From NCBI GenBank assembly GCA_947591245.1, contig CANQCY010000001.1, forward strand, positions 62,001-126,000: 64,000 nt of DNA, read 5' to 3'. Below the pieces are notes generated by a model. The model saw only the letters and a program-made list of their open reading frames with translations. It did no database searches and was not told the DNA's origin. A program made the translations under genes and the position numbers. This DNA comes from an uncultured Lachnospiraceae bacterium. Lineage in GTDB: Bacteria; Bacillota; Clostridia; Lachnospirales; Lachnospiraceae. Positions 1 to 64,000 of this stretch are shown one piece after another (the stretch's first letter is position 1; each line of letters starts with the position of its first letter).

Positions 1-34
1 ATATACCATTATTTTTGACGGACTTTGGGAAATA

Positions 35-59
35 TGCCCGGATGCGGCATGCGCGGGCA
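35..59. other. GC-rich hairpin upstream of the first ABC gene
   Basis: Six-base arms TGCCCG (35-40) and CGGGCA (54-59) form a dyad ahead of the first ABC gene. It may be the end of an upstream transcript or part of the leader. No T-tract follows, so a terminator role is uncertain. Confidence 0.3.
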
Positions 60-115
60 AGCAAATATATAAGAAATAGTAATGACGATAGATGGAGGGG
101 AAAAGGAGGGTATCA

Positions 116-2449
116 ATGAAGGAAAATCGATTGCCGCCTCGTGCTCTTGCGCTTTTGAAGCCGGCCGGAATAACGAAGGACGATATTTTGGACGTCTGTC
201 CGATGGATTTGTCCGATCAGTGTGAATATATAAGCGGGTATTTGTTTTTAACTGCAGATCAGCTCGGTATTGTGACAAGCGAGCCGATCGGAAACAGGGT
301 CCGTTATTTTCGCGGTACAAAGACGAAGGATCTCGCCTACGGCGAAGACACGCTGGAGTACGCGTTCCGGCTCATACCGCTTGCGGAAACGGAGCGGATG
401 AAGATTGAGCGCATGGTGGCGACAAACCGCATTACGCTTCTGCATAATGGGACTCCGGTTCAGGTGGGGGCAATGACGAATCTGTATTTGGAGCAGATGA
501 ATTTATTTTTGAAAAGCTATCGGAAATTGAAAAAGTATCCTGATGCTGCGGAGCAGATTGAGACGGCGCAGGAAAATGCGGAACAGGAGGCAGAGTATTG
601 TCCGGTGTGCGGTACGATGTATCCGGATCCGAAGCGGAAAATCTGTCCCAAATGCATGAATAAACGATCCATCTTTTTTCGGACGCTCGGATATTTTTTC
701 CGTTATAAGTGGAAGTTTTTAACGCTGTTTGCATGTTATTTTGCTGCGGCGGGTTTGAATCTTGTATGGCCGTATTTGAACGGTACGATTTTATATGACC
801 GGATTCTCCGCAAGGACGACGGATTTCTCAGGCAGTTTGGAGTCGGCGGAGAATATGCGCTGGCGCTGCTTCTGCTTGTCTGCATCATGGTGTTTTCAAA
901 GGTCGTCCAACAGGGCGTCCAGCTTCTGCAGGGAACGCTGATGGCGCAAATTGTGGCAGCGACGATCCGCGATATGAAGCAGGATGTATTTTCGTCTATG
1001 GGAAATCTTTCGATTAATTTTTTTACGAGCAAGAAGACGGGAAGCCTGATGACAAGGGTGCTCAGCGATGCCGACCGCGTTACGGACTTTTTCCTGGATG
1101 GATTTCCGTACATCTTTGTCCATGGGTTTACGATTATTGCAACGTTTACGGTGATGTTCCGCCTAAACTGGCGGATGGCTCTTGTGGCATGTATTTTGCT
1201 GCCGCTTCTCGTTATTATGAGCGTGAAGCTGAAACCCAAACTGTGGAGCCTGTTTGGCAGAAGGCATCGCGCCGAGAGGACGGTAAACAGCCGTGTCAAT
1301 GACAATCTGACCGGAGCGAGAGTGGTGAAATCGTTTGGGCAGCAGGAACAGGAAAATGCCCGCTTTGAGGGCCCGAACGAAAATTTGAGGGATGCGGAAG
1401 TCAGAATTGTGAAATACAATAACCGTTTTACGATTTTATATAATTTCGTACAGGAAGTTTCCAATATATGGGTATGGATACTGGGCGTTTTTCTGCTTAT
1501 GAGGACAGAAAGCATCGAACTCGGCGTATTAATCACATTTGTGGGCTATGTGGCGCAGCTGAACGGTCCGATGAATTTCTTTTCCTTTGTATTTCATATG
1601 TGGACGAACAGCATCAATGCGGCGCAGCGGATGTTTGAGATCATGGACGCCATACCGGACATACAGGAGGCGCCTAATCCTGTACATATTCCGAAACCGC
1701 ACGGTGAAATCCGGCTGGATCATGTGACGTTTGGCTATGACGTCAATAAGCCGGTTTTAAAAGATATCAGCCTTCATGTGAAAGAGGGGGAGATGCTTGG
1801 GATCGTCGGGCGTTCCGGCGCTGGAAAGACGACGTTGGTCAATCTGATCTCGCGTCTGTATGATACGAATGAGGGAAATATTTATCTCGACGATTACAAT
1901 GTGAAGGAGATCGCATTTCATGACCTTCGCAGAAATGTGGCAATGGTATCGCAGGATACGTATATTTTTATGGGAACGGTGGCGGAAAATATTGCTTACG
2001 CAAATCCGGCCGCAACGAAGGATGAAATCATACGGGCGGCGATGCTGGCGAGCGCGCATGAATTTATTTCCAATATGCCGGACAGCTATGATACGGTGAT
2101 CGGCGCCTCCGGTAAGGATCTCTCCGGCGGTGAAAAACAGAGGATTTCGATCGCGAGGGCGATTCTTGCCAATCCGAAAATACTCATTCTTGACGAAGCG
2201 ACCGCCAGTGTAGATACAGAGACGGAGAAAGCGATTCAGAAATCGCTGGATTATCTGGTGAAAGGGAGAACGACCCTGTCGATCGCGCACCGCCTGTCTA
2301 CGCTGAGGGATGCGGATCGCCTTGTGGTGATTGATAACGGGCGCATCGTGGAAGAGGGAACGCATTCTGAACTGGAAGCGCTGGGAGGCATTTATTATAA
2401 GCTGATGGAACTTCAAACCAAGTCGCTTGCACTGAAAGGAGAGCTGTAA
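116..2449 (+). CDS. ABC exporter half-transporter with zinc-ribbon N-terminus
   Basis: Fused membrane/ATPase protein of the ABC exporter type, 777 aa. I place the start at ATG 116, just after AAAAGGAGGG, rather than the in-frame ATG at 92 that lies upstream of that ribosome binding site. Residues 1-160 are a soluble domain I do not recognise. A CxxC...CxxC zinc ribbon follows (C162, C165, C177, C180), then about six membrane segments, then the ATPase with Walker A GRSGAGKTT (565-573), signature LSGGE (from 669) and Walker B ILILDEATAS. The stop overlaps the start of the DUF1854 gene (ATG inside TAATG), and a second ABC half-transporter follows, so the two probably pair as a heterodimer. The soluble N-terminus plus zinc ribbon is unusual for this family. 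Substrate unknown. Confidence 0.9.
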   Translation: MKENRLPPRALALLKPAGITKDDILDVCPMDLSDQCEYISGYLFLTADQLGIVTSEPIGNRVRYFRGTKTKDLAYGEDTLEYAFRLIPLAETERMKIERMVATNRITLLHNGTPVQVGAMTNLYLEQMNLFLKSYRKLKKYPDAAEQIETAQENAEQEAEYCPVCGTMYPDPKRKICPKCMNKRSIFFRTLGYFFRYKWKFLTLFACYFAAAGLNLVWPYLNGTILYDRILRKDDGFLRQFGVGGEYALALLLLVCIMVFSKVVQQGVQLLQGTLMAQIVAATIRDMKQDVFSSMGNLSINFFTSKKTGSLMTRVLSDADRVTDFFLDGFPYIFVHGFTIIATFTVMFRLNWRMALVACILLPLLVIMSVKLKPKLWSLFGRRHRAERTVNSRVNDNLTGARVVKSFGQQEQENARFEGPNENLRDAEVRIVKYNNRFTILYNFVQEVSNIWVWILGVFLLMRTESIELGVLITFVGYVAQLNGPMNFFSFVFHMWTNSINAAQRMFEIMDAIPDIQEAPNPVHIPKPHGEIRLDHVTFGYDVNKPVLKDISLHVKEGEMLGIVGRSGAGKTTLVNLISRLYDTNEGNIYLDDYNVKEIAFHDLRRNVAMVSQDTYIFMGTVAENIAYANPAATKDEIIRAAMLASAHEFISNMPDSYDTVIGASGKDLSGGEKQRISIARAILANPKILILDEATASVDTETEKAIQKSLDYLVKGRTTLSIAHRLSTLRDADRLVVIDNGRIVEEGTHSELEALGGIYYKLMELQTKSLALKGEL

Positions 2450-2988
2450 TGAGTGAATTTAAAATTGAGCAGATGGAACAGGAAGTAGAGGAGATGACGT
2501 CGCTTTGTTTCCTGACAAAGGATAACGCCGTATTTTCGCGAACGGAGGGGGGATTCGTCAGCCTTGAATATGACGGAAAGAAATGGGAACGGGTACAGGT
2601 CATCCGCCTGTTTCCCTTCACGGATCCGAACCGGTATATATCGATCCGCACAGTGGAAGAGCGGTCGAAGGAGATCGGCGTAATAGAAAATATGGGAAAC
2701 GTATCAAAGGAAACGCGGAAAATGCTGGAGGAACAGCTCCGCCTCCATTATTTTACGCCCATTATTGAGAAGATACTGGACATTAAGGATGAGTACGGAT
2801 ACGCGTATTTTCACGTTATGACGGACCGGGGGGAATGCCGCTTTACGATTAATATGGGTGGAAATGCGGTTGTTCGCCTTACGGATACGCGTCTTTTAAT
2901 CACGGATCTCGACGAAAACCGTTTTGAGATACCGGATGTGCTCAAGCTGAGCCAGAAAGAGCAGCGTAAACTGGATTTGTTTTTATAA
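2449..2988 (+). CDS. DUF1854-family protein
   Basis: 179-aa soluble protein with the pattern I associate with DUF1854: a conserved central stretch around RLFPFTDP and RTVEERSKEIGVI, and a C-terminal part around DRGECRF and TDLDENRFEIPD. Family members are found beside ABC exporters; their biochemical role is not known to me. It sits between two ABC half-transporters, overlapping the stop of the first and ending 11 bases before the second, so it is almost certainly translated with them. No signal peptide or membrane segment is visible. A cytosolic accessory or regulatory subunit of the exporter is inference. Confidence 0.8.
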   Translation: MSEFKIEQMEQEVEEMTSLCFLTKDNAVFSRTEGGFVSLEYDGKKWERVQVIRLFPFTDPNRYISIRTVEERSKEIGVIENMGNVSKETRKMLEEQLRLHYFTPIIEKILDIKDEYGYAYFHVMTDRGECRFTINMGGNAVVRLTDTRLLITDLDENRFEIPDVLKLSQKEQRKLDLFL

Positions 2989-2999
2989 GGAGGTCAGTT

Positions 3000-5177
3000 T
3001 TGATATTAAAATATGAATTGCCGGAAGAGGCGGATTCCTGTGTCGTTTTGGAACAGGGAGAGCGGATCTATTATGCAGTTCCGTTTGATGTGGCGGAAGA
3101 CGGCGCCATTCTTTCGGATTGTTATCTGGTCGTCACGACAGCACATCTGTGGGTGATTCGGAAAGGAAAACTGTCGGAAAAAATTGATCTGAAAGACTGC
3201 CGGAATGTAAAAGCAGAGGCAAAGATCGGATGCGGCCTTCTCGTTTTGGAACACAGGGGCGTGCCGCGCCATATTGTGCAGTATTCGGCAAAACATCTGT
3301 CCAGGTATGCTTATGTGGCGAGGGGAATCAACATATTAATCTCCGGACGCGACGAGGAAGTGGTTAGCGGCGAGTATGAAAAAATCTGTCCCAACTGCGG
3401 AAAGGCGATACCGGGGACGAAGTATTGTCCCCACTGCTCCAAAGAGGGAGGTTTCTGGCGTACGTTTCTCCGCATGTCAGCTCCATACAAAAAGGACTTT
3501 GGGGGCATCATTGTACTGATGGTTCTGGCGTCCGTCGTGACGCTTCTGAATCCGGAGGTGCAGAAGCATCTTGTCGATGACGTTCTGACGAAAGGACAGG
3601 GCGGAATGCGGGTAGCTTTCACCTGTCTCGGAATCATGTTTTTCCTCAGTGTGGGGATCGTCATCATCAATGTGTTAAAAAGCTATTATTGTACGGCGCT
3701 GGGAGCAAAGATTACCAAAGACCTGAGGGAGAAGCTGTTCGCCAGGATTCAGATTTTGTCATTGAGTTTTATCAATGACAGGCGGCCGGGCGAGCTGATG
3801 AACCGCATTGTATACGATACGGGAAGGATTCAGGAATTTATGCAGAGGACGTTCTGCAATATGTTTACGGTTTGTTTTATTTTCGCCTGCGACATTATTT
3901 TTATGCTGTTAATCAATGTAAAACTGGCTCTGCTCAGCTTTATCTTTATTCCATTCGCGGCGCTGATGACATACGGATTCCGTAAAAATATCCATCGCCG
4001 TTTTCATCTGCAGAGGAAAAAAAGCGATGATGTAAACAGCAATCTTCAGGACGTCATTTCCGGAATGCGGGTAGTGAAATCGTATGGAAGGGAAGAGGCG
4101 GAGAAGGTTAAATTCAATTTTCTGGCAGATGAATTTTGCAGCGTTCAGACGAGAAATGAGGTTTTCTGGGCAGTATTTAACCCGTGGATGAATTTCCTGC
4201 TCGGCGCGGGGGTTTTCCTTGTCGTGTATTTCGGGGGAATGGATGTGCTTCATGGTGAAATGTCAGTTGGGCAATTGCTGCAGTTTGTCACATACACGCA
4301 GCTTTTGTACCAATATCTGAACTGGATTACGACGATGCCCCGATCGCTGATGGATTTAATCAGCAGTATTGAGAGGATCAATGATGTGATGGCCCAGGAG
4401 CCCTTTATCGAAGATGTGGAGAATCCTGTTGATGTGGAGGTAGAGGGTGAGATCGAGTTTCGCCATGCGACGTTTGGTTACAAATCCTACCAGCCGGTGC
4501 TGGAAGATTTGAACCTGAAGATACGGAAAGGGGAAATGATCGGAATCGTAGGAGCTTCCGGAACAGGGAAATCTACGCTTATTAACCTGATTATGCGATT
4601 GTACGAGGTGGATGACGGAAGCCTTATGGTTGATGGGTATGATATTAAGCAGATCCGTTCGGATACCTTTCATTCACAGATCGGCGTCGTGCTGCAGGAG
4701 ACATTTTTGTTTTCCGGTACGATTCTCAACAATATACGGTTTTCCAGACCGGATGCGAGCTATGAAGAGGTGATCAGGGCGGCAAAAATGGCGAATGCCC
4801 ATGAGTTTATTTCAAAAACTCCCGATGGATACAATACTTATGTAGGTGAGAAAGGGTACAATTTGTCCGGCGGTGAACGCCAGCGTATAGCGATCGCGCG
4901 GGCGATATTGAATGAGCCGAAGCTTTTGATTCTGGATGAGGCGACAGCGAGTCTGGATACGGAGAGCGAATTTATGATTCAGAAGGCTTTAGAGCGTTTG
5001 ACAAACGGGCGCACGACATTTGCGATCGCACATCGTCTTTCCACGCTTCAAAATGCAGACCGGCTGCTCGTTATCGACGGGCACCGGATCGAAGAGATTG
5101 GCACGCATGAAGAGCTGATCCGAAAGGGCGGTATTTACAGCCGGCTTGTAAAAGCGCAGCTTGAGATGCAAGCGTGA
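3000..5177 (+). CDS. ABC exporter half-transporter with PH-like and zinc-ribbon N-terminus
   Basis: 725-aa fused membrane/ATPase protein, partner of the gene at 116. The start is TTG at 3000, set by AAGGAGGT a few bases upstream. Residues 1-115 look like a small beta-rich, possibly PH-like domain (around YLVVTTAHLWVIRKGKL). A zinc ribbon starting at C130 (CPNC...CPHC) follows, then about six membrane helices, Walker A GASGTGKST (518-526), LSGGERQR and LLILDEATAS. Both half-transporters have intact nucleotide-binding motifs, so both sites could hydrolyse ATP. Direction is probably export, judged from the fused architecture. The ligand is unknown, and no peptidase or toxin gene lies beside it to hint at one. 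Confidence 0.9.
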   Translation: MILKYELPEEADSCVVLEQGERIYYAVPFDVAEDGAILSDCYLVVTTAHLWVIRKGKLSEKIDLKDCRNVKAEAKIGCGLLVLEHRGVPRHIVQYSAKHLSRYAYVARGINILISGRDEEVVSGEYEKICPNCGKAIPGTKYCPHCSKEGGFWRTFLRMSAPYKKDFGGIIVLMVLASVVTLLNPEVQKHLVDDVLTKGQGGMRVAFTCLGIMFFLSVGIVIINVLKSYYCTALGAKITKDLREKLFARIQILSLSFINDRRPGELMNRIVYDTGRIQEFMQRTFCNMFTVCFIFACDIIFMLLINVKLALLSFIFIPFAALMTYGFRKNIHRRFHLQRKKSDDVNSNLQDVISGMRVVKSYGREEAEKVKFNFLADEFCSVQTRNEVFWAVFNPWMNFLLGAGVFLVVYFGGMDVLHGEMSVGQLLQFVTYTQLLYQYLNWITTMPRSLMDLISSIERINDVMAQEPFIEDVENPVDVEVEGEIEFRHATFGYKSYQPVLEDLNLKIRKGEMIGIVGASGTGKSTLINLIMRLYEVDDGSLMVDGYDIKQIRSDTFHSQIGVVLQETFLFSGTILNNIRFSRPDASYEEVIRAAKMANAHEFISKTPDGYNTYVGEKGYNLSGGERQRIAIARAILNEPKLLILDEATASLDTESEFMIQKALERLTNGRTTFAIAHRLSTLQNADRLLVIDGHRIEEIGTHEELIRKGGIYSRLVKAQLEMQA

Positions 5178-5214
5178 CTAAAACAAGAGCAGTAGCAGCC
5201 TCATGTTTTAGTCA
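5175..5214. other. 11-bp perfect inverted repeat at the ABC gene stop
   Basis: Arms TGACTAAAACA (5175-5185) and TGTTTTAGTCA (5204-5214) pair perfectly around an 18-base loop. The first arm contains the TGA stop of the second ABC gene. No U-tract follows on either strand. It lies between convergent genes and could be a transcript-end or mRNA-stability hairpin, or a protein site. Confidence 0.5.
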
Positions 5215-5241
5215 TGCATTGTCTGTGCCGGGAAGCGCCCC

Positions 5242-5565
5242 CTATTCCGTCATATCTTTTACTGCATTGCCGGCGCCGTCCATTGCGTCTTTTACGCCGT
5301 TGCCGACATCGTCCATTGCATCGTCTACGGCGTCCCCTGCGTCGTTTAACAGGTTATCGTCTTTGCTGTCATCGCTGTTATTTATAGCGCCGTCATTTGC
5401 CTCGTTGTTGGCGCCGCCGCCGTTGGCGGTGGAGCTTGGCGCTGCGGAAGCGGCTGAGGATGGAGAGGCCGCACCCCCTGCGCTGTTATTTGTCCTGCCG
5501 CAGGCTCCGAGCATGCAAGCGGACAGGCAGGCTGTAGTGGCAAGTATCATTAATTTTCGTTTCAT
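5242..5565 (-). CDS. Small lipoprotein with 11-residue repeats
   Basis: 107-aa predicted lipoprotein. The N-terminus MKRKLMILATTACLSACMLGAC carries a signal peptide with lipobox LGAC. Then comes an Ala/Ser/Gly/Asn-rich linker, and finally three consecutive 11-residue units (residues 75-107: DAGDAVDDAMD, DVGNGVKDAMD, GAGNAVKDMTE) that should form an acidic amphipathic helix. ATG at 5565 is preceded by AGGAGG. The + strand reading over the same bases is an alternative ORF without a ribosome binding site and is rejected. Monocistronic, convergent with the ABC operon. Function unknown; it resembles small surface lipoproteins common in Lachnospiraceae. Confidence 0.8.
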   Translation of the reverse strand: MKRKLMILATTACLSACMLGACGRTNNSAGGAASPSSAASAAPSSTANGGGANNEANDGAINNSDDSKDDNLLNDAGDAVDDAMDDVGNGVKDAMDGAGNAVKDMTE

Positions 5566-5585
5566 GAAACTATTCCTCCTGTAAA

Positions 5586-5615
5586 TTTATATTGAATTTG
5601 ATTTTAGTATGGCAA
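5586..5615 (-). promoter_or_regulatory. Promoter for the small lipoprotein gene
   Basis: On the minus strand TTGCCA (5615-5610), an 18-base spacer and TATAAA (5591-5586) form a sigma-A-like promoter about 20 bases upstream of the start codon. Confidence 0.45.
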
Positions 5616-5657
5616 AAAAAGCAGCGATTATGCATAGATGCATTAGAATGTATGGAA

Positions 5658-5684
5658 AAGGGGCGCGTTTTTCAGCCGCGCCTT
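5658..5684 (-). terminator. Putative terminator of the ymfI-like gene
   Basis: GGCGCG (5662-5667) pairs with CGCGCC (5677-5682). On the minus strand the hairpin is followed by CCTTTTCC. It overlaps the TAA stop of the SDR gene. Confidence 0.45.
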
Positions 5685-6426
5685 ACCAGCCGCCGTCAAA
5701 ACCGATCACCTGTCCGGTCATGTAAAGCGGGGCGTTTAGAAGAAGAGCAGCGAAATCGGCGGTTTCCTCTGCAGACGCTATCCGTCCTGCGGGAATTTCA
5801 TTACAGACCTCAGCGATTTCTTCCTCTGAAAAACAGGAATTCATTTTTGTGTCAATCATGCCGCAAGCGATGGCGTTGACGGCAATCCCGCTGGGAGCGA
5901 GCTCCTTCGCAAGCGCCTTTGTAAATGTATTTAATCCGCCTTTTGAAGCTGAATAAGCGACTTCGCATGAGGCTCCGCGTTTTCCCCATATTGACGAAAT
6001 GTTTAAAATTCTTCCTGATTTTTGGCGAACCATATGGGGAACAACCTGACGGCATGCAAAAAAAGCAGAGGACAGGTTGGCGTGAAGGATGCGGAACCAC
6101 TCTTCGTCAGATACATCTGTGATGAGTCCGATCTTTGAAATTCCGGCATTATTCACAAGTACGTCGATGCGTCCGAAATTTTCCATGGCCGTATCCGCAA
6201 TGAGAGAAGCTGTACGGCTATCCCCGATATCGCCGGCGATGGTGAGGCATTCGGGCGTATAATTCCGGCATTGCTCTTTTGCCCGTTCCAGATTTTTTTG
6301 AGATGAGAAACCGCACAGAAGCAGGCGGTATCCCTCTTTTGCCAGCCTGACGGCAATGTGTGAACCGATATCGCCGGAAGCGCCGGTAATGACGGCGGAT
6401 TTGCCGTTGCCTGATGAATTCAGCAT
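5683..6426 (-). CDS. ymfI: SDR oxidoreductase, EF-P 5-aminopentanone reductase (YmfI/EfpI type)
   Basis: 247-aa short-chain dehydrogenase/reductase. It shows the cofactor motif TGASGDIG, NNAG, the active-site Ser in NISS, and YSASK. The stretch ISSIWGKRGASCEV, plus GLITDV and the FDGGW end, closely match Bacillus YmfI as I recall it. YmfI reduces the 5-aminopentanone group on the conserved lysine of elongation factor P. FabG-like 3-oxoacyl-ACP reductases have the same fold, so the assignment rests on those motifs. Start ATG 6426 follows AAGGAG at a slightly long spacing. It has its own minus-strand promoter. The efp gene is not in this window. Confidence 0.75.
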   Translation of the reverse strand: MLNSSGNGKSAVITGASGDIGSHIAVRLAKEGYRLLLCGFSSQKNLERAKEQCRNYTPECLTIAGDIGDSRTASLIADTAMENFGRIDVLVNNAGISKIGLITDVSDEEWFRILHANLSSAFFACRQVVPHMVRQKSGRILNISSIWGKRGASCEVAYSASKGGLNTFTKALAKELAPSGIAVNAIACGMIDTKMNSCFSEEEIAEVCNEIPAGRIASAEETADFAALLLNAPLYMTGQVIGFDGGW

Positions 6427-6452
6427 ATGATATGATCTCCTTTTCTATGTAA

Positions 6453-6468
6453 GCGACTCGGCAGTCGC
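6453..6468 (-). other. Stem-loop in the ymfI leader
   Basis: GCGACT-CGGC-AGTCGC is a perfect six-base stem with a four-base loop in the 5' leader of the minus-strand SDR gene, just upstream of its ribosome binding site. A role in translation or mRNA stability is inference. Confidence 0.35.
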
Positions 6469-6492
6469 AAATTTTATTCTTCCCATGCCGAT

Positions 6493-6521
6493 AGTATAAC
6501 CCAAACATTCATTTTTGACAA
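6493..6521 (-). promoter_or_regulatory. Promoter for the ymfI-like gene
   Basis: Minus strand: TTGTCA (6521-6516), 17-base spacer, TATACT (6498-6493). A good sigma-A match about 70 bases upstream of the ATG. Confidence 0.6.
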
Positions 6522-6548
6522 TCCGCAGTATCCGTTAGGCAAAAAATC

Positions 6549-6577
6549 TTGTATATTTGGCGGATATCTGTTACAAT
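6549..6577 (+). promoter_or_regulatory. Promoter for the LytR_C-domain gene
   Basis: TTGTAT (6549-6554), 17-base spacer, TACAAT (6572-6577), 44 bases upstream of the chosen ATG at 6622. Confidence 0.55.
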
Positions 6578-6621
6578 AAGGCTATTATTGGATTTTTTTT
6601 AGGAAAATGCGGAGGATTCGT

Positions 6622-7752
6622 ATGTTTAAAATCGTAATGCGGACTTTTTTTAAAACAATGGGCGTTATCCTGCTTTTGCTTGGGGTTGGCGTAGGGAGCT
6701 ATTTTCTGACCATGCTTTATTTGAGAACGACAGAGAGAGGCGAGAGAAGCAAAACATATGAGCATGTTATCGATATCAATGTGGGCACGGAGTCCAGCAA
6801 CCTGATTTACAGCGTAGATGCAAAGTCAAAGCAAGTGAAGGCAATTGTACTGGAATTATTTGATAAGGAAACCGGAAATCTTGACTATATTACTTTTCCG
6901 GTTAATACGCAGATATCTCTTTCCAAGGCGAAATACGAGGAATATCTGAAGATCAGCAGCCAGATTCCGCAGATTGTGGCGCTCGGCGATATTAACCGGT
7001 ATTTTAGCGGCGATGTCGCATATGAATACGGAATTCTCCTTTTGCGGGAAGAGTTGAAGGCGGACGTCGGCTATTTCACGGCGATGGATTCTGTGGAATT
7101 TAATAAGCGGTTTGACAAACAGGATGGGATTTACAAGCCAAGCCAGGAGTATTTGGAGACGGCGGCACAGAATAAAGATGAGGCGTCAATGAAGAAATTT
7201 ATTGAAAAGGAGTGGGGCAGCGTCATTTCGGATATCACGCTTTCGCAAAAGCAGGCGTACGCCGCCGGTTTTCTCAAAGTGAAGCTGACATGTATTTATG
7301 CGCACAAGGCGTATGCGGAGGAACTGAAAGGGAGGGCGACGCTCGACGGTGAAAAGACGAAAAAAATGATCAACCGGATCTGGGAGAGCCCGGAAAGAAC
7401 AGAAAAAACGAAAACCTCGGGCGATTCGGGCGGAAAAAACGGTATTGAAAAGATCAAATCAAAAGGAATCCAGATTACAAACGGAACCAATATTAATGGT
7501 CTGGCGGCGTCGTTTAAGAGCAAGCTGGAGGCGGATGGACTGAATGTTCTCGGCGTAGGCGATTTCAGCGGCGCTCAGCAGACGCAGACTGTCATCTATG
7601 CGAAAAAGAAAGAGTGGGCAGAGTGTTTGAAGCCGTATTTTAGGAAAGCATCGGTACAGGAGTCGCAGACGCTCACAAACGGAGCTGATATTGAGATTGT
7701 ATTGGGAACGGATGAAAGGCCGGAACCGTCTGCGGGCGTGAAAGGCGAATAG
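6622..7752 (+). CDS. Membrane-anchored protein with LytR C-terminal domain
   Basis: 376 aa. Start ATG 6622 is chosen because GCGGAGG precedes it; the in-frame ATG at 6607 overlaps that site. One N-terminal membrane anchor (about residues 8-30) suggests an extracellular protein. The middle section (around KAIVLELFDKETGNLDYITFP) resembles a very divergent LCP (LytR-CpsA-Psr) fold but lacks the arginine-rich active-site motifs of true LCP phosphotransferases. The end (from GIQITNGTNINGLAASFKSK) matches the LytR_C domain often appended to LCP proteins. LCP enzymes attach glycopolymers to peptidoglycan; catalytic activity here is doubtful. It precedes a GT26-like gene, in keeping with a cell-envelope role. 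Confidence 0.65.
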   Translation: MFKIVMRTFFKTMGVILLLLGVGVGSYFLTMLYLRTTERGERSKTYEHVIDINVGTESSNLIYSVDAKSKQVKAIVLELFDKETGNLDYITFPVNTQISLSKAKYEEYLKISSQIPQIVALGDINRYFSGDVAYEYGILLLREELKADVGYFTAMDSVEFNKRFDKQDGIYKPSQEYLETAAQNKDEASMKKFIEKEWGSVISDITLSQKQAYAAGFLKVKLTCIYAHKAYAEELKGRATLDGEKTKKMINRIWESPERTEKTKTSGDSGGKNGIEKIKSKGIQITNGTNINGLAASFKSKLEADGLNVLGVGDFSGAQQTQTVIYAKKKEWAECLKPYFRKASVQESQTLTNGADIEIVLGTDERPEPSAGVKGE

Positions 7753-7854
7753 CATTTCTAAGCCGGCAAAAGACGCCGCCCGGGAAATTCTGCGGTTTCG
7801 CTTCATGAATCGTTTGTGCCGGCGCGTCCGGCATGACCAGAAAGGAGAGCCGTC

Positions 7855-8637
7855 ATGGGAAACAGTATCAATGTAATGGGACTGGAAATAGATATTTTGT
7901 CGGAGGAGACATTTCAAAAGGACATGAACGAGTACCTCTCCAACGATTATCTGAATATAGTGCATCTTATTTCGCTTGATTATATGGACGCCTATGAGAA
8001 GGACGAACAGGTGCGTGAGGCATTACAGGAGGCAGACCTGGTGCTTCCCGGAGAAAAGGCGATCTTAACTTCCTGTCATGTAGATGTGCTGGAGACAGGG
8101 GGGATGGTTGTCGATTACCGGACGGCATGGAGGCTGTGCGGAAATGGCATGATGGATGGGAAGAGCTGTTATCTGGTGCTTCGAAATAAAAAGGAGGCGA
8201 AGGTAGTTTACCGCTATCTGCTAACCTATTGTCCCGGACTTGAGATTGTGGGGCTTTACACGCCGGGCAGCGCTATATCGGGAGAAGATCTGGTCAATGA
8301 CATCAATACAAAGGTGCCGGATCTGGTTCTTATGTCGCTGGAAAGCACGCAGGGAGAACAGTGGCTTCACGAAAACAAGGTGAAAATAAATGCGAAGCTC
8401 TGTATCGTCATGAGCAGTGTGATGAATATGATTATTCGCGAGAACATTCACATTCCTAAGGCGCTGAAGAGCTTGCATCTGGGGAAAGCATACACGGCGC
8501 TTGCCAGATTGCCGTATTCAAATATGTGGCGGAAAAGAATATTTCGCAAGAAAATGGACAACTATAACAACAGAAAGCTGATGGAGACAGCAGATGTTCG
8601 AGAGGAGTTGCCATATGAGAAGGACGGCGGGAAATAA
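7855..8637 (+). CDS. WecG/TagA/CpsF-family (GT26-like) protein, divergent
   Basis: 260 aa, preceded by AAAGGAG before ATG 7855. The layout follows the WecG/TagA/CpsF family: an N-terminal INVMGLEIDIL stretch, a central ADLVLPGEKAI segment where active members have a P-D-G motif with the proposed catalytic Asp, then a nucleotide-binding-like part (PDLVLMSLESTQGEQWL, the counterpart of the usual G-x-P-x-Q-E-x-W), and a basic C-terminus. Family enzymes transfer ManNAc(A)-type sugars to lipid-linked acceptors. The missing Asp raises doubt that this one is a functional transferase. Its end overlaps the YitT-like gene. Confidence 0.6.
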   Translation: MGNSINVMGLEIDILSEETFQKDMNEYLSNDYLNIVHLISLDYMDAYEKDEQVREALQEADLVLPGEKAILTSCHVDVLETGGMVVDYRTAWRLCGNGMMDGKSCYLVLRNKKEAKVVYRYLLTYCPGLEIVGLYTPGSAISGEDLVNDINTKVPDLVLMSLESTQGEQWLHENKVKINAKLCIVMSSVMNMIIRENIHIPKALKSLHLGKAYTALARLPYSNMWRKRIFRKKMDNYNNRKLMETADVREELPYEKDGGK

Positions 8638-9493
8638 TGAATTTGCCTCGTACCTGCTTGTGACGGCAGGTACTTTTTTGATGGCGGCGGGCACAAATAT
8701 GATTTATGAACCCCTGTCCATGGTTACGGGCGGTTTTTCGGGAATCGGTATTATTATCAAAAAGATCATGGAAAATCATTTGAACTTTTCTGTTCCGGTC
8801 GGACTGACCAATATTCTCTTGAATATCCCGCTTTTTATCATTGCCATGAAGCTGAAAGGCGGCCGGTTTATCAAAAAAACGCTGTATGCGGCGGCCTGCT
8901 TTTCCGCGGCGCTGCTAATCGTACCGTCGTTTAAGATCGTGTATGAAGACTATCTGATGGCGGCGGTTCTCGGCGGCACGCTGCACGGCGTGGGAATCGG
9001 GATTGTATTTTCGCAGAATGCATCCACCGGGGGGAGCGACCTTTTGTCTACATTGTTAAGCAAGTGGTTTGCGGGATTCAGCATTTCGGAGATTCTGATC
9101 GCCGTAGATGGCGTCATCGTGTTGGCCGGAATGGGGACGTTTGGGATTCGCACGGGACTCTATGCGGTCGTGGCGGTGTTTATTACGGGCAGGATTTCCG
9201 ACGCCCTGCTTGACGGGCTTAAATTTGCAAAAATCGCATATATTATTTCAGATGCGCCGCACGACATAGCTGAAAGCATTATGAAGCAGCTGGAACGGGG
9301 CGTGACGGGGCTGCAAGGGAAAGGGATGTATTCCGGCAAGGATAAAAATATATTGATGTGCGCCGTCTCCAAAAAGGAAGTGGTCAGGCTCATTCAGATT
9401 GTCAAAGCGGCGGACGAGAGAGCGTTTGTCATCGTGTCGGACGCCAAAGAAGTGCTCGGGGAGGGATTTATGTTGGGAACAGATGCGGATTAA
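8615..9493 (+). CDS. YitT-family membrane protein (DUF161/DUF2179)
   Basis: 292 aa from ATG 8615, which has GAGGAG seven bases upstream; the in-frame ATG at 8594 lacks one. The N-terminal two thirds have five to six hydrophobic segments with the family's conserved glycine-rich stretches (MVTGGFSGIGIIIK and STGGSDLLSTLL). The C-terminal 80 residues form the soluble DUF2179 domain (ISDAPHDIAESIMKQLERGVTG). YitT proteins are widespread in Firmicutes; transport function is presumed but not established. The gene overlaps its upstream neighbour by 23 bases, implying coupled translation. Confidence 0.85.
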   Translation: MRRTAGNNEFASYLLVTAGTFLMAAGTNMIYEPLSMVTGGFSGIGIIIKKIMENHLNFSVPVGLTNILLNIPLFIIAMKLKGGRFIKKTLYAAACFSAALLIVPSFKIVYEDYLMAAVLGGTLHGVGIGIVFSQNASTGGSDLLSTLLSKWFAGFSISEILIAVDGVIVLAGMGTFGIRTGLYAVVAVFITGRISDALLDGLKFAKIAYIISDAPHDIAESIMKQLERGVTGLQGKGMYSGKDKNILMCAVSKKEVVRLIQIVKAADERAFVIVSDAKEVLGEGFMLGTDAD

Positions 9494-9647
9494 CGGCTTG
9501 TTTCGCTGGCTTTGAGCGGATATTATGCAAAATTCACAAAGATTTCAAAATCATTTATATATTTTGTCTATAGTGTTTCTTGTCAAAATAGTGTACAATA
9601 TTTAGAAAAGATGTTTGCAAAATTATATTCCAGGGAGGAACACTAGA

Positions 9648-10760
9648 ATGGCAAGTTTATCACTAAAAAACATTAATAAAGTCTATCCGAACGGATTTCA
9701 TGCGGTAAAGGATTTTAACCTCGAGATTGAGGATAAGGAATTTATTATTTTTGTAGGACCGTCCGGATGCGGTAAATCAACGACGCTGCGTATGATAGCC
9801 GGTTTGGAAGAGATTTCGAGCGGAGAATTGTGGATCGGCGATAAGCTGGTAAATGATGTGGAACCGAAAGACAGGGATATCGCGATGGTATTCCAGAACT
9901 ATGCATTGTACCCGCATATGTCGGTGTTTGACAATATGGCGTTTGGCCTGAAACTGAGGAAGGTTCCGAAAGACCAGATCGACCGCCTTGTACATGAAGC
10001 GGCTAAGATTCTTGATATTGAACATTTGCTGGATCGTAAGCCGAAGGCTTTGTCCGGCGGACAGAGGCAGCGTGTGGCGATGGGGCGTGCGATCGTGCGC
10101 GATCCGAAAGTATTCCTTATGGATGAGCCGCTTTCTAACTTGGATGCGAAGCTCCGCGTACAGATGCGTATTGAGATTTCCAAGCTCCACCAGAGATTGG
10201 AAACGACCATTATTTACGTAACGCATGACCAGACAGAGGCGCTGACGCTCGGTACCCGAATCGTTGTTATGAAGGACGGCGTTGTTCAGCAGGTAGACTC
10301 GCCGCTTGATCTGTACATGAGACCGAATAACAAATTCGTAGCAGGATTTATCGGATCGCCGCAGATGAACTTTATTGATGCGAGAGCCACCGTGTCCGGT
10401 TCGGACGTGCTTCTTACATTTGGTTCCAATACGATCAAGCTTTCCGAAGGAAAAGCGAGAAAGCTGCTGGAAGGCGGATATGAAGATAAGATTGTCACAT
10501 TTGGTATCCGTCCGGAAGATATCAAAGACGAAGAGATGTTTATCAGCAACTCCCCGGATACTGTGATCGAGGCTACGGTTAAGGTTTATGAGATGCTCGG
10601 TGCAGAAGTATTCCTTTACTTTACGGTAGAGGGCATCGATATCACCGTTCGCGTAAATCCGCGTACGACAGCTCGTCCGGGTGATACGATTAAGATTGCG
10701 TTCGATGCGGAAAAGATTCATCTATTCGACAAAGAGACAGAAGAGACGATTACGAACTAA
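9648..10760 (+). CDS. msmK: Sugar ABC transporter ATPase, MsmK/UgpC type
   Basis: 370-aa cytoplasmic ATPase of CUT1-class carbohydrate importers. Walker A GPSGCGKST (37-45), Q-loop FQNYALYPHM, signature LSGGQRQR (from 135), Walker B FLMDEPLSNLD and the switch His in THDQTEA are intact. The long C-terminal region with FGIRPEDI is the MalK/UgpC regulatory (TOBE/OB) domain. Start ATG 9648 follows GGGAGGA. No permease or binding protein is adjacent, as in the known arrangement where one shared MsmK-like ATPase serves several sugar importers. It is the only such ATPase in the window, while the xylan locus has four permeases and no ATPase. A hairpin terminator follows. Confidence 0.93.
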   Translation: MASLSLKNINKVYPNGFHAVKDFNLEIEDKEFIIFVGPSGCGKSTTLRMIAGLEEISSGELWIGDKLVNDVEPKDRDIAMVFQNYALYPHMSVFDNMAFGLKLRKVPKDQIDRLVHEAAKILDIEHLLDRKPKALSGGQRQRVAMGRAIVRDPKVFLMDEPLSNLDAKLRVQMRIEISKLHQRLETTIIYVTHDQTEALTLGTRIVVMKDGVVQQVDSPLDLYMRPNNKFVAGFIGSPQMNFIDARATVSGSDVLLTFGSNTIKLSEGKARKLLEGGYEDKIVTFGIRPEDIKDEEMFISNSPDTVIEATVKVYEMLGAEVFLYFTVEGIDITVRVNPRTTARPGDTIKIAFDAEKIHLFDKETEETITN

Positions 10761-10819
10761 TTCAGCCGATGGCATATAATTTTTGTTTACATATCGTAAA
10801 GAGCAGAGATGCTATGTTT

Positions 10820-10852
10820 AAGGGAATGTCCGGTGAAGGGCGTTCCCTTTTA
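10820..10852 (+). terminator. Terminator after msmK
   Basis: AAGGGAATG (10820-10828) pairs over nine bases (one G-U) with CGTTCCCTT (10841-10849), followed by TTT. It lies between msmK and proA. Confidence 0.65.
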
Positions 10853-10895
10853 AAAAGTTATTTTAAATGAGAGGGCAGCTGAAAGGAGAGAATAT

Positions 10896-12179
10896 ATGGC
10901 GCTGATAGAGATAGGGGCGGCGGCGAAGGCGGCGGCGGCAAGCATGAACCGGCTTACGGTAGGAAAGAAAAACGAGGGGCTTACGTTCGTAGCGGAGGAA
11001 ATCGTGCGCTGCGCCCATGAAATTTTGGAAGAGAATCAGAAAGATATCCAATGCGCGCGGGAGGCGGGCATGAAGGAATCGCTCGTTGACCGTCTGACGT
11101 TGACGAAAGAGAGAATCGGGGACATAGCGGAGGGGATCCGTCAGGTTGTGAAGCTGGAAGATCCGATCGGCGAGACGGTATCTATGAAAATGATGCCGAA
11201 CGGCCTTCAGATCGGGCAGAGGCGCGTACCGCTCGGCGTGATCGGCATTATTTATGAATCCCGTCCGAATGTGACGGCAGACGCTTTCGCGCTGTGCTTT
11301 AAGACGGGAAATGCGGTTATTCTCCGGGGCGGGAGCGATGCGATTCATTCCAATATGGCGATTGTCCGCGTTATACGCGCGGCGCTCAGGGAGAAAGGGC
11401 TTCCGGAGGACGCGATTCAGCTTCTTTCCGACACTTCCAGAGAGACAGTCCGCGAATTTATGCGGCTGAATGAATATATCGACGTGCTTATTCCGAGGGG
11501 CGGGGCGGGACTGATCAAAACAGTGGTGGAAAACAGTACAGTACCCGTTATAGAGACGGGCACGGGAAACTGTCATGTGTATGTAGATGAGAGTGCGGAT
11601 CTGGATATGGCGGTAAATATTATTGTCAATGCCAAGACGCAGCGGCTTGGCGTATGTAATGCCTGCGAATCGCTGGTGATACACGATGCGGCGGCAGAAA
11701 ACGCGGTGCCGGCGATCTGCCGGGCGCTCTGCGCGCATGGGGTTGAAATTCGGGCGGACGAGCGGGCGTACCGCTATGCCGGAGAGGTAAAAAAAGAAAT
11801 TGCCGGAGAAGCGGGCCGGGGAGCGATCGTTCCTGCAACGGAGGAGGATTTCGGAACAGAATATCTGGATAAAATTATTTCTGTCAAGATCGCGGACAGC
11901 ATCGAAGAGGCGATTCGGCATATTAACTATTATAACACGGGGCATTCAGAGTCGATCGTGACAAAGGATTATGAAAGCGCCATGAAGTTTCTGAATGAAA
12001 TCGATGCGGCGGCGGTCTATGTCAACGCCTCGACCCGCTTCACGGACGGCTTTGAATTCGGATTTGGGGCAGAGATCGGGATCAGTACCCAGAAGCTTCA
12101 TGCGAGGGGACCGATGGGCCTGCTTGCGCTGACCAGTACAAAATATGTCATCATGGGAAATGGGCAGATACGGGAGTAA
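10896..12179 (+). CDS. proA: Glutamate-5-semialdehyde dehydrogenase (gamma-glutamyl phosphate reductase)
   Basis: 427 aa, the usual ProA length. Catalyses NADPH-dependent reduction of gamma-glutamyl phosphate to glutamate-5-semialdehyde in proline synthesis. The catalytic Cys254 sits in LGVCNACES. Other family stretches include [20 protein letters not shown]-like VILRGGSDA and the C-terminal [22 protein letters not shown]. Start ATG 10896 follows GAAAGGAGAG. The partner kinase gene proB, usually adjacent, is not here; the upstream gene is the sugar ATPase, separated by a terminator. Confidence 0.96.
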
Positions 12180-12226
12180 AAGCGGTTCTGGCATTATTAT
12201 CTGAGGGACAGGCGCTTAATAATTTA

Positions 12227-12255
12227 TTGACAAAATGAGGCAAAGATAATAAAAT
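12227..12255 (+). promoter_or_regulatory. Promoter for alaS
   Basis: TTGACA (12227-12232), a 17-base spacer and TAAAAT (12250-12255). The leader to ATG 12307 is only about 45 bases, too short for a T-box. Confidence 0.7.
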
Positions 12256-12306
12256 GAAGTCGTATGCTTGGATACGGCTTTATTTATTAACTTGGAGGAT
12301 TTTGAA

Positions 12307-14946
12307 ATGAAACCATATGGATTAAATGAACTGAGAAAGAAGTTTTTGGAGTTTTTCGAGGACAAGGATCATCTGGTTATGAAAAGTTTTTCTCTTATTC
12401 CGCACAATGATAAGAGTCTGCTTCTGATCAATGCCGGCATGGCTCCGCTTAAACCTTATTTTACGGGGCAGGAAATACCGCCGCGCAAACGTGTGGCGAC
12501 ATGCCAGAAATGCATACGGACAGGAGATATCGATAATGTTGGAAAAACGGCAAGGCATGGTACGTTTTTTGAAATGCTCGGAAATTTTTCGTTTGGAGAC
12601 TATTTTAAGCGCGAGGCGATTGCCTGGTCATGGGAGTTTTTGACAAAAGTTCTTGAGATCCCGGAGGATCGCCTTTATCCGTCCGTATATGAGGAGGACG
12701 ACGAGGCGTTCGATATATGGAATCAGGAGATTGGCGTGGCGAAGGAACGCATATTCCGGTTTGGCAAAGAGGATAATTTCTGGGAGCACGGCGCAGGCCC
12801 GTGCGGCCCGTGCTCGGAGATTTATTTTGACCGCGGTGAAAAGTACGGCTGTGGCAAACCGGACTGTACGGTAGGCTGCGACTGCGACCGTTATATTGAA
12901 GTGTGGAATAATGTGTTTACCCAGTTTGATAATGACGGTAATGGAAACTACGAAGAGCTTGATACAAAAAATATTGATACGGGTATGGGACTGGAGCGCC
13001 TCGCCGTGATCATGCAGGACGTGGATTCCATTTTTGACGTGGATACGATCAAAGCGATCCGCGACCGTATCTGTGAGCTTTCCCACACGGAATACGGGAA
13101 AGAATACAAAAAAGACGTGTCAATCCGCGTCATAACGGACCATATCCGCTCTGTGACTTTTATGGTGTCCGACGGGATTATGCCGTCCAATGAGGGGCGG
13201 GGATATGTGCTGCGCCGCCTTCTCCGCCGCGCGGCGCGCCACGGACGGCTGCTTGGCATAACCGGAAAGTTTTTATCCGGTTTGAGCGAGGTTGTCATTC
13301 GGGAATCAAAGGATGGATATCCCGAGCTGTCAGATAAAAAGGAATATATATTGAAGCTGATCGCTACCGAGGAAGAGAATTTCAGCAGGACGATCGATCA
13401 GGGGCTTGAAATATTGAATGAGCGCATGGAAGAGATGAAGAAAGAGGGAGAAACGGTTTTTTCCGGTGACAATATGTTTAAGCTGTATGATACGTACGGT
13501 TTCCCGATGGATCTGACGATGGAGATACTGGGGGAACATGGTTTCACTGCGGATGAGGAAGGATTCCATGAGGCGATGGAGATTCAGCGCAAGACGGCGA
13601 GGGACGCCAGAGAGGTAACAAATTATATGGGCGCCGACGTCACGGTTTATCAGTCCATCGATGCGGCTGTAGAAAGCCGTTTTGTGGGATATGACAGATT
13701 GATGCATGAGTCAAAGGTGACTGTTCTGACAACGGCGGATGAGATTGTAGACGAATTGCGCGAAGGGATGGAGGGCACGGTTCTTGTGGAGGAGACGCCG
13801 TTTTATGCTACGATGGGCGGCCAGGTTGCCGACACGGGAGTGATTTCCGCCGCTGGTTGTGAATTTGCCGTGACAGATACGATCAAGCTTCCGGGGACAA
13901 AAATCGGGCATGTGGGAAAGATGCTGTCTGGAACGATCCGCACCGGGGATACGGTCACCCTTACTGTTGATGAGAAGCGGCGCCGGCTGACGGAAAATAA
14001 CCACAGCGCAACTCACCTGATGCAGAAAGCGCTCCGCATTGTGCTCGGCAATCACGTAGAACAGGCAGGCTCTCTCGTGGATTGCGATAAGCTCCGTTTT
14101 GACTTTACCCATTTCTCTCCGATGACGCCGGAGGAAATAAAAAAGGTCGAGGATATAGTAAATGCTGAGATCGCAAAGGGACTGCCTGTTGTGACGAATG
14201 AAATGACGCTTGACGAGGCAAAAAAGACGGGTGCGATGGCATTGTTTGGCGAAAAATACGGCGAGATCGTGCGGGTTGTCCAGATGGGTGAATTCAGCTC
14301 GGAACTGTGCGGCGGTACGCATGTACAAAACACGGGAAATATTTCTGCCTTTAAAATCATTTCCGAGAATGGCGTAGCTGCCGGGGTGAGGAGGATAGAA
14401 GCCCTCACGGGCGCCGGCCTGATCGCGCATTATCATCAGGCAGAAGAGCAGCTGAAAGAGGCGGCGGGGCTTCTCAAGGCGGCTCCGATGGATGTGGCGA
14501 AAAAGCTCGCGGCGCTTCAGGCGGAAAATAGGGCGCTGGCGAAAGAAAATGAGAAATTGAAGGCAAAACTCGCGAAAGCGGCGGCGGGTGACATCACATC
14601 TTCGGCAGAAGAGGTAAATGGCGTCCGGATTCTGGCGAGCCAGCTCTCGGATGTGGATATGAACGGTATGCGCGAGCTCGGCGACGAGGCAAAGCAGAAG
14701 CTCGGAGAGGCCGTTATTGTCTTTGCCGCGGAAAACGGGGGAAAGGTTCAGCTCATGGCGACGGCTACGGAGGGGGCGGTCAGGAAAGGCGCCCATGCCG
14801 GAAACCTGATCAAAGAAATCGCTTCCCTGGTCGGAGGAGGCGGCGGCGGCAAACCGAATATGGCGCAGGCGGGTGGAAAAAATCCGGCTGGCATGGCGGA
14901 TGCGCTGTCGCGTGCAAAAGAGGTGGCAAAAGCACAGCTAAGTTAA
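12307..14946 (+). CDS. alaS: Alanyl-tRNA synthetase
   Basis: 879 aa. Class II synthetase that charges tRNA-Ala and hydrolyses mis-charged Ser/Gly-tRNA. The start at ATG 12307 after TTGGAGG gives the typical beginning MKPYGLNELRKKFLEFFE. The N-terminal catalytic core has the class II motifs (GMAPLKPYF, RVATCQKCIRTGD, GRGYVLRRLLRRA). The editing domain carries the zinc ligands HSATH (H566, H570) and CGGTH (C668, H672). A coiled coil around residues 720-760 leads to the C-terminal DHHA1 domain with the Gly-rich run GGGGGGKPNMAQAGG. Full length, own promoter. Confidence 0.98.
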   Translation: MKPYGLNELRKKFLEFFEDKDHLVMKSFSLIPHNDKSLLLINAGMAPLKPYFTGQEIPPRKRVATCQKCIRTGDIDNVGKTARHGTFFEMLGNFSFGDYFKREAIAWSWEFLTKVLEIPEDRLYPSVYEEDDEAFDIWNQEIGVAKERIFRFGKEDNFWEHGAGPCGPCSEIYFDRGEKYGCGKPDCTVGCDCDRYIEVWNNVFTQFDNDGNGNYEELDTKNIDTGMGLERLAVIMQDVDSIFDVDTIKAIRDRICELSHTEYGKEYKKDVSIRVITDHIRSVTFMVSDGIMPSNEGRGYVLRRLLRRAARHGRLLGITGKFLSGLSEVVIRESKDGYPELSDKKEYILKLIATEEENFSRTIDQGLEILNERMEEMKKEGETVFSGDNMFKLYDTYGFPMDLTMEILGEHGFTADEEGFHEAMEIQRKTARDAREVTNYMGADVTVYQSIDAAVESRFVGYDRLMHESKVTVLTTADEIVDELREGMEGTVLVEETPFYATMGGQVADTGVISAAGCEFAVTDTIKLPGTKIGHVGKMLSGTIRTGDTVTLTVDEKRRRLTENNHSATHLMQKALRIVLGNHVEQAGSLVDCDKLRFDFTHFSPMTPEEIKKVEDIVNAEIAKGLPVVTNEMTLDEAKKTGAMALFGEKYGEIVRVVQMGEFSSELCGGTHVQNTGNISAFKIISENGVAAGVRRIEALTGAGLIAHYHQAEEQLKEAAGLLKAAPMDVAKKLAALQAENRALAKENEKLKAKLAKAAAGDITSSAEEVNGVRILASQLSDVDMNGMRELGDEAKQKLGEAVIVFAAENGGKVQLMATATEGAVRKGAHAGNLIKEIASLVGGGGGGKPNMAQAGGKNPAGMADALSRAKEVAKAQLS

Positions 14947-14984
14947 ATTTTTGGCAAAAAAGTGTCTCTTTTATGCCAAAAATT
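14946..14984 (+). terminator. Hairpin after alaS
   Basis: AATTTTTGGCA (14946-14956) and TGCCAAAAATT (14974-14984) are perfect 11-base arms starting at the alaS stop. No extended T-tract follows, but the position suits a transcript end. Confidence 0.5.
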
Positions 14985-14996
14985 GTACAAAAACGG

Positions 14997-15024
14997 TTGA
15001 CGTATTAAAATTTTGTGCTATAAT
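14997..15024 (+). promoter_or_regulatory. Promoter for rpsU
   Basis: TTGACG (14997-15002), 16-base spacer, TATAAT (15019-15024), about 80 bases upstream of the rpsU ATG. Confidence 0.7.
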
Positions 15025-15102
15025 ATGTGTTAGTGCGAAAAAATACCCAATCAGTTGTATTTTGCACAATCTTACAACTGAAGGGAGGTTAGGTGTGATA
15101 CT

Positions 15103-15279
15103 ATGTCGAATGTTATCGTGAAAGAGAACGAATCATTGGAAAGTGCATTGCGCCGTTTTAAGCGGAACTGTGCAAAAGCTGGCATTCAGCAGGAGATTCG
15201 GAAGAGAGAGCATTATGAGAAACCGAGCGTTAGACGGAAGAAAAAGTCTGAAGCGGCTCGTAAAAGAAAATTTAAATAA
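15103..15279 (+). CDS. rpsU: 30S ribosomal protein S21
   Basis: 58 aa, beginning [20 protein letters not shown] and ending in the basic tail [15 protein letters not shown], which is the S21 pattern and length. S21 sits near the 3' end of 16S rRNA in the small subunit platform and helps initiation. AAGGGAGG lies 15 bases before the ATG. It has its own promoter and is followed by a terminator, so it is largely monocistronic. Confidence 0.95.
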
Positions 15280-15292
15280 TTACGCATATGAT

Positions 15293-15324
15293 GGACTCGT
15301 CTGGAAGGACGGGTTCTTTTTTTG
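15293..15324 (+). terminator. Terminator of rpsU
   Basis: GGACTCGTC (15293-15301 region) pairs with GACGGGTTC (15308-15316) with two wobbles across a short loop, followed by a run of seven T. Confidence 0.7.
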
Positions 15325-15422
15325 CGCGAAGGCAAAGCGCGTTTCTCATCGTTTGCGGCGGAACATGTACAGGCTGTGCTGCATAAGATAAAAGTAACCA
15401 AAAGAATGCGGGGCGCTTGGAA

Positions 15423-15680
15423 ATGAATCCCATATCGGAGAAAATGGGCCTGCAGCCGGATATACTCGATGGCGCTACGATCGTGAAAGCATATGGGGAC
15501 GAGTATGCGATTATAGAAAATTATAAGTCGATCATTGAATATACGGAAGAAACGGTTAAGCTTCAGGGAAAACATGTGAAGGTAGTAATCAGCGGGGATG
15601 CTCTCTGCATTAAATCTTTTGAACCGGATGAATGCAGAGTATTCGGAAAAATAAATCAAATATGCCTTGTGAGATTTTAA
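15423..15680 (+). CDS. yqfC: Sporulation protein YqfC (YabP/YqfC family)
   Basis: 85 aa from ATG 15423; an in-frame TTG two codons upstream (15417) is also possible, and the only Shine-Dalgarno-like bases are GCGGGG. Conserved family features are the ENYKSIIEYTEE and LQGKHVKVVISGDALCIKSF segments of the YabP fold. In Bacillus, yqfC and yqfD are mother-cell sporulation genes under sigma-E. Here the order yqfC-yqfD-phoH-ybeY is the conserved Firmicutes order, which strengthens the call. The exact molecular role is unknown. Confidence 0.85.
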   Translation: MNPISEKMGLQPDILDGATIVKAYGDEYAIIENYKSIIEYTEETVKLQGKHVKVVISGDALCIKSFEPDECRVFGKINQICLVRF

Positions 15681-15711
15681 TCGGCGGGCGTTCAGAATGG
15701 AGGAACGGTGT

Positions 15712-16965
15712 TTGAAGTGGATCAGGGGGTACATAACATGCCGTGTGGCTTCCGGCAAATGGGAGCGGTTTATGAACTTATGCCGGCATCACGAGATTAA
15801 GCTGTGGAATGTAACAATGGATAAACGGAATGTGACATTCTGCATGTATTCGGGCGATTACCGGATCTTGATGAAATTCGTAAAGAAAACAAATGTTGTG
15901 CCGCATGTGTGCGGGAGGCGGGGGCTTCCCTTTTTGTTTCACAGGGCGGTGAGGGACTGGACCTTTACGCTGGGGCTTGTCCTTTTTTTTGCCGTTCTGA
16001 GGGCGCTGTCCATGTTTGTGTGGCAGATTAACTACTACGGACAACAGGAATATACAAAGGAGGCTCTGAGCAAGGAGGTCATGTCCATGGGCGTATACAG
16101 GGGCATGTTCCGGGGAGACTTGAACTGTGACGGCATTGAGAGAAGCCTGAGGGAGCGATATGAAAATATAAGCTGGGTTTCAGCAGAAGAGAAAGGGTGC
16201 GTGCTGAATATAAAAATCAAAGAAGGTACGGCAGAGAAGAAGAAGGAGGCGGCAGATACGCAGCCGTGCCACCTCGTTGCCCCGTGCAAGGGAGTCGTCC
16301 GGAGTATCGTCACGAAAGAGGGCGCCGCGCAGGTGAAGCGGGGGATGAAAGTGAAGAAAGGGGATATATTGATCAGCGGGATCGTCGAGATCCGGGACGA
16401 CAGCGACGCCGTTATAAGAAAAAAAGGGGTTCATGCGGAGGGGGAGATCGTCCTCGAAACCGAAAAAAAATATGAGGACAGCATAAATAAGAGCTATACG
16501 GCTAAAAATAAAACGGGAAAGGATATTTGCGTATTTACGGTTCAATGCAACGGCATTCGTTTTTCTATAAAAAATCCCTTAAAATGGTTTGATAATTCTG
16601 CCAATTATGATATAATGAATGACATATGTGTGGATGAGCAGTTTATTCCGCTTCACACGGATTTAAAAGTGACAGAGAAACGGTATATTTCCTATGAGCA
16701 GGTTCCGGCGGAGTATTCGGAGGCAGAGGCGGAGAAGCTTCTTCAGAACAGGCTGGCGGCAAAAATGGCGGGCTATGAGGAGAAAGGGTACAAAATTTTG
16801 GACCATACGTTTGCCGTGAGCAGGGAACAGTCGTCCTTTCAGGCAAAGGGAAACATTTCCATGGAGATTTCAACGATGAGGCAGAAAGCTGTGAAAGAAG
16901 AGGAACTTATGCTCGAGCATAATGGAAAGGAAGATGACGATGGAACAGGAGCGGATCACGCTTGA
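15712..16965 (+). CDS. yqfD: Sporulation protein YqfD
   Basis: About 417 aa from TTG 15712, chosen because GGAGGA lies seven bases upstream and gives a YqfD-like beginning LKWIRGYITCRV; an ATG at 15697 overlaps the ribosome binding site. One membrane segment (around TLGLVLFFAVLRALSMFVW) divides a short N-terminal cytosolic part from a long extracytoplasmic domain that includes LVAPCKGVVRSIVTKEGAAQVKRG, a stretch like a short biotinyl-lipoyl-like barrel. YqfD is needed for efficient sporulation in Bacillus; mechanism unclear. It overlaps the start of phoH. Confidence 0.88.
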   Translation: MKWIRGYITCRVASGKWERFMNLCRHHEIKLWNVTMDKRNVTFCMYSGDYRILMKFVKKTNVVPHVCGRRGLPFLFHRAVRDWTFTLGLVLFFAVLRALSMFVWQINYYGQQEYTKEALSKEVMSMGVYRGMFRGDLNCDGIERSLRERYENISWVSAEEKGCVLNIKIKEGTAEKKKEAADTQPCHLVAPCKGVVRSIVTKEGAAQVKRGMKVKKGDILISGIVEIRDDSDAVIRKKGVHAEGEIVLETEKKYEDSINKSYTAKNKTGKDICVFTVQCNGIRFSIKNPLKWFDNSANYDIMNDICVDEQFIPLHTDLKVTEKRYISYEQVPAEYSEAEAEKLLQNRLAAKMAGYEEKGYKILDHTFAVSREQSSFQAKGNISMEISTMRQKAVKEEELMLEHNGKEDDDGTGADHA

Positions 16966-17971
16966 TATTCCCGCTGACCATGAAAATAATATATTCGGCG
17001 AGCTGGACGCTCATCTGAAAAAGATTGAGCGCGCGCTTCATGTGGAGGTTGTTTTGCGTGATGGTTCTGTGCGGGTATCCGGCGGGAAAGAACAGGTGAA
17101 AGAGGCAGAGCGCGTATTTGGCGAACTCTTAAACCTGTCAGAGCGCGGCAATACGATTACGGAACAGAATGTAGATTATGTCCTGGCGCTCGCGCAGGAA
17201 AACTCATCGGTTTCACTTGCGGATATCGATAAAGAGCTGGTTGGCTTTACGATTCAGGGCAAACCGATCAAGCCGAAGACGCTGGGGCAGAAAAAATATG
17301 TGGACGCGATCCGTGAGAAAACGATGGTATTTGGCGTGGGACCGGCAGGAACGGGAAAAACGTACCTGGCGATGGCGATGGCGATACAAGCGTTTAAGCA
17401 GGACGATGTGGGTAAAATTATCCTCACCAGGCCGGCGATTGAGGCAGGAGAGAATCTTGGCTTTCTGCCGGGCGATCTGCAGAGTAAAATTGACCCGTAT
17501 CTGCGTCCGTTGTACGATGCCCTTTATCAGATTATGGGGGCGGACAGTTTTATAAAAAATTCCGAAAAAGGCCTGATTGAAGTGGCGCCATTAGCCTATA
17601 TGAGGGGAAGGACGCTGGATAATGCGTTTATTATACTGGATGAGGCGCAAAATACGACCCCGGCGCAAATGAAGATGTTTCTTACGCGTATCGGTTTTGG
17701 TTCAAAAATCGTGATCACCGGCGACCTGTCGCAGAAGGATCTGCCGTATGCGGCGGTGTCCGGTTTGGAGCAGGCGCTTAAAGTTCTGCAGGATGTGGAG
17801 GAAATCGGCGTATCGTATTTGACGAATAAGGACGTCGTGCGGCATCCTCTTGTGCAAAAAATCGTACATGCCTATGAAAAATATGAGGCAAGGGAGAAGT
17901 ACCGGGAGAGCCGGAAGGACCGGCGGGGCAATAAGAGAAACAAGACGGGTTCGGACAGGGGAGGACAATGA
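16940..17971 (+). CDS. phoH: PhoH-family ATPase (PhoH/YbeZ)
   Basis: About 343 aa. Start ATG 16940 sits six bases after AAGGAAG; upstream in-frame ATGs (16922, 16934) are less well placed. An N-terminal KH-like segment precedes the P-loop ATPase: Walker A GPAGTGKT (134-141), TRPAIEAGENLGFLPGD, Walker B FIILDEAQN and TGDLSQKD. PhoH/YbeZ proteins are RNA-related ATPases, likely helicases, that work with the endonuclease YbeY in rRNA maturation. Overlaps yqfD upstream and ybeY downstream. Confidence 0.93.
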   Translation: MEQERITLDIPADHENNIFGELDAHLKKIERALHVEVVLRDGSVRVSGGKEQVKEAERVFGELLNLSERGNTITEQNVDYVLALAQENSSVSLADIDKELVGFTIQGKPIKPKTLGQKKYVDAIREKTMVFGVGPAGTGKTYLAMAMAIQAFKQDDVGKIILTRPAIEAGENLGFLPGDLQSKIDPYLRPLYDALYQIMGADSFIKNSEKGLIEVAPLAYMRGRTLDNAFIILDEAQNTTPAQMKMFLTRIGFGSKIVITGDLSQKDLPYAAVSGLEQALKVLQDVEEIGVSYLTNKDVVRHPLVQKIVHAYEKYEAREKYRESRKDRRGNKRNKTGSDRGGQ

Positions 17972-18468
17972 CGGTATATTTTGAGGATGAAGCAGATATT
18001 TCTTTTGATTTTGAGACGTCCCGGCAGCTTGATCAGGTGATTTCTTTTGTGAAAGAGTATGTGGGCTGCCCGTACGACGTGGAAGTGAGCGTGACGCTGG
18101 TGGACAAGCCGTCCATTCAGGAGATCAATGCACAGCACCGCGGGATTGACAGGCCTACGGATGTGCTGAGTTTTCCGATGATGGAATATGATGAACCGGC
18201 TGATTTTGACGGACCGGCATTTCGCGGCACGATCGCCGTGTCGCCGGACAAAAATGAACTGATGCTCGGCGATATTGTCCTGTGTTCGCATATCGTAAAG
18301 GAACAGGCGGAGGAATACGGGCATTCGGAGCTTCGGGAATTTACTTTTCTCGTCGTGCACAGCATGCTGCATTTATTTGGCTACGACCACATTTCGGAAA
18401 ATGACCGGATTTTGATGGAAAAGGAACAGAGGGAGATTATGAGACGGCTCGGCGTCGGGCGCACATAA
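17968..18468 (+). CDS. ybeY: Endoribonuclease YbeY (rRNA maturation factor)
   Basis: 166 aa. Metal-dependent endoribonuclease acting in 16S rRNA 3'-end maturation and ribosome quality control. The zinc motif is HSMLHLFGYDH (H131, H135, H141), and the preceding RPTDVLSFPM and GDIVLC segments are family hallmarks. Its ATG overlaps the phoH stop (ATGA), giving tight coupling with its presumed partner. Confidence 0.96.
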   Translation: MTVYFEDEADISFDFETSRQLDQVISFVKEYVGCPYDVEVSVTLVDKPSIQEINAQHRGIDRPTDVLSFPMMEYDEPADFDGPAFRGTIAVSPDKNELMLGDIVLCSHIVKEQAEEYGHSELREFTFLVVHSMLHLFGYDHISENDRILMEKEQREIMRRLGVGRT

Positions 18469-18483
18469 GAAATGGAGGAACAG

Positions 18484-19626
18484 ATGGGCGGAAATAAGAA
18501 AAAAATTATATTTGTGACGAGCATTTGCATGATAGCAGCGACAGTGGCGGCGATTTCTGTTGCCGTTGTGTTTCGCGCGCGCAGCGGCGGGGAGAATGCG
18601 GCGCAGGAGGCGCCTTCCGTTACGCCGGCTCCGACGCAGGAGCCAACGCCAGCGCCGGAACCTACGCCGCTTCCCACAAAGGATCCGAACGAAGGAAAGG
18701 CAAGAAGCGCTCTCACAGGAGAGTACATATCCAAAAAGGCAGCGAAACAGCGTCCCTTTGCCGTCATGATAAACAATATAGAATATGCGAACCTGCGTCA
18801 GGAGGGAACTTCAAAGCTGGATATAGTTTATGAAGCGCTGGCAGAGGGGGGGATCACGCGCATGCTCGGCGTGTTTCAGGGAACAGAAAAGATCAAACGG
18901 CTCGGCTCGGTTCGGAGCGCGCGCCACTATTTTGTCAGCTTTGCCAGCGAATGGAATGCCATTTTCTGCCATTTTGGACAGACTAAGTACGCCGTTTCAA
19001 AGATCGAAGAATTAAAAATCAATAACTTAAGCGGCCTGTCGGCGATCGGCGGCGCCGTATATTGGCGGGATTCTTCCGTGATGGCGCCCCATAATGTGTA
19101 TACGTCAGGTGAAAAGATGTTAAAGGGGGCGAAGAAGCTGGGATACTCCACGAAGATGAAGGAAGAGAAAATGGCGAAGCATTTTAACTTTTATGAAGAG
19201 GATACGGAATTGCCGTCGAATGCCGCCGCCACGTATGTCAACCTTCCGTTTTCCGCCTATTCCACCAGCTATTTGATATATGACAAAAAGACGCGCGAAT
19301 ACAAGAAATATGAGTACAAAACAAAGCATAAGGATCACGCAAACAATAAACAGCTCTCATTTAAAAATGTTGTGATTCAACTGGTCGAAGAGACTAACAT
19401 TGACCGTCACGGTTATCAGCACTTATATCTTCATAAGCGAAAAGGGGAAGGCTATTATATCACAAACGGAAAGCGTATGAAGATCGCATGGAGAAAGAAT
19501 GAAGAGGAAGGGACGATGTGCTATTATGACATGGACGGCAACGTGCTGAATGTCAATGCCGGAAAAACATATATTGCAGCATATCCGACGAGCCGCAAGA
19601 AAATGATCTCTTTTAAGAAAAAATAA
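18484..19626 (+). CDS. DUF3048-family secreted/anchored protein
   Basis: 380 aa from ATG 18484, placed by GGAGGA five bases upstream. An N-terminal membrane segment (IIFVTSICMIAATVAAISVAVVF) is followed by a Pro/Thr/Glu-rich linker (residues ~45-65) that would span the wall. The body has the DUF3048 pattern: RPFAVMINN, QEGTSKLDIVYEALAEGGITR, GSVRSARHYFVSFASEW and the late YLHKRKGEGYYITNGKRMKIAWRK. The function of the family is unknown; no lipobox Cys is visible. It lies three genes into the ybeY transcription unit. Confidence 0.85.
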   Translation: MGGNKKKIIFVTSICMIAATVAAISVAVVFRARSGGENAAQEAPSVTPAPTQEPTPAPEPTPLPTKDPNEGKARSALTGEYISKKAAKQRPFAVMINNIEYANLRQEGTSKLDIVYEALAEGGITRMLGVFQGTEKIKRLGSVRSARHYFVSFASEWNAIFCHFGQTKYAVSKIEELKINNLSGLSAIGGAVYWRDSSVMAPHNVYTSGEKMLKGAKKLGYSTKMKEEKMAKHFNFYEEDTELPSNAAATYVNLPFSAYSTSYLIYDKKTREYKKYEYKTKHKDHANNKQLSFKNVVIQLVEETNIDRHGYQHLYLHKRKGEGYYITNGKRMKIAWRKNEEEGTMCYYDMDGNVLNVNAGKTYIAAYPTSRKKMISFKKK

Positions 19627-19654
19627 TTTAACCTATGGATGGAAGGGTGCCGGT

Positions 19655-21325
19655 ATGAGCGCAGTCAGAAAAGACAATCAAAGAAATTCCAGTTTTCTAA
19701 AACAGGGAGGCCTCTTAGCGATGGCTTCGCTTGTCGTGCGCGTGATTGGCATGATTTACCGGATTCCGATGGCAAATATACTCGGCGATGGAAATGGGAT
19801 CTATGCGGTTGCATTCGATATTTATGATATTATTTTGATTGTTTCATCTTACAGCCTGCCTCTGGCGCTCTCAAAGATTATTTCTTCACAGAACAGCAGG
19901 CGCGAATTTCGCAATACCGGAAAAACGTTCCGGCTGTCTCTCTGGTTCGCCGTGGCATCCGGCGGTATTTTCGGAACCGCTTTGTTTGCGTGTGCCGGAT
20001 TAATCGAGGAACATATTTATCCCGCATACGCCGGGTTGCGCATTCCGCTCAGGGTACTTGCGCCCACTATTTTTATCGTTGCTCTGCTCGGCGTTTTCCG
20101 CGGTTTTTTTCAGGGCAAAAACACAATGGTGCCGACTGCGGTATCGCAGGTGCTGGAGCAGATTGTGAATGCGGTAGTCAGCGTGTCGGCGGCGTATTTC
20201 TTTATGCAGTGGAATTCGGACAGTCTGGTAAGGAGCGCGTGGGGAGCGGCCGGAGGTACGCTTGGAACGTGCCTTGGCGCCCTGACTGCATTGTTTCTCG
20301 TCATGTTTGTGTATTACATATATCGTCCGATTCAGAGAAAACTGGAGCGGCGGGACCGATCCAGAAGGGTCTATACGGCATCTCATATTTACCGGATCCT
20401 TTTTCTGACGATTCTGCCCATTATTTTGAGCCAGACAGTGTATCAGATCAGCGGATTGATTGATTATTATCTGTTTAGCGATATAATGGGGGCAAAGGGG
20501 ATCGATGCGAAGACGATTTCATCGCTTACGGGTGTTTACAGTTCCAATTACCGTACGCTGACAAGCGTTCCGATCGCGATCTCCACCTCGATTGCCTCTT
20601 CTATGATTCCAAGCGCAGTGGCGGCATTTACCCGGAAGGATATAGGACAGCTCCAATACAATATTCTTTCCGGCATTAAATTTAATATGATCATTGCTTT
20701 TCCGTGCGCGATGGGCTATACCGTGCTTGGCCAGGGCATTGTCCGCATGCTTTTTCCTTCCATGGATTATGTGCTTGGCGGATATTTGATGATGAGCGGC
20801 TCGGCGGCAATTATATTTTACGCTATTTCAAATGTGACAGGAAGCGCGCTTCAGAGCATTGACAAAATGCGCATTCCCGTCATCAATTCGGCTATTTCCC
20901 TTATTGTTCACGTAATTCTCGTTTTATTATTTTTAAAATTTACCGGTCTCGGGATCTACGTGCTTATCATCGGAAATGTCACATTCCCGATCGTAGTCGG
21001 CGTGCTGAATATTGTTTCCCTGAAACGGTATATTCCCGACTTTCGGCTTAAACCCGTCAAGACGTTTTTCGTGCCCATGTCGGCGTCTCTCTGGATGGCG
21101 ATTGCCGTCATGCTGGCGTATGCGGTTGCGAGCCGCCTGTTTGGCATGTTTGCCGGCGCTTATGCTGCAAACGCTATGTCGGTCATTATCTCAATGCTTT
21201 TAGGCATGTTTGTATATTTTGCCGTGTTTATCAAGCTGCGCGGCATGACAAAGCATGAGCTCTATGATTTTCCGATGGGGCGCCGGCTTTATCTCCTTGC
21301 CAGAAAATTAAAGCTTATGAAATAA
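19655..21325 (+). CDS. SpoVB/MurJ-like polysaccharide flippase (MOP superfamily)
   Basis: 556 aa with about 14 hydrophobic segments and the MOP-flippase layout: an N-terminal FLKQGGLLAMASLVVRVIGMIYRIP, LRVLAPTIFIVALLGVFRGFFQGK and SYSLPLALSKII. This subgroup includes SpoVB and other putative lipid II or polysaccharide flippases of Firmicutes. The basic loop (RKLERRDRSRR) is cytoplasmic. GGAAGGG precedes ATG 19655. Whether it acts in sporulation or vegetative wall synthesis cannot be told here. It runs convergently into a D-Ala-D-Ala carboxypeptidase gene, overlapping its end by 18 bases. Confidence 0.88.
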   Translation: MSAVRKDNQRNSSFLKQGGLLAMASLVVRVIGMIYRIPMANILGDGNGIYAVAFDIYDIILIVSSYSLPLALSKIISSQNSRREFRNTGKTFRLSLWFAVASGGIFGTALFACAGLIEEHIYPAYAGLRIPLRVLAPTIFIVALLGVFRGFFQGKNTMVPTAVSQVLEQIVNAVVSVSAAYFFMQWNSDSLVRSAWGAAGGTLGTCLGALTALFLVMFVYYIYRPIQRKLERRDRSRRVYTASHIYRILFLTILPIILSQTVYQISGLIDYYLFSDIMGAKGIDAKTISSLTGVYSSNYRTLTSVPIAISTSIASSMIPSAVAAFTRKDIGQLQYNILSGIKFNMIIAFPCAMGYTVLGQGIVRMLFPSMDYVLGGYLMMSGSAAIIFYAISNVTGSALQSIDKMRIPVINSAISLIVHVILVLLFLKFTGLGIYVLIIGNVTFPIVVGVLNIVSLKRYIPDFRLKPVKTFFVPMSASLWMAIAVMLAYAVASRLFGMFAGAYAANAMSVIISMLLGMFVYFAVFIKLRGMTKHELYDFPMGRRLYLLARKLKLMK

Positions 21326-22498
21326 TTTTTGAACGGCATTGAGCAGATAATCCTGAAATCCCGCTTCCTCGATATTCTCCCCGGCAACGATGTCAATGCT
21401 GCCGATGCAGGCATTGTCATAATAATATTCCACCGTTCCGACCGGAGCCCCTTTTGCGAGAGGCGCTTTCAGGTCATCGGAATAAGTTATTTTCTTTGTA
21501 ACCGTATCCGTATCCGTTTCGGAAGTAAAGATGTGCGAAAATACCGAGCCGGGCTCAGTTTTCACGCTGTTTTTCCTGCCTCCCTGCACGGGCGCTTCGG
21601 AGAGGGATTCCGCTATATCGGGATCATTGTATATGCAGCAGTTCGCAAAGCCGTAATCAAGGAGCGACTGCGCTTCTGAAAATCTCTTTTTGTGGTCTGG
21701 CGCTGCCATGACGACGGCGATTAAATCCATATCATTTCTTCGCGCCGTGGCGCTTAAGCAGTATTTTGCCTTTGAGGTAGAGCCGGTTTTCAGCCCGGTG
21801 ATGCCGTCGTAGAAGCGAACAAGCTTATTTGTGTTTGTAAGGCCGAATTGCGTTTCGCCTTTTTTGGTCTTATGAGTAATAGTATCCATCCATACGGTGG
21901 AATAGCTGCTGATTTCAGGGTGCTTCGTGATAAGTTCCTTTGACATAAGCGCAACGTCATAGGCGCTGGAATAATGTCCGGATTCGATATTGTCATCCAG
22001 TCCGGTACAGTTTTTAAACTGCGTATGTTCCATGCCCAGCTCCTTCGCTTTCTCATTCATCTTCTGGACAAACGCTTCTTCTGATCCCGCAATTTTTTCA
22101 GCCATGGCGACAGCAGCGTCGTTGGCGCTCGCAATCGAGATGCACTTGATCATGTCGTTTACGGTCTGCGTCTCATTTGGTTCAAGAAATACTTGCGAAC
22201 CGCCCATGCTTGCGGCATATTCGCTCACGGTGACGCTGTCCTCAAGCGAGATTTTCTTGCTGTCGATCGCCTCAAAAATAAGATTCAGCGTCATAATTTT
22301 AGTTATACTTGCCGGTACAAGTTCTTTATCTTTGTCCTTTTCAAACAGGATTTCCCCTGTGGATCCCTCGATGAGCACGGCGGAAACGGCAGATACGTCA
22401 ACGGCGCCTCCGGACGCATTTTTAGCTTCTGCATGTATGTCCTTTCCCAGCGGGAGGAAAGCGAGAATAAAAAGTAACAGTAATCCGATTTTTTTCAT
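21308..22498 (-). CDS. D-alanyl-D-alanine carboxypeptidase (DacF/PBP5-like)
   Basis: 396 aa, exported penicillin-binding protein that trims the terminal D-Ala of peptidoglycan pentapeptides. Signal peptide in the first 23 residues. Active-site motifs are S64-I-T-K67, S124-A-N126 and K237-T-G. The C-terminal ~100 residues (around KITYSDDLKAPLAKGAPVG) form the PBP5_C beta domain, and the last residues may form an amphipathic membrane anchor. DacF in spore formers is a forespore enzyme, but the sequence alone cannot separate it from vegetative DacA. A small Ig-like protein gene lies just upstream in the same direction. Confidence 0.93.
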   Translation of the reverse strand: MKKIGLLLLFILAFLPLGKDIHAEAKNASGGAVDVSAVSAVLIEGSTGEILFEKDKDKELVPASITKIMTLNLIFEAIDSKKISLEDSVTVSEYAASMGGSQVFLEPNETQTVNDMIKCISIASANDAAVAMAEKIAGSEEAFVQKMNEKAKELGMEHTQFKNCTGLDDNIESGHYSSAYDVALMSKELITKHPEISSYSTVWMDTITHKTKKGETQFGLTNTNKLVRFYDGITGLKTGSTSKAKYCLSATARRNDMDLIAVVMAAPDHKKRFSEAQSLLDYGFANCCIYNDPDIAESLSEAPVQGGRKNSVKTEPGSVFSHIFTSETDTDTVTKKITYSDDLKAPLAKGAPVGTVEYYYDNACIGSIDIVAGENIEEAGFQDYLLNAVQKLFHKL

Positions 22499-22562
22499 GC
22501 AGGTATCTCCTTTATCATTTTCTACAGAAAATATATGCGGATGCGGTTAAAAAAAGACGCGC

Positions 22563-22895
22563 TTACGTTGTTTTCCTGCTGACTGTAATCCTGCACTTAT
22601 AAATATGGCTGCCCTCCCGCACGGATATGATGGCTGTTCCGGGCTGGCGGGCATATACGACGCCGCGGAAAGACACCGAGGCGATACGGAAATCAGACGA
22701 TGAGTACTTGGCTCGTTTATTTATTCCGACTATTTTTACAAAAACCTTCTCCCCCGGTTTCAGAGTTGCAGATTCGATATTCAGGCGGTGGCTGAATCCG
22801 ACGGACCAGCTGCGGCGATAGCCGAAACGGGTGTGGGGATAGATGAAGCGGATCATCAAAAGAAGTGCGAGAAGGAGAATGCATATTTTTTTCAT
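22563..22895 (-). CDS. Small secreted protein with bacterial Ig-like (Big_2-type) domain
   Basis: 110 aa. N-terminal hydrophobic segment (KKICILLLALLLMIRFIY) then a single beta-rich domain in the style of Big_2: SATLKPGEKVFVKI, an SSDFRIASVS counterpart of the usual S-s-n-p-s-V-A-t-V, and RQPGTAIISVREG. GGGG precedes ATG 22895. It sits 64 bases upstream of the carboxypeptidase gene, on the same strand, so the two may be co-transcribed. Function unknown; binding at the cell surface is inference. Confidence 0.75.
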   Translation of the reverse strand: MKKICILLLALLLMIRFIYPHTRFGYRRSWSVGFSHRLNIESATLKPGEKVFVKIVGINKRAKYSSSDFRIASVSFRGVVYARQPGTAIISVREGSHIYKCRITVSRKTT

Positions 22896-22931
22896 GAGGG
22901 AACCCCTTTTTTATTATCTTATGCGGGAAAT

Positions 22932-22974
22932 AAAAAAAGTCATCCGCAGGGTTATGTTCTGCGGATGGCTTTTT
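22932..22974 (-). terminator. Terminator of glnN
   Basis: AGTCATCCGCAG (22938-22949) pairs over 12 bases with CTGCGGATGGCT (22959-22970), flanked by A-runs and T-runs, so on the minus strand a U-tract follows directly. It also separates glnN from the Ig-like gene. Confidence 0.85.
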
Positions 22975-23028
22975 ATGAATCACGCCGTCTGAGACGTCTG
23001 AGCGCCTTTCATGCGTTCGCCGATATAT

Positions 23029-25140
23029 TTACACTTCAAAAAGCATATCGCCATAGGATGGAACCGGCCAGTCCTCTTTGTCGACCAACATCTCAAGTTC
23101 GTCAATTGGCTCTCTCAGTTCTGTCATAGCCGGGAAGACGTTATCTCTATAGTATTCGGCCTTCTCTTTTCCATCTTCCATGGCGCCCGCTTTTTCGTTG
23201 ATTTCACGAAGGGACACCAGCGCCTGCTGTGCTTTCGTCAGAAGAGAAGAGCACTTTTTCAGGATAATGGTCTGAACCGTGACGTCTGCCTCCTGGCATG
23301 CGGTGCGGATGCTGTTGATGGATTCGGCAAGTGTCGTCGTATATTTAATCACGGCGGGAATATACTGCTTGGTTGCCATGTCGATCATTGCTTTTGCCTC
23401 GATATTGATTGCCTTGGCGTAGGCCTCATAGTGGATCTCGGCGCGGGACTCAAGCTCGGTCCTCGAGAGCACGTTCTGTTTCTCGAACATCTCGATTGTC
23501 TTCGGGTCGACTAGGGAAGCGGTGGCGTCAACCATTGTTTTCACATTGGGAAGACCGCGTTTTTCCGCCTCTTTAACCCACTCATCTGAGTAGCCGTTTC
23601 CGTTAAATATAATTTTTCTGTGTTCCTTCAGCGTTTTTTGAATCAGATTGCCAACTGCCGCGTCAAAATCCGCAGCGTTTTCAAGTTCATCTGCCATCTT
23701 CTCCAGAACATTGGCTACGGCGGCATTTAGCACCGTATTTGCGCCGGCGATCGACATAGAAGAAGCGAGCATGCGGAATTCAAATTTGTTTCCCGTAAAC
23801 GCAAACGGCGATGTGCGGTTGCGGTCAGTCGCATCTTTTTTCACCGGAGGAATCGAGCTGACGCCGATATCCATTTTTCCGCCCTTTATGCTGTGCGTGG
23901 CAGTTCCGGCCTCAATAATCTGTTCCACGATATCTTCCAGCTGTTCTCCGAGGAAGATAGAAATAATCGCCGGAGGCGCCTCGTTTGCTCCGAGGCGGTG
24001 GTCGTTTCCGGGATTCGACGCCGACATGCGCAGAAGCGCTGCGTGGTCATCCACAGCGGCAATAACAGCTGCCAAAAACAGTAAAAACTGTGTATTGTTG
24101 TGCGGCGCCGAGCCAGGATTTAACAGGTTCTCGCCGGTATTTGTGACGATGGACCAGTTATTATGCTTACCGGAACCGTTGACGCCGGCAAAGGGCTTTT
24201 CGTGCAGCAGGCACTCCAGATTGTGTCTTCGAGCCACTTTTTTCATTGTCTCCATGACAAGCTGGTTATGATCGGTGGCGATATTGGCAGAATCGTAAAT
24301 CGGAGCCATCTCGTGCTGCCCGGGAGCCACCTCATTGTGCTGTGTTTTGGACAAAATACCCAGCTTCCAAAGCTCTATGTTCAATTCATTCATAAATGAC
24401 GCCTGACGCTCGCGGATGCTTCCGAAATAGTGGTCGTCCAGCTCCTGTCCTTTCGGGGGCATGGCGCCAAACAATGTCCGTCCGGTGAAAATCAGGTCTT
24501 TTCGCTGTAAAAATTTATCCCTGTCGATAAGGAAATATTCTTGTTCAGGCCCTACGGAACAGGAGACGTTTGTCACATCATCCTTTCCAAACAGCTTGAG
24601 TACGCGGACGGCTTGTTTGCTGATCGCTTCCATGGAACGGAGAAGAGGGGTTTTTTTGTCAAGAGCTTCTCCGGTATAGGAACAGAAAGCGGTTGGGATG
24701 CAAAGCGTCACGCCGATAGCGTCTTCGCGCAGAAAGGTAGGAGACGTACAGTCCCATGCGGTATATCCCCTTGCTTCAAATGTGGCGCGGAGTCCGCCGG
24801 AAGGAAAAGAAGAAGCGTCGGGTTCTCCCTTGATCAATTCCTTTCCGTTAAATTCCAGAACGGCATGGGAATCCGATTCGGCGCTGATAAAAGAATCGTG
24901 TTTTTCGGCGGTTACGCCGGTCATCGGCTGGAACCAGTGCGTATAGTGCGTGGCGCCGTTTGCCAGAGCCCATTCCTTCATACCGTGGGCAACGACATTC
25001 GCTACTTCCGGAGTCAGCTCTTCTCCGTTTTCAATTGTCTTTTTCAAAGCCTGATAAGTTTTTTTAGGAAGATATTCCTGCATCACCTCATCATTAAAGA
25101 CTTTTGTGCCAAATACGTCTGAAATTACATCCTTTTCCAT
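23029..25140 (-). CDS. glnN: Glutamine synthetase type III
   Basis: 703 aa, the usual GSIII size (GSI and GSII are far shorter). Assimilates ammonium with glutamate and ATP into glutamine. Characteristic segments are [54 protein letters not shown] and [17 protein letters not shown]. Start ATG 25140 is chosen over the upstream in-frame ATG 25176 because AGAGAGGT lies just before it. The leader carries a promoter followed by a terminator-like hairpin, suggesting control by attenuation. Confidence 0.97.
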
Positions 25141-25229
25141 ATCAATACCTCTCTTTTCTATAAATATGATAAGCAAAAAAACAGTTTACGTGCATCCGGT
25201 ACGGTATATGTATGTATACGCGGAAAGAA

Positions 25230-25260
25230 AAAAGGCGTTCTCAAAATATGAGAACACCCT
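25230..25260 (-). terminator. Attenuator-like terminator in the glnN leader
   Basis: On the minus strand GGTGTTCTCA and TGAGAACGCC (core arms 25255-25249 and 25243-25237) form a 10-base stem followed by TTTTTT. It lies about 95 bases upstream of the glnN ATG and downstream of a likely promoter, so it fits an attenuator better than a plain terminator. Confidence 0.65.
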
Positions 25261-25279
25261 CGTTCTGCCTTAGCACAAA

Positions 25280-25312
25280 ATTATAATAGCGCTTTTCATA
25301 ATAAAAGTAAAG
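25280..25312 (-). promoter_or_regulatory. Possible glnN promoter
   Basis: On the minus strand a TATAAT box occurs at about 25285-25280, with a TTTACT-like -35 some 20 bases upstream (about 25311-25306). The spacing is longer than ideal. The next 50 bases hold alternative hairpins. Confidence 0.4.
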
Positions 25313-25324
25313 TGTTTTTTTAAA

Positions 25325-25362
25325 AAAAATTCGGCGCTGCGAAAATATCTTCGCAAATGAAG
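25325..25362 (-). terminator. Possible terminator after the second carboxypeptidase gene
   Basis: On the minus strand TTGCGAA-gatat-TTTCGCA forms a short stem, and a T-run follows after about ten bases. It lies between the carboxypeptidase stop and the glnN promoter. Confidence 0.4.
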
Positions 25363-25372
25363 CTTTTTAGCG

Positions 25373-26593
25373 TTAAAAAGAGCAGAACAAGCCGATCATT
25401 TCCCCGCAAATATCGCTGAAAAGCTTTTTTTCGACGTTATTATCCGGGTATATCGGAAAACTGCCCGCCAGCGTACCGTTAATACAGATCCGCACCGTCC
25501 CGGCGGCGGTATCTTTTCTGACCGGGGCGGGCATGCTGCCCGGAAGCTGATATTCAATATCTACAGCGTCATACGGGCCCAACAGGAATGCGGGAATCTC
25601 AGGCGGGGCGACGCCCACATGATCCGATTTCCCGTCAGCGACGGCGATCTGAACTGCGGATAGGTCCCGAATGGGGATATTCTGAACGGCATAGTTTTTG
25701 AATCCGAAATTCATCAGCGCCTTTGTATCCGCCCATTTATAGGACTTGTTTGGCGGCCAGCCGCTGGCGAGTACGCAGCTTGCGAATGTGCGGCTGTCGC
25801 GTCTGGCAGCCCCGACGAAGCAATATCCCGCTTTTCCGGTAAAGCCGGTCTTAATTCCCAGCGCGCCGTCATAGGAGGTCAGGAAGGCGTCCTTATTGGA
25901 AAGCGTCCACGTACGTTGTCCCGTTACGTCATGAATCGTTTTGGAGGCAGTCTGTACAATATGAAGGAATGTTTCATTTTTGCAGGCGTATGCGGCGAGA
26001 CGGCACATATCGGCCGGCGTGCTTGCGTGTCCGTCGGCGTCCAGGCCGTTTGGCGTGACGAACTTCGTCTGGGCCATGCCCAGTTCTGCTGCTTTTGCAT
26101 TCATCATGGCGGCGAAACCTTCTATGCTGCCGCCGATGTGTTCCGCAATTGCGACCGCCGTGTCATTGTGGGATTCCAGCATAAGGGAATATAGAAGGTC
26201 TTCAAGGCGGAATTCGCTTTTGGCGGGGGCGGAAAGATGGACCTTTGGCATGGATGCGGCACGCTTTGAAAACGTGACCGTATCGTTCAGATTGCCATTT
26301 TCAAGGGCGAGAAGGCAGGTCATGATCTTTGTCGTGCTTGCCATAGGCAGGGGAACGGATTCGTTTTTTCCGTATAGTACGCGATGGGAATCGGCGTCCA
26401 TCAGGCATGCGCCGGAAGCATACAGCTTGAGATCCGCGCTTTCCGCATTTTGAGGCGCGATGCGTTCTGCCGGGACAGCCGTGGCGGCTGGCGGCAGAGG
26501 CGTGTCGGAGGCGTGCCGGTTTTCCATATGGCAATAGCATAAAAATACGAGGGGGATAAGGGCGAATATAATACTGAAACGATTTGTTTTCAT
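25373..26593 (-). CDS. D-alanyl-D-alanine carboxypeptidase family protein
   Basis: 406 aa from ATG 26593, which gives a normal signal segment MKTNRFSIIFALIPLVFLC; an in-frame ATG ten codons upstream (26623) is possible and neither has a strong ribosome binding site. Serine-peptidase S11 motifs: S86-T-T-K89, S141-H-N143 and the late G-I-K-T-G-F. The C-terminal part (QIAVADGKSDHVGVAPPE to KDTAAGTVRI) is a PBP5_C-like beta domain. Trims D-Ala from peptidoglycan stem peptides. It is a distant paralogue of the enzyme at 21308, with glnN between them. Confidence 0.9.
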   Translation of the reverse strand: MKTNRFSIIFALIPLVFLCYCHMENRHASDTPLPPAATAVPAERIAPQNAESADLKLYASGACLMDADSHRVLYGKNESVPLPMASTTKIMTCLLALENGNLNDTVTFSKRAASMPKVHLSAPAKSEFRLEDLLYSLMLESHNDTAVAIAEHIGGSIEGFAAMMNAKAAELGMAQTKFVTPNGLDADGHASTPADMCRLAAYACKNETFLHIVQTASKTIHDVTGQRTWTLSNKDAFLTSYDGALGIKTGFTGKAGYCFVGAARRDSRTFASCVLASGWPPNKSYKWADTKALMNFGFKNYAVQNIPIRDLSAVQIAVADGKSDHVGVAPPEIPAFLLGPYDAVDIEYQLPGSMPAPVRKDTAAGTVRICINGTLAGSFPIYPDNNVEKKLFSDICGEMIGLFCSF

Positions 26594-26662
26594 GGTAAGT
26601 ACCGTCAATTCGGGTTTTATCATATGTTATGGGATTTCTTTTGAAAAAATGTCAAAAATGAG

Positions 26663-26691
26663 TTGATATTTTGCAAAAAAAGCATTACAAT
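26663..26691 (+). promoter_or_regulatory. Promoter of the carboxyltransferase/sodium-pump operon
   Basis: TTGATA (26663-26668), 17-base spacer, TACAAT (26686-26691), 50 bases upstream of ATG 26741. It is divergent from the carboxypeptidase gene. Confidence 0.6.
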
Positions 26692-26740
26692 TAAAATCGG
26701 ATAAAATTTTTTTTTAATATAAAAAAGTGGAGGACCGCGT

Positions 26741-28117
26741 ATGAGTAATTCAGCAAAAATGTCAGCAAGGCAGAGAATCGAAGCTCTTGTTGACGCAAAC
26801 AGTTTTGTTGAGATCGGTGGACTCGTGACAAAGAGGAACACTGATTTCAACATGCAGGAAAAGTCGGCGCCGGCAGACGGCGTCATTACCGGTTACGGTT
26901 TGATCGATTCCGGCATGGTGTACGTGTACAGCCAGGATGCGACGGCAATGAAAGGTTCTGTTGGCGAGATGCATGCAAAGAAGATTGCCAGGCTTTACGA
27001 GATGGCGATGAAAGCGGGAGCGCCGGTGATCGGCCTGATTGACTGTGCGGGGATTCGCGTGCAGGAAGCTGTCGACGCGCTTGCGGGATTTGGGGAGATT
27101 TACATAAGCAAAGTAAAAGCAAGCGGTGTTGTTCCCCAGATCAGTGCGATTCTCGGTTCCTGCGGAGGAGGAGTGGCAGTTTCATCACTGCTTGGCGATT
27201 TCACGTTTATGGATGCCGGACAGGGGAAATTATTTGTAAATTCGCCCAATGCGATTGACGGAAACAGTGTGGAAAAATGCGATACCGCCAGCGCGGCGTT
27301 TCAGGCAGAAGCCGGAAATGTGGATTTTGTCTGTGACGGGGAAGCGGATGTGCTCGCACAGATCCGTTCCCTTGTTCAGATTCTTCCGGCCAACTTCGAA
27401 GATTTCGGAGGGAAAGACACAGACGATGATATGAACCGTGTGATTCCGGGATTTGCAGGGCTTGTTTCAGATCCGGCAGCCGCTCTTGCGCAAATTGCAG
27501 ACGGGAACGTGTTTATTGAGACAAAGAAAGAGTATGCAAAAGACATGATTACCGGATTTATGACGCTGAACGGCGGAACGGTAGGAGCGGTGGCGAACGG
27601 AAGCGAAGCGGTTCTCTCAACCGCAGGATGCAAAAAGGCGGAAAAATTCGTTTATTTCTGCGATGCGTTCGGGATTCCGGTTATAACGCTGACAAATGCA
27701 AAAGGATACGCCTCTTCTATGGATGAGGAGAAAACGATCGGACAGGCGGTGGCAGACCTGACATGCGCTTTTGCCAGTGCGGAAGTGCCGAAAGTGAACC
27801 TGATAACCGGCGAAGCATTTGGAAGCGCATATGTAGCGATGAATTCAAAACATATTGGTGCAGATCTCGTACTTGCCCTCAAAGGCGCAAAAGTCGGCGT
27901 GATGGATGCCAAAAGTGCAGTTCAGGTTATGTATGAGGATGAAATCGGCGAGGCGGATGATAGGAAGGCGGCGCTTGAAGAGAAAGCAAAAGAATTCGAT
28001 AAGCTTCAGTGCGATGCGGCTGCCGCGGCCAGCAGAGGCTACGTGGACAATATCATCGAGGATTCGGAAGTGCGTAAACAGTTGATCTATGCGATGCAGA
28101 TGTTTGGAATGAGGTGA
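26741..28117 (+). CDS. Carboxyl transferase domain protein (MmdA/PccB-like)
   Basis: 458 aa, of the acyl-CoA carboxyltransferase family that moves CO2 between an acyl-CoA and biotin. Recognisable segments: KMSARQRIEALVDANSFVEI, GEMHAAKI-like GEMHAKKIARLYEMAMKAGAPVIG, GIRVQEAVDALAGFGEIY, GSCGGGVAVSS, and EAFGSAYVAMNSK. It starts at what is usually residue ~35 and is about 50 residues shorter than MmdA. Several glycine-rich positions of the second half are changed (VGVMDAKSAVQVMY where MmdA has a G-P-x-G-A loop), so the acyl-CoA substrate is uncertain. First gene of a five-gene operon with OadG, biotin carrier, sodium pump and OadA. Confidence 0.85.
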   Translation: MSNSAKMSARQRIEALVDANSFVEIGGLVTKRNTDFNMQEKSAPADGVITGYGLIDSGMVYVYSQDATAMKGSVGEMHAKKIARLYEMAMKAGAPVIGLIDCAGIRVQEAVDALAGFGEIYISKVKASGVVPQISAILGSCGGGVAVSSLLGDFTFMDAGQGKLFVNSPNAIDGNSVEKCDTASAAFQAEAGNVDFVCDGEADVLAQIRSLVQILPANFEDFGGKDTDDDMNRVIPGFAGLVSDPAAALAQIADGNVFIETKKEYAKDMITGFMTLNGGTVGAVANGSEAVLSTAGCKKAEKFVYFCDAFGIPVITLTNAKGYASSMDEEKTIGQAVADLTCAFASAEVPKVNLITGEAFGSAYVAMNSKHIGADLVLALKGAKVGVMDAKSAVQVMYEDEIGEADDRKAALEEKAKEFDKLQCDAAAAASRGYVDNIIEDSEVRKQLIYAMQMFGMR

Positions 28118-28121
28118 TAGT

Positions 28122-28508
28122 ATGGTGATGTTAGCAGCGACGGAAGAAGCCGCCACGACGATGTCCGGGGCGCTAATAAATACCGCCATCGGAATGGGCA
28201 CGGTATTTGTTGTACTTATATTGATTTCCTTTATTATATATCTGCTCAGATTTGTTCCGGATTTGTTGAACAGACCAAAAAAGGAGACAATACCGACGCA
28301 GGGCGCGCCTGTATCTGCAAGGCCCGTACCGCCGCCGAAACCGGTTAGCAATCCGGTTCCGAAACCGGCGAATGCGGATGCGAAGGCGGATGATACGCAG
28401 CTGGTGGCAGTGATCACGGCGGCGATCGCCGCCGCAATGGCAGAAGAAGGAACGCCGGTACCGGCGGATGGTTTGGTGATCCGCTCCATTAAAAAACGTT
28501 TTAAGTAA
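28122..28508 (+). CDS. OadG-family (gamma/delta) subunit
   Basis: 128 aa. One N-terminal membrane helix (MGTVFVVLILISFIIYLLRF), a Pro/Lys-rich linker, and a C-terminal segment (DDTQLVAVITAAIAAAMAEEG, then IRSIKK) found in OadG/MmdD subunits. These anchor and assemble sodium-translocating decarboxylases at the membrane. GAGGTGA lies close to ATG 28122, four bases after the carboxyltransferase stop. Confidence 0.85.
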   Translation: MVMLAATEEAATTMSGALINTAIGMGTVFVVLILISFIIYLLRFVPDLLNRPKKETIPTQGAPVSARPVPPPKPVSNPVPKPANADAKADDTQLVAVITAAIAAAMAEEGTPVPADGLVIRSIKKRFK

Positions 28509-28551
28509 TAAGGTATTGAAATATAAAGATCATTTTAGGAGGATATAATAC

Positions 28552-28935
28552 ATGAAAAACTATACAATTACTGTAAATGGAACCGTATATGACGTAGCAG
28601 TGGAAGAAAAAGGGAGCGGGGTCCCTTCAGGGAACGGAGTCCCTTCAGGGAGCGCAGCTCCTTCAGCACCGGCTCCGGCGCGCCCGGCCGCACCAGCGCC
28701 GGCAGCAGGCGGTTCAGCGGGTTCTGTGAAAATCACATCGCCGATGCCTGGTAAGATTCTTGCAGTGAAGTCAAGCGTAGGTGCGGATGTGAAAAAAGGC
28801 GACGTCATTCTTCTTCTGGAGGCGATGAAGATGGAAAATGAAGTTGTTGCCCCGCAGGACGGAAAGGTTGCAAGCATAAACGTAAACTCCGGTGATATGG
28901 TTGAATCCGGCGACGTATTGGCTACAATGGATTAA
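28552..28935 (+). CDS. Biotin carrier (biotin/lipoyl-binding) subunit
   Basis: 127 aa. Small N-terminal beta segment ([17 protein letters not shown]), an Ala/Pro/Ser/Gly linker (residues ~20-60) and a biotinyl domain with the biotin-accepting lysine in EAMKMEN and the typical SPMPGKI before it. Carries CO2-biotin from the carboxyltransferase to the membrane pump. The linker DNA contains a short near-repeat (gtcccttcaggga twice, 28621-28650), a sign of recent expansion. AGGAGG precedes ATG 28552. Confidence 0.93.
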
Positions 28936-28960
28936 TCACAATTTACTGGAGGTAATTAAG

Positions 28961-30079
28961 ATGGAAGTTTTGCAAAATCTTCTCCACCAGACGGCATTTG
29001 CGAACGGAACTGTTGACTGGCGAAGCTATGTGATGATAGTGGTTGCGTTTATATTCCTGTATCTTGCGATCAAAAAAGGATACGAGCCTCTTTTGCTCGT
29101 GCCGATCGCATTCGGTATGCTTCTTGTCAACATTTATCCACCGATTATGGAGTCTGGCGGATTGTTGGAATATTTCTTTAAACTTGATGAATGGAGTATC
29201 CTGCCTTCTCTGATATTCCTTGGGGTAGGAGCCATGACGGATTTCGGGCCGCTGATTGCAAACCCAAAAAGTTTTCTGCTGGGGGCGGCGGCGCAGTTCG
29301 GTATTTTTGCTGCGTATCTGATGGCGATTTTGATCGGATTTAACGGAAAAGCAGCGGCAGCGATTTCAATCATCGGAGGCGCGGATGGTCCGACGTCGAT
29401 CTTCCTTGCCGGAAAGCTTGGACAGACTGATCTGATGGGTTCCATCGCCGTGGCGGCGTATTCGTATATGTCCCTTGTGCCGATTATTCAGCCTCCGATC
29501 ATGAAGCTGTTTACGACAGAGGAAGAGAGAAAGATCAAAATGGATCAGCTTCGTCCGGTTTCCAAGCTGGAGAGGATCCTGTTTCCGATCGTTGTAACGA
29601 CAGTAGTTTGTCTGATTCTGCCTAGTACGGCTCCGCTTGTCGGCATGCTTATGCTCGGAAACCTGTTTAAGGAGTCCGGCGTTGTAAAACAGCTGGCGGA
29701 TACGGCTTCCAATGCGATGATGTATATCGTAGTTATTTTGCTTGGCACGTCGGTAGGAGCGAAAACGAGCGGGGAGTCTTTTATTACGACAGATACGTTA
29801 AAAATCGTAGCTCTCGGATTGATTGCGTTTGCGGTCGGCACGGCGGCGGGCGTACTATTCGGCAAGCTTATGTGCAAGCTGTCAGGTGGAAAAATTAATC
29901 CGCTGATTGGTTCGGCGGGCGTATCGGCAGTGCCGATGGCGGCACGCGTATCGCAAAAAGTGGGAGCGGAAGCGGATCCGACGAATTTCCTTTTGATGCA
30001 CGCGATGGGGCCGAATGTGGCGGGCGTGATCGGTACCGCCGTAGCGGCCGGTGTATTTATGGCGATCTTTGGAGTATAA
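28961..30079 (+). CDS. Sodium-translocating decarboxylase beta subunit (OadB/MmdB)
   Basis: 372 aa from ATG 28961 (GGAGG nine bases upstream; the earlier in-frame ATG at 28892 lies inside the biotin-carrier gene). About nine membrane segments. The signature [16 protein letters not shown] and the conserved [16 protein letters not shown] and [18 protein letters not shown] are hallmarks of OadB/MmdB/GcdB. The subunit decarboxylates carboxybiotin and exports Na+, storing decarboxylation energy as a sodium gradient. Confidence 0.95.
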
Positions 30080-30100
30080 CTTTTTGGAGGTAAAACGATT

Positions 30101-31516
30101 ATGGCGAAAAATATAGAAAAGAAACCAATTAAAATTACGGAAACAATCCTGCGCGACGCCCATCAGTCCCTGATCGCCACACGTATGACGACAGAGCAGA
30201 TGCTGCCGATCATTGGCAAGATGGATAAGGTGGGATATCATGCGGTAGAATGCTGGGGCGGTGCGACATTTGACGCTTCTCTCCGTTTTCTCAAGGAAGA
30301 TCCGTGGGAAAGGCTGCGGAAGCTAAGAGCCGGTTTCAAAAATACGAAACTGCAAATGCTGTTCCGCGGGCAGAACATACTGGGTTACAATCACTATGCG
30401 GATGATGTGGTAGAATATTTTGTGCAGAAATCAATTGCAAACGGCATCGATATCATTCGGATCTTTGACTGCTTAAATGATATCCGCAATCTTGAGACGG
30501 CTGTGAGAGCTGCAAACAAGGAAAAAGGCCACGCCCAGATCGCCCTTTCTTATACGCTGGGTGATGCTTATACGCTTGACTACTGGAAGGATATTGCGAA
30601 AAAGATCGAGGATCTTGGTGCGAAATCCCTCTGTATTAAAGATATGGCGGGGCTTCTCACCCCGTATGAGGCGACGGAGCTTGTGACGGCATTGAAAGAA
30701 TCTGTTAAGATTCCGATCGACCTTCATACGCATTATACATCCGGTGTAGCGGCGATGACATATATGAAAGCGGTAGAGGCGGGATGCGATATCATCGATA
30801 CGGCAATGTCGCCGTTTGCCCTTGGAACGAGCCAGCCGGCGACCGAGGTAATGGTTGAGACGTTCCGTGGCACGCCGTATGACACGGGACTTGACCAGTC
30901 GCTTTTGGCAGAGATTGCGGAGTACTTCCGTCCGATGAGGGAAGAGGCGCTTGAAAGCGGCCTGTTGAATACAAAAGTGCTGGGCGTCAATATTAAGACC
31001 CTTATGTATCAGGTGCCGGGAGGAATGCTCAGCAACCTTGTATCCCAGCTGAAAGAGATGGGGCAGGAGGATAAATATGAGGAGGTGCTTGAGGAAGTGC
31101 CGCGCGTCCGCAAGGACTTTGGCGAGCCGCCTCTTGTGACGCCGTCCTCGCAGATCGTCGGCACACAGGCTGTGTTGAATGTAGTAGCGGGCGAGCGCTA
31201 CAAAATGGTGACGAAAGAGTCCAAGAAGCTTTTATCCGGTGAGTTCGGCCAGACCGTTAAGCCGTTTAACCCGGAGGTTCAGAAAAAATGCATCGGGGAT
31301 GCTGAAGCGATCACATGCCGCCCGGCGGATCTGATTAAGCCGCAGCTGGTACAGCTGGAAAAGGAAATGGCTCAGTGGAAGGAACAGGATGAGGATGTGC
31401 TTTCCTATGCGTTGTTCCCACAGGTGGCAACGGAGTTCTTCAAATACCGTGAAACGCAGAAGACAAAAGTAGACGCGACGCTGGCGGATAAAGAAGATAA
31501 AATTTATCCGGCGTAA
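30101..31516 (+). CDS. oadA: Oxaloacetate decarboxylase alpha / pyruvate carboxylase B-type carboxyltransferase
   Basis: 471 aa. TIM-barrel carboxyltransferase of the OadA/PycB family: ETILRDAHQSLIATRM at the start, AVECWGGATFD, the metal ligands in PIDLHTHYTSG, and MSPFALGTSQPATE. It lacks a fused biotin domain, which is supplied by the separate carrier gene in this operon. Family enzymes take CO2 from oxaloacetate to biotin. GGAGG precedes ATG 30101. Two different carboxyltransferases in one operon imply either a choice of substrate or CO2 exchange between them. Confidence 0.93.
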   Translation: MAKNIEKKPIKITETILRDAHQSLIATRMTTEQMLPIIGKMDKVGYHAVECWGGATFDASLRFLKEDPWERLRKLRAGFKNTKLQMLFRGQNILGYNHYADDVVEYFVQKSIANGIDIIRIFDCLNDIRNLETAVRAANKEKGHAQIALSYTLGDAYTLDYWKDIAKKIEDLGAKSLCIKDMAGLLTPYEATELVTALKESVKIPIDLHTHYTSGVAAMTYMKAVEAGCDIIDTAMSPFALGTSQPATEVMVETFRGTPYDTGLDQSLLAEIAEYFRPMREEALESGLLNTKVLGVNIKTLMYQVPGGMLSNLVSQLKEMGQEDKYEEVLEEVPRVRKDFGEPPLVTPSSQIVGTQAVLNVVAGERYKMVTKESKKLLSGEFGQTVKPFNPEVQKKCIGDAEAITCRPADLIKPQLVQLEKEMAQWKEQDEDVLSYALFPQVATEFFKYRETQKTKVDATLADKEDKIYPA

Positions 31517-31530
31517 AAGGACGGCCGATT

Positions 31531-31561
31531 CGCACATGCGGGTCAGACGCGCGCATGTGCG
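31531..31561. other. Perfect 10-bp hairpin after oadA
   Basis: CGCACATGCG (31531-31540) and CGCATGTGCG (31552-31561) pair fully around 11 bases. No T-tract follows; likely a 3'-end stabilising hairpin or part of a two-hairpin transcript end. Confidence 0.5.
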
Positions 31562-31600
31562 GGCTTGGCTCATGGCGTACGTGAGAATAAAAGAAAAGGG

Positions 31601-31642
31601 CGCCCTTCAGGCGGAAAAGAAGTTTTCCCTGAAGGGTGTTTT
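31601..31642 (+). terminator. Terminator of the decarboxylase operon
   Basis: CGCCCTTCAGG (31601-31611) pairs with CCTGAAGGGTG (31628-31638; one G-U) and is followed by TTTTG. Confidence 0.7.
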
Positions 31643-31792
31643 GTATCGTCTGCGCAAGCAATCCCTATGCGGAACATGGCAAAGAACAGGCACATAAAGA
31701 AAATAGCCCCTGATGGAAGGGCGGGAAACAGAAGCCGTGCCGCAAAAACAAAGCGACGGTGAAAAACGCAAAAACTAATTTGTAGAAAAGTG

Positions 31793-31821
31793 TTGACAAA
31801 TGGTACCAGTATCGGTATAAT
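31793..31821 (+). promoter_or_regulatory. Consensus promoter of rpmF with internal dyad
   Basis: TTGACA (31793-31798), exactly 17 bases, then TATAAT (31816-31821): a full sigma-A consensus. The spacer contains a partial dyad TACC-nn-TA-nn-GGTA running into the -10, which could be an operator. Confidence 0.85.
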
Positions 31822-31858
31822 TGTAAAAGCGTTTTGATTTTTAAGGAGGTGTAATGGC

Positions 31859-32041
31859 ATGTCAATCTGTCCTAAGAATAAATCTTCCAAAGCGAGAAGA
31901 GATAAACGGAGAGCAAACTGGAAAATGACGGTTCCCACTTTGGTAAAGTGCAGTAAGTGCGGCGAGCTGATGGTTCCGCACAGAGTTTGCAAAAATTGCG
32001 GAAGTTACAATAAAAAAGAGATCATTGCCACTGCTGAGTAA
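31859..32041 (+). CDS. rpmF: 50S ribosomal protein L32
   Basis: 60 aa with the L32 pattern: N-terminal PKNKSSKARRDKRRANWKM and a four-cysteine zinc site (C31, C34, C44, C47). Start ATG 31859 is eight bases after AAGGAGGT; the ATG at 31854 is out of frame. In most Firmicutes rpmF follows a DUF177 gene; here it is alone, behind its own strong promoter and before a strong terminator. Confidence 0.97.
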   Translation: MSICPKNKSSKARRDKRRANWKMTVPTLVKCSKCGELMVPHRVCKNCGSYNKKEIIATAE

Positions 32042-32291
32042 GTGTAGGTTGCGTAAAACCAGTGGTTCGCGGAAGATTTTTTGGTTTATGTGAGTGAATT
32101 TAACCCAATTTTAACCCAATTGGCTAACGAAAGAAGGATTATAATAATTTTGGGTTAAGTTTCTGCAGAAGCACATGGCTGCAAAAGCGTGCATGAGGTC
32201 AATATATCTATGAAAGTAGATGTATTGGCTTTTTTCTTTGATATAGAAAATTTGAGTCAAACCCGCGCAGAAAAGAGCGTGAAAAAAGTTC
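32042..32291. other. Non-coding interval after rpmF
   Basis: No gene is supported. It holds a direct repeat of AACCCAATT (about 32101-32121) with a matching AATTTTGGGTTAA downstream (about 32146-32158), which together could fold, and the terminator at 32198-32235. Confidence 0.55.
32198..32235 (+). terminator. Strong terminator after rpmF
   Basis: A 13-base stem (GTCAATATATCTA with TAGATGTATTGGC, two wobbles, six-base loop) is followed by TTTTTT. Confidence 0.85.
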
Positions 32292-32320
32292 TTGACAGAA
32301 TAACGGTGCGGTTGTATACT
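32292..32320 (+). promoter_or_regulatory. Promoter of the GntR-ABC operon
   Basis: TTGACA (32292-32297), 17-base spacer, TATACT (32315-32320). Confidence 0.8.
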
Positions 32321-32368
32321 AACTGTATCGGTTGATATGGTACAGTTGGTTCGGATGATACAGTATAG
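32321..32368 (+). promoter_or_regulatory. Probable GntR operator array
   Basis: Three related half-sites directly follow the -10: AACTGTATC (32321-32329), GGTACAGTT (32339-32347, inverted) and GATACAGTATAG (32357-32368, inverted). AACTGTA/TACAGTT and CTGTATC/GATACAG are perfect 7-base inverted pairs. The position over the transcript start suits autorepression by the YtrA-type regulator encoded next. Confidence 0.6.
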
Positions 32369-32429
32369 CGCATCAGATACAAAACCTGGTTATGCTATGA
32401 TGCATTCGAGAAGAATGGAGGTGAAGAAT

Positions 32430-32828
32430 ATGATACAGATTAATCCAACAAGTAATCAACCCATATTTGAGCAGATTGTTTCACAGGTAAAAATGGCGGT
32501 TTTAAAGGGTTATTTAAAAGAAGGGGACGTTCTCCCGTCAGTGAGAAAGCTGGCGCTGCAGCTTTCCGTGACGCCGGGCACAGTGGCAAAGGCATACAGC
32601 GAGCTGGAGCATCAGAATGTGATCGTGACAATACGCGGAAAGGGAGCGTACATTGCCGAACAGCCAGACAGCAAACCGACTGAAAATCAGTTGAAAAAAG
32701 GACTTGCCGCATTTAAGGGGATATGTATGGATCTTATTTATATGGGAATCGGGAGAGAAGAATTAAAAAAGGAAATAGATGAGATATACGACGGCATTTC
32801 CGTCCGCAAAAGGGACGAACGGATTTGA
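32430..32828 (+). CDS. GntR-family regulator, YtrA subfamily
   Basis: 132 aa, the short YtrA-type size, from ATG 32430 with GGAGGTGA upstream. N-terminal winged helix: PIFEQIVSQVKMAVLKGYLKEGDVLPSVRKLALQLSVTPGTVAKAYSELEHQ is the typical GntR DNA-binding region in full. A short helical C-terminus (about 40 residues) serves dimerisation. YtrA-type proteins repress ABC transporter operons in which they are encoded, which fits the ABC ATPase and permease that follow. Confidence 0.92.
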   Translation: MIQINPTSNQPIFEQIVSQVKMAVLKGYLKEGDVLPSVRKLALQLSVTPGTVAKAYSELEHQNVIVTIRGKGAYIAEQPDSKPTENQLKKGLAAFKGICMDLIYMGIGREELKKEIDEIYDGISVRKRDERI

Positions 32829-32862
32829 TGTGCAGAATATGTCTCAGAAAAGGAGAAGAGGA

Positions 32863-33765
32863 ATGATTGAATTAAAGAATGTGACGAAGTCATATGACAA
32901 ACACGGGCATCCGGTTGTCGAGGATATTTCATTTTCCGTGGAGCCGGGGAAAATCCATGGGCTGATCGGCCCGAACGGTTCCGGGAAGACGACGCTGATC
33001 AAGTGCATCACAGGAATTTATACGACGGATTCGGGGATAATTCTGCTCGATGGAGAGCCTGTTTATGACAATCCGGCTGCCAAAAAGAAGATCGGTTATG
33101 TCGCGGACAACTGCAATTATTTTCCGAAATACCGGGTGAGGGACATGATTCGCTTTTATAAAGGAATGTATGAAAAGTTTGATGAAGAAGAATTTCATAA
33201 GCTGAATGAAATGTTTGAAATTCCGGTAAAAAGAAAAATCGGGCATTTGTCCAAGGGACAGAAGATGCGGACGTCGTTTATGCTGAATATGGCGATGAAT
33301 CCGGATGTTCTCGTGATGGATGAGCCTACGAGCGGGCTGGATGCGATGGCAAAGGCAGATCTGCTTGAGCAGATTGTAGCGAAGGTAGAGTATGGAGACA
33401 TCGCCGTCATTATTTCAACCCATCATCTGTATGAGCTGGAGAAAATATGCGATACCGTCACGATGCTTGGCACGGCCGGCGTTGACTATCAGGGGGATCT
33501 TGATGAGGTGAAGGCGCATATCAGTAAATATCAGGTCGTATTTAAAAATGGCCTTCCGGATGGGGTTTTGAGCGATCCGCATGTTTTGAATTATTCTAAC
33601 ATCGGAAGCGTGTATACATTTTTGTGGGATCACGGGGAAGAGGCGGATTCCGGGGACGCCGAGCAGTTTTTCGGGGGAAAAGGGGCAGACCTGGTGGAAA
33701 AAACGGAGATTTCCCTGGAAGAGCTGTTTATATATTTGAATAGGAGGAGGAAAGCTCATGAGTAA
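32863..33765 (+). CDS. ABC transporter ATP-binding protein (YtrB-like)
   Basis: 300 aa from ATG 32863 (AAAGGAGAAGAGG upstream). Walker A GPNGSGKTT, signature variant HLSKGQKM instead of LSGGQ, and Walker B VLVMDEPTSGLD. The C-terminal third is a poorly conserved domain typical of ATPases that pair with separate ABC-2-type permeases. It acts with the next gene, whose start it overlaps by eight bases. Substrate unknown; related YtrA-controlled systems respond to cell-wall antibiotics. Confidence 0.9.
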   Translation: MIELKNVTKSYDKHGHPVVEDISFSVEPGKIHGLIGPNGSGKTTLIKCITGIYTTDSGIILLDGEPVYDNPAAKKKIGYVADNCNYFPKYRVRDMIRFYKGMYEKFDEEEFHKLNEMFEIPVKRKIGHLSKGQKMRTSFMLNMAMNPDVLVMDEPTSGLDAMAKADLLEQIVAKVEYGDIAVIISTHHLYELEKICDTVTMLGTAGVDYQGDLDEVKAHISKYQVVFKNGLPDGVLSDPHVLNYSNIGSVYTFLWDHGEEADSGDAEQFFGGKGADLVEKTEISLEELFIYLNRRRKAHE

Positions 33766-34867
33766 AGCATCGGCTACGTATATGAAAAGGGAGTTGAGGA
33801 AGGTTCTGCCGGTCTTTATACTGGCGGCGCTAAGCGCCATCTTTGTTTTCGGCTTAGTATATTTAGCGTTGGCGGATAATAATGCGAATCTACGCTTAAA
33901 TCTGGCGTATATGGAGGGGCTGTATATGGAAGGGGGAGATTTGTTTATCGCCCAACTGTGCTATTTTCTGGATAAATGGTATTTTATTTTAACGGCTGTG
34001 ATAGAACTGCTTTTGATTCGGAGGGTGTTTTATCTTGAAAACCGTGCGGGAGTATCCGATTTCCTGAAAATACTTCCCGTTAAGGAAACGCACAAGGTTC
34101 TGATGAAAGCCTGTGCCGGCGAGCTTGTGATTTTCGGTTACTGCGCTGTATTCGGCGCCGCCGGTACGATTGCGAACGCGCTTTTAAGTCCGGGACTTGC
34201 GGAAATCAATATGATTCTCTCCGCAGAAGGCGCGGCGTCAAATGCCTGTGCAATGCTGTGGCACATGACAGGTATGATGTTTTTGTCCATGAGCGCAATT
34301 TTTCTTGTACTGTTTGTCGTACAATGCTGCATACACAATGTTTCCATGGCGACAATAGTCGGAATCGGTTTTCTTTGCGTGCCGTATTATTATTCCATGA
34401 TATATTATATGGCGAAATCAGGGAAGACGCCCCTCATGCAGATCGCGATAGGCCTGTTCTGTCCGTATGCGTATAGGATAGAACAGAATGTTTCGGAGAT
34501 TTCTGAGACAGCTTCTATTGCAATGGTTGAATGGCAGAACCCGCAGAAAATCCGAATGTTTCTCATTGTCGTCATTGCGGCGGCGCTTGCCGCATTGGCA
34601 GCGGCCCTATACTTACGGTGGAATCTCAGGGAGTCGAATACGAATTACATCAATTCGCCGGCAGTCAGGGAATTCATTTTAACCGGATTTTCCGTCAGTG
34701 CGGGGACTGCAATTGCGCTGGCGTCAGGCTATGAGATGCAGATTGTACATGGAACGGTCAGGGGGCAGAGAGAATTCTTTGGCATTACCCTTGCCGCGGC
34801 GGCGGTCGTGTGGGGGATTCTGCATGCGGTTATGCTGGTTCGTTCCTTGCGGCGCAGGGGGGCATAA
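33758..34867 (+). CDS. ABC-2-type permease
   Basis: 369 aa with about six to eight hydrophobic segments (for example FILAALSAIFVFGLVYLAL, FLIVVIAAALAALAAALYL). It follows an AGGAGGAGG site and overlaps the ATPase stop, as expected of the membrane partner. The external loop around residues 40-60 is short, unlike bacitracin-type BceB permeases. Substrate not predictable from sequence. Confidence 0.8.
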   Translation: MSKASATYMKRELRKVLPVFILAALSAIFVFGLVYLALADNNANLRLNLAYMEGLYMEGGDLFIAQLCYFLDKWYFILTAVIELLLIRRVFYLENRAGVSDFLKILPVKETHKVLMKACAGELVIFGYCAVFGAAGTIANALLSPGLAEINMILSAEGAASNACAMLWHMTGMMFLSMSAIFLVLFVVQCCIHNVSMATIVGIGFLCVPYYYSMIYYMAKSGKTPLMQIAIGLFCPYAYRIEQNVSEISETASIAMVEWQNPQKIRMFLIVVIAAALAALAAALYLRWNLRESNTNYINSPAVREFILTGFSVSAGTAIALASGYEMQIVHGTVRGQREFFGITLAAAAVVWGILHAVMLVRSLRRRGA

Positions 34868-34923
34868 TGCGCCGGACTAAAAAGGAATGTCTGGCAGAAT
34901 TCAATAAGGAGAGTGAGTAAGAT

Positions 34924-36036
34924 ATGAGAAAGGAATGGATCAGTGCAGCGGCCGGAATCGGGCTTGTGTTTTTGGCCGCCATCGCTTTTATGTGTTTTTG
35001 CAGATATACGGACGGCAGGGAGAGAGCGGATCAGGATGCAAATAAAGTATATAGTTTTTCCGGCCATGAGGAGAAGTATGCGGATACAAAGATTAAGTTT
35101 GCCGATGAGAGAGGCTTTGCCGTATATAAGCAGCTTCCGGAGCCGGTCGCAAAACTTGTGGACACAGGGATTTTTGCACCGACAGAGGAAGATGTGAAGC
35201 GTTATATGGAGATATATGGCGATGATGCAGGATTTGATGATGACGATGATGACGAAGCAGACGGAGATTTGCTGCAAGGCGATTACGGCTCTGAGGTGGA
35301 GAAAATAAATAAGATAGGAACGGCAGCTTATCTTGAAGAAACAAACCATATCGGCCCCGAGTTGGGAGGCTGCATGTACTGCTTTTTGACATGGGATGAG
35401 AGCGCGGGAAGGTTTGCGGATGCAGATAAAATTGCGGAGATTGAACAGTGCGGCTTTTTCGGTTTTTCCGACCTGATGGCAGAAGCAGAGAAAATGATTC
35501 GGAATCGCAGGGCGGCTGCGAAGAACGAAGATGCCGCCTACGGTATCTTCGGGGATGAATACCAGTGCAAAATATATTGCCAGGGGGTTGGATTTGAGCT
35601 GCGGCGGTGCCCCGTGCAGAAGTATTATCGATTATTATGCCCGATCAATACTGCCGTTTATTATATTCCGGAAAAGTATAGGAATGTAATCGACGAAGTA
35701 ACGGCGTTGGGCGGTTATATCCCGTATTACTACAGCATCGGAGGGAAAAAAGAGGTACTTATATTCAATCGCGATAATTCGATTGAATGTGATAGCGTTT
35801 GCCCGCGTTCGGACGCCGGAGCGGAATCGTATGACAATAAGAGAATGGCGTTCATTTATGAAGATGGGAAGCTTGCAGATTATTATGTCGCAACGCAAAA
35901 AAATAAATTGGAGCTGGACGACGCAGATAAAAAAATCCTCGACCGGTGCGCGTCCCGACTCGGGAAAACGCTGTCGGAGCGCGGCGAACAGTCAAATTCA
36001 GGCGGCCATGAGGTTTGGTTGTATCGGACAGAATAA
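34924..36036 (+). CDS. Membrane-anchored protein of unknown function with Asp-rich tract
   Basis: 370 aa; AAGGAG precedes ATG 34924. One N-terminal membrane anchor (AAAGIGLVFLAAIAFMCF), then an extracytoplasmic region. Residues ~99-117 hold a run of acidic residues (FDDDDDDEADGD). Several cysteines are spread through the middle (GGCMYCF, YQCKIYCQGVGFELRRCP). I do not recognise a family. It is 56 bases after the permease and in the same direction, so probably the last gene of the GntR-ABC operon, perhaps an accessory surface component. Confidence 0.7.
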   Translation: MRKEWISAAAGIGLVFLAAIAFMCFCRYTDGRERADQDANKVYSFSGHEEKYADTKIKFADERGFAVYKQLPEPVAKLVDTGIFAPTEEDVKRYMEIYGDDAGFDDDDDDEADGDLLQGDYGSEVEKINKIGTAAYLEETNHIGPELGGCMYCFLTWDESAGRFADADKIAEIEQCGFFGFSDLMAEAEKMIRNRRAAAKNEDAAYGIFGDEYQCKIYCQGVGFELRRCPVQKYYRLLCPINTAVYYIPEKYRNVIDEVTALGGYIPYYYSIGGKKEVLIFNRDNSIECDSVCPRSDAGAESYDNKRMAFIYEDGKLADYYVATQKNKLELDDADKKILDRCASRLGKTLSERGEQSNSGGHEVWLYRTE

Positions 36037-36086
36037 AAGGCGCAAAGAATTTCTATGCCGGCGTTTTTGCATGTGGCAAAAAATAT

Positions 36087-36115
36087 TTGACAATCGATTT
36101 AAAAGGTGATATTAT
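36087..36115 (+). promoter_or_regulatory. Promoter of tRNA-Leu
   Basis: TTGACA (36087-36092), 17-base spacer, TATTAT (36110-36115), 44 bases before the tRNA. Confidence 0.75.
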
Positions 36116-36159
36116 ATTGAGTGTCGCTGAAATGTATTTGGTTTTGTTTCAGGACGCTT

Positions 36160-36243
36160 GTCGGTGTGATGGAACTGGTAGACGTGACGGACTCAAAATC
36201 CGTTGGTGGCGACACCGTGTGGGTTCAAGTCCCACCACCGGCA
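36160..36243 (+). tRNA. tRNA-Leu (anticodon CAA)
   Basis: Type II tRNA of 84 bases. The acceptor stem pairs GTCGGTG with CACCGGC (one G-U). The anticodon stem ACGGA/TCCGT encloses loop CTCAAAA, giving anticodon CAA for UUG codons. A long variable arm (TGGTGGCGACACC) and the T-arm GTGGG-TTCAAGT-CCCAC are present. CCA is not encoded. Own promoter and terminator. Confidence 0.97.
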
Positions 36244-36251
36244 CAATCGGA

Positions 36252-36293
36252 AAAACCCGAAGCCGCTTGAGATAAGGCGGCTTCGGGTTTTTT
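36252..36293 (+). terminator. Terminator of tRNA-Leu
   Basis: AACCCGAAGCCGC and GCGGCTTCGGGTT form a perfect 13-base stem with a ten-base loop, followed by T residues. Confidence 0.92.
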
Positions 36294-36342
36294 ATCATGT
36301 ATCGTCGGCTTGACAAACCGGCGGTATTGATCTGTTCATCGA

Positions 36343-37983
36343 TCAATCATGACAGGAATCCCCGATGTATTCGATATAGTCAAAGGCGGCAAAAGTCTGG
36401 CTCTCCATTCCGTTTGACGTGGCGTAAATACCCACTGTGTTTCCGACGAAACCGCCGGCTGCATCGGTAGAGAGGATGCGGCCGTCCAGTTTGTCAGCAG
36501 CGGTTTGATACGAAGTTCCGTCCGTGCTGTAGGAGAACGAGAGATCCTGCCCGTCCGCTTCAAGCCGCATCTTCAGGGAGCCGCCAAAGGCGTCAGAGCC
36601 GTCAGAGCCGTCAGAGCCGTCAGAGCCGTCAGAGCCGGCAGAGCCGTCAGAGCCGGCAAGGACGGTTTTGCAAATGATTTCCGCCGCGCCTTCCTGTGTT
36701 TTAATTACGGTTATTTCGGGCAAAGAGCCGTTTGTTCCCAAAAGACACTGATAATTAAAAGAGTCGTTCTGAACGATGGCGATGCCGGCTTGCTCGTTTG
36801 TGCCGGCAGGTTCGAATTCAAAAGACGTCTCGAAACGAAAACTAAAATGCTGCTGGCGGATGCAAACGTAGCTGGGGTTCCCGGTCGAAGAAATCAGGTC
36901 GTTTCCGCAGCGCAGGGAGAGGAAGCCCTGTTTTTGCGTGAGGGAATAGTTTTCCCGGATCGGATTTCTCAGGTACATCATATGCAGAGGAAGCGAGTCC
37001 GCGTTAAAATCTTCCTTTGCCGGTACCTGCGGAGTGAGGGAGAGCGGAAGCGCGGGCGATTTCACGCTGCTTTCGACAATGCCTTTGCCCGGATTGATAA
37101 CCGGCCAGCCGTCCTCCCAGCAGAACGGGACGAGAAAGGTCTCCCTGCCGAGGTTGCGGTAATAACCGCCGTACGGGCGGGAGGCAAGCAGAACCATCCA
37201 CCATTCGCCGTTTTGCGTTTGCGTGATGTCAGGATGTCCGACATTTACGATCGGATAATCATAGCCGAGATGGCGGTGCGTCAGAATCGGGTTGCCGCGG
37301 TATCCCTCGAACGGTTCTTTCAGGCTTTTGCTGCGGGCGACAGACACGGCATGGTGGTGTGCGGTTCCCGCTTCGGAAATTAACAGGTAGTACCAGCCGT
37401 CTTTTTTGTAAATATGGGGCCCCTCCGGCCATTCCACCTGCCGCAGCGCACCGTGCCATGCCGGATAGCTTTCTCCCACAAGCTTCATTTCAGATAAATC
37501 CAGCTCCTGTATGTAAATCTCATTGTCGCCATAATATCTGGCGCCTTCGCGCCTTGGTTTTGTGCCGCAATAATAGCATTTGCCGTCGTCGTCAAAAAAG
37601 AGCGACGGATCGATTCCTTCCGCTCCGAGCGGATACGGTTCCGACCACGGCCCGGCGGGATCCGTGGCAGTGACGATAAAATTGCCAAGCGGGCTGCTTA
37701 CGTTTGTCGTAATCATGTAAAACGTGCCGTCGTGGTAGCGCAGGGTTGGTGCGAAAATGCCCTGGCTGACAGCGGCGCCGTCCAACGGAAGCTGCGAGCT
37801 CCGGTCGAGAATGTTTCCGATCTGCTCCCAGTGGACGAGATCCCGGCTGTGAAAGATCGGTACGCCGGGGAAATAGGAAAAAGTAGAGGTTACGAGATAA
37901 TAGTCGTCCTCCACGCGGCATATGGATGGATCGGGATAAAATCCCGGCAGGATAGGGTTGTCATACGTTAATAATCTGTTCAT
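36343..37983 (-). CDS. GH43 beta-xylosidase / alpha-L-arabinofuranosidase
   Basis: 546 aa, no signal peptide, so a cytoplasmic enzyme that trims imported xylo-oligosaccharides. The N-terminal five-bladed propeller has the catalytic base Asp in GFYPDPSI, the pKa-modulating Asp in EGIDPSLFFDDDG and the acid Glu in EWPEGPHIYKKDGWYYL. The C-terminal half is the XynB-type beta-sandwich domain. Residues ~441-464 form a Gly-Ser-Asp repeat coded by a 9-base tandem repeat, which is not a usual part of the family. AAAGGAG precedes ATG 37983. Divergent from the large transporter array, with promoters in the shared spacer. Confidence 0.94.
   Translation of the reverse strand: MNRLLTYDNPILPGFYPDPSICRVEDDYYLVTSTFSYFPGVPIFHSRDLVHWEQIGNILDRSSQLPLDGAAVSQGIFAPTLRYHDGTFYMITTNVSSPLGNFIVTATDPAGPWSEPYPLGAEGIDPSLFFDDDGKCYYCGTKPRREGARYYGDNEIYIQELDLSEMKLVGESYPAWHGALRQVEWPEGPHIYKKDGWYYLLISEAGTAHHHAVSVARSKSLKEPFEGYRGNPILTHRHLGYDYPIVNVGHPDITQTQNGEWWMVLLASRPYGGYYRNLGRETFLVPFCWEDGWPVINPGKGIVESSVKSPALPLSLTPQVPAKEDFNADSLPLHMMYLRNPIRENYSLTQKQGFLSLRCGNDLISSTGNPSYVCIRQQHFSFRFETSFEFEPAGTNEQAGIAIVQNDSFNYQCLLGTNGSLPEITVIKTQEGAAEIICKTVLAGSDGSAGSDGSDGSDGSDGSDAFGGSLKMRLEADGQDLSFSYSTDGTSYQTAADKLDGRILSTDAAGGFVGNTVGIYATSNGMESQTFAAFDYIEYIGDSCHD
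36588..36660 (-). repeat. 9-bp tandem repeat inside the GH43 gene
   Basis: About eight copies of GTCAGAGCC (plus strand; two variant copies GGCAGAGCC) lie in frame and encode Gly-Ser-Asp units. Being a multiple of three, copy-number changes would keep the frame. Confidence 0.92.
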
Positions 37984-38025
37984 AAATCGGTCTCCTTTTT
38001 TGTAGTCGTAGTATCTGTGATAAGT

Positions 38026-38054
38026 ATTTTAATATAGAACTCCGGCAAAGTAAA
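38026..38054 (-). promoter_or_regulatory. Promoter of the GH43 gene
   Basis: Minus strand: TTTACT (38054-38049), 17-base spacer, TAAAAT (38031-38026), about 43 bases before the ATG. Confidence 0.5.
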
Positions 38055-38124
38055 TAGTAAACACAAAAATGTAAAGCGGCGTTCATTTTTTGGTCATTAT
38101 TCATAAAAAAAATGTTCAAAACTA

Positions 38125-38153
38125 TAGACATGTCACAAAAATAGTGATATACT
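38125..38153 (+). promoter_or_regulatory. Promoter of the xylan transporter array
   Basis: TAGACA (38125-38130), 17-base spacer, TATACT (38148-38153). A symmetric site follows just downstream. Confidence 0.6.
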
Positions 38154-38163
38154 AAAGTATAAA

Positions 38164-38181
38164 TTGTATAAAATTATACAA
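38164..38181 (+). promoter_or_regulatory. Palindromic operator-like site
   Basis: TTGTATAAAATTATACAA is a perfect palindrome with 8-base arms and AA centre, placed about 10-28 bases after the -10 box of the transporter-array promoter. A smaller dyad ATACTAAAGTAT (38149-38160) lies next to it. Good candidate for a repressor site; the regulator is not in the window. Confidence 0.55.
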
Positions 38182-38270
38182 AGAATTCAATTATGCGTTT
38201 TGCTGCGATCGGTTTTTTGTGTGAAACGCATAAAAAGAGAAAAAGAGGGCGAAAGGAGATTGCGACAGCT

Positions 38271-41200
38271 ATGTCAAAGTTGATTAAGAAAAAAGGCTTT
38301 AGGACATTCCTTGTGGTTGTAGTGATTATTGCGGCGCTGGCGCTGTTTTTTAAACTCAAGGGAATATCGGTAAGCGACAACTCAGACAAGTATGCGGGCG
38401 TGGACTTTGAAGCAGCGGGGAATGAATATGGGCGTACGGATACATATTCGATTTATGCTGCCGCTCACGGTGATGCCATGCCAGAGGGTGCGGAAAACAC
38501 TTATGAATTGGACGTGTTCGGCTATACGGACAGCAAGGGCGTATCCAAGAGAACGGGAGTGGGTCCGGATAATGACAAAACGGACGCGCTGCAGATTTCG
38601 GAGGAGGGATATGCCGAGTATAAGGTGAACGTCAAACAGGCGGGCTATTACAGTATGGCTGCTGAATATTACCCCACGACGGATGACGATGACCGTGGAA
38701 TTGAGATTGAAACGAAGGTGGAGATCAATGGATCGGTACCCTTCAACGGTGCGGATGCAATTTCGTTCCAACGCGTATACACGGATGCGGGCGACCCGAC
38801 CAAAGATAATCAGGGCAATGAAATTCGTGCGGCGCAGATCCAGGATCCGAACAGGGGCTGGATGCCGGCGTACTTTGAGGATGCGACAGGGTATGAGGTT
38901 GAGCCGTACAAATTTTATTTTGAGGCGGGCGAAAATACGATACGCCTGACCGGCGTCAATGAAAAATTTGTCCTCCGCAAACTTACGATCGGAAATCCTG
39001 GGAAGACTCCGACGTATGAAGAATATGCGCAGAAGAATTCCAGCGCGCCAAATAATGTGTCGGATTATCTTGGCAAGATTCAGGGAGAGACGGCGCTCAG
39101 GCGTTCTTCGCCGTCCCTGTATGCGACTTATGACAGGACTTCAAGCGACACGGAGTACGAGAACCGTGAAAGCGGAGAGGTGACGACCGGAAACACGGAC
39201 AAACAGGTTCTGAATATGACTGGCGGTACGCAGTGGAAAGTAGCGAATGACTGGCTGGAATGGGAGTTTGAGGCGCCGGAGGATGGCGAATACGTCATCG
39301 GCATCAAAGGACGGCAGGGTTATAACCGCGGATACATAGCAAACCGCTGCCTCTATATTGACGGCGAGATTCCGTTTCAAGAAGTATCCCAGATTCGTTT
39401 CACCTACAGCAGCGTGTGGTCGATGACATGTCTGCAGGATGACAAGGGGGAACCTTATAAATTCTATCTCACAAAAGGAAAGCATGTTATCCGCCTGAAA
39501 AATACGCTTGGCGACCTCGGGGAATATCTGTCGCAGCTTTCGGACAGCGTATTCAATATGAACAAGATGTACCGTACGATTCTTGTCCTGACCGGAACCG
39601 AGCCGGATTCATATCGCGACTATCAGATTGAGAAGGTATATCCGGAAGTCATAGAGGCGATGGATATAGAGTCCAAGAGGCTTTATAAGCTGGTGGATGA
39701 GGTTACCGCTTATGCGGGAGAGAAGAGCGGAGAAATTTCGGTGGCGCAGACGCTTGCGGCGCAGATGGAGAAATTTGTGAAGCGGCCGGACAAAATCCCG
39801 TCCACATTGGGGAATTTTAAAGAAAACGTCAGCTCGCTCGGTACTTCGATCAACAACCTGAGCGCGGCGTCTATGGATATTGATTACATAGCGATTGCGA
39901 GCAGCAAGGATAAGCTGCCGCAGGTGGATGAGAATGGATTTGACAAGCTGGTGCATGAGTCAGTACTCTTTGTCAACTCTTTCAGAAGCGATTCATCTGC
40001 TCTTGGAAACATATATGACTCGAAGGATAAGGACGTAATCGATGTGTGGATTACGGCGGGACGTGACCAGAGTACGATTTTGAAAAACATGGTTGACCAG
40101 CTGTTTACGCCGGAGACAGGGATCAAGGTAAACGTCAAGCTGATTGATGCGGCAAATACGGCGACGTCTACCGGCGTCAACGCCATGCTGCCGGCTGTCA
40201 TTTCCGGTTTCGGACCGGATGTGGCGCTCTGTATTGCGCAGACAGAGCCGGTTAACTACGCGCTTAGAAACGCCGTTGTAGACCTCAACCAATTTCCGGA
40301 TTTGAATGATGTCCTTTCGGAATATTATGAGAGCTCATATCTGTCTTACCGGTTTAACGGAGGTTTATATGCTTTGCCGGAGACGCAGAACTATAACGTA
40401 ATGTTCTACCGGACGGATATTATGGAGGATCTTGGCATTGATGTGGAGAAGCAGGTCAATACGTGGGATGAGGTGCTGCAGATACTTCCGATTCTGCAAA
40501 AGAACAGCATGACGTTTGCGGTTCCTTCGGTAGAGCGTAAAATCGGAAATACGACAAATCCCGACCTTGCGAATTATTTCGCACAGCTTTACCAGCGGGG
40601 CGGCAGACTGTATGATGAGGAAGCAATGCAGTCTACGATTGACTCCGCGGCGGGCATCGAGGCGTTTGAATTCTACACAAAACTGTTTACAAACTACAAG
40701 CTGGAGAAACAGTATGACTTTGTCAACCGTTTCCGAAGCGGCGAGATGCCGATTGGCGTTGCGGATTACAATAACTTTAATACTCTTGCGGTATTTGCGC
40801 CGGAGATCAAAGGCCTTTGGAATTTTGCCCTTATGCCGGGCGTGGAGAAGGAAGACGGAACGATTGACCGTTCGGTTCAGTCTTGGGGCACGTGTTCCAT
40901 GATGCTTCGCGGGGCGGAAGACAGAGGCAAGAAAGACATCAGCTGGGAATTCCTCAAATGGTGGGCGAGCGCCGAGACTCAGGCGAACTTCGCCAGCGAG
41001 CTCGAAGCTGTCATGGGAGCCTCTGCACGTTATGCGACAGCCAACAAAAAGACGTTTGATACGCTGTCATGGAGCAGTAAGGAATCGACAGCGCTGAAAG
41101 AGCAGTGGGAATATGCATTTGGCGTACCGGAGGTTGCCGGAGGATATTATACATCCCGCCATATCACGAATGCGATTCGTAAAGTAATGAACCAAAATGA

Positions 41201-41303
41201 AGACCCAAGAGAGACTCTTCTTGATTACGTCATTACGATTAATCAGGAGATTCGGAATAAACGCGACGAGTTTGGCCTGCCAAACTTGCCGGAAAATAAT
41301 TAG
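38271..41303 (+). CDS. Membrane-anchored solute-binding protein with N-terminal CBM-like modules
   Basis: 1010 aa from ATG 38271 (AAAGGAGA about 13 bases upstream; the in-frame ATG at 38193 lacks a site). One N-terminal membrane anchor (FLVVVVIIAALALFF), no lipobox. Residues ~104-240 and ~310-443 look like two beta-sandwich carbohydrate-binding modules (both run EYKV/WEFEAPEDGEYVIGI... to EPYKFYF/YLxxGxxxIRL). A helical spacer (~456-573) leads to a family-1 solute-binding domain (~588-1005; FGPDVALCIAQTEPVNYALRN, LYALPETQNYNVMFYRTDIM). Typical sugar-binding proteins are about 430-500 aa, so this is roughly double. It heads an operon with two permeases. Confidence 0.85.
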   Translation: MSKLIKKKGFRTFLVVVVIIAALALFFKLKGISVSDNSDKYAGVDFEAAGNEYGRTDTYSIYAAAHGDAMPEGAENTYELDVFGYTDSKGVSKRTGVGPDNDKTDALQISEEGYAEYKVNVKQAGYYSMAAEYYPTTDDDDRGIEIETKVEINGSVPFNGADAISFQRVYTDAGDPTKDNQGNEIRAAQIQDPNRGWMPAYFEDATGYEVEPYKFYFEAGENTIRLTGVNEKFVLRKLTIGNPGKTPTYEEYAQKNSSAPNNVSDYLGKIQGETALRRSSPSLYATYDRTSSDTEYENRESGEVTTGNTDKQVLNMTGGTQWKVANDWLEWEFEAPEDGEYVIGIKGRQGYNRGYIANRCLYIDGEIPFQEVSQIRFTYSSVWSMTCLQDDKGEPYKFYLTKGKHVIRLKNTLGDLGEYLSQLSDSVFNMNKMYRTILVLTGTEPDSYRDYQIEKVYPEVIEAMDIESKRLYKLVDEVTAYAGEKSGEISVAQTLAAQMEKFVKRPDKIPSTLGNFKENVSSLGTSINNLSAASMDIDYIAIASSKDKLPQVDENGFDKLVHESVLFVNSFRSDSSALGNIYDSKDKDVIDVWITAGRDQSTILKNMVDQLFTPETGIKVNVKLIDAANTATSTGVNAMLPAVISGFGPDVALCIAQTEPVNYALRNAVVDLNQFPDLNDVLSEYYESSYLSYRFNGGLYALPETQNYNVMFYRTDIMEDLGIDVEKQVNTWDEVLQILPILQKNSMTFAVPSVERKIGNTTNPDLANYFAQLYQRGGRLYDEEAMQSTIDSAAGIEAFEFYTKLFTNYKLEKQYDFVNRFRSGEMPIGVADYNNFNTLAVFAPEIKGLWNFALMPGVEKEDGTIDRSVQSWGTCSMMLRGAEDRGKKDISWEFLKWWASAETQANFASELEAVMGASARYATANKKTFDTLSWSSKESTALKEQWEYAFGVPEVAGGYYTSRHITNAIRKVMNQNEDPRETLLDYVITINQEIRNKRDEFGLPNLPENN

Positions 41304-41320
41304 AGAGAGGAGAGCAGTAT

Positions 41321-42256
41321 ATGAAGTTTCTGGGACAATATATGCAGATTAAGAAACGGAATATGAGCATTGCATGGAAAAGGGCAAAAATGTCCAAAAC
41401 CTGTTATCTGTTTCTGCTGCCATATGCCATCGTGTTTACGGCGTTCTATATTTTGCCGGTATGCATGTCGATTTTCTACAGTTTTACATACTACAATGTA
41501 CTGGAACCGGCAAGATTTATCGGATTGGAAAACTATATTGACCTGTTTCTTTCCGATGATGTGTTCCTGATCGCCATTAAGAATACATTCCTTCTGGCGG
41601 CGATTACAGGCCCGCTCGGATATATCATGTCATTCATATTTGCATGGTTTATCAACGAACTGCCCAGATATATCCGTGCCTTCGCGGTGTGCGTGTTTTA
41701 TGCGCCGACGATTTCCGGTCAGGCGTATATGGTATGGTCAATCCTGTTCAGTGGAGATGCTTACGGATATGTAAATGCGTTTCTTATCAAATTCGGTTTT
41801 ATCAACGAGCCTGTTTTGTGGCTTACCGATGTGAAGTACATGATGAATGTGGTAATCATCATCGTACTGTGGATGAGCCTCGGTACCGGATTCTTGTCCT
41901 TTGTGGCGGGGCTTCAGGGAATCGATGCTTCACAGTTTGAGGCGGGCTACGTGGACGGCATCAAAAACCGCTGGCAGGAGCTGTGGTATATCACGCTTCC
42001 GAATATGAAGCCGATGCTTTTGTTCGGCGCGGTTATGGCGATCACGCAGTCGTTCGGCGTGGCGGATGTTACGATGGCGCTTTGCGGTTTTCCGAGTACG
42101 GATTATGCGGCGCGAACTGTTGTCACCCATTTGATCGACTATGGAACAACGCGATTTGAAATGGGTTATGCATCAGCGATAGCGACGGTATTGTTTGTGG
42201 TTATGATCGTATGCAACAAAGCAATACAGGCATTGCTGAACAAAGTTGGAACTTGA
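41321..42256 (+). CDS. Sugar ABC transporter permease (MalF/UgpA type)
   Basis: 311 aa, six hydrophobic segments, with the EAA loop FEAGYVDGIKNRWQELWYITLPNMKP that contacts the ATPase. CUT1 family importer for oligosaccharides. GAGAGGAGAG precedes ATG 41321. Works with the next gene and the large binding protein upstream. No ATPase gene accompanies them. Confidence 0.92.
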   Translation: MKFLGQYMQIKKRNMSIAWKRAKMSKTCYLFLLPYAIVFTAFYILPVCMSIFYSFTYYNVLEPARFIGLENYIDLFLSDDVFLIAIKNTFLLAAITGPLGYIMSFIFAWFINELPRYIRAFAVCVFYAPTISGQAYMVWSILFSGDAYGYVNAFLIKFGFINEPVLWLTDVKYMMNVVIIIVLWMSLGTGFLSFVAGLQGIDASQFEAGYVDGIKNRWQELWYITLPNMKPMLLFGAVMAITQSFGVADVTMALCGFPSTDYAARTVVTHLIDYGTTRFEMGYASAIATVLFVVMIVCNKAIQALLNKVGT

Positions 42257-42273
42257 TAGGAGGTATAACGGCG

Positions 42274-43137
42274 ATGAAATTAATCAAGCTAAAAAGAAGA
42301 AAGCCGAATCGTTCCCGCGGGGGCGATATGGGAATTTACATAATGCTGATCTTGTTTGGTTTATTCTTTGTTATGCCCCTTGTGTATGCGATTAGCAGTG
42401 CGTTTAAACCATTGGATGAGATTTATCTTTATCCGCCGAGATTTTTTGTAAAAAACCCGACGTTTAACAATTTTCAGGATCTGCTCGTTGTTATGTCAAG
42501 CTCGTATGTACCGTTTACCCGTTACGTATTTAATACGGTGCTGACGACGCTGGTTGGAACGGTCGGACATCTTCTGATCGGATCCATGGCGGCGTATGTG
42601 CTTGCGAAATATTCTTTCCCGGGCGGAAAAGGTTTCTTCAACCTTTGCCAGTCGGCGCTTATGTTTAACGTGTATGTGCTTCAGATTCCGACGTATCTGA
42701 TCATGTCCGGACTCGGCTGGGTAGATACGTATCTGGCTTTGATCGTACCGGCATTTGCGCTTCCCATGGGGCTTTTCCTGATGAAACAGTTTATGGAACA
42801 GATTCCGGATGCGCTTATTGAGGCGGCGAAGATTGACGGCGCGAGAGAGGGAAGGATCTATCTTCAGATCGTCATGCCGAACGTAAAACCGGCATGGCTG
42901 ACAGTGACGATATTCTCAGTGCAGAATCTTTGGAATCAGAAAGGGCAGGTCTACATCTATTCAGAGGAATATAAAATGCTGCCGTATGCGCTGCAGCAGA
43001 TTATGTCCGGCGGTGTGGCGCGTGCCGGCGTTGGTTCGGCTGCTACGATGGTCGTTATGATGGTGCCGATCATTATCTTTATCATGGCGCAGAGCAACAT
43101 TCTTGAAACGATGGCTAGTTCGGGTATCAAGGATTGA
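42274..43137 (+). CDS. Sugar ABC transporter permease (MalG/UgpE type)
   Basis: 287 aa from ATG 42274, chosen for AGGAGG nine bases upstream; an earlier in-frame ATG lies inside the previous gene. Six hydrophobic segments with the EAA loop IEAAKIDGAREGRIYLQIVMPNVKP and a MalG-like C-terminus. Pairs with the preceding permease. Confidence 0.92.
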   Translation: MKLIKLKRRKPNRSRGGDMGIYIMLILFGLFFVMPLVYAISSAFKPLDEIYLYPPRFFVKNPTFNNFQDLLVVMSSSYVPFTRYVFNTVLTTLVGTVGHLLIGSMAAYVLAKYSFPGGKGFFNLCQSALMFNVYVLQIPTYLIMSGLGWVDTYLALIVPAFALPMGLFLMKQFMEQIPDALIEAAKIDGAREGRIYLQIVMPNVKPAWLTVTIFSVQNLWNQKGQVYIYSEEYKMLPYALQQIMSGGVARAGVGSAATMVVMMVPIIIFIMAQSNILETMASSGIKD

Positions 43138-43155
43138 TGAAAAGGAGGATGAAAT

Positions 43156-44646
43156 ATGAGAGTATGTAAGAAAATAATGTCTGTTTTTTCTCTGGTACTT
43201 ACCGCATCCATCCTTTTTGGCACTGCGGAAGCGGCGGCTACGAGTTCAGACGGAAACCATTACACATACATATATGACTGTTGGGGAGAGGACCGGGAAT
43301 CGCCGGATGCCTATTCCGTCACCCGTACAATCACCGGTTCAGACTTTGCATGCGGTAATTTTGTGGAACCGAAAGGGTTGTACGTGATCGGAAAATCCAT
43401 GTATGTGGTGGATACCGGAAACAGCAGAATAGTACAGTTTACCTATGACAATGACGTCTTCACAATGGTAAGGGAGATCAAGGAATTTACAAACAACGGC
43501 GCGCAGGATTCATTGAGCAAACCGGAGGATGTGTATGTGGATGAAGCCGGCGAGATGTATATTGCAGATACGGGAAATTACAGAATCGTTCATCTGGATG
43601 CTTCCGGAAATGCGATCAAGGTGATTACAAGGCCGGAGGACGAGACGGTAGACCAGACTACGGACTTTCTCCCCCAGAACCTGGTGGTAGACAAATCAAA
43701 GAGAATTTTTGCGCAAGTGCAGAATGTCAATAAAGGATTTATGGAATTTGCCAGCGACGGATCCTTTACCGGATTTGTAGGGGCAAGCAAGGTTACTTAC
43801 AACTTTTTGGAATATTTGTGGAAGATGGTGGCGAGTAAGGAGCAGAGAGAGCAGATGACGCTTTTTGTACCGACCGAGTACAGCAATCTGTGTCTGGATT
43901 CCGAAGGATTTATCTATGCGACGATCGCTTCCCTGGAGGAAGGAAAAGATCCTCTTTTGGCCCAGCCGATCCGTAAGCTGAATGCAAAGGGAACGGATAT
44001 TCTCATACGAAACGGATATGAAGAACCGGCGGGCGACCTGTGGTGGACCGGAAGCGGCGAGATAAGCGGCGCATCTAAGTTTGTCGATATTGCCTGTCTG
44101 GATAACGACGTATATTATGCGCTTGACAGCACGAGAGGGCGTGTGTTCGCTTATGATTTTCAGGGAAATATGCTGTATGCATTTGGCGGGCACGGATATA
44201 AGGCGGGATATTTTATCAATCCCTGCGCTTTAGAAGATCTCGGCGATACGCTCGTTGTACTGGATTCCAATCTTGGTTCGATCACGCAGTTTACCCTGAC
44301 TGAATACGGCGCTTATATAAATGAAGGGCTCAGTCAGTACAAGCAAGGCGATTATGACGCATCGGCGGCTACATGGCAGAAGGTGCTTAAGATGAACGGA
44401 AACTATGATCAGGCTTATATCGGTATCGGGCGCGCTTACTTAAGGCAGAAAAAGTATACGCAGGCGATGGAATACTTCAAGTTAAAGCTTGACTCCGTAA
44501 ATTATTCAAAGGCATACAAACTTTACCGAAAAGAATGGTTTGAAGACAATATCAAATATATTATTGCCATCATAGCTGTCTTGGTAGTCTTTGGTTATGG
44601 CTATGGATTTGTTAAGAAGGCAAGGGAGGAGGTAAAGAAAGGATGA
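43156..44646 (+). CDS. NHL-repeat and TPR protein, secreted, C-terminally membrane-anchored
   Basis: 496 aa. Signal peptide (about 1-27, ending TAEAAA). Residues ~60-400 hold repeats of the NHL type (KPEDVYVDEAGEMYIADTGNYRIV, EPKGLYVIGKSMYVVDTGNSRIV), which build a beta-propeller. Residues ~400-460 contain about two TPR units (GDYDASAATWQKVLKMNGNYDQAYIGIGRAY). A C-terminal membrane helix (YIIAIIAVLVVFGYGYGF) and a short basic tail follow. It probably faces outward and mediates protein contacts. It lies inside the sugar-transporter array; a scaffold role is inference. AAGGAGG precedes ATG 43156. Confidence 0.78.
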   Translation: MRVCKKIMSVFSLVLTASILFGTAEAAATSSDGNHYTYIYDCWGEDRESPDAYSVTRTITGSDFACGNFVEPKGLYVIGKSMYVVDTGNSRIVQFTYDNDVFTMVREIKEFTNNGAQDSLSKPEDVYVDEAGEMYIADTGNYRIVHLDASGNAIKVITRPEDETVDQTTDFLPQNLVVDKSKRIFAQVQNVNKGFMEFASDGSFTGFVGASKVTYNFLEYLWKMVASKEQREQMTLFVPTEYSNLCLDSEGFIYATIASLEEGKDPLLAQPIRKLNAKGTDILIRNGYEEPAGDLWWTGSGEISGASKFVDIACLDNDVYYALDSTRGRVFAYDFQGNMLYAFGGHGYKAGYFINPCALEDLGDTLVVLDSNLGSITQFTLTEYGAYINEGLSQYKQGDYDASAATWQKVLKMNGNYDQAYIGIGRAYLRQKKYTQAMEYFKLKLDSVNYSKAYKLYRKEWFEDNIKYIIAIIAVLVVFGYGYGFVKKAREEVKKG

Positions 44647-45308
44647 GTATTAAGCAACGAATTCTCGACAAAAAAGCTTGGATTTCGTATCAAAAATCAT
44701 TGCGCTATTGTTTCCATTGTATTGTCCGTCCTTTCGACGGTTTCTGGGATCTGACTCACGAAAAAAGGGGATCCTTTGCAGCTGCCAATACTTTGGTCGT
44801 ACTCGTGCTTTTGACAAAATTGATCAAGCTTGCCGGCACTAGCTTTATTTTTGAACCGGTCAACTGGAATGATGTAAATATACTGTTTCAGATCATGTCG
44901 TTTTTACTTCCTTTTATCATTTACTGTGTGGCAAACTGGTGTCTGACGACGCTGTTTGAAGGAAAAGGTACGTTGAAGGATATTTACATGGGTACTGCCT
45001 ATGCAATGACTCCGTATATTTTAATTCAGCTGCCGCTCGTAATTTTAAGTAACTTTGTAACAGAAGAAGAAGGTGCATTTTATACATACTTCGGTTATTT
45101 TTCATTCGTATGGTGCGCATTCCTTATCGTTGCATCCGTAATGATGATTCATGACTTCCTTGTGGGAAAAGCGCTTGCTTCGCTTATTTTTTCCGGGGTA
45201 GGCATGCTGGTGATCGTGTTCCTTATGCTACTCTTCTTCAGCTTGATCAGTGGCGGTTTCTCATACTTCTATTCGCTGTATAAAGAGATCGTTTACCGGT
45301 TCTATTAA
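44643..45308 (+). CDS. Yip1-family integral membrane protein
   Basis: 221 aa with five hydrophobic segments and the Yip1 (PF04893-type) layout: HCIVRPFDGFWDLTHEKRGS near the start, then YMGTAYAMTPYILIQLPL and a final pair of helices. The ATG overlaps the stop of the NHL/TPR gene (ATGA), so the two are translated together. Bacterial Yip1 proteins have no firm function. Here it may be the membrane partner of the NHL/TPR protein. Confidence 0.75.
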   Translation: MSIKQRILDKKAWISYQKSLRYCFHCIVRPFDGFWDLTHEKRGSFAAANTLVVLVLLTKLIKLAGTSFIFEPVNWNDVNILFQIMSFLLPFIIYCVANWCLTTLFEGKGTLKDIYMGTAYAMTPYILIQLPLVILSNFVTEEEGAFYTYFGYFSFVWCAFLIVASVMMIHDFLVGKALASLIFSGVGMLVIVFLMLLFFSLISGGFSYFYSLYKEIVYRFY

Positions 45309-45334
45309 ATTTGGAAGGAGGGCGGTGTTCAGAA

Positions 45335-47908
45335 ATGAAAAGGAAATTGTATGTATTTTTAGTTGCAGCAACGGTTTCAGTTGTTTTGGCGGGCTGCGGG
45401 TCATCTTCCACAGGCTATAAGGAACTTACTTCATATACGAATGCGGAGAGCCAGACGGAAACGATCAGCAATGACTCGTTGGAGTTGACGGTAGATAAAG
45501 ATTCCACGACGTTTGAACTGAAAGATAAGCTTCACAGCAAGGTGTATACGTCCAATCCCTCCACGGAGGACATTGATAAATATGCTAAGGCGGATGGGCA
45601 GCTCAAGGATGTGCTGAATGCGACGCTCACGCTGACGTATTCCAACGTTACGGATACGCAGACGGTGATCAATAATTACAGCTCATCTATTCAGGATGGC
45701 AATTACGCCATAGAAAAGGTGAGCGATACGCAGATTGACGTCCATTACACGATTGGAGATATTGAAAAACTGTTTGTTTGCCCGCTTGTCATTAAAGAAT
45801 CAGCGATGAACGAGTGGTTGGGGAAGATGTCCGACGGCGAGCAGAAAACGGTGAGGCGTAATTATCTTTATTATAATTATGAAGAGCTTAAAGGAGCGGA
45901 CGACGATACGGAGCTTCAGGCGGCGCTGCAGAAGTTTCCGGATCTTGAGGATGAAGCGGTCTTTTATCTGACGGAAAAAATAACGGATTCCAAGGCAAAG
46001 GAACTGGAGAAGATCTTTACAAAAGCCGGATACGATGAGGCGCAGCGGAATAAAGACAGTGAGCCTTATAACGTTTCGAGAAACAGCGGCAAGCCGATTT
46101 TCGATATCACAGTCCAGTATATTCTGGATGGGCATGATCTTGTCGTTAAGGTTCCGATGGATCAGGTTGAATACAATAAGGACTACCCGATTATCGACCT
46201 TACCATTCTTCCGTATATGGGAGCCGCCAATTCGGAAGAGGCGGGATACGTTCTTGTGCCGGACGGCGCAGGCGGCATCATTAATTTCAATAACGGCAAG
46301 ACCGGACAGCAGACATACATAAGCGATATGTATGGATGGGATTACGGCATCAGCCGCGATATGATAGTAGATGAGACAAAATCCAATTTCCCGCTGATCG
46401 CTATAGCGAACCAGACGGCAGGAAAATCATTCCTCTGCCTGAGCGAGGAGGGAAGCTCTTATTCAAGCGCAAAGGCTGATATTGCCGGAAAAGAAAATGG
46501 TTACAATTACGGACAGTTCGTATATAAGATGATTCACGGCGAGGATATGGATATTTCCGCCAAATCGGATACGACGGTGCGTTCATTTGAGGAAAGCCTT
46601 CCAAAAGAAAATTTGTCGCAAAGATATATTTTCTCGGACAAAACGGATTATGTCAGTCTGGCGGAAGAGTACCGCGAGTATTTGATGAAGCGCTATCCGG
46701 AGCTTCAGAAGAAAACAGAGGCGACAGTGCCGATGGCAGTGGAGCTGGTTGGCGCGGTAGATAATACGGAGCATATACTCGGTTATCCGGTGACCCGTTC
46801 GCTGCCGCTTACGACTTACTCGGAGGCCGAAGATATTTTGAAGCAGCTCAAAGGAGCCGGAGTGGATAGCCTGAGCGCAAAATACACGGGATGGTTTAAC
46901 ACTGGAGTAAACCAGAAATCCGCGGCGAAGGTGAAACTGATCGGAAGGCTTGGAGGCAAATCCGATGTTAAGAGCCTTGCCGCCTACGCGGCGGCTACCG
47001 GAGGGCTGGATCTGTACCTCAATGCGAAATTTATGTATGCTGTGAAAAATACGATGTTTGATGGCTTTGGCGTAAATGCAAACGCAGCAAAATTTGTCAG
47101 TCGCGAAATCTGCGAATTGTATACTCTTGATCCGATTATTTATCAGACAAACGAGGATTATGAGACTTGCAGCATGTATTATCTGACAAGACCGGATTAT
47201 ACGATTGCGAATATTGACAAATATATTGATGCGATTTCTGCTTACGGAACCCGTAATATCGGATTCGAGGATGTGGGAAGTTCGCTTGCCGGCGACTACA
47301 ATCCAAAAGCAAGGGTTTCAAGGGAAGCGTCAATGAATATGCAGGTTGACAAGATGAAATCGCTCAAAGAGAGCGGGAGCCTTGTGATGACGACGAGCGG
47401 CAATCAGTATGCCGTTCCGTATTCGGATTATGTGACGGATGTGAATATTGCGCCGAGGGCGGTAAATATCATTGACGAGTCGGTTCCGTTTTATGCGATT
47501 GCGCTTCATGGGCTTGTAAATTATTCGGGAAGCGCTATAAACCTCTCTGAGGACCAGACAAAGATGATCTTGAAATCGGCGGAGACGGGAGCGGGTCTGT
47601 ACTATACGTTTATGAATGCTCCGACAAGCGTGCTTCAGGATAGTGAATACACGCAGTTTTATGCATGTAATTTCATGGACTGGAAAGATACGGCGATCGG
47701 TCTTTACAACCGCTTTCAGGATGAGCTTGCGGATGTTTACAATCAGTATATCGTCGGTCATGAAAAACTGGCGAGCGGAGTGTACAAAACGGTATACGAA
47801 AACGGAAAAGTCGTGCTTGTAAATTATAATTATGCGGATTATGATTATAACGGCAAGAATGTTCCGAAAAGAGACTTTGTTGTCATGAAAACAGGAGGTG
47901 GAGAATAA
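45335..47908 (+). CDS. Large DUF5696 lipoprotein, possible cryptic glycoside hydrolase
   Basis: 857 aa from ATG 45335 (GGAGGG upstream). Lipoprotein signal with lipobox L18-A-G-C21. I assign DUF5696 on recalled neighbourhood and sequence style. The build suggests a carbohydrate-active enzyme: an N-terminal beta-rich region (~30-370, with ELKDKLHSKVYTS and GYVLVPDGAGGIINF), a central alpha/beta region (~470-760, with SLSAKYTGWF, LDLYLNAKF and NIGFEDVGSSLAGDY) that could be a TIM barrel, and a C-terminal strand domain (GVYKTVYENGKVVLVNYN) like those ending many glycosidases. Catalytic residues are not established. Surface location inside a xylan importer operon supports action on oligosaccharides before uptake. 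Confidence 0.7.
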   Translation: MKRKLYVFLVAATVSVVLAGCGSSSTGYKELTSYTNAESQTETISNDSLELTVDKDSTTFELKDKLHSKVYTSNPSTEDIDKYAKADGQLKDVLNATLTLTYSNVTDTQTVINNYSSSIQDGNYAIEKVSDTQIDVHYTIGDIEKLFVCPLVIKESAMNEWLGKMSDGEQKTVRRNYLYYNYEELKGADDDTELQAALQKFPDLEDEAVFYLTEKITDSKAKELEKIFTKAGYDEAQRNKDSEPYNVSRNSGKPIFDITVQYILDGHDLVVKVPMDQVEYNKDYPIIDLTILPYMGAANSEEAGYVLVPDGAGGIINFNNGKTGQQTYISDMYGWDYGISRDMIVDETKSNFPLIAIANQTAGKSFLCLSEEGSSYSSAKADIAGKENGYNYGQFVYKMIHGEDMDISAKSDTTVRSFEESLPKENLSQRYIFSDKTDYVSLAEEYREYLMKRYPELQKKTEATVPMAVELVGAVDNTEHILGYPVTRSLPLTTYSEAEDILKQLKGAGVDSLSAKYTGWFNTGVNQKSAAKVKLIGRLGGKSDVKSLAAYAAATGGLDLYLNAKFMYAVKNTMFDGFGVNANAAKFVSREICELYTLDPIIYQTNEDYETCSMYYLTRPDYTIANIDKYIDAISAYGTRNIGFEDVGSSLAGDYNPKARVSREASMNMQVDKMKSLKESGSLVMTTSGNQYAVPYSDYVTDVNIAPRAVNIIDESVPFYAIALHGLVNYSGSAINLSEDQTKMILKSAETGAGLYYTFMNAPTSVLQDSEYTQFYACNFMDWKDTAIGLYNRFQDELADVYNQYIVGHEKLASGVYKTVYENGKVVLVNYNYADYDYNGKNVPKRDFVVMKTGGGE

Positions 47909-48817
47909 ATGAAGAAGCAAAAAAAGAAAAGGACTCTGGCTTTTAAAAATGCGGTGGCAGGATATTTGTTTATTGCGCCATTTATCCTTGGGTTTCTCCT
48001 GTTTATGCTTGTTCCGTTAGGAAAGTCGCTGCTGATGAGCTTTAATGAGGTTGAACTTCGTGCCGGCGGTTTTGATATGACATGGGTCGGAATCAAAAAC
48101 TACATGGATGCTTTCACGGTAGATCCGGAATTTGTTCCGTATCTGTTGGCGGAACTCCTAAAGGTAGTGATAAATACGCCGGCAACGCTTATATTCAGTT
48201 TCTTTATTGCGTTGTTGCTGAATCAGAATTTTAAAGGAAGAGGTGCGGTTCGTGCTATCTTCTTCCTTCCGGTAATCCTTTCATCCGGCGTCATTGTAGG
48301 TATTGAGTACAACAATGCATTGCTGCAGGACATGAAGGATGTGATTGCGGAGACGTCAAATGAGACCAGCGTCACCGGGGTGCTCGAAAGCATTCTGATC
48401 ACATCGGACAGCAGTCCGGTTTCCATAATGTTTTCATATGTATTTGACATTATCAATCGGGTATATGATATTGCAATTGCCTCCGGTATTCAGATCATTA
48501 TGTTCCTGTCAGCCCTGCAGACGATTTCACCGAGCATGTTTGAAGCGGCGAAGATTGAAGGGTGTACTGCATGGGAAAGCTTCTGGAAGATAACGTTTCC
48601 CATGGTTAGCTCTATGATACTCGTAAACATAGTATATACCGTAATCGATTTCTTCCTGAAAACTGATAATACAGTCATGACGAAGATTTCCGAGGAGGTA
48701 GAGAAGTTGAGTTATGGATCTAGTTCGGCGATGTCTTGGGTATATTTCCTGTGCGTGATTGTTATCCTTGGTATTGTTTCGCTGATTATTTCTAAGAGGG
48801 TGTACTATTATGAATAA
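47909..48817 (+). CDS. Sugar ABC transporter permease (LplB/MalF type), second importer
   Basis: 302 aa, about six hydrophobic segments. The EAA loop is MFEAAKIEGCTAWESFWKITFPMV. The start overlaps no gene but directly follows the DUF5696 stop (GGAGGTGGAG just upstream). There is a longer periplasmic-side loop (~residues 135-165) than in the first permease set. Pairs with the next gene and the solute-binding lipoprotein at 49891. Confidence 0.9.
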   Translation: MKKQKKKRTLAFKNAVAGYLFIAPFILGFLLFMLVPLGKSLLMSFNEVELRAGGFDMTWVGIKNYMDAFTVDPEFVPYLLAELLKVVINTPATLIFSFFIALLLNQNFKGRGAVRAIFFLPVILSSGVIVGIEYNNALLQDMKDVIAETSNETSVTGVLESILITSDSSPVSIMFSYVFDIINRVYDIAIASGIQIIMFLSALQTISPSMFEAAKIEGCTAWESFWKITFPMVSSMILVNIVYTVIDFFLKTDNTVMTKISEEVEKLSYGSSSAMSWVYFLCVIVILGIVSLIISKRVYYYE

Positions 48818-49826
48818 AAAGAAAAAAGTCAAAACCTTAATTGAAAAAGAAAGCTTTTTCGAACGAAACAAAAAATCCAACGGGTACTTATTGCGAAAAA
48901 CATCGTTCAGCGTATGCTATAAGATTTTACGCGCTATTCTGCTGTTTGGATTGTGTTTCATGATTTTGCAGCCGTTGTTGAATAAAGTCTCCCTGAGCTT
49001 CATGGAAGAACAGGATCTGTATGATTCGACGATTGTTGCGATACCGCGTCATTTTACAACGGGAAATTATCAGATTGCTGCCTATCTGATGAAATACTGG
49101 CAGTCGCTTCTGAATACAGCATTACTTTCCCTCCTGGTCAGCGTTCTGCAGATTATTTCCTGTACGCTGGTTGGATATGGGTTCGCCCGGTATAAATTCC
49201 CTCTTAAGGGATTGTGGTTCGGAGCGGTGATCCTTGTGATTCTCGTTCCGCCGTCTACAATACAGGCGTCCCTTTACCTGAATTTTTGTTATTTTGATAT
49301 TTTCGGTATTTTTGCATTCTTTAATAACGGACAGCCGTTGAACCTGCTGAATTCCATTACGCCGTATGCGCTCATGTGCCTTGGCTGTATGGGACTGAAG
49401 AGCGGTTTGTATATTTACATGATCCGCCAGTTCTTCCGCGGCATTCCAAAGGAGCTGGAGGAGGCGGCTTATGTAGACGGCTGCGGCAAGCTGTCGACAT
49501 TTGTGAGGATTATGCTTCCAGATGCAAAACCGATCATTACATCATGCTTCCTGTTTGCATATGTGTGGCAGTGGACGGATTCTTTCTACTCCAATCTGTT
49601 CCTCAATTCGGATTATGCGCTTCTCTCGACGAAATTGTCGAATCTGGCGGGGGCGCTGGACAGCTATTTGGATGTTCAGGGTATAGCAAAGAAGGCGACT
49701 ACGGCATATTCTCAGGGCATGATCGCAACGGGAACGCTGATGGTTATAATTCCGCTGATCATTTTGTATTTGTTCGCACAAAAAGGATTTGTGGAGAGCC
49801 TGAGCCAGACCGGTATCAAAATGTAA
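48810..49826 (+). CDS. Sugar ABC transporter permease (LplC/MalG type), second importer
   Basis: 338 aa; overlaps the preceding permease by eight bases. Six hydrophobic segments and the EAA loop LEEAAYVDGCGKLSTFVRIMLPDAKP. It has an extra basic cytosolic N-terminus of about 40 residues (KKKKVKTLIEKESFFERNKKS) before the first helix, which the first MalG-like permease lacks. Confidence 0.9.
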   Translation: MNKKKKVKTLIEKESFFERNKKSNGYLLRKTSFSVCYKILRAILLFGLCFMILQPLLNKVSLSFMEEQDLYDSTIVAIPRHFTTGNYQIAAYLMKYWQSLLNTALLSLLVSVLQIISCTLVGYGFARYKFPLKGLWFGAVILVILVPPSTIQASLYLNFCYFDIFGIFAFFNNGQPLNLLNSITPYALMCLGCMGLKSGLYIYMIRQFFRGIPKELEEAAYVDGCGKLSTFVRIMLPDAKPIITSCFLFAYVWQWTDSFYSNLFLNSDYALLSTKLSNLAGALDSYLDVQGIAKKATTAYSQGMIATGTLMVIIPLIILYLFAQKGFVESLSQTGIKM

Positions 49827-49890
49827 GAAGTTATCGTCTGCTGCGTATTGGCAGGCGTAACAATAAAAAATTAAAGGAGGTAAACAATTA

Positions 49891-51333
49891 ATGAAGATGA
49901 ACATGAAAAAAGTGTTTGCTATGGGGCTTGCATTGACGCTTACTGTCGGAAGCCTGACTGGATGTGGAGATTCAAGCAATCAGGGGAGCTCTACATCGGT
50001 AGCGACGCCAGCGGCAGACGAAGGAGGTAACGGAGGGGGCGGCAGCTCGACCAAAAAGACATTTGATGATCTTGGCGGTATGTCGATTACGATCGGCGAC
50101 TGGTATTCTTCCGAAGAGGTGGGAGAGACCGAGTATGCGAAGGCAACCGAGGAATATCGGAAAGAGATTATGGAAAAGTATAACTTCAAAATAGAGCGCA
50201 GCACGCAATATTCCTATCAGGATCAGCAGCAGGAGTATGTAAACGGCGTTATGTCCGGAAGTCCGAAATGCCAGCTGTTTTATCTGTATCAGGAGAAGGT
50301 TCCCGCACCTTTGATGAAAGGCCTGATGTATGACCTCAAAACTCTGCCGGAGTTTGATTTCACAGAAGAGAAATGGAATCCGACGGTTGTTGAGATTATG
50401 AGCCTGGGTGATGGCATCTGGGGCATGAACCCGGAGTCGGAGCCTCGCGGAGGCATATTCTTTAACAAGCGCATGCTGAAAGAGGCAGGCATTGATGAAG
50501 ATGAGCCGTACGATCTTCAGAAAAGCGGAGAGTGGACATGGGATAAGTTTGAAGAGTATTGTAAAAAGCTGACGATTGACAGCGATGGCGACGGACAGAC
50601 TGACCGTTATGCGCTGGCAAGCTTTTCAAAATATTTCCTGCCGATGTGTGCGGCAAACAATAATGCGACATTTGTAACGCGCAACGACAAAGGCGAGTAT
50701 GAAAATGCAACCGGTTCCAAGGAGTTCCTTTATGCTATGAACTGGGGAATGAGCCTGGCTGAAAAGGGGTATATCATGCCGGATCCGCCGGGAGTTGCAT
50801 GGGATTGGTATAAAGCTGCGTTCCGCGACGGCGAGGTTGCTATGCAAACGTCAGAGGTATATGAGATCTCTGCATTTGCAGGCATGAAAGATGACTGGGG
50901 ATTTGTAATGTTCCCATACAATGAGAAAAACGAAGCGGCAACGAATAAGGAAATTCCAAACGACAATATTATTTGCATGCCGAGCTGCTTTGATCAGGAT
51001 ACTGCCGAGAAGATTGCATTTGCTTATGACCTTTACACAGAGCCGACGCCGGGATATGATCTGAAAGACGCAACAAAAGAGAGATACTATGAGCAGTTCA
51101 GGGATTCCCGTGCAGTGGATGAAACGCTGGAGATGATGGATGATATGGAACATAAGCAGACATCCTATCAGCCGATGATTATTGATCTGGACTATGGCGA
51201 TTTCTGCTATTCCGTATACGCTGGCGCGACGAAACCTGCGAAACAGATCGAGGAGATCTCTTCCAAGTGGAATAAAAAGATTGCAGAAATGAACAAGAAA
51301 TATGCAAACTTTGTGGCTTCAAAATCAAAATAA
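49891..51333 (+). CDS. Sugar-binding lipoprotein of the second importer
   Basis: 480 aa, family-1 extracellular solute-binding protein. Lipobox LTGC after MKMNMKKVFAMGLALTLTVGS, then a Ser/Gly-rich linker. The body includes GGIFFNKRMLKEAGID, DEPYDLQKSGEWTWDKFEEYCKKL and a domain-closing GDFCYSVYAG region. An EF-like segment IDSDGDGQTDRY may bind Ca2+. AAAGGAGG precedes ATG 49891. A hairpin after the stop may stabilise the mRNA. Ligand probably (methylglucurono)xylo-oligosaccharides, judged from downstream GH67/GH3. Confidence 0.92.
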   Translation: MKMNMKKVFAMGLALTLTVGSLTGCGDSSNQGSSTSVATPAADEGGNGGGGSSTKKTFDDLGGMSITIGDWYSSEEVGETEYAKATEEYRKEIMEKYNFKIERSTQYSYQDQQQEYVNGVMSGSPKCQLFYLYQEKVPAPLMKGLMYDLKTLPEFDFTEEKWNPTVVEIMSLGDGIWGMNPESEPRGGIFFNKRMLKEAGIDEDEPYDLQKSGEWTWDKFEEYCKKLTIDSDGDGQTDRYALASFSKYFLPMCAANNNATFVTRNDKGEYENATGSKEFLYAMNWGMSLAEKGYIMPDPPGVAWDWYKAAFRDGEVAMQTSEVYEISAFAGMKDDWGFVMFPYNEKNEAATNKEIPNDNIICMPSCFDQDTAEKIAFAYDLYTEPTPGYDLKDATKERYYEQFRDSRAVDETLEMMDDMEHKQTSYQPMIIDLDYGDFCYSVYAGATKPAKQIEEISSKWNKKIAEMNKKYANFVASKSK

Positions 51334-51358
51334 TCCGTTAGGTTTTTGAACGTATCGC

Positions 51359-51394
51359 GGGGAATTGTTTAAGGTATTTATGAACAATCCCCTG
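51359..51394 (+). other. Hairpin between the binding protein and GH3 genes
   Basis: GGGGAATTGTT and AACAATCCCC pair with one bulge, and a second small stem (CCCC...GGGG) overlaps it. TGTTCA-gaa-TGAACA follows at about 51408-51422. These may tune expression between the abundant binding protein and the downstream enzymes; a full terminator is unlikely because no T-tract follows. Confidence 0.4.
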
Positions 51395-51499
51395 CTTTCG
51401 GGGCTGTTCAGAATGAACAATATGTTTGTTTTGTTCGGCCCTGTTTTAGATTTTGTATTTCGGTGACAGCAAAAAAGCGACAGGAGATGATTAGAAAGC

Positions 51500-53659
51500 A
51501 TGAAAAAATATTTAGATGAATCTTTATCCTTTGAGGAACGGGCAGAAGCTCTTGTATCAGAGATGACGCTGGAGGAAAAAGTGTATCAGACGCTTCATGG
51601 GGCGCCGGCGATCGAACGCCTTGATCTGAAGGCGTATAATTACTGGAATGAAGCGCTTCACGGAGTAGCAAGGGCGGGAACGGCGACCGTATTTCCACAG
51701 GCGATCGGTCTTGCCGCAACGTTTGACGAAGATTTTCTGGAAGAGATCGCGGAAGCGGTTTCGGATGAGGGGCGCGCGAAATTTAATGTACAGCAGAAAT
51801 ATGGAGATTATGATATTTACAAAGGGCTCACGTTCTGGTCCCCAAACGTAAATATTTTCCGCGATCCGAGATGGGGAAGAGGGCATGAGACATTTGGCGA
51901 GGATCCCTATCTGACGTCAAGGCTTGGCGTGCGGTTTATCGAAGGCATGCAGGGAAAAGATGAGAAATATATGAAGGTGGCGGCATGTGCGAAGCATTTT
52001 GCAGTGCATTCCGGTCCGGAAGATGAGAGGCATAGTTTTAACGCAACAGTGAACGAGCAGGATTTGAGGGAGACATACCTGCCCGCATTTAAAGCATGCG
52101 TAAAGGAAGCGGGCGTGGAAGTGGTGATGGGAGCATATAACCGCACAAACGGCGAACCGTGTTGCGGAAGCAAGCGTCTCCTGCAGGATATTCTGCGCGG
52201 CGAATGGGAATTTAAGGGGCATGTCACATCGGACTGCTGGGCGATTAAGGATTTTCATGAGTTCCATATGGTTACCTCTACGCCTGTAGAAAGCGTGGCG
52301 CTTGCGATGAACCGCGGCTGTGATTTAAACTGCGGAAATATTTACGGAAATCTTTTGAAAGCGGTCAAGGACGGGCTGGTGGAGGAAGAAGCGATTACGC
52401 GGGCGGTGACAAGGCTTTTGACGACGCGTATGAAGCTTGGGCTGTTTGACCCGCAGGAAAAGGTGCCGTTTAATGCGATTGATTATAGCGTGGTAGACTG
52501 TGAGGAACACAAGCGCCTCAATGAGAAAGCAGCGAGAAAGAGCGCGGTGCTTTTGAAAAATGAAAATCATATGCTTCCGCTCGATAAGTCAAAATATAAG
52601 ACGATCGGAGTGGTCGGGCCGAATGCGAACAACCGCAAGGCGCTTGTCGGAAATTATGAAGGAACGGCATCCGAATACATAACGCTTCTGGAGGGAATCC
52701 AGAGAGCGGTCGGAGATGAGGCGCGCGTGCTGTACTCGCAGGGCTGCCATCTGTGCAAAGACCGAGTTCAGGGATTGGCGGAGGAAAATGACAGAATGTC
52801 GGAAGTCCGCGCGGTGGCAGATGCATCCGACGTCATCATTGCCTGCATGGGCTTGGACGCCAGCCTTGAAGGCGAAGAGGGGGACGAGGGAAATGAGTTT
52901 GCCAGCGGAGATAAGCCGAACCTGAATCTTCCGGGACTTCAGGAAGATGTGCTCAAGGAGCTGGTAAAGACGGGAAAACCGATTGTTCTCGTACTGCTGT
53001 CGGGAAGCGCGCTTGCTATACCGTATGCAGACCAGAATATCCCGGCGATTCTGCAGGGATGGTATCCGGGCGCCAGGGGCGGAAAAGCGATCGCAGATAT
53101 TTTGTTTGGAAAGGCTTCGCCGGAGGGCAAGCTTCCTGTGACATTTTACCGAACAACAGAAGAGCTTCCGGATTTCCGGGATTACTCTATGAAGAACCGG
53201 ACGTACCGCTATATGGAAAACGAGGCGCTGTATCCGTTTGGTTACGGGCTCAGCTATACTGATTTTGCAATCTCGGGCGTTTCTGTTTCGGGGGATACAA
53301 TCGATGCAGGAGGCGCAGTGACGGTGAAGGCTTCCGTAAAAAATACAGGGGCGATGGCGGGAGCAGAGACAGTACAGGTATATATCCGCGCATGCATGGA
53401 CGGCGCGCCTAAATATCAGTTGAAGAATCTGAAGAAGGTTGCGCTTGAGCCGGGTGAAGAGGCGCAGGTGGAACTTGTGCTCCGTGATGAGGATTTCGGC
53501 CTCTACAATGAGGATGGCGTAAAGGTACTGAACGCCTGTGACTATGAGGTATTTATCGGAGGCAGCCAGCCGGATCGAAGGAGTGTCGCACTGACGGGAA
53601 AAGAGCCGGATAGATATGTGGTCAGACATACCGGCGAAGCGGTTGCGCTGGCGGAATAA
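51500..53659 (+). CDS. GH3 beta-xylosidase/beta-glucosidase
   Basis: 719 aa, no signal peptide, hence cytoplasmic. The N-terminal TIM barrel holds the nucleophile Asp245 in GHVTSDCWAI, with FWSPNVNIFRDPRWGRGHETFGEDPYL and KHFAVHSGPE as GH3 hallmarks. The alpha/beta sandwich (with VVGPNANNRKALVGNYEG and LPGLQEDVLKEL) and the C-terminal fibronectin-III-like domain (YPFGYGLSYTDF onward) complete a standard three-domain enzyme. Context with GH43, GH67 and uxuAB favours beta-xylosidase activity. Ribosome binding site is weak (CAGGAGATG some distance upstream). Confidence 0.93.
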   Translation: MKKYLDESLSFEERAEALVSEMTLEEKVYQTLHGAPAIERLDLKAYNYWNEALHGVARAGTATVFPQAIGLAATFDEDFLEEIAEAVSDEGRAKFNVQQKYGDYDIYKGLTFWSPNVNIFRDPRWGRGHETFGEDPYLTSRLGVRFIEGMQGKDEKYMKVAACAKHFAVHSGPEDERHSFNATVNEQDLRETYLPAFKACVKEAGVEVVMGAYNRTNGEPCCGSKRLLQDILRGEWEFKGHVTSDCWAIKDFHEFHMVTSTPVESVALAMNRGCDLNCGNIYGNLLKAVKDGLVEEEAITRAVTRLLTTRMKLGLFDPQEKVPFNAIDYSVVDCEEHKRLNEKAARKSAVLLKNENHMLPLDKSKYKTIGVVGPNANNRKALVGNYEGTASEYITLLEGIQRAVGDEARVLYSQGCHLCKDRVQGLAEENDRMSEVRAVADASDVIIACMGLDASLEGEEGDEGNEFASGDKPNLNLPGLQEDVLKELVKTGKPIVLVLLSGSALAIPYADQNIPAILQGWYPGARGGKAIADILFGKASPEGKLPVTFYRTTEELPDFRDYSMKNRTYRYMENEALYPFGYGLSYTDFAISGVSVSGDTIDAGGAVTVKASVKNTGAMAGAETVQVYIRACMDGAPKYQLKNLKKVALEPGEEAQVELVLRDEDFGLYNEDGVKVLNACDYEVFIGGSQPDRRSVALTGKEPDRYVVRHTGEAVALAE

Positions 53660-53671
53660 GCGGAGGTATCA

Positions 53672-55681
53672 ATGCAATATACAAAGTGTTGGCTTGACTG
53701 GAAGGAAATTCCTAAAGAGCAGAAAAGAAAGTGTTATTATCGTCCGGTGCTGCTTGCATGCGGACCGGTGGCGGCGACGGCAGGAGAAGAGTACTGCATT
53801 TCCATGGGGGAAATGCTGGGGCGGGAAATCAGCCTGCTTGAGATGGCAGATGGATGCGAACCGGCAGTTTTTCTCGAAGTGGATGGGGCAATGCAGACGG
53901 GCGCCCGAAACGAGGCGCTGGCGGAGCAGACGTTTGCCATCCGCGAGGAGGGAGACAGTATCCGGATCACCGGAAGATCAGAGGAAGCTCTTTTGCAGGG
54001 CGTGTTTGCGTTTACCCGCATGGTTTCCCTCGCACAGCTGGATGAAAAACTCCCGTTTCAATGCATACCGTCCATGCCGCTGCGCATGATGGATCACTGG
54101 GATGATATGGACGGGAGCATCGAGCGCGGATATTCAGGAAGATCGTTCTTTTATGACAATTATGAGATTCTTTACAACGAACGGACGGAGATGTATGTCA
54201 GACTGATGGCGTCAATCGGCGTCAATGCCATTGTGATTAATAATGTAAATGTGCATGAAAGGGAGACGTACCTGATCACTGACGCCTATCTCGCTCAGGT
54301 GAAAAAATACGCTGATTTATTTGCACGGTACGGTATCCGGCTGTTTATGTGCGTGAATTTTGCGGCGCCGATGCAGCTCGGAAATATCCCTGTTTCCGAC
54401 CCGCTCGACCCAGATGTAATTGCGTGGTGGCAGGACGCTGTCAAACATGTGTATGAGGTCATACCGGAGTTTGGCGGATTTCTCGTGAAAGCGGACTCGG
54501 AGGGAAGGCCGGGACCGATTACGTACGGACGTACACAGGCAGATGGGGCGAATATGTTGGCGAGAGCGCTTGCACCGTACGGCGGGATTTTGATCTGGCG
54601 CTGTTTTGTCTACAATTGCAGGCAGGACTGGCGGGATTACAAAACCGATCGTGCGAGAGCGGCATATGATCATTTTATCGAATTAGACGGTGAATTTGAT
54701 GACAATGTGATTCTGCAGATTAAGAACGGGCCGATGGATTTTCAGGTTCGGGAACCGGTTTCACCGCTGTTCGGAGGATTGAAAAGGACAAATATGATGA
54801 TCGAGCTTCAGATCGCACAGGAGTATACGGGACAGCAGATTGATTTGTGTTATCTTATACCGATGTGGAAGGAGATTCTATCCTTTGACACATATGCATG
54901 CGGCGAGGGCACGCCTGTGGAACAGGTGGTGTCCGGCCGCAGTTATGCACAGGTAAATTGCGGCATGGCTGCCGTGATTAATACTGGAGATGATGAAAAC
55001 TGGACGGGAAATGATCTTGCCGGGGCGAATCTGTACGGGTTCGGGAGGCTGGCGATGGATCCATCCCTGACGGCGGAAGAAATTGCGTCGGAATGGTGCC
55101 GCCTTAATCTTTCACAGTCAGACGAGGTGGCGAAGGTCGTCGTTCCGATGCTCATGGGCTCATGGGCGACGTATGAGAATTACAGCTCTCCTCTTGGCAT
55201 CGGGTGGATGGTTTCTCCGCCTACGCATTATGGCCCGGATGTGGATGGGTTTGAGTATGACCGGTGGGGGACATACCACAGATCCGATCTGCATGGAATC
55301 GGCGTTGACCGGACGGATGCGGGAACCGGTTATGTGAATCAGTACAATGAGCCGTGGCGTTCGATTTATGGGAAAATGGATACCTGTCCGGAAGAGCTTT
55401 TGCTGTTTTTCCATCATGTGCCCTATACCTATGTGCTAAAGACGGGAAAGACGCTGATTCAGCATATATATGATACGCATTTTGAGGGCGTGGAGGAAGT
55501 GGAAGAAATGCAGCGGCAGTGGGCGTCTCTGGAGGGCAAAATCCCGGATCGCGCCTTCCGCTGCGTGTCGGAGCGGTTTGAGCGGCAGCTGGCGAATGCG
55601 ATTGAGTGGCGGGATCGGATTAATACGTATTTTTACCGGAAATGCGGCATCGGCGACGAGAAAGGAAGAAAAATATATTGA
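53672..55681 (+). CDS. aguA: GH67 alpha-glucuronidase
   Basis: 669 aa, no signal peptide. Removes (4-O-methyl)glucuronic acid from the non-reducing end of aldouronates taken up from glucuronoxylan. GH67 marks: MMDHWDDMDGSIERGYSGRSFF, FLVKADSEGRPGP (general acid Glu277), GPMDFQVREPVSPLF (Asp356) and IAQEYTGQ (Glu384); the last two match the spacing I recall for the paired base residues. GCGGAGG precedes ATG 53672, 12 bases after GH3. Product glucuronate would need UxaC, not encoded here, before UxuB and UxuA act. Confidence 0.95.
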   Translation: MQYTKCWLDWKEIPKEQKRKCYYRPVLLACGPVAATAGEEYCISMGEMLGREISLLEMADGCEPAVFLEVDGAMQTGARNEALAEQTFAIREEGDSIRITGRSEEALLQGVFAFTRMVSLAQLDEKLPFQCIPSMPLRMMDHWDDMDGSIERGYSGRSFFYDNYEILYNERTEMYVRLMASIGVNAIVINNVNVHERETYLITDAYLAQVKKYADLFARYGIRLFMCVNFAAPMQLGNIPVSDPLDPDVIAWWQDAVKHVYEVIPEFGGFLVKADSEGRPGPITYGRTQADGANMLARALAPYGGILIWRCFVYNCRQDWRDYKTDRARAAYDHFIELDGEFDDNVILQIKNGPMDFQVREPVSPLFGGLKRTNMMIELQIAQEYTGQQIDLCYLIPMWKEILSFDTYACGEGTPVEQVVSGRSYAQVNCGMAAVINTGDDENWTGNDLAGANLYGFGRLAMDPSLTAEEIASEWCRLNLSQSDEVAKVVVPMLMGSWATYENYSSPLGIGWMVSPPTHYGPDVDGFEYDRWGTYHRSDLHGIGVDRTDAGTGYVNQYNEPWRSIYGKMDTCPEELLLFFHHVPYTYVLKTGKTLIQHIYDTHFEGVEEVEEMQRQWASLEGKIPDRAFRCVSERFERQLANAIEWRDRINTYFYRKCGIGDEKGRKIY

Positions 55682-55708
55682 TAAGAAAGGTGAAAGGAAA
55701 ATAGCGAT

Positions 55709-56794
55709 ATGGAAATGACATTGCGATGGTATGGCGAGGGCAACGACAGCGTTACGCTGGAGCAGATTCGCCAGATACCGGGTGTGAGCGGCGTGATCAC
55801 ATCACTCCACGACATTCCGGCGGGTGAGGCGTGGACGTATGAAGACGTGATGAAACGCAAACAGGAGATAGAAGCAAAAGGACTGAAATTGTCGGGGATT
55901 GAAAGCATCAATATACACGAGGATATCAAAATCGGCCTCCCGACGCGGGATGAGCTTATCGAGAATTACAATAAATCGCTTGAAGCGGTGGGAAGGGCGG
56001 ATATTCATCTGGTATGCTACAACTTCATGCCGGTATTTGACTGGACGAGAACCGATCTTGCGATGCCTCTCGCGGACGGCTCGACGGCTCTTGCCTATGA
56101 CGCATCAATTATTGACGGCATAGATGCGGGCGAGATGTTTGAGCGGGTGGAGAAAGCGAGCGGCGGTTTTGTGATGCCGGGCTGGGAACCAAACCGGCGC
56201 GATGAGATCATGGATCTGTTTGAGAAGTATAAGGATGTGACGGCGGATAAGCTGCGGGAAAATTATAAATATTTTCTCGATGGCATCATGCCGACATGTG
56301 AGAAATACGGGATAAAAATGGCGGTTCATCCGGATGATCCGGCATGGGATGTGTTTGGCCTCCCGCGTATTGTCACCTGTGAAGAGGATCTTTTGAAGAT
56401 CGCCGCACTGAACGGCAGTATTTACAATGGATTTACATTTTGTACGGGATCTCTCGGGAGCAATTTGAATAATGACTTGCCGGGTATTATCCGAAACCCG
56501 AAAATTGCAGAAAGGATTCATTTTGCCCACATTCGTAACATTAAGTATGAAAATGACCATCTCTTCCATGAGGTGTCGCATCTTTCATCCGATGGAAATT
56601 TTGATATGTATGAGATTGTAAAAGCCTTGATCGATACGGGTTTTGACGGCGTGATCCGCCCCGATCACGGACGGATGATCTGGGGTGAACAGGCGAGGCC
56701 GGGGTATGGGCTTTATGACCGCGCATTAGGCGCAGCCTATCTCAACGGTTTGTGGGAAGCGATTCAAAAAGGGAAGCGTGAAAGAGATTGCTGA
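55709..56794 (+). CDS. uxuA: Mannonate dehydratase
   Basis: 361 aa, within the shorter Gram-positive range. Converts D-mannonate to 2-keto-3-deoxygluconate. Conserved UxuA segments: LRWYGEGNDSVTLEQIRQIPGV, ESINIHEDIKIG, HLVCYNFMPVFDWTRTD, MAVHPDDPAWDVFGLPRIV and VIRPDHGRMI (metal-binding His/Asp/Cys positions). AAAGG precedes ATG 55709; the in-frame ATG two codons later is also possible. Sits between GH67 and UxuB. Confidence 0.96.
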   Translation: MEMTLRWYGEGNDSVTLEQIRQIPGVSGVITSLHDIPAGEAWTYEDVMKRKQEIEAKGLKLSGIESINIHEDIKIGLPTRDELIENYNKSLEAVGRADIHLVCYNFMPVFDWTRTDLAMPLADGSTALAYDASIIDGIDAGEMFERVEKASGGFVMPGWEPNRRDEIMDLFEKYKDVTADKLRENYKYFLDGIMPTCEKYGIKMAVHPDDPAWDVFGLPRIVTCEEDLLKIAALNGSIYNGFTFCTGSLGSNLNNDLPGIIRNPKIAERIHFAHIRNIKYENDHLFHEVSHLSSDGNFDMYEIVKALIDTGFDGVIRPDHGRMIWGEQARPGYGLYDRALGAAYLNGLWEAIQKGKRERDC

Positions 56795-56837
56795 CGAGGC
56801 GCTGCCTCAATGTTTGCGTCGCGGAAAGGAGAAAAAA

Positions 56838-58457
56838 ATGAAGCTGACAGATTTGCAGAAAGAGGCGTCTGCGGAGTGGGAAGAAAAAGGATACGAGCTT
56901 CCGGCATATGACAGGGAGGCCGTCAAACAAAATACGAAGGACGCGCCGACATGGATTCATTTTGGCGCTGGCAATATTTTCCGCGCCTTCCCGGCTGAGA
57001 TTCTTCAGCGGTTATTGAATAAAGGCGCATATGACAAGGGAGTGATCGTGGCGGAGAGTTTTGACCACGAGATTATTTCCAAGGCATACAAGCCGTATGA
57101 CAGCATGAGTCTTTCCGTTGTGTTAAAAGCGAATGGAACGATTGAAAAAAAAGTAGTGGGAAGCGTTGTGGAAGCGCTCGTGGCGGATCAGGCGGAACCG
57201 CAGGATTTTTCTAGAATTTTACAGATATTTGAGTCCCCGTCGCTGCAGATGGCTAGTTTTACCATTACAGAAAAAGGGTATAGTATTTACGATGGGAAAG
57301 GAAATATCCTTCCGGCCGTGGAAGCTGGCTTTAAGGAGCATCCGGACAAACAGGGGCATCTGATGGGGCGGGTGGCGGCATTTTGTTATCGGAGATTTCA
57401 GACATGCGGCGCTCCGATCGCCCTTTCGAGCATGGACAACTGTTCTCACAACGGTGACAAATTGAAAGCCGGAGTCATGGCATTTGTGGAGGCGTGGGTT
57501 AAAAACGGCATTGTGGAAAAAGAGTTTGAGGCGTACATGAAAGACGGTGCCAGAGTATCATTCCCATGGTCGATGATCGACAAGATTACGCCCCGACCGG
57601 ATGAAAACGTGAAAGAGATGCTGTCTCGTGACGGCTTTGAGGATACGGAGCTGATCATTACAAACAGGGGGACATATACGTCTCCGTTTGTCAATTCTGA
57701 AGAAACCGGATATCTCGTGATCGAGGATGCGTTTCCGAATGGCAGGCCGCCGTTTGAAAAGGCGGGCATACTGTTTACGGACAGGGAAACCGTGGACAAG
57801 GTGGAGAAGATGAAGGTATGCACATGCCTGAATCCCCTTCACACCGCCCTCGCCATATACGGATGCCTGTTGTCTCATACGTCCATTCACGGAGAGATGG
57901 AAGACAGCGAATTGTCCGATCTCATCGAGAGGATGTGCTATGAAGAGGGGATGCCGGTCGTTGTAAATCCGGGCATTATTGATCCGAAAGATTTTGCGAA
58001 TGCCGTGTTGAAGCTTCGTCTTCCGAATCCCTTCATGCCGGACACCCCGCAGCGTATCGTGACAGATACTTCCCAGAAGCTGCCGATCCGTTTTGGGGAG
58101 ACGATCAAAGCGTACCTGGCGGACGATCGGCTGAATGTCGGCACGCTCACGTTTATTCCGCTCGTTCTGGCGGGATGGTGCCGTTATCTGATGGGTATCA
58201 ACGATGAAGGCGACGCATTTGAACAGAGCTCGGATCCCAGACTTGATGAGGTAAAACAGTACGTGGCAGAGGTGGCGCTCGGGGAACCCGCCGACGTACA
58301 TCAGGCGCTTGAACCGATTTTGTCCGATCAGACGATCTTTGCCGTCAATCTGTACGAAGCGGGACTTGCTGAAAAGGTCGAGGGCATGTTTGCCGAGCTT
58401 ATCGCCGGAAAGGGCGCGGTTCGCGCAACATTAAAGAAGTATCTGAATCATTCGTGA
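56838..58457 (+). CDS. uxuB: D-fructuronate (mannonate) oxidoreductase
   Basis: 539 aa from ATG 56838 (AAAGGAGA upstream; an earlier in-frame ATG overlaps uxuA). Mannitol dehydrogenase family. NAD-binding N-terminal part (IHFGAGNIFRAFPAEIL), then SMDNCSHNGDKLK and the later KVCTCLNPLHTALAIYGCLL, which hold the active-site Lys and Asn-His of this family. Reduces fructuronate to mannonate for UxuA. It is the last gene of the xylan/glucuronate run; sigG converges on it from the other strand, 16 bases away. Confidence 0.93.
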   Translation: MKLTDLQKEASAEWEEKGYELPAYDREAVKQNTKDAPTWIHFGAGNIFRAFPAEILQRLLNKGAYDKGVIVAESFDHEIISKAYKPYDSMSLSVVLKANGTIEKKVVGSVVEALVADQAEPQDFSRILQIFESPSLQMASFTITEKGYSIYDGKGNILPAVEAGFKEHPDKQGHLMGRVAAFCYRRFQTCGAPIALSSMDNCSHNGDKLKAGVMAFVEAWVKNGIVEKEFEAYMKDGARVSFPWSMIDKITPRPDENVKEMLSRDGFEDTELIITNRGTYTSPFVNSEETGYLVIEDAFPNGRPPFEKAGILFTDRETVDKVEKMKVCTCLNPLHTALAIYGCLLSHTSIHGEMEDSELSDLIERMCYEEGMPVVVNPGIIDPKDFANAVLKLRLPNPFMPDTPQRIVTDTSQKLPIRFGETIKAYLADDRLNVGTLTFIPLVLAGWCRYLMGINDEGDAFEQSSDPRLDEVKQYVAEVALGEPADVHQALEPILSDQTIFAVNLYEAGLAEKVEGMFAELIAGKGAVRATLKKYLNHS

Positions 58458-58472
58458 GCCGGCGTGCGGACG

Positions 58473-59249
58473 TCAGGCAAGCTCAGATTTCATGATCCCA
58501 AGCGCATTTTTTTCCAGGCGGGAAACCTGCGCTTGGGATATATGAATTTCCTCCGCAACTTCCATCTGTGTTTTACCTTGGAAATATCGGAGATCGATAA
58601 TATTCTTTTCCCGCTCGGGCAGTGTTTTCATCGCTTCCCGCAGAGAGATCATCTCAATCCATGTGGATTCTTTGTTCTTGGAATCGCTGATCTGATCCAT
58701 GATGTACAGCGTGTCCCCGCCTTCCGAGTATACCGGCTCATAAAGGGAAACCGGGCTTTGGATCGCATCAAGGGCGAAAACGATGTCCTCCGCCGGAACG
58801 CCAAGCTCTTTTGCGATATCTTCGATTGCCGGTTCCCGATCCGTGTTTTTCATCATTGCTTCCTTCGTATAAATTGCTTTGTAGGCGATATCCCTCAGGG
58901 AGCGGCTTACGCGTATTGAATTATTGTCGCGGAGGAACCTTCTCACTTCGCCGATGATCATTGGAACGGCATAAGTGCTGAACTTTACGTCCATCGTTAC
59001 GTCAAAGTTGTCGATTGCTTTAATGAGGCCGATGCAGCCGATCTGGAACAGGTCGTCGATATTTTCGTTTGAATTTGTAAAACGCTGGATAATACTTAAT
59101 ACAAGGCGCAGGTTACCTTTGATATATGTTTCCCTTGCCTGTTTATTTCCCTTGGCAATCTCGTTAAACAGCTCTTCTTTTTCTTCCTCGCTCAGAAGCG
59201 GAAGCTTGCTCGTATTTACGCCGCATATTTCAACTTTATATTGTGCCAT
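58473..59249 (-). CDS. sigG: Sporulation sigma factor SigG
   Basis: 258 aa. Late forespore sigma factor. KVEICGVNTSKLPLL at the start, KFSTYAVPMIIGEVRRFLRDNN, IRVSRSLRDIAYKA and the region 4.2 helix MEVAEEIHISQAQVSRLEK match SigG and its close relative SigF, the first segment being SigG-specific as I recall it. Start ATG 59249 follows GGGGTGA; a GTG three codons upstream (59258) is the alternative. The usual neighbours spoIIGA and sigE are not here. Confidence 0.95.
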   Translation of the reverse strand: MAQYKVEICGVNTSKLPLLSEEEKEELFNEIAKGNKQARETYIKGNLRLVLSIIQRFTNSNENIDDLFQIGCIGLIKAIDNFDVTMDVKFSTYAVPMIIGEVRRFLRDNNSIRVSRSLRDIAYKAIYTKEAMMKNTDREPAIEDIAKELGVPAEDIVFALDAIQSPVSLYEPVYSEGGDTLYIMDQISDSKNKESTWIEMISLREAMKTLPEREKNIIDLRYFQGKTQMEVAEEIHISQAQVSRLEKNALGIMKSELA

Positions 59250-59275
59250 GCCGATCACCCCGTCTTGTTATAAGA

Positions 59276-59294
59276 TTTGTAAAACATTTACAAA
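59276..59294 (-). promoter_or_regulatory. Dyad in the sigG leader
   Basis: TTTGTAA (59276-59282) and TTACAAA (59288-59294) are perfect 7-base arms about 27 bases upstream of the sigG ATG. It could be a leader hairpin or a protein site. Confidence 0.4.
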
Positions 59295-59370
59295 CATATT
59301 TTGCTCATAAATGAATGAAATATTCTCATGACTCATACATTTATAAAAATAAATTTTGTGCGGTATAGCG

Positions 59371-59625
59371 ATGCGGATTTGCGATCTTAGGGAAAAGGAA
59401 GTTATTAATGTTTGTGACGGCGAACGGCTTGGGTATGTGGAGGATATGATATTTGATCTGTGCAAGGGATGCATCAGCCACATTATCGTGCCCGGACCAT
59501 GCAGGTTTTTTGGGATTTTCGGAAGGGAGGAGGAATTTGTCATTGATTTGTCGTGTATCCGGCAGATCGGAGCAGATGTGATCCTTGTGGAGATATCAAT
59601 AGAACGGGCCAGAAAAAAATGTTAA
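59371..59625 (+). CDS. YlmC/YmxH-family sporulation protein (PRC-barrel)
   Basis: 84 aa starting MRICDLREKEVINVCDGERLG, the standard beginning of this family, from ATG 59371; an ATG five codons upstream (59356) is not needed. One PRC-barrel-like beta domain with IIVPGPCRFFGIFGREEEFVI. YlmC/YmxH proteins are linked to sporulation by distribution and expression in Bacillus; molecular function unknown. Divergent from sigG, just ahead of nrdR. Confidence 0.88.
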   Translation: MRICDLREKEVINVCDGERLGYVEDMIFDLCKGCISHIIVPGPCRFFGIFGREEEFVIDLSCIRQIGADVILVEISIERARKKC

Positions 59626-59703
59626 AATTACCCTTTACGAAAAAAGCTATTTAGATTAAAATAGTAGAGGGAAAAAATCATAAACAAGGAAAAGAGGAAA
59701 AAT

Positions 59704-60159
59704 ATGAGGTGTCCATTTTGCGGAGAAGAAAATACAAAAGTAATTGATTCCAGGCCGGCTGACGACAATAGTTCTATCCGCCGCAGAAGGCAGTGCGAGG
59801 AGTGCAAAAAGCGGTTTACCACCTACGAGAAGCTGGAGACGATCCCGCTTGTAATCATAAAAAAAGATATGGCAAGGGAGCCGTATGACCGTTCAAAACT
59901 GGAGCAGGGCATTTTCCGCTCGTGCACAAAACTTCCGATTTCGATAAAAGAGATCGGCGAGATGGTTGACGGAATAGAAAATGAAATTTTCAATTTTGCG
60001 GAAAAAGAGATATCGAGCCAGAGGATTGGCGAAATTGTCATGAAGCGGTTAAAGGAGCTTAATCCGGTGGCATACGTGAGGTTTGCGTCAATTTACCGTG
60101 AATTTAAAGACGTCAATACATTTATGGACGAAATCAAGAAAATATTGGACAACCAGTAA
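59704..60159 (+). CDS. nrdR: Transcriptional repressor NrdR
   Basis: 151 aa. Zinc ribbon C3-x2-C6 ... C31-x2-C34 followed by an ATP-cone domain (LVIIKKDMAREPYDRSKLEQGI). Represses ribonucleotide reductase genes in response to (d)ATP levels. Family-typical length. AAAGAGG precedes ATG 59704. No nrd genes are in the window. Confidence 0.97.
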   Translation: MRCPFCGEENTKVIDSRPADDNSSIRRRRQCEECKKRFTTYEKLETIPLVIIKKDMAREPYDRSKLEQGIFRSCTKLPISIKEIGEMVDGIENEIFNFAEKEISSQRIGEIVMKRLKELNPVAYVRFASIYREFKDVNTFMDEIKKILDNQ

Positions 60160-60212
60160 AAGTGATGCTATACTGAAATCAGGTGATTTTCTCCTTTGGA
60201 AGGGAGAATGCG

Positions 60213-61754
60213 ATGTATAGTAAGGTGTTTAGCGCCGGGCTGTGCGGTCTGGAGGCGCGGGTGATTCAGGTGGAGGCAGATGTATCAAACGGTCTGCCGG
60301 TCTTCAATATGGTGGGGGCGCTGGCTTCGGCAGTCAAAGAAGCAAGGGAGCGGGTTAGGATTTCTCTACAGAATTCGGGATACCGTCTCCCTGCAAAAAG
60401 GATTACGGTAAATCTGTCTCCGGCAGATTTGCGAAAAGACGGTTCGGGATTCGATCTTCCCATCGCCGTTTCTCTTCTTGCCGCATTCGGCATGATTCCG
60501 ATGCAAAAACTGAATAAGACGCTGGTGGCGGGCGAGCTGGGGCTGGATGGAAAAATTGACGGCGTCCACGGCGCGCTTGCGATGGCTGTAATGGGAAAGG
60601 AAGAAGGGTTCGACACGTTCATCCTGCCTTCAGCGAATGCGGGCGAAGCGGCGCTGGTTGGCGGGATGCGTGTGATCGGCGCGGGGACGCTTTCGGAGGT
60701 GATCGGCTATTTAAAAGGCGAGGCCTGTCTGACGCCGACAGAAAGAAAAACCGACATTTTTGAGGATGAAAACTGCCAGTCAGACGATCCGGATTTTGGC
60801 GAAGTATATGGACAGGAGCGGGCGAAAAGGGCGTTGGAGACTGCGGTCAGCGGCATGCACAATATTCTTCTTATCGGAGCGCCCGGAACGGGAAAGACGA
60901 TGCTTGCCCGGTGTATTCCCGGCATCATGCCAGGATTGTCCCATGAAGAGATGCTTGAGCTTACAAAAATATACAGCGTTGCCGGACTTCTGAGCGGGGG
61001 TACGTCCGTTATAAGCAGGAGGCCTTTTCGCGCTCCGCACCATTCAATTACGGCGACGGCGCTGGCGGGAGGAGGAAGGAATCCGCTTCCGGGTGAAATT
61101 ACGCTCGCCCACCGCGGCGTCCTGTTTTTAGATGAACTGCCGGAATTTGCCGCAAATACTCTGGAGATACTGAGGCAGCCGATGCAGGAAGGGAAAATAC
61201 AGATTTCAAGGCTCGGCAAGTCGTACGAGTACCCGGCGAAAATGATTGTGGTGGGGGCGATGAATCCTTGTAAATGCGGATATTTTCCCGATTTGAAACG
61301 CTGCCGCTGCACGCTGGGGCAGGTACAGCGATACCTTTCACGCCTGAGCGAGCCGCTGTTAGACCGGATTGATATTTGCGCGGATACGGAGAGGCTGGGA
61401 CGGAAAGACCGGAATAAATGCGGCGAATCGAGTGCGGACATACGCCGGAGAATTAAAAAAACGCACGAAATTCAGCGGGAGAGGTATCGCGGCGAGAAAA
61501 TCACGATGAACAGCGAATTGAGCGGGCAGCTGCTGAAAAAATACTGTTTTCTCGGGAAAGCGGAGCAAAGATTATTTGGAGAGCTGGAAGAAAGCGCCGG
61601 CGTGTCGGCGAGAGGAGCGCAGAGGATGCTGCGGGTGGCGCGGACGCTTGCGGATATGCGGGAGAGCGACAGGATTGGTGAAAACGACCTGCTGGAAGCA
61701 TCCGCCTATAAAGTAAACGCCAGGCAGTATTGGGGAAATAAAGGGGGTATATGA
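60213..61754 (+). CDS. comM: YifB/ComM-family Mg-chelatase-like AAA ATPase
   Basis: 513 aa from ATG 60213 (GAAGGGAG upstream). N-terminal Lon-protease-like domain (VFNMVGALASAVKEARERVRISLQNSGY), then AAA+ ATPase with Walker A GAPGTGKT (222-229), Walker B GVLFLDELPEF and the chelatase-type sensor region NPCKCGYFPD with its cysteines. ComM is a helicase that promotes branch migration in natural transformation; in other bacteria the role is less clear. It is followed by dprA, another DNA-uptake gene, with overlapping ATGA. Confidence 0.92.
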   Translation: MYSKVFSAGLCGLEARVIQVEADVSNGLPVFNMVGALASAVKEARERVRISLQNSGYRLPAKRITVNLSPADLRKDGSGFDLPIAVSLLAAFGMIPMQKLNKTLVAGELGLDGKIDGVHGALAMAVMGKEEGFDTFILPSANAGEAALVGGMRVIGAGTLSEVIGYLKGEACLTPTERKTDIFEDENCQSDDPDFGEVYGQERAKRALETAVSGMHNILLIGAPGTGKTMLARCIPGIMPGLSHEEMLELTKIYSVAGLLSGGTSVISRRPFRAPHHSITATALAGGGRNPLPGEITLAHRGVLFLDELPEFAANTLEILRQPMQEGKIQISRLGKSYEYPAKMIVVGAMNPCKCGYFPDLKRCRCTLGQVQRYLSRLSEPLLDRIDICADTERLGRKDRNKCGESSADIRRRIKKTHEIQRERYRGEKITMNSELSGQLLKKYCFLGKAEQRLFGELEESAGVSARGAQRMLRVARTLADMRESDRIGENDLLEASAYKVNARQYWGNKGGI

Positions 61755-62875
61755 TGGGGGAGGACAGCGATAAGAAAATAGCGGCGGAAATGGCAGAAGG
61801 GGATTATGAATTCTGGCTGTGCAGCATTGACGGCATCGGTATTCAGAAAATAAAACGCCTTCAGAAAAAATTTGGCACGCCGGAAGCTGTTTACCGGGCG
61901 CCGGAGAGGCAGCTGGAAAAAATTTCAGGAATAACGGCAAAGGATGTACATAAGATAGTGGAAAGCAGAAAATTTTTCAGGCCCGGCGAGTGGAGAGAAA
62001 AATTGTCGCTTTTACAGATGAAGAGCACGACGTTTTTTTCCGGGGATTATCCCGCGGGGTGCAGGCAGCTTTATACGCCGCCCAAGCGAATGTTCTATAA
62101 GGGCGGCCTGCCGACGGAAAAATACCGTGTCGCCGTGGTGGGGGCAAGAGATTGTTCGTTGTATGGAAAATCGATGGCGCGTTTTTTCGGCGCCGGTTTG
62201 GCGGCGGCGGGAGTGGCGGTTATAAGCGGGATGGCGCGGGGAATCGATGGCTGGGCGCATCAGGGCGCGCTGGAGGGCGGCGGGAGGACATATGCGGTGC
62301 TCGGCAACAGTGCAGAAATCTGTTATCCCCGTGAACATTGGCGATTATATGAGAGCATTATCAAAAATGGCGGAGCGCTCTCGGAGTATCCGCCGGGGAC
62401 GGAGGCGCGCCAGGGTTATTTTCCGATGCGGAACCGTATTATCAGCGCGCTCGCTGATGCGGTACTCGTGATTGAAGCGAGAAAGAAAAGCGGGTCGCTG
62501 ATCACAGCGGATCTCGCCTTGGAAATGGGAAAGGAAGTTTTTGCCATTCCGGGAAGGATCGGCGATACGTTAAGCGAGGGATGCAACAGCATGATAAAAC
62601 AGGGCGCGGGACTGGTCACGGAGCCGGAAGAGATACTGGATATTTTGGGAATCGACGTCCGGACGGAAACAGAAAAAATAAAAAAAATAAATATTCATCT
62701 TGAAACGAATGAAAAAATGGTGTATGATAGTTTAAGTTTTGAGCCTACGCATATCAATACGCTGATGGAAGATTTGAACATGTCACAGATTGGGCTTATG
62801 AGGTGTTTGCTGCCGCTTTTGAAGGACGGCCTTATTCAGGAAATTGGAAATCATTACTATATTAAATGCAACTGA
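61751..62875 (+). CDS. dprA: DNA-processing protein DprA
   Basis: 374 aa. Loads RecA on incoming single-stranded DNA. N-terminal helix-hairpin-helix-like segment (DGIGIQKIKRLQKKFGTPEAVY), Rossmann-type core with VVGARDCSLYG, SGMARGIDGWAHQGAL and YFPMRNRIISALADAVLVIEA, and a C-terminal winged-helix-like domain. Overlaps comM by four bases; topA follows after 15 bases. Confidence 0.95.
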   Translation: MMGEDSDKKIAAEMAEGDYEFWLCSIDGIGIQKIKRLQKKFGTPEAVYRAPERQLEKISGITAKDVHKIVESRKFFRPGEWREKLSLLQMKSTTFFSGDYPAGCRQLYTPPKRMFYKGGLPTEKYRVAVVGARDCSLYGKSMARFFGAGLAAAGVAVISGMARGIDGWAHQGALEGGGRTYAVLGNSAEICYPREHWRLYESIIKNGGALSEYPPGTEARQGYFPMRNRIISALADAVLVIEARKKSGSLITADLALEMGKEVFAIPGRIGDTLSEGCNSMIKQGAGLVTEPEEILDILGIDVRTETEKIKKINIHLETNEKMVYDSLSFEPTHINTLMEDLNMSQIGLMRCLLPLLKDGLIQEIGNHYYIKCN

Positions 62876-62890
62876 AGGGAGCAGATTGAG

Positions 62891-64000
62891 ATGGCAAAGA
62901 ACTTAATCATTGTTGAGTCTCCGGCAAAATCGAAAACAATTAAAAAATTTCTGGGAAGTAATTATACGGTCGTTGCCTCCAACGGGCATGTAAGGGATTT
63001 ACCGAAAAGCCAGATGGGCATTGATTTTGAAAACGATTTTGAGCCGAAGTATATTACCATTCGCGGAAAAGGAGAACTTCTTGCTTCCCTGCGAAAAGAA
63101 GTAAAGAAAGCGGATAAGATTTATCTGGCGACCGACCCCGATCGTGAGGGTGAGGCGATTTCATGGCATTTGTTTCATTCACTTAAACTTGACCCCAAAA
63201 AAACGAAGCGTATCACATTCAACGAAATCACTAAAAATGCAGTGCGGCAGGCGATTAAAGAGTCCCGCGGGATCGACATGGATCTTGTCGACGCCCAGCA
63301 GGCGAGAAGAGTGCTGGATCGCGTGGTTGGATATTCCATCAGCCCTGTTTTGTGGCAGAAAGTGAAACGAGGATTAAGCGCCGGGCGGGTGCAGTCGGTT
63401 GCCCTGCGCATTATCGCTGACCGCGAGGCGGAGATTGATGCGTTTATTCCAAGCGAATACTGGACGCTGGAGGCTTCTTTTCAAGTAAAAGGAAGCAAAA
63501 AACCGCTCGTGGCGAAATATTACGGAAATCCCGCAAAGCAGGAAAACATTTCCGCAGAAGAGATGGACGGAATCGTGAAGGCTCTGAAAGATAAAAAATA
63601 TAAGGTGACGGATATCAAGAAGGGCGAGCGCACCAAAAAGCCCCCCCTTCCGTTTACGACGAGTACGCTTCAGCAGGAGTGTTCTAAAAATCTGAATTTT
63701 TCAACGAAGAAGACGATGCAGGTGGCTCAGCAGCTCTATGAGGGCGTTGCTGTAAAAGGGCGCGGCACGATTGGTTTGATTACGTATCTCCGTACCGATT
63801 CAATTCGAATTTCCGAAGAAGCGGATCGCGAGTGCAAACAGTTTATCCGGGAAAATTATGGTGAGGAAAATATTAATGCTTTCAGCCAGGCAAAGGCAAC
63901 GGATAAAAAAATTCAGGATGCGCACGAGGCAATCCGGCCGACCTATGTGGATCTCACGCCGGCAATGCTGAAGGAATCGCTGTCCCGAGACCAGTTTCGC
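62891..64000 (+). CDS. topA: DNA topoisomerase I (5' part)
   Basis: 370 codons are present and the gene runs off the window. Type IA topoisomerase relaxing negative supercoils. Toprim motif with E9 in IIVESPAKSKT and DPDREGE (82-88), then GLSAGRVQSVALRII and the catalytic Tyr299 in ITYLRTDSIRI. The zinc-finger C-terminus lies beyond the window. Start ATG 62891 follows GAAGGGAG. Order comM-dprA-topA is a widely conserved one in Firmicutes. Confidence 0.97.
   Translation, partial: MAKNLIIVESPAKSKTIKKFLGSNYTVVASNGHVRDLPKSQMGIDFENDFEPKYITIRGKGELLASLRKEVKKADKIYLATDPDREGEAISWHLFHSLKLDPKKTKRITFNEITKNAVRQAIKESRGIDMDLVDAQQARRVLDRVVGYSISPVLWQKVKRGLSAGRVQSVALRIIADREAEIDAFIPSEYWTLEASFQVKGSKKPLVAKYYGNPAKQENISAEEMDGIVKALKDKKYKVTDIKKGERTKKPPLPFTTSTLQQECSKNLNFSTKKTMQVAQQLYEGVAVKGRGTIGLITYLRTDSIRISEEADRECKQFIRENYGEENINAFSQAKATDKKIQDAHEAIRPTYVDLTPAMLKESLSRDQFR

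Follow-up and report, generated by a model that had tools for sequence, protein, structure and literature searches.

Two putative sugar importers encoded in a recurrent gene array with NHL/TPR, Yip1 and DUF5696 proteins

An array of nine forward-strand open reading frames (ORFs) at positions 38271–51333 of the window (the whole 64,000-nt stretch of DNA from an uncultured Lachnospiraceae bacterium that was analysed) was confirmed to be a real recurrent unit, beyond a random gene neighbourhood. Within it, the trio of NHL/TPR, Yip1 and DUF5696 genes belongs foremost with the second of two permease pairs, and the first importer is sometimes absent or located downstream. We give about even odds (probability around 0.5) to the reading that the array works as one functional unit, in which two ABC importers of CUT1 type are combined with a platform at the cell surface and membrane.

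The features of the array and its surroundings are listed in Table 1. According to the ORF list, spacing is at most 64 nt throughout; with start codons chosen by comparison with homologues, the successive gaps from SBP1 to SBP2 were 17, 17, 18, -4, 26, 0, -8, and 64 nt. An earlier, sequence-only reading had described a single-strand run with short gaps and an ATGA overlap at 44643, and the 4-nt overlap between the NHL/TPR and Yip1 genes was confirmed. Its wording that the importers are "fused into one array" holds for gene clustering, but not for protein fusion in this genome; the sole protein fusion seen was that of NHL-TPR with Yip1 in other genomes.

Table 1. Positions of the array genes, neighbouring genes and other features in the window.
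Feature	Position	Strand	Basis or remark
MsmX/UgpC-like ATPase, candidate shared motor	9648..10760	+	Sole OB_MalK protein found, 85%-complete genome
GH43 family enzyme, divergent neighbour	36343..37983	-	No signal peptide seen
Promoter-like site TAGACA-17-TATACT, TGA before TATACT box	38125..38153	+	Consensus match only; upstream of array
SBP1	38271..41303	+	ORF; Pfam SBP_bac_8; GH115_C below cut-off
P1a, importer 1 permease	41321..42256	+	BPD_transp_1 over cut-off; EAA loop kept
P1b, importer 1 permease	42274..43137	+	BPD_transp_1 over cut-off; EAA loop kept; longer ORF from 42211
NHL propeller + TPR protein	43156..44646	+	Pfam NHL + TPR
Yip1-family multi-span membrane protein	44643..45308	+	Pfam Yip1 (PF04893)
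DUF5696 lipoprotein	45335..47908	+	Pfam DUF5696, 598 bits; lipobox read from sequence
P2a, divergent importer 2 permease	47909..48817	+	BPD_transp_1 26.1 bits, cut-off 26.4; EAA loop kept
P2b, importer 2 permease	48810..49826	+	BPD_transp_1 over cut-off; EAA loop kept
SBP2, lipoprotein-like binding protein	49891..51333	+	Pfam SBP_bac_1
GH3	51500..53659	+	No signal peptide seen
GH67 alpha-glucuronidase family	53672..55681	+	No signal peptide seen
UxuA mannonate dehydratase	55709..56794	+	ORF
Mannitol-dehydrogenase-family protein, perhaps fructuronate reductase (UxuB-like)	56778..58457	+	UxuB-like from the adjoining UxuA

A comparison of 79 DUF5696 loci with 14 family codes, 27 of them from the genus of the window, was restricted for the order counts to loci with room on the relevant side. 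The order SBP-permease-permease-NHL/TPR-Yip1-DUF5696-permease-permease-SBP, which the earlier reading had proposed to search for, was found to recur: P2a-P2b directly followed DUF5696 in 74 of 75 loci, NHL/Yip1 directly preceded it in 70 of 71, and SBP1-P1a-P1b was next upstream of NHL/Yip1 in 43 of 56. The middle genes were thus not found mostly away from sugar importers, since DUF5696 almost always abuts a permease pair. Chance adjacency was rejected on this recurrent order. An assembly artefact was rejected as well, since separate genomes in large number share the order, as do two annotated plasmids, pNP243 of Butyrivibrio fibrisolvens D1 and one from Paenibacillus cellulosilyticus, the latter with ugpC 37 nt upstream. 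A phage origin was rejected, as the two phage-labelled records were unverified scaffolds with a bacterial-type array; a search of viral contigs with one sequence pattern gave no match.

Strong matches to DUF5696 (E below 1e-50), the SBP1 N-terminus (SBP1-N) and NHL-Yip1 were found in the identical 34 of 99 genomes, with one additional partial match for NHL-Yip1 (G079). The neighbouring GH67, used as a control, was present in 19 of the 34 array-bearing genomes and in 5 of the 65 others. Because 27 of the 34 share one genus, these co-occurrences are not independent. Among 299 genomes of the phylum, DUF5696 (E<=1e-30) was found in 26, all of which had an SBP1-N match. SBP1-N itself was present in 33; two of the seven extra genomes had it on contigs of 3.8 and 4.3 kb ending inside P1a, and the other five, all of one family, showed shorter and weaker matches.

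CUT1 ABC sugar importers include those of the UgpBAE, MalEFG and aldouronate LplA/LplB/YtcP type. They share with the array a binding protein, two permeases with EAA loops, adjoining oligosaccharide catabolic genes and perhaps an ATPase encoded elsewhere, as is usual for them, whereas the array has two permease pairs, three conserved extra proteins and, in SBP1, a binding protein that carries CBM-like domains and a putative membrane anchor. To our knowledge, ordinary CUT1 operons do not include the three extra proteins. The assignment of the permeases to CUT1 made previously agrees with two BPD_transp_1/EAA permeases per importer (P2a being 0.3 bits under the cut-off), with the extracytoplasmic sugar-binding proteins SBP1 and SBP2, and with the best NCBIfam matches, which include UgpA/UgpE, MalG and GlcT/U, but none of these matches reached a curated NCBIfam cut-off. 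The strict EAA pattern was kept in 236 of 263 permeases (P1a, 56/56; P1b, 55/55; P2a, 55/76; P2b, 70/76), and 26 of the 27 misses were loop variants by eye, one of these 26 being without the Gly.

SBP1 has an N-terminal hydrophobic helix without a lipobox, which was read as a membrane anchor. Its C-terminal sugar-binding domain matched the solute-binding structure 5ysb (E=9.7e-31), residues 310–408, in the N-terminal part read as CBM-like, matched glucanotransferase 5x7g (E=3.8e-8), which carries a CBM35 label, and residues 445–508 of the coiled-coil-like middle matched a designed coiled coil (E=7e-7). SBP2 was the most variable array member between loci, with tandem copies in two of them (L080 and L084). 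The candidate ATPase gene of this genome lies far from the array, and the regions fetched around the 79 DUF5696 loci contained no MsmX-like gene; among all 80 regions, one match was found, at a GH129 locus (L078).

The NHL/TPR protein was read to carry a signal peptide and a C-terminal membrane helix, and its Pfam match to an SMP-30/gluconolactonase-like family was taken to reflect the propeller. The Yip1 protein scored 42.7 bits against a Pfam cut-off of 28.6; a sequence search of the PDB showed no convincing relative (best E 0.32). NHL and Yip1 formed one ORF in 38 of 70 loci judged by ORF length, both domains being aligned in 8 of the 38, and the fused or separate state changed at least four times on the tree, with three changes forced by starred branches.

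If the array is one functional unit, the anchored SBP1 with its CBM-like domains and the lipoprotein SBP2 would catch oligosaccharides and pass them to P1a/P1b and P2a/P2b. At the membrane, the exported NHL-propeller/TPR protein would be held together with Yip1, as one molecule in many relatives, and DUF5696, as a GH129-like lipoprotein without a conserved catalytic pair, would be the glycan-holding subunit beside the P2 pair, possibly in a physical complex that permits hand-over between the importers. Both importers would be driven by a shared MsmX-type ATPase encoded elsewhere. Rather unlikely, to our judgement, is that two separate importers merely share an operon, with P2/NHL/Yip1/DUF5696 self-sufficient and SBP1-P1a-P1b importing, on its own, oligosaccharides that are shorter or carry other decorations, without hand-over. 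This would fit ten loci with room, all of families f84 and f69, in which NHL-Yip1/DUF5696 occurred without an upstream first importer (L083, L086, L087, L092, L094, L095, L098, L103, L104, and L111), so that the second half of the array may act alone, and two loci (L112 and L117) in which the first importer was downstream. It is also consistent with copy numbers: five genomes of 2–3 Mb had 19, 11, 10, 10, and 8 DUF5696 matches, fragments included (13, 6, 10, 9, and 8 spanning at least 550 of 612 positions), compared to 10, 6, 4, 4, and 4 SBP1-N matches, and where both were searched for, in seven genomes, DUF5696 outnumbered SBP1-N in five and equalled it in two. However, SBP1-N without DUF5696 was seen in the 99 and 299 genomes only in the two truncated contigs and as the five weak matches. 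Subunit distances, compared for six subunits across 32 loci (pairwise correlations 0.83–0.94), point both ways, as values within P2/DUF5696 (0.91–0.94) exceeded those of P1 against DUF5696/P2 (0.83–0.88), but SBP1 tracked DUF5696 at 0.91.

It is improbable that DUF5696 represents a new GH129/GH101-related family of active glycosidases that trim glycan at the surface before import, although it showed profile similarity (E=1.3e-17) over the barrel and C-terminal domain to the GH129 alpha-N-acetylgalactosaminidase NagBb and to a 3,6-anhydro-D-galactosidase (PDB 5wzn, 5opq). The catalytic pair of NagBb is presumably D435/E478, with which the letters at those sites agree. Among 43 non-redundant DUF5696 sequences, the nucleophile position was Asp in 20, and the acid/base position Glu in 7 and Asp in 9. 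The calcium-ligand positions, inferred from letters differing between 5wzq and 5wzn and from excerpted text of PMC8106489, were not conserved in the 43 sequences either. The earlier suggestion that the middle proteins perhaps cut glycans is therefore not supported, and "binds" suits DUF5696, a lipoprotein tied to permeases, better than "cuts". D310, D336, D714, and E750 were conserved in 37, 39, 37, and 39 of the 43 sequences, so another catalytic activity is possible; none of the acidic residues was invariant in a 34-sequence alignment. The AlphaFold model from nine close sequences had a pLDDT of 33 and gave no usable fold. The GH129 family PF11308 showed no match in 199 genomes (E<=1e-10) but was silent in the controls too, hence this is no evidence of absence. 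Of the four weak DUF5696 matches over the cut-off that were followed from the 99-genome search, three (G043, G067, and G088) were GH129 enzymes and the fourth lay in G052; six more matches fell under the cut-off. Just as improbable is that NHL-TPR-Yip1 and DUF5696 form a sensor or assembly factor that places the transporter or signals glycan, without holding substrate. NHL, TPR and Yip1 domains elsewhere are protein-binding or trafficking modules, and a histidine kinase and a response regulator adjoin the array in Butyrivibrio, but no signalling domain exceeded the Pfam cut-off in the nine array proteins and the trio is tightly tied to a permease pair, regulators being left out of that count.

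The flanking genes in the window appear to spell glucuronoxylan oligosaccharide use. The flanking enzymes appear intracellular, the product of 56778–58457 is read as UxuB-like because UxuA adjoins, and the only regulator among the flanking proteins scanned was a sigma-70-type factor (58473–59258). Under the functional-unit reading, the cargo here would most likely be methylglucurono-xylooligosaccharides; GH67/GH43/GH3 would cleave them intracellularly, with the products used through UxuA and the dehydrogenase. Elsewhere the neighbours vary: the 25 of 103 families listed for 80 array-neighbour proteins included GH43 (6), GH26 (4), GH42 (3), GH130 (3), GH10 (2), GH31 (2), GH29 (2), and GH5 (2), as well as non-glycan families. 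Examples of single neighbours are a PF10091 protein and a pectate lyase. Within 12 kb of the P. cellulosilyticus array, flavin oxidoreductases but no glycoside hydrolases are annotated, thus the cargo may not always be a polysaccharide fragment.

In Bacteroidetes, Sus/SusCD loci combine a transporter-linked glycan-holding lipoprotein, many copies per genome and varied adjoining enzymes, and the holding and passing of large or branched glycan fragments is less understood in Gram-positive fibre degraders. The array resembles these loci by analogy, but is of the ATP-driven importer type and of Gram-positive lineage, and no Pfam match to a SusC, SusD or TonB-type family was found in its nine proteins. 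The parallel with a Sus system drawn previously may gain weight from the DUF5696 copy number (8–19) and the varied neighbouring glycan enzymes. We tentatively propose, at less than even odds, a functional SusCD counterpart built from ABC parts, in which a DUF5696 pseudo-glycosidase and an NHL-TPR-Yip1 platform would couple two importers, copied a dozen or more times in a genome and re-aimed via swaps of SBP2 and enzymes. Gram-positive polysaccharide utilization loci (gpPULs; Sheridan et al., 2016; PMC5320581) are similar in that degrading enzymes adjoin an ABC transporter, but their definition names one carbohydrate transport system, and the DUF5696/NHL/Yip1 platform and second permease pair added here are not mentioned in the excerpted text of that paper.

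No description of the array or its parts was found in the literature searched, from which the term DUF5696 was absent. The array appears to be a widespread apparatus with which many gut and soil bacteria catch and import plant-fibre pieces; it occurs on the two named plasmids and across many of the phylum's family groups. Because the gene set is conserved and expandable and three of its subunits are unstudied, it offers named targets for the glycan-handling question, suggests a role for DUF5696, the bacterial Yip1 protein and NHL/TPR partners that databases annotate singly, and could serve as a marker to improve genome-based prediction of glycan use.

Terminator-like sites between 36000 and 54000 numbered 19, compared to 16.4 +/- 4.2 by chance, and were not in excess. 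Promoter-like sites on both strands of the region were in excess (39 compared to 25.1 +/- 4.2 by chance), so internal promoters may be present, for example at 48444.

The nine-ORF array of the sequence-only reading was borne out, with ORF starts set by homology. The ORFs lie on a single strand in the order SBP1-P1a-P1b-NHL/TPR-Yip1-DUF5696-P2a-P2b-SBP2 (SBP, binding protein; P, permease), with gaps of 17, 17, 18, -4, 26, 0, -8, and 64 nt. Their Pfam matches were SBP_bac_8, four permeases (P2a scoring 0.3 bits below the Pfam cut-off), NHL and TPR, Yip1, DUF5696, and SBP_bac_1. Between positions 36000 and 54000, terminator-like sites showed no excess over chance and promoter-like sites were above chance (39 compared to 25.1 ± 4.2 expected), and for this reason transcription of the array as one transcript is predicted only as likely. 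By family, the array is a CUT1-type ABC importer with conserved additions.

DUF5696 was searched for in 99 genomes (the window's own and its relatives) and in 299 genomes across the phylum, and 80 regions around matches were picked by match score, irrespective of context, and labelled with profiles built on the proteins of the window together with their matches. Exclusion of one region around a GH129 enzyme (L078) left 79 regions with 14 family codes, 27 of them from the window's genus. Where enough contig was present, P2a-P2b directly followed DUF5696 in 74 of 75 loci and NHL/Yip1 directly preceded it in 70 of 71, L066 being the only exception to both. SBP1-P1a-P1b was found directly upstream of NHL/Yip1 in 43 of 56 such loci. 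Ten of the other 13 belonged to families f84 and f69 and had no part of this first importer upstream; in the remaining three (L069, L106, and L117) it was partial, split or downstream. It was also downstream in L112, which was not counted since its upstream flank was too short.

The main rival explanation, that two neighbouring importers merely share one operon, is favoured by this occurrence of the second half of the array (NHL/Yip1-DUF5696-P2a-P2b) alone, and has to be weighed against co-occurrence across genomes. DUF5696 (E below 1e-50) and a profile of the SBP1 N-terminus (E ≤ 1e-20) were present in the identical 34 of the 99 genomes, although 27 of these 34 are from one genus and kinship thus inflates the set. 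The NHL-Yip1 profile (E ≤ 1e-15) matched the same 34 genomes, besides one partial NHL match (G079). Weak DUF5696 matches were found in ten more genomes, four of them above the family cut-off, of which three were GH129 enzymes. GH67, encoded next to the array, served as a control and was present in 24 of the 99 genomes (19/34 with the array and 5/65 others). Among the 299 genomes, DUF5696 (E ≤ 1e-30) was present in 26 and the SBP1 profile (E ≤ 1e-20) in 33, including all of the 26, in G201 through a fragment at the end of a contig. Two further SBP1 matches were on contigs of 3.8 and 4.3 kb that end inside P1a, and the remaining five were shorter, weaker, and all from one family. Because SBP1 was not found without DUF5696, we infer a relay between the two importers. 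In the simplest picture, NHL-TPR-Yip1 and DUF5696 would form a platform at the P2 pair, and SBP1 and SBP2 would serve as receptors. The NHL/TPR sequence reads as starting with a signal peptide and ending in a helix; propeller and TPR should accordingly face outwards, beside Yip1. The EAA loop is kept in all four permeases, and both pairs should therefore bind an ATPase. A single OB_MalK ATPase was found in the 85%-complete genome, and no ugpC/OB_MalK-type gene was present in the 79 regions; ugpC heads the array in one named relative, Paenibacillus cellulosilyticus.

A 34-member DUF5696 profile matched, by sequence, the GH129 structures 5opq (E = 1.3e-12) and 5wzn (E = 3.5e-10); an hhalign comparison with three GH129 enzymes gave E = 1.3e-17 over 439 columns. 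Among 43 non-redundant DUF5696 members, the nucleophile position held Asp in 20 (D646 in the window, aligned by eye through the YLDV motif; hhalign gives S650, likewise unconserved), the acid/base position (T687 by hhalign) held Glu in seven and Asp in nine, and the calcium-ligand positions were not kept. Conserved residues were W520, R663, N690, Y692, D714, P718-F719, N736, and E750. As regards catalysis, DUF5696, a predicted lipoprotein by its lipobox, does not qualify as a GH129 member; we read it as a putative glycan-holding pseudo-enzyme, which may have some other activity. NagBb-like GH129 enzymes with catalytic motifs were found within the window's order in three loci (Table), that of L078 matching 5wzn with E = 3e-227.

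Table. Coordinates of features in the window and in regions around matches
Region	Positions	Strand	Feature
Window	9648–10760		OB_MalK ATPase
Window	38125–38153		promoter-like site
Window	38271–51333		nine-ORF array
Window	58473–59258	-	sigma-70-type factor (regions 2, 3, 4), just downstream of xylan-use genes
L078	8359–10284		NagBb-like GH129 enzyme
L130	1266–3197		NagBb-like GH129 enzyme
L131	1309–3294		NagBb-like GH129 enzyme
L080	10498–17400		tandem SBP2-type genes
L084	13131–19901		tandem SBP2-type genes
L123	1–9720		very long open frame
L127	15952–25818		P. cellulosilyticus plasmid, array followed by oxidoreductase genes

By analogy, the array resembles a Sus system in having a lipoprotein, a transporter, many copies and changing enzymes, but SusC or SusD matches were absent from all its proteins. 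Literature searches for the array and for its parts gave no description, and one may exist elsewhere, as subscription papers were mostly outside the search. Five genomes of 2–3 Mb (G180, G138, G160, G233, and G263) contained 19, 11, 10, 10, and 8 matches to DUF5696. At least 550 of 612 positions were covered by 13, 6, 10, 9, and 8 of these, respectively (one of the 13 with an in-frame stop); the shorter ones are fragments, so that true copy numbers lie between the two counts. SBP1 profile matches, fragments included, numbered 10, 6, 4, 4, and 4. In L123 (G138:C5), an open frame of 24,576 aa was reported over a DUF5696 match, which suggests a masked or N-filled stretch.

In 38 of 70 loci, a single ORF of about 700 aa encoded both NHL-TPR and Yip1, and in the other 32 they were on two ORFs, as judged by ORF length; both domains were visible in eight aligned fused proteins. 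A tree built from 71 DUF5696 proteins (a quick one with several long branches) required at least four changes between these states, three of them forced by well-supported branches. Two far-apart versions were found within the window's genus: unfused in 16 genomes (L039–L042 and L044–L055) and fused in 11 (L056–L065 and L072; nine in the tree, G020 and G035 assigned by ORF length). Thus, the array does not simply follow species descent. All 16 genomes with the unfused version, among them that of the window, had GH67, and none of the 11 others did. Pairwise distances of six subunits across 32 loci showed correlations of 0.83–0.94.

The window's array neighbours GH43, GH3, GH67, UxuA, and a mannitol-dehydrogenase-family protein showed no signal peptides by eye, and this set points to intracellular use of glucuronoxylan oligosaccharides. 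Outside the genus, 80 neighbouring proteins (at most two same-strand ORFs of at least 330 aa per locus) included, among the 25 families listed out of 103, GH43, GH26, GH42, GH130, GH10, GH31, GH29, GH5, and CBMs with 2–6 members each, and also non-glycan families, e.g., an rRNA methyltransferase. Ten proteins adjoining arrays were also examined singly (seven belonged to the 80 as well): two were solute-binding proteins, and one each was a GH43, GH5, GH31, pectate lyase or PF10091 protein; two fell into unrelated families, and one had no match. Tandem SBP2-type genes followed the array in L084 (five, 58–79% alike, the last cut by the stretch end) and L080 (several, fragments included).

Plasmid records matching the L079 protein were only Butyrivibrio fibrisolvens D1 pNP243 and P. 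cellulosilyticus KACC 14175 unnamed1. The former is annotated as regulator, kinase, GH43, SBP, two permeases, NHL, YIP1, DUF5696, two permeases, and two SBPs, and the latter as ugpC, SBP, two permeases, YIP1 (a long form including the NHL part), DUF5696, and two permeases. Downstream of the Paenibacillus array lie genes for four LLM flavin oxidoreductases, two binding proteins, an NADPH-dependent oxidoreductase, and an aldo/keto reductase, and the plasmid stretch has no annotated glycoside hydrolase. This context presumably resembles sulfo-sugar monooxygenase gene sets, and by analogy a sulfonated sugar is a possible cargo. The array was also present in two UNVERIFIED "Bacteriophage sp." scaffolds from human faeces (L128 and L129; MT835587 and MT835600), which are probably mislabelled bacterial DNA.
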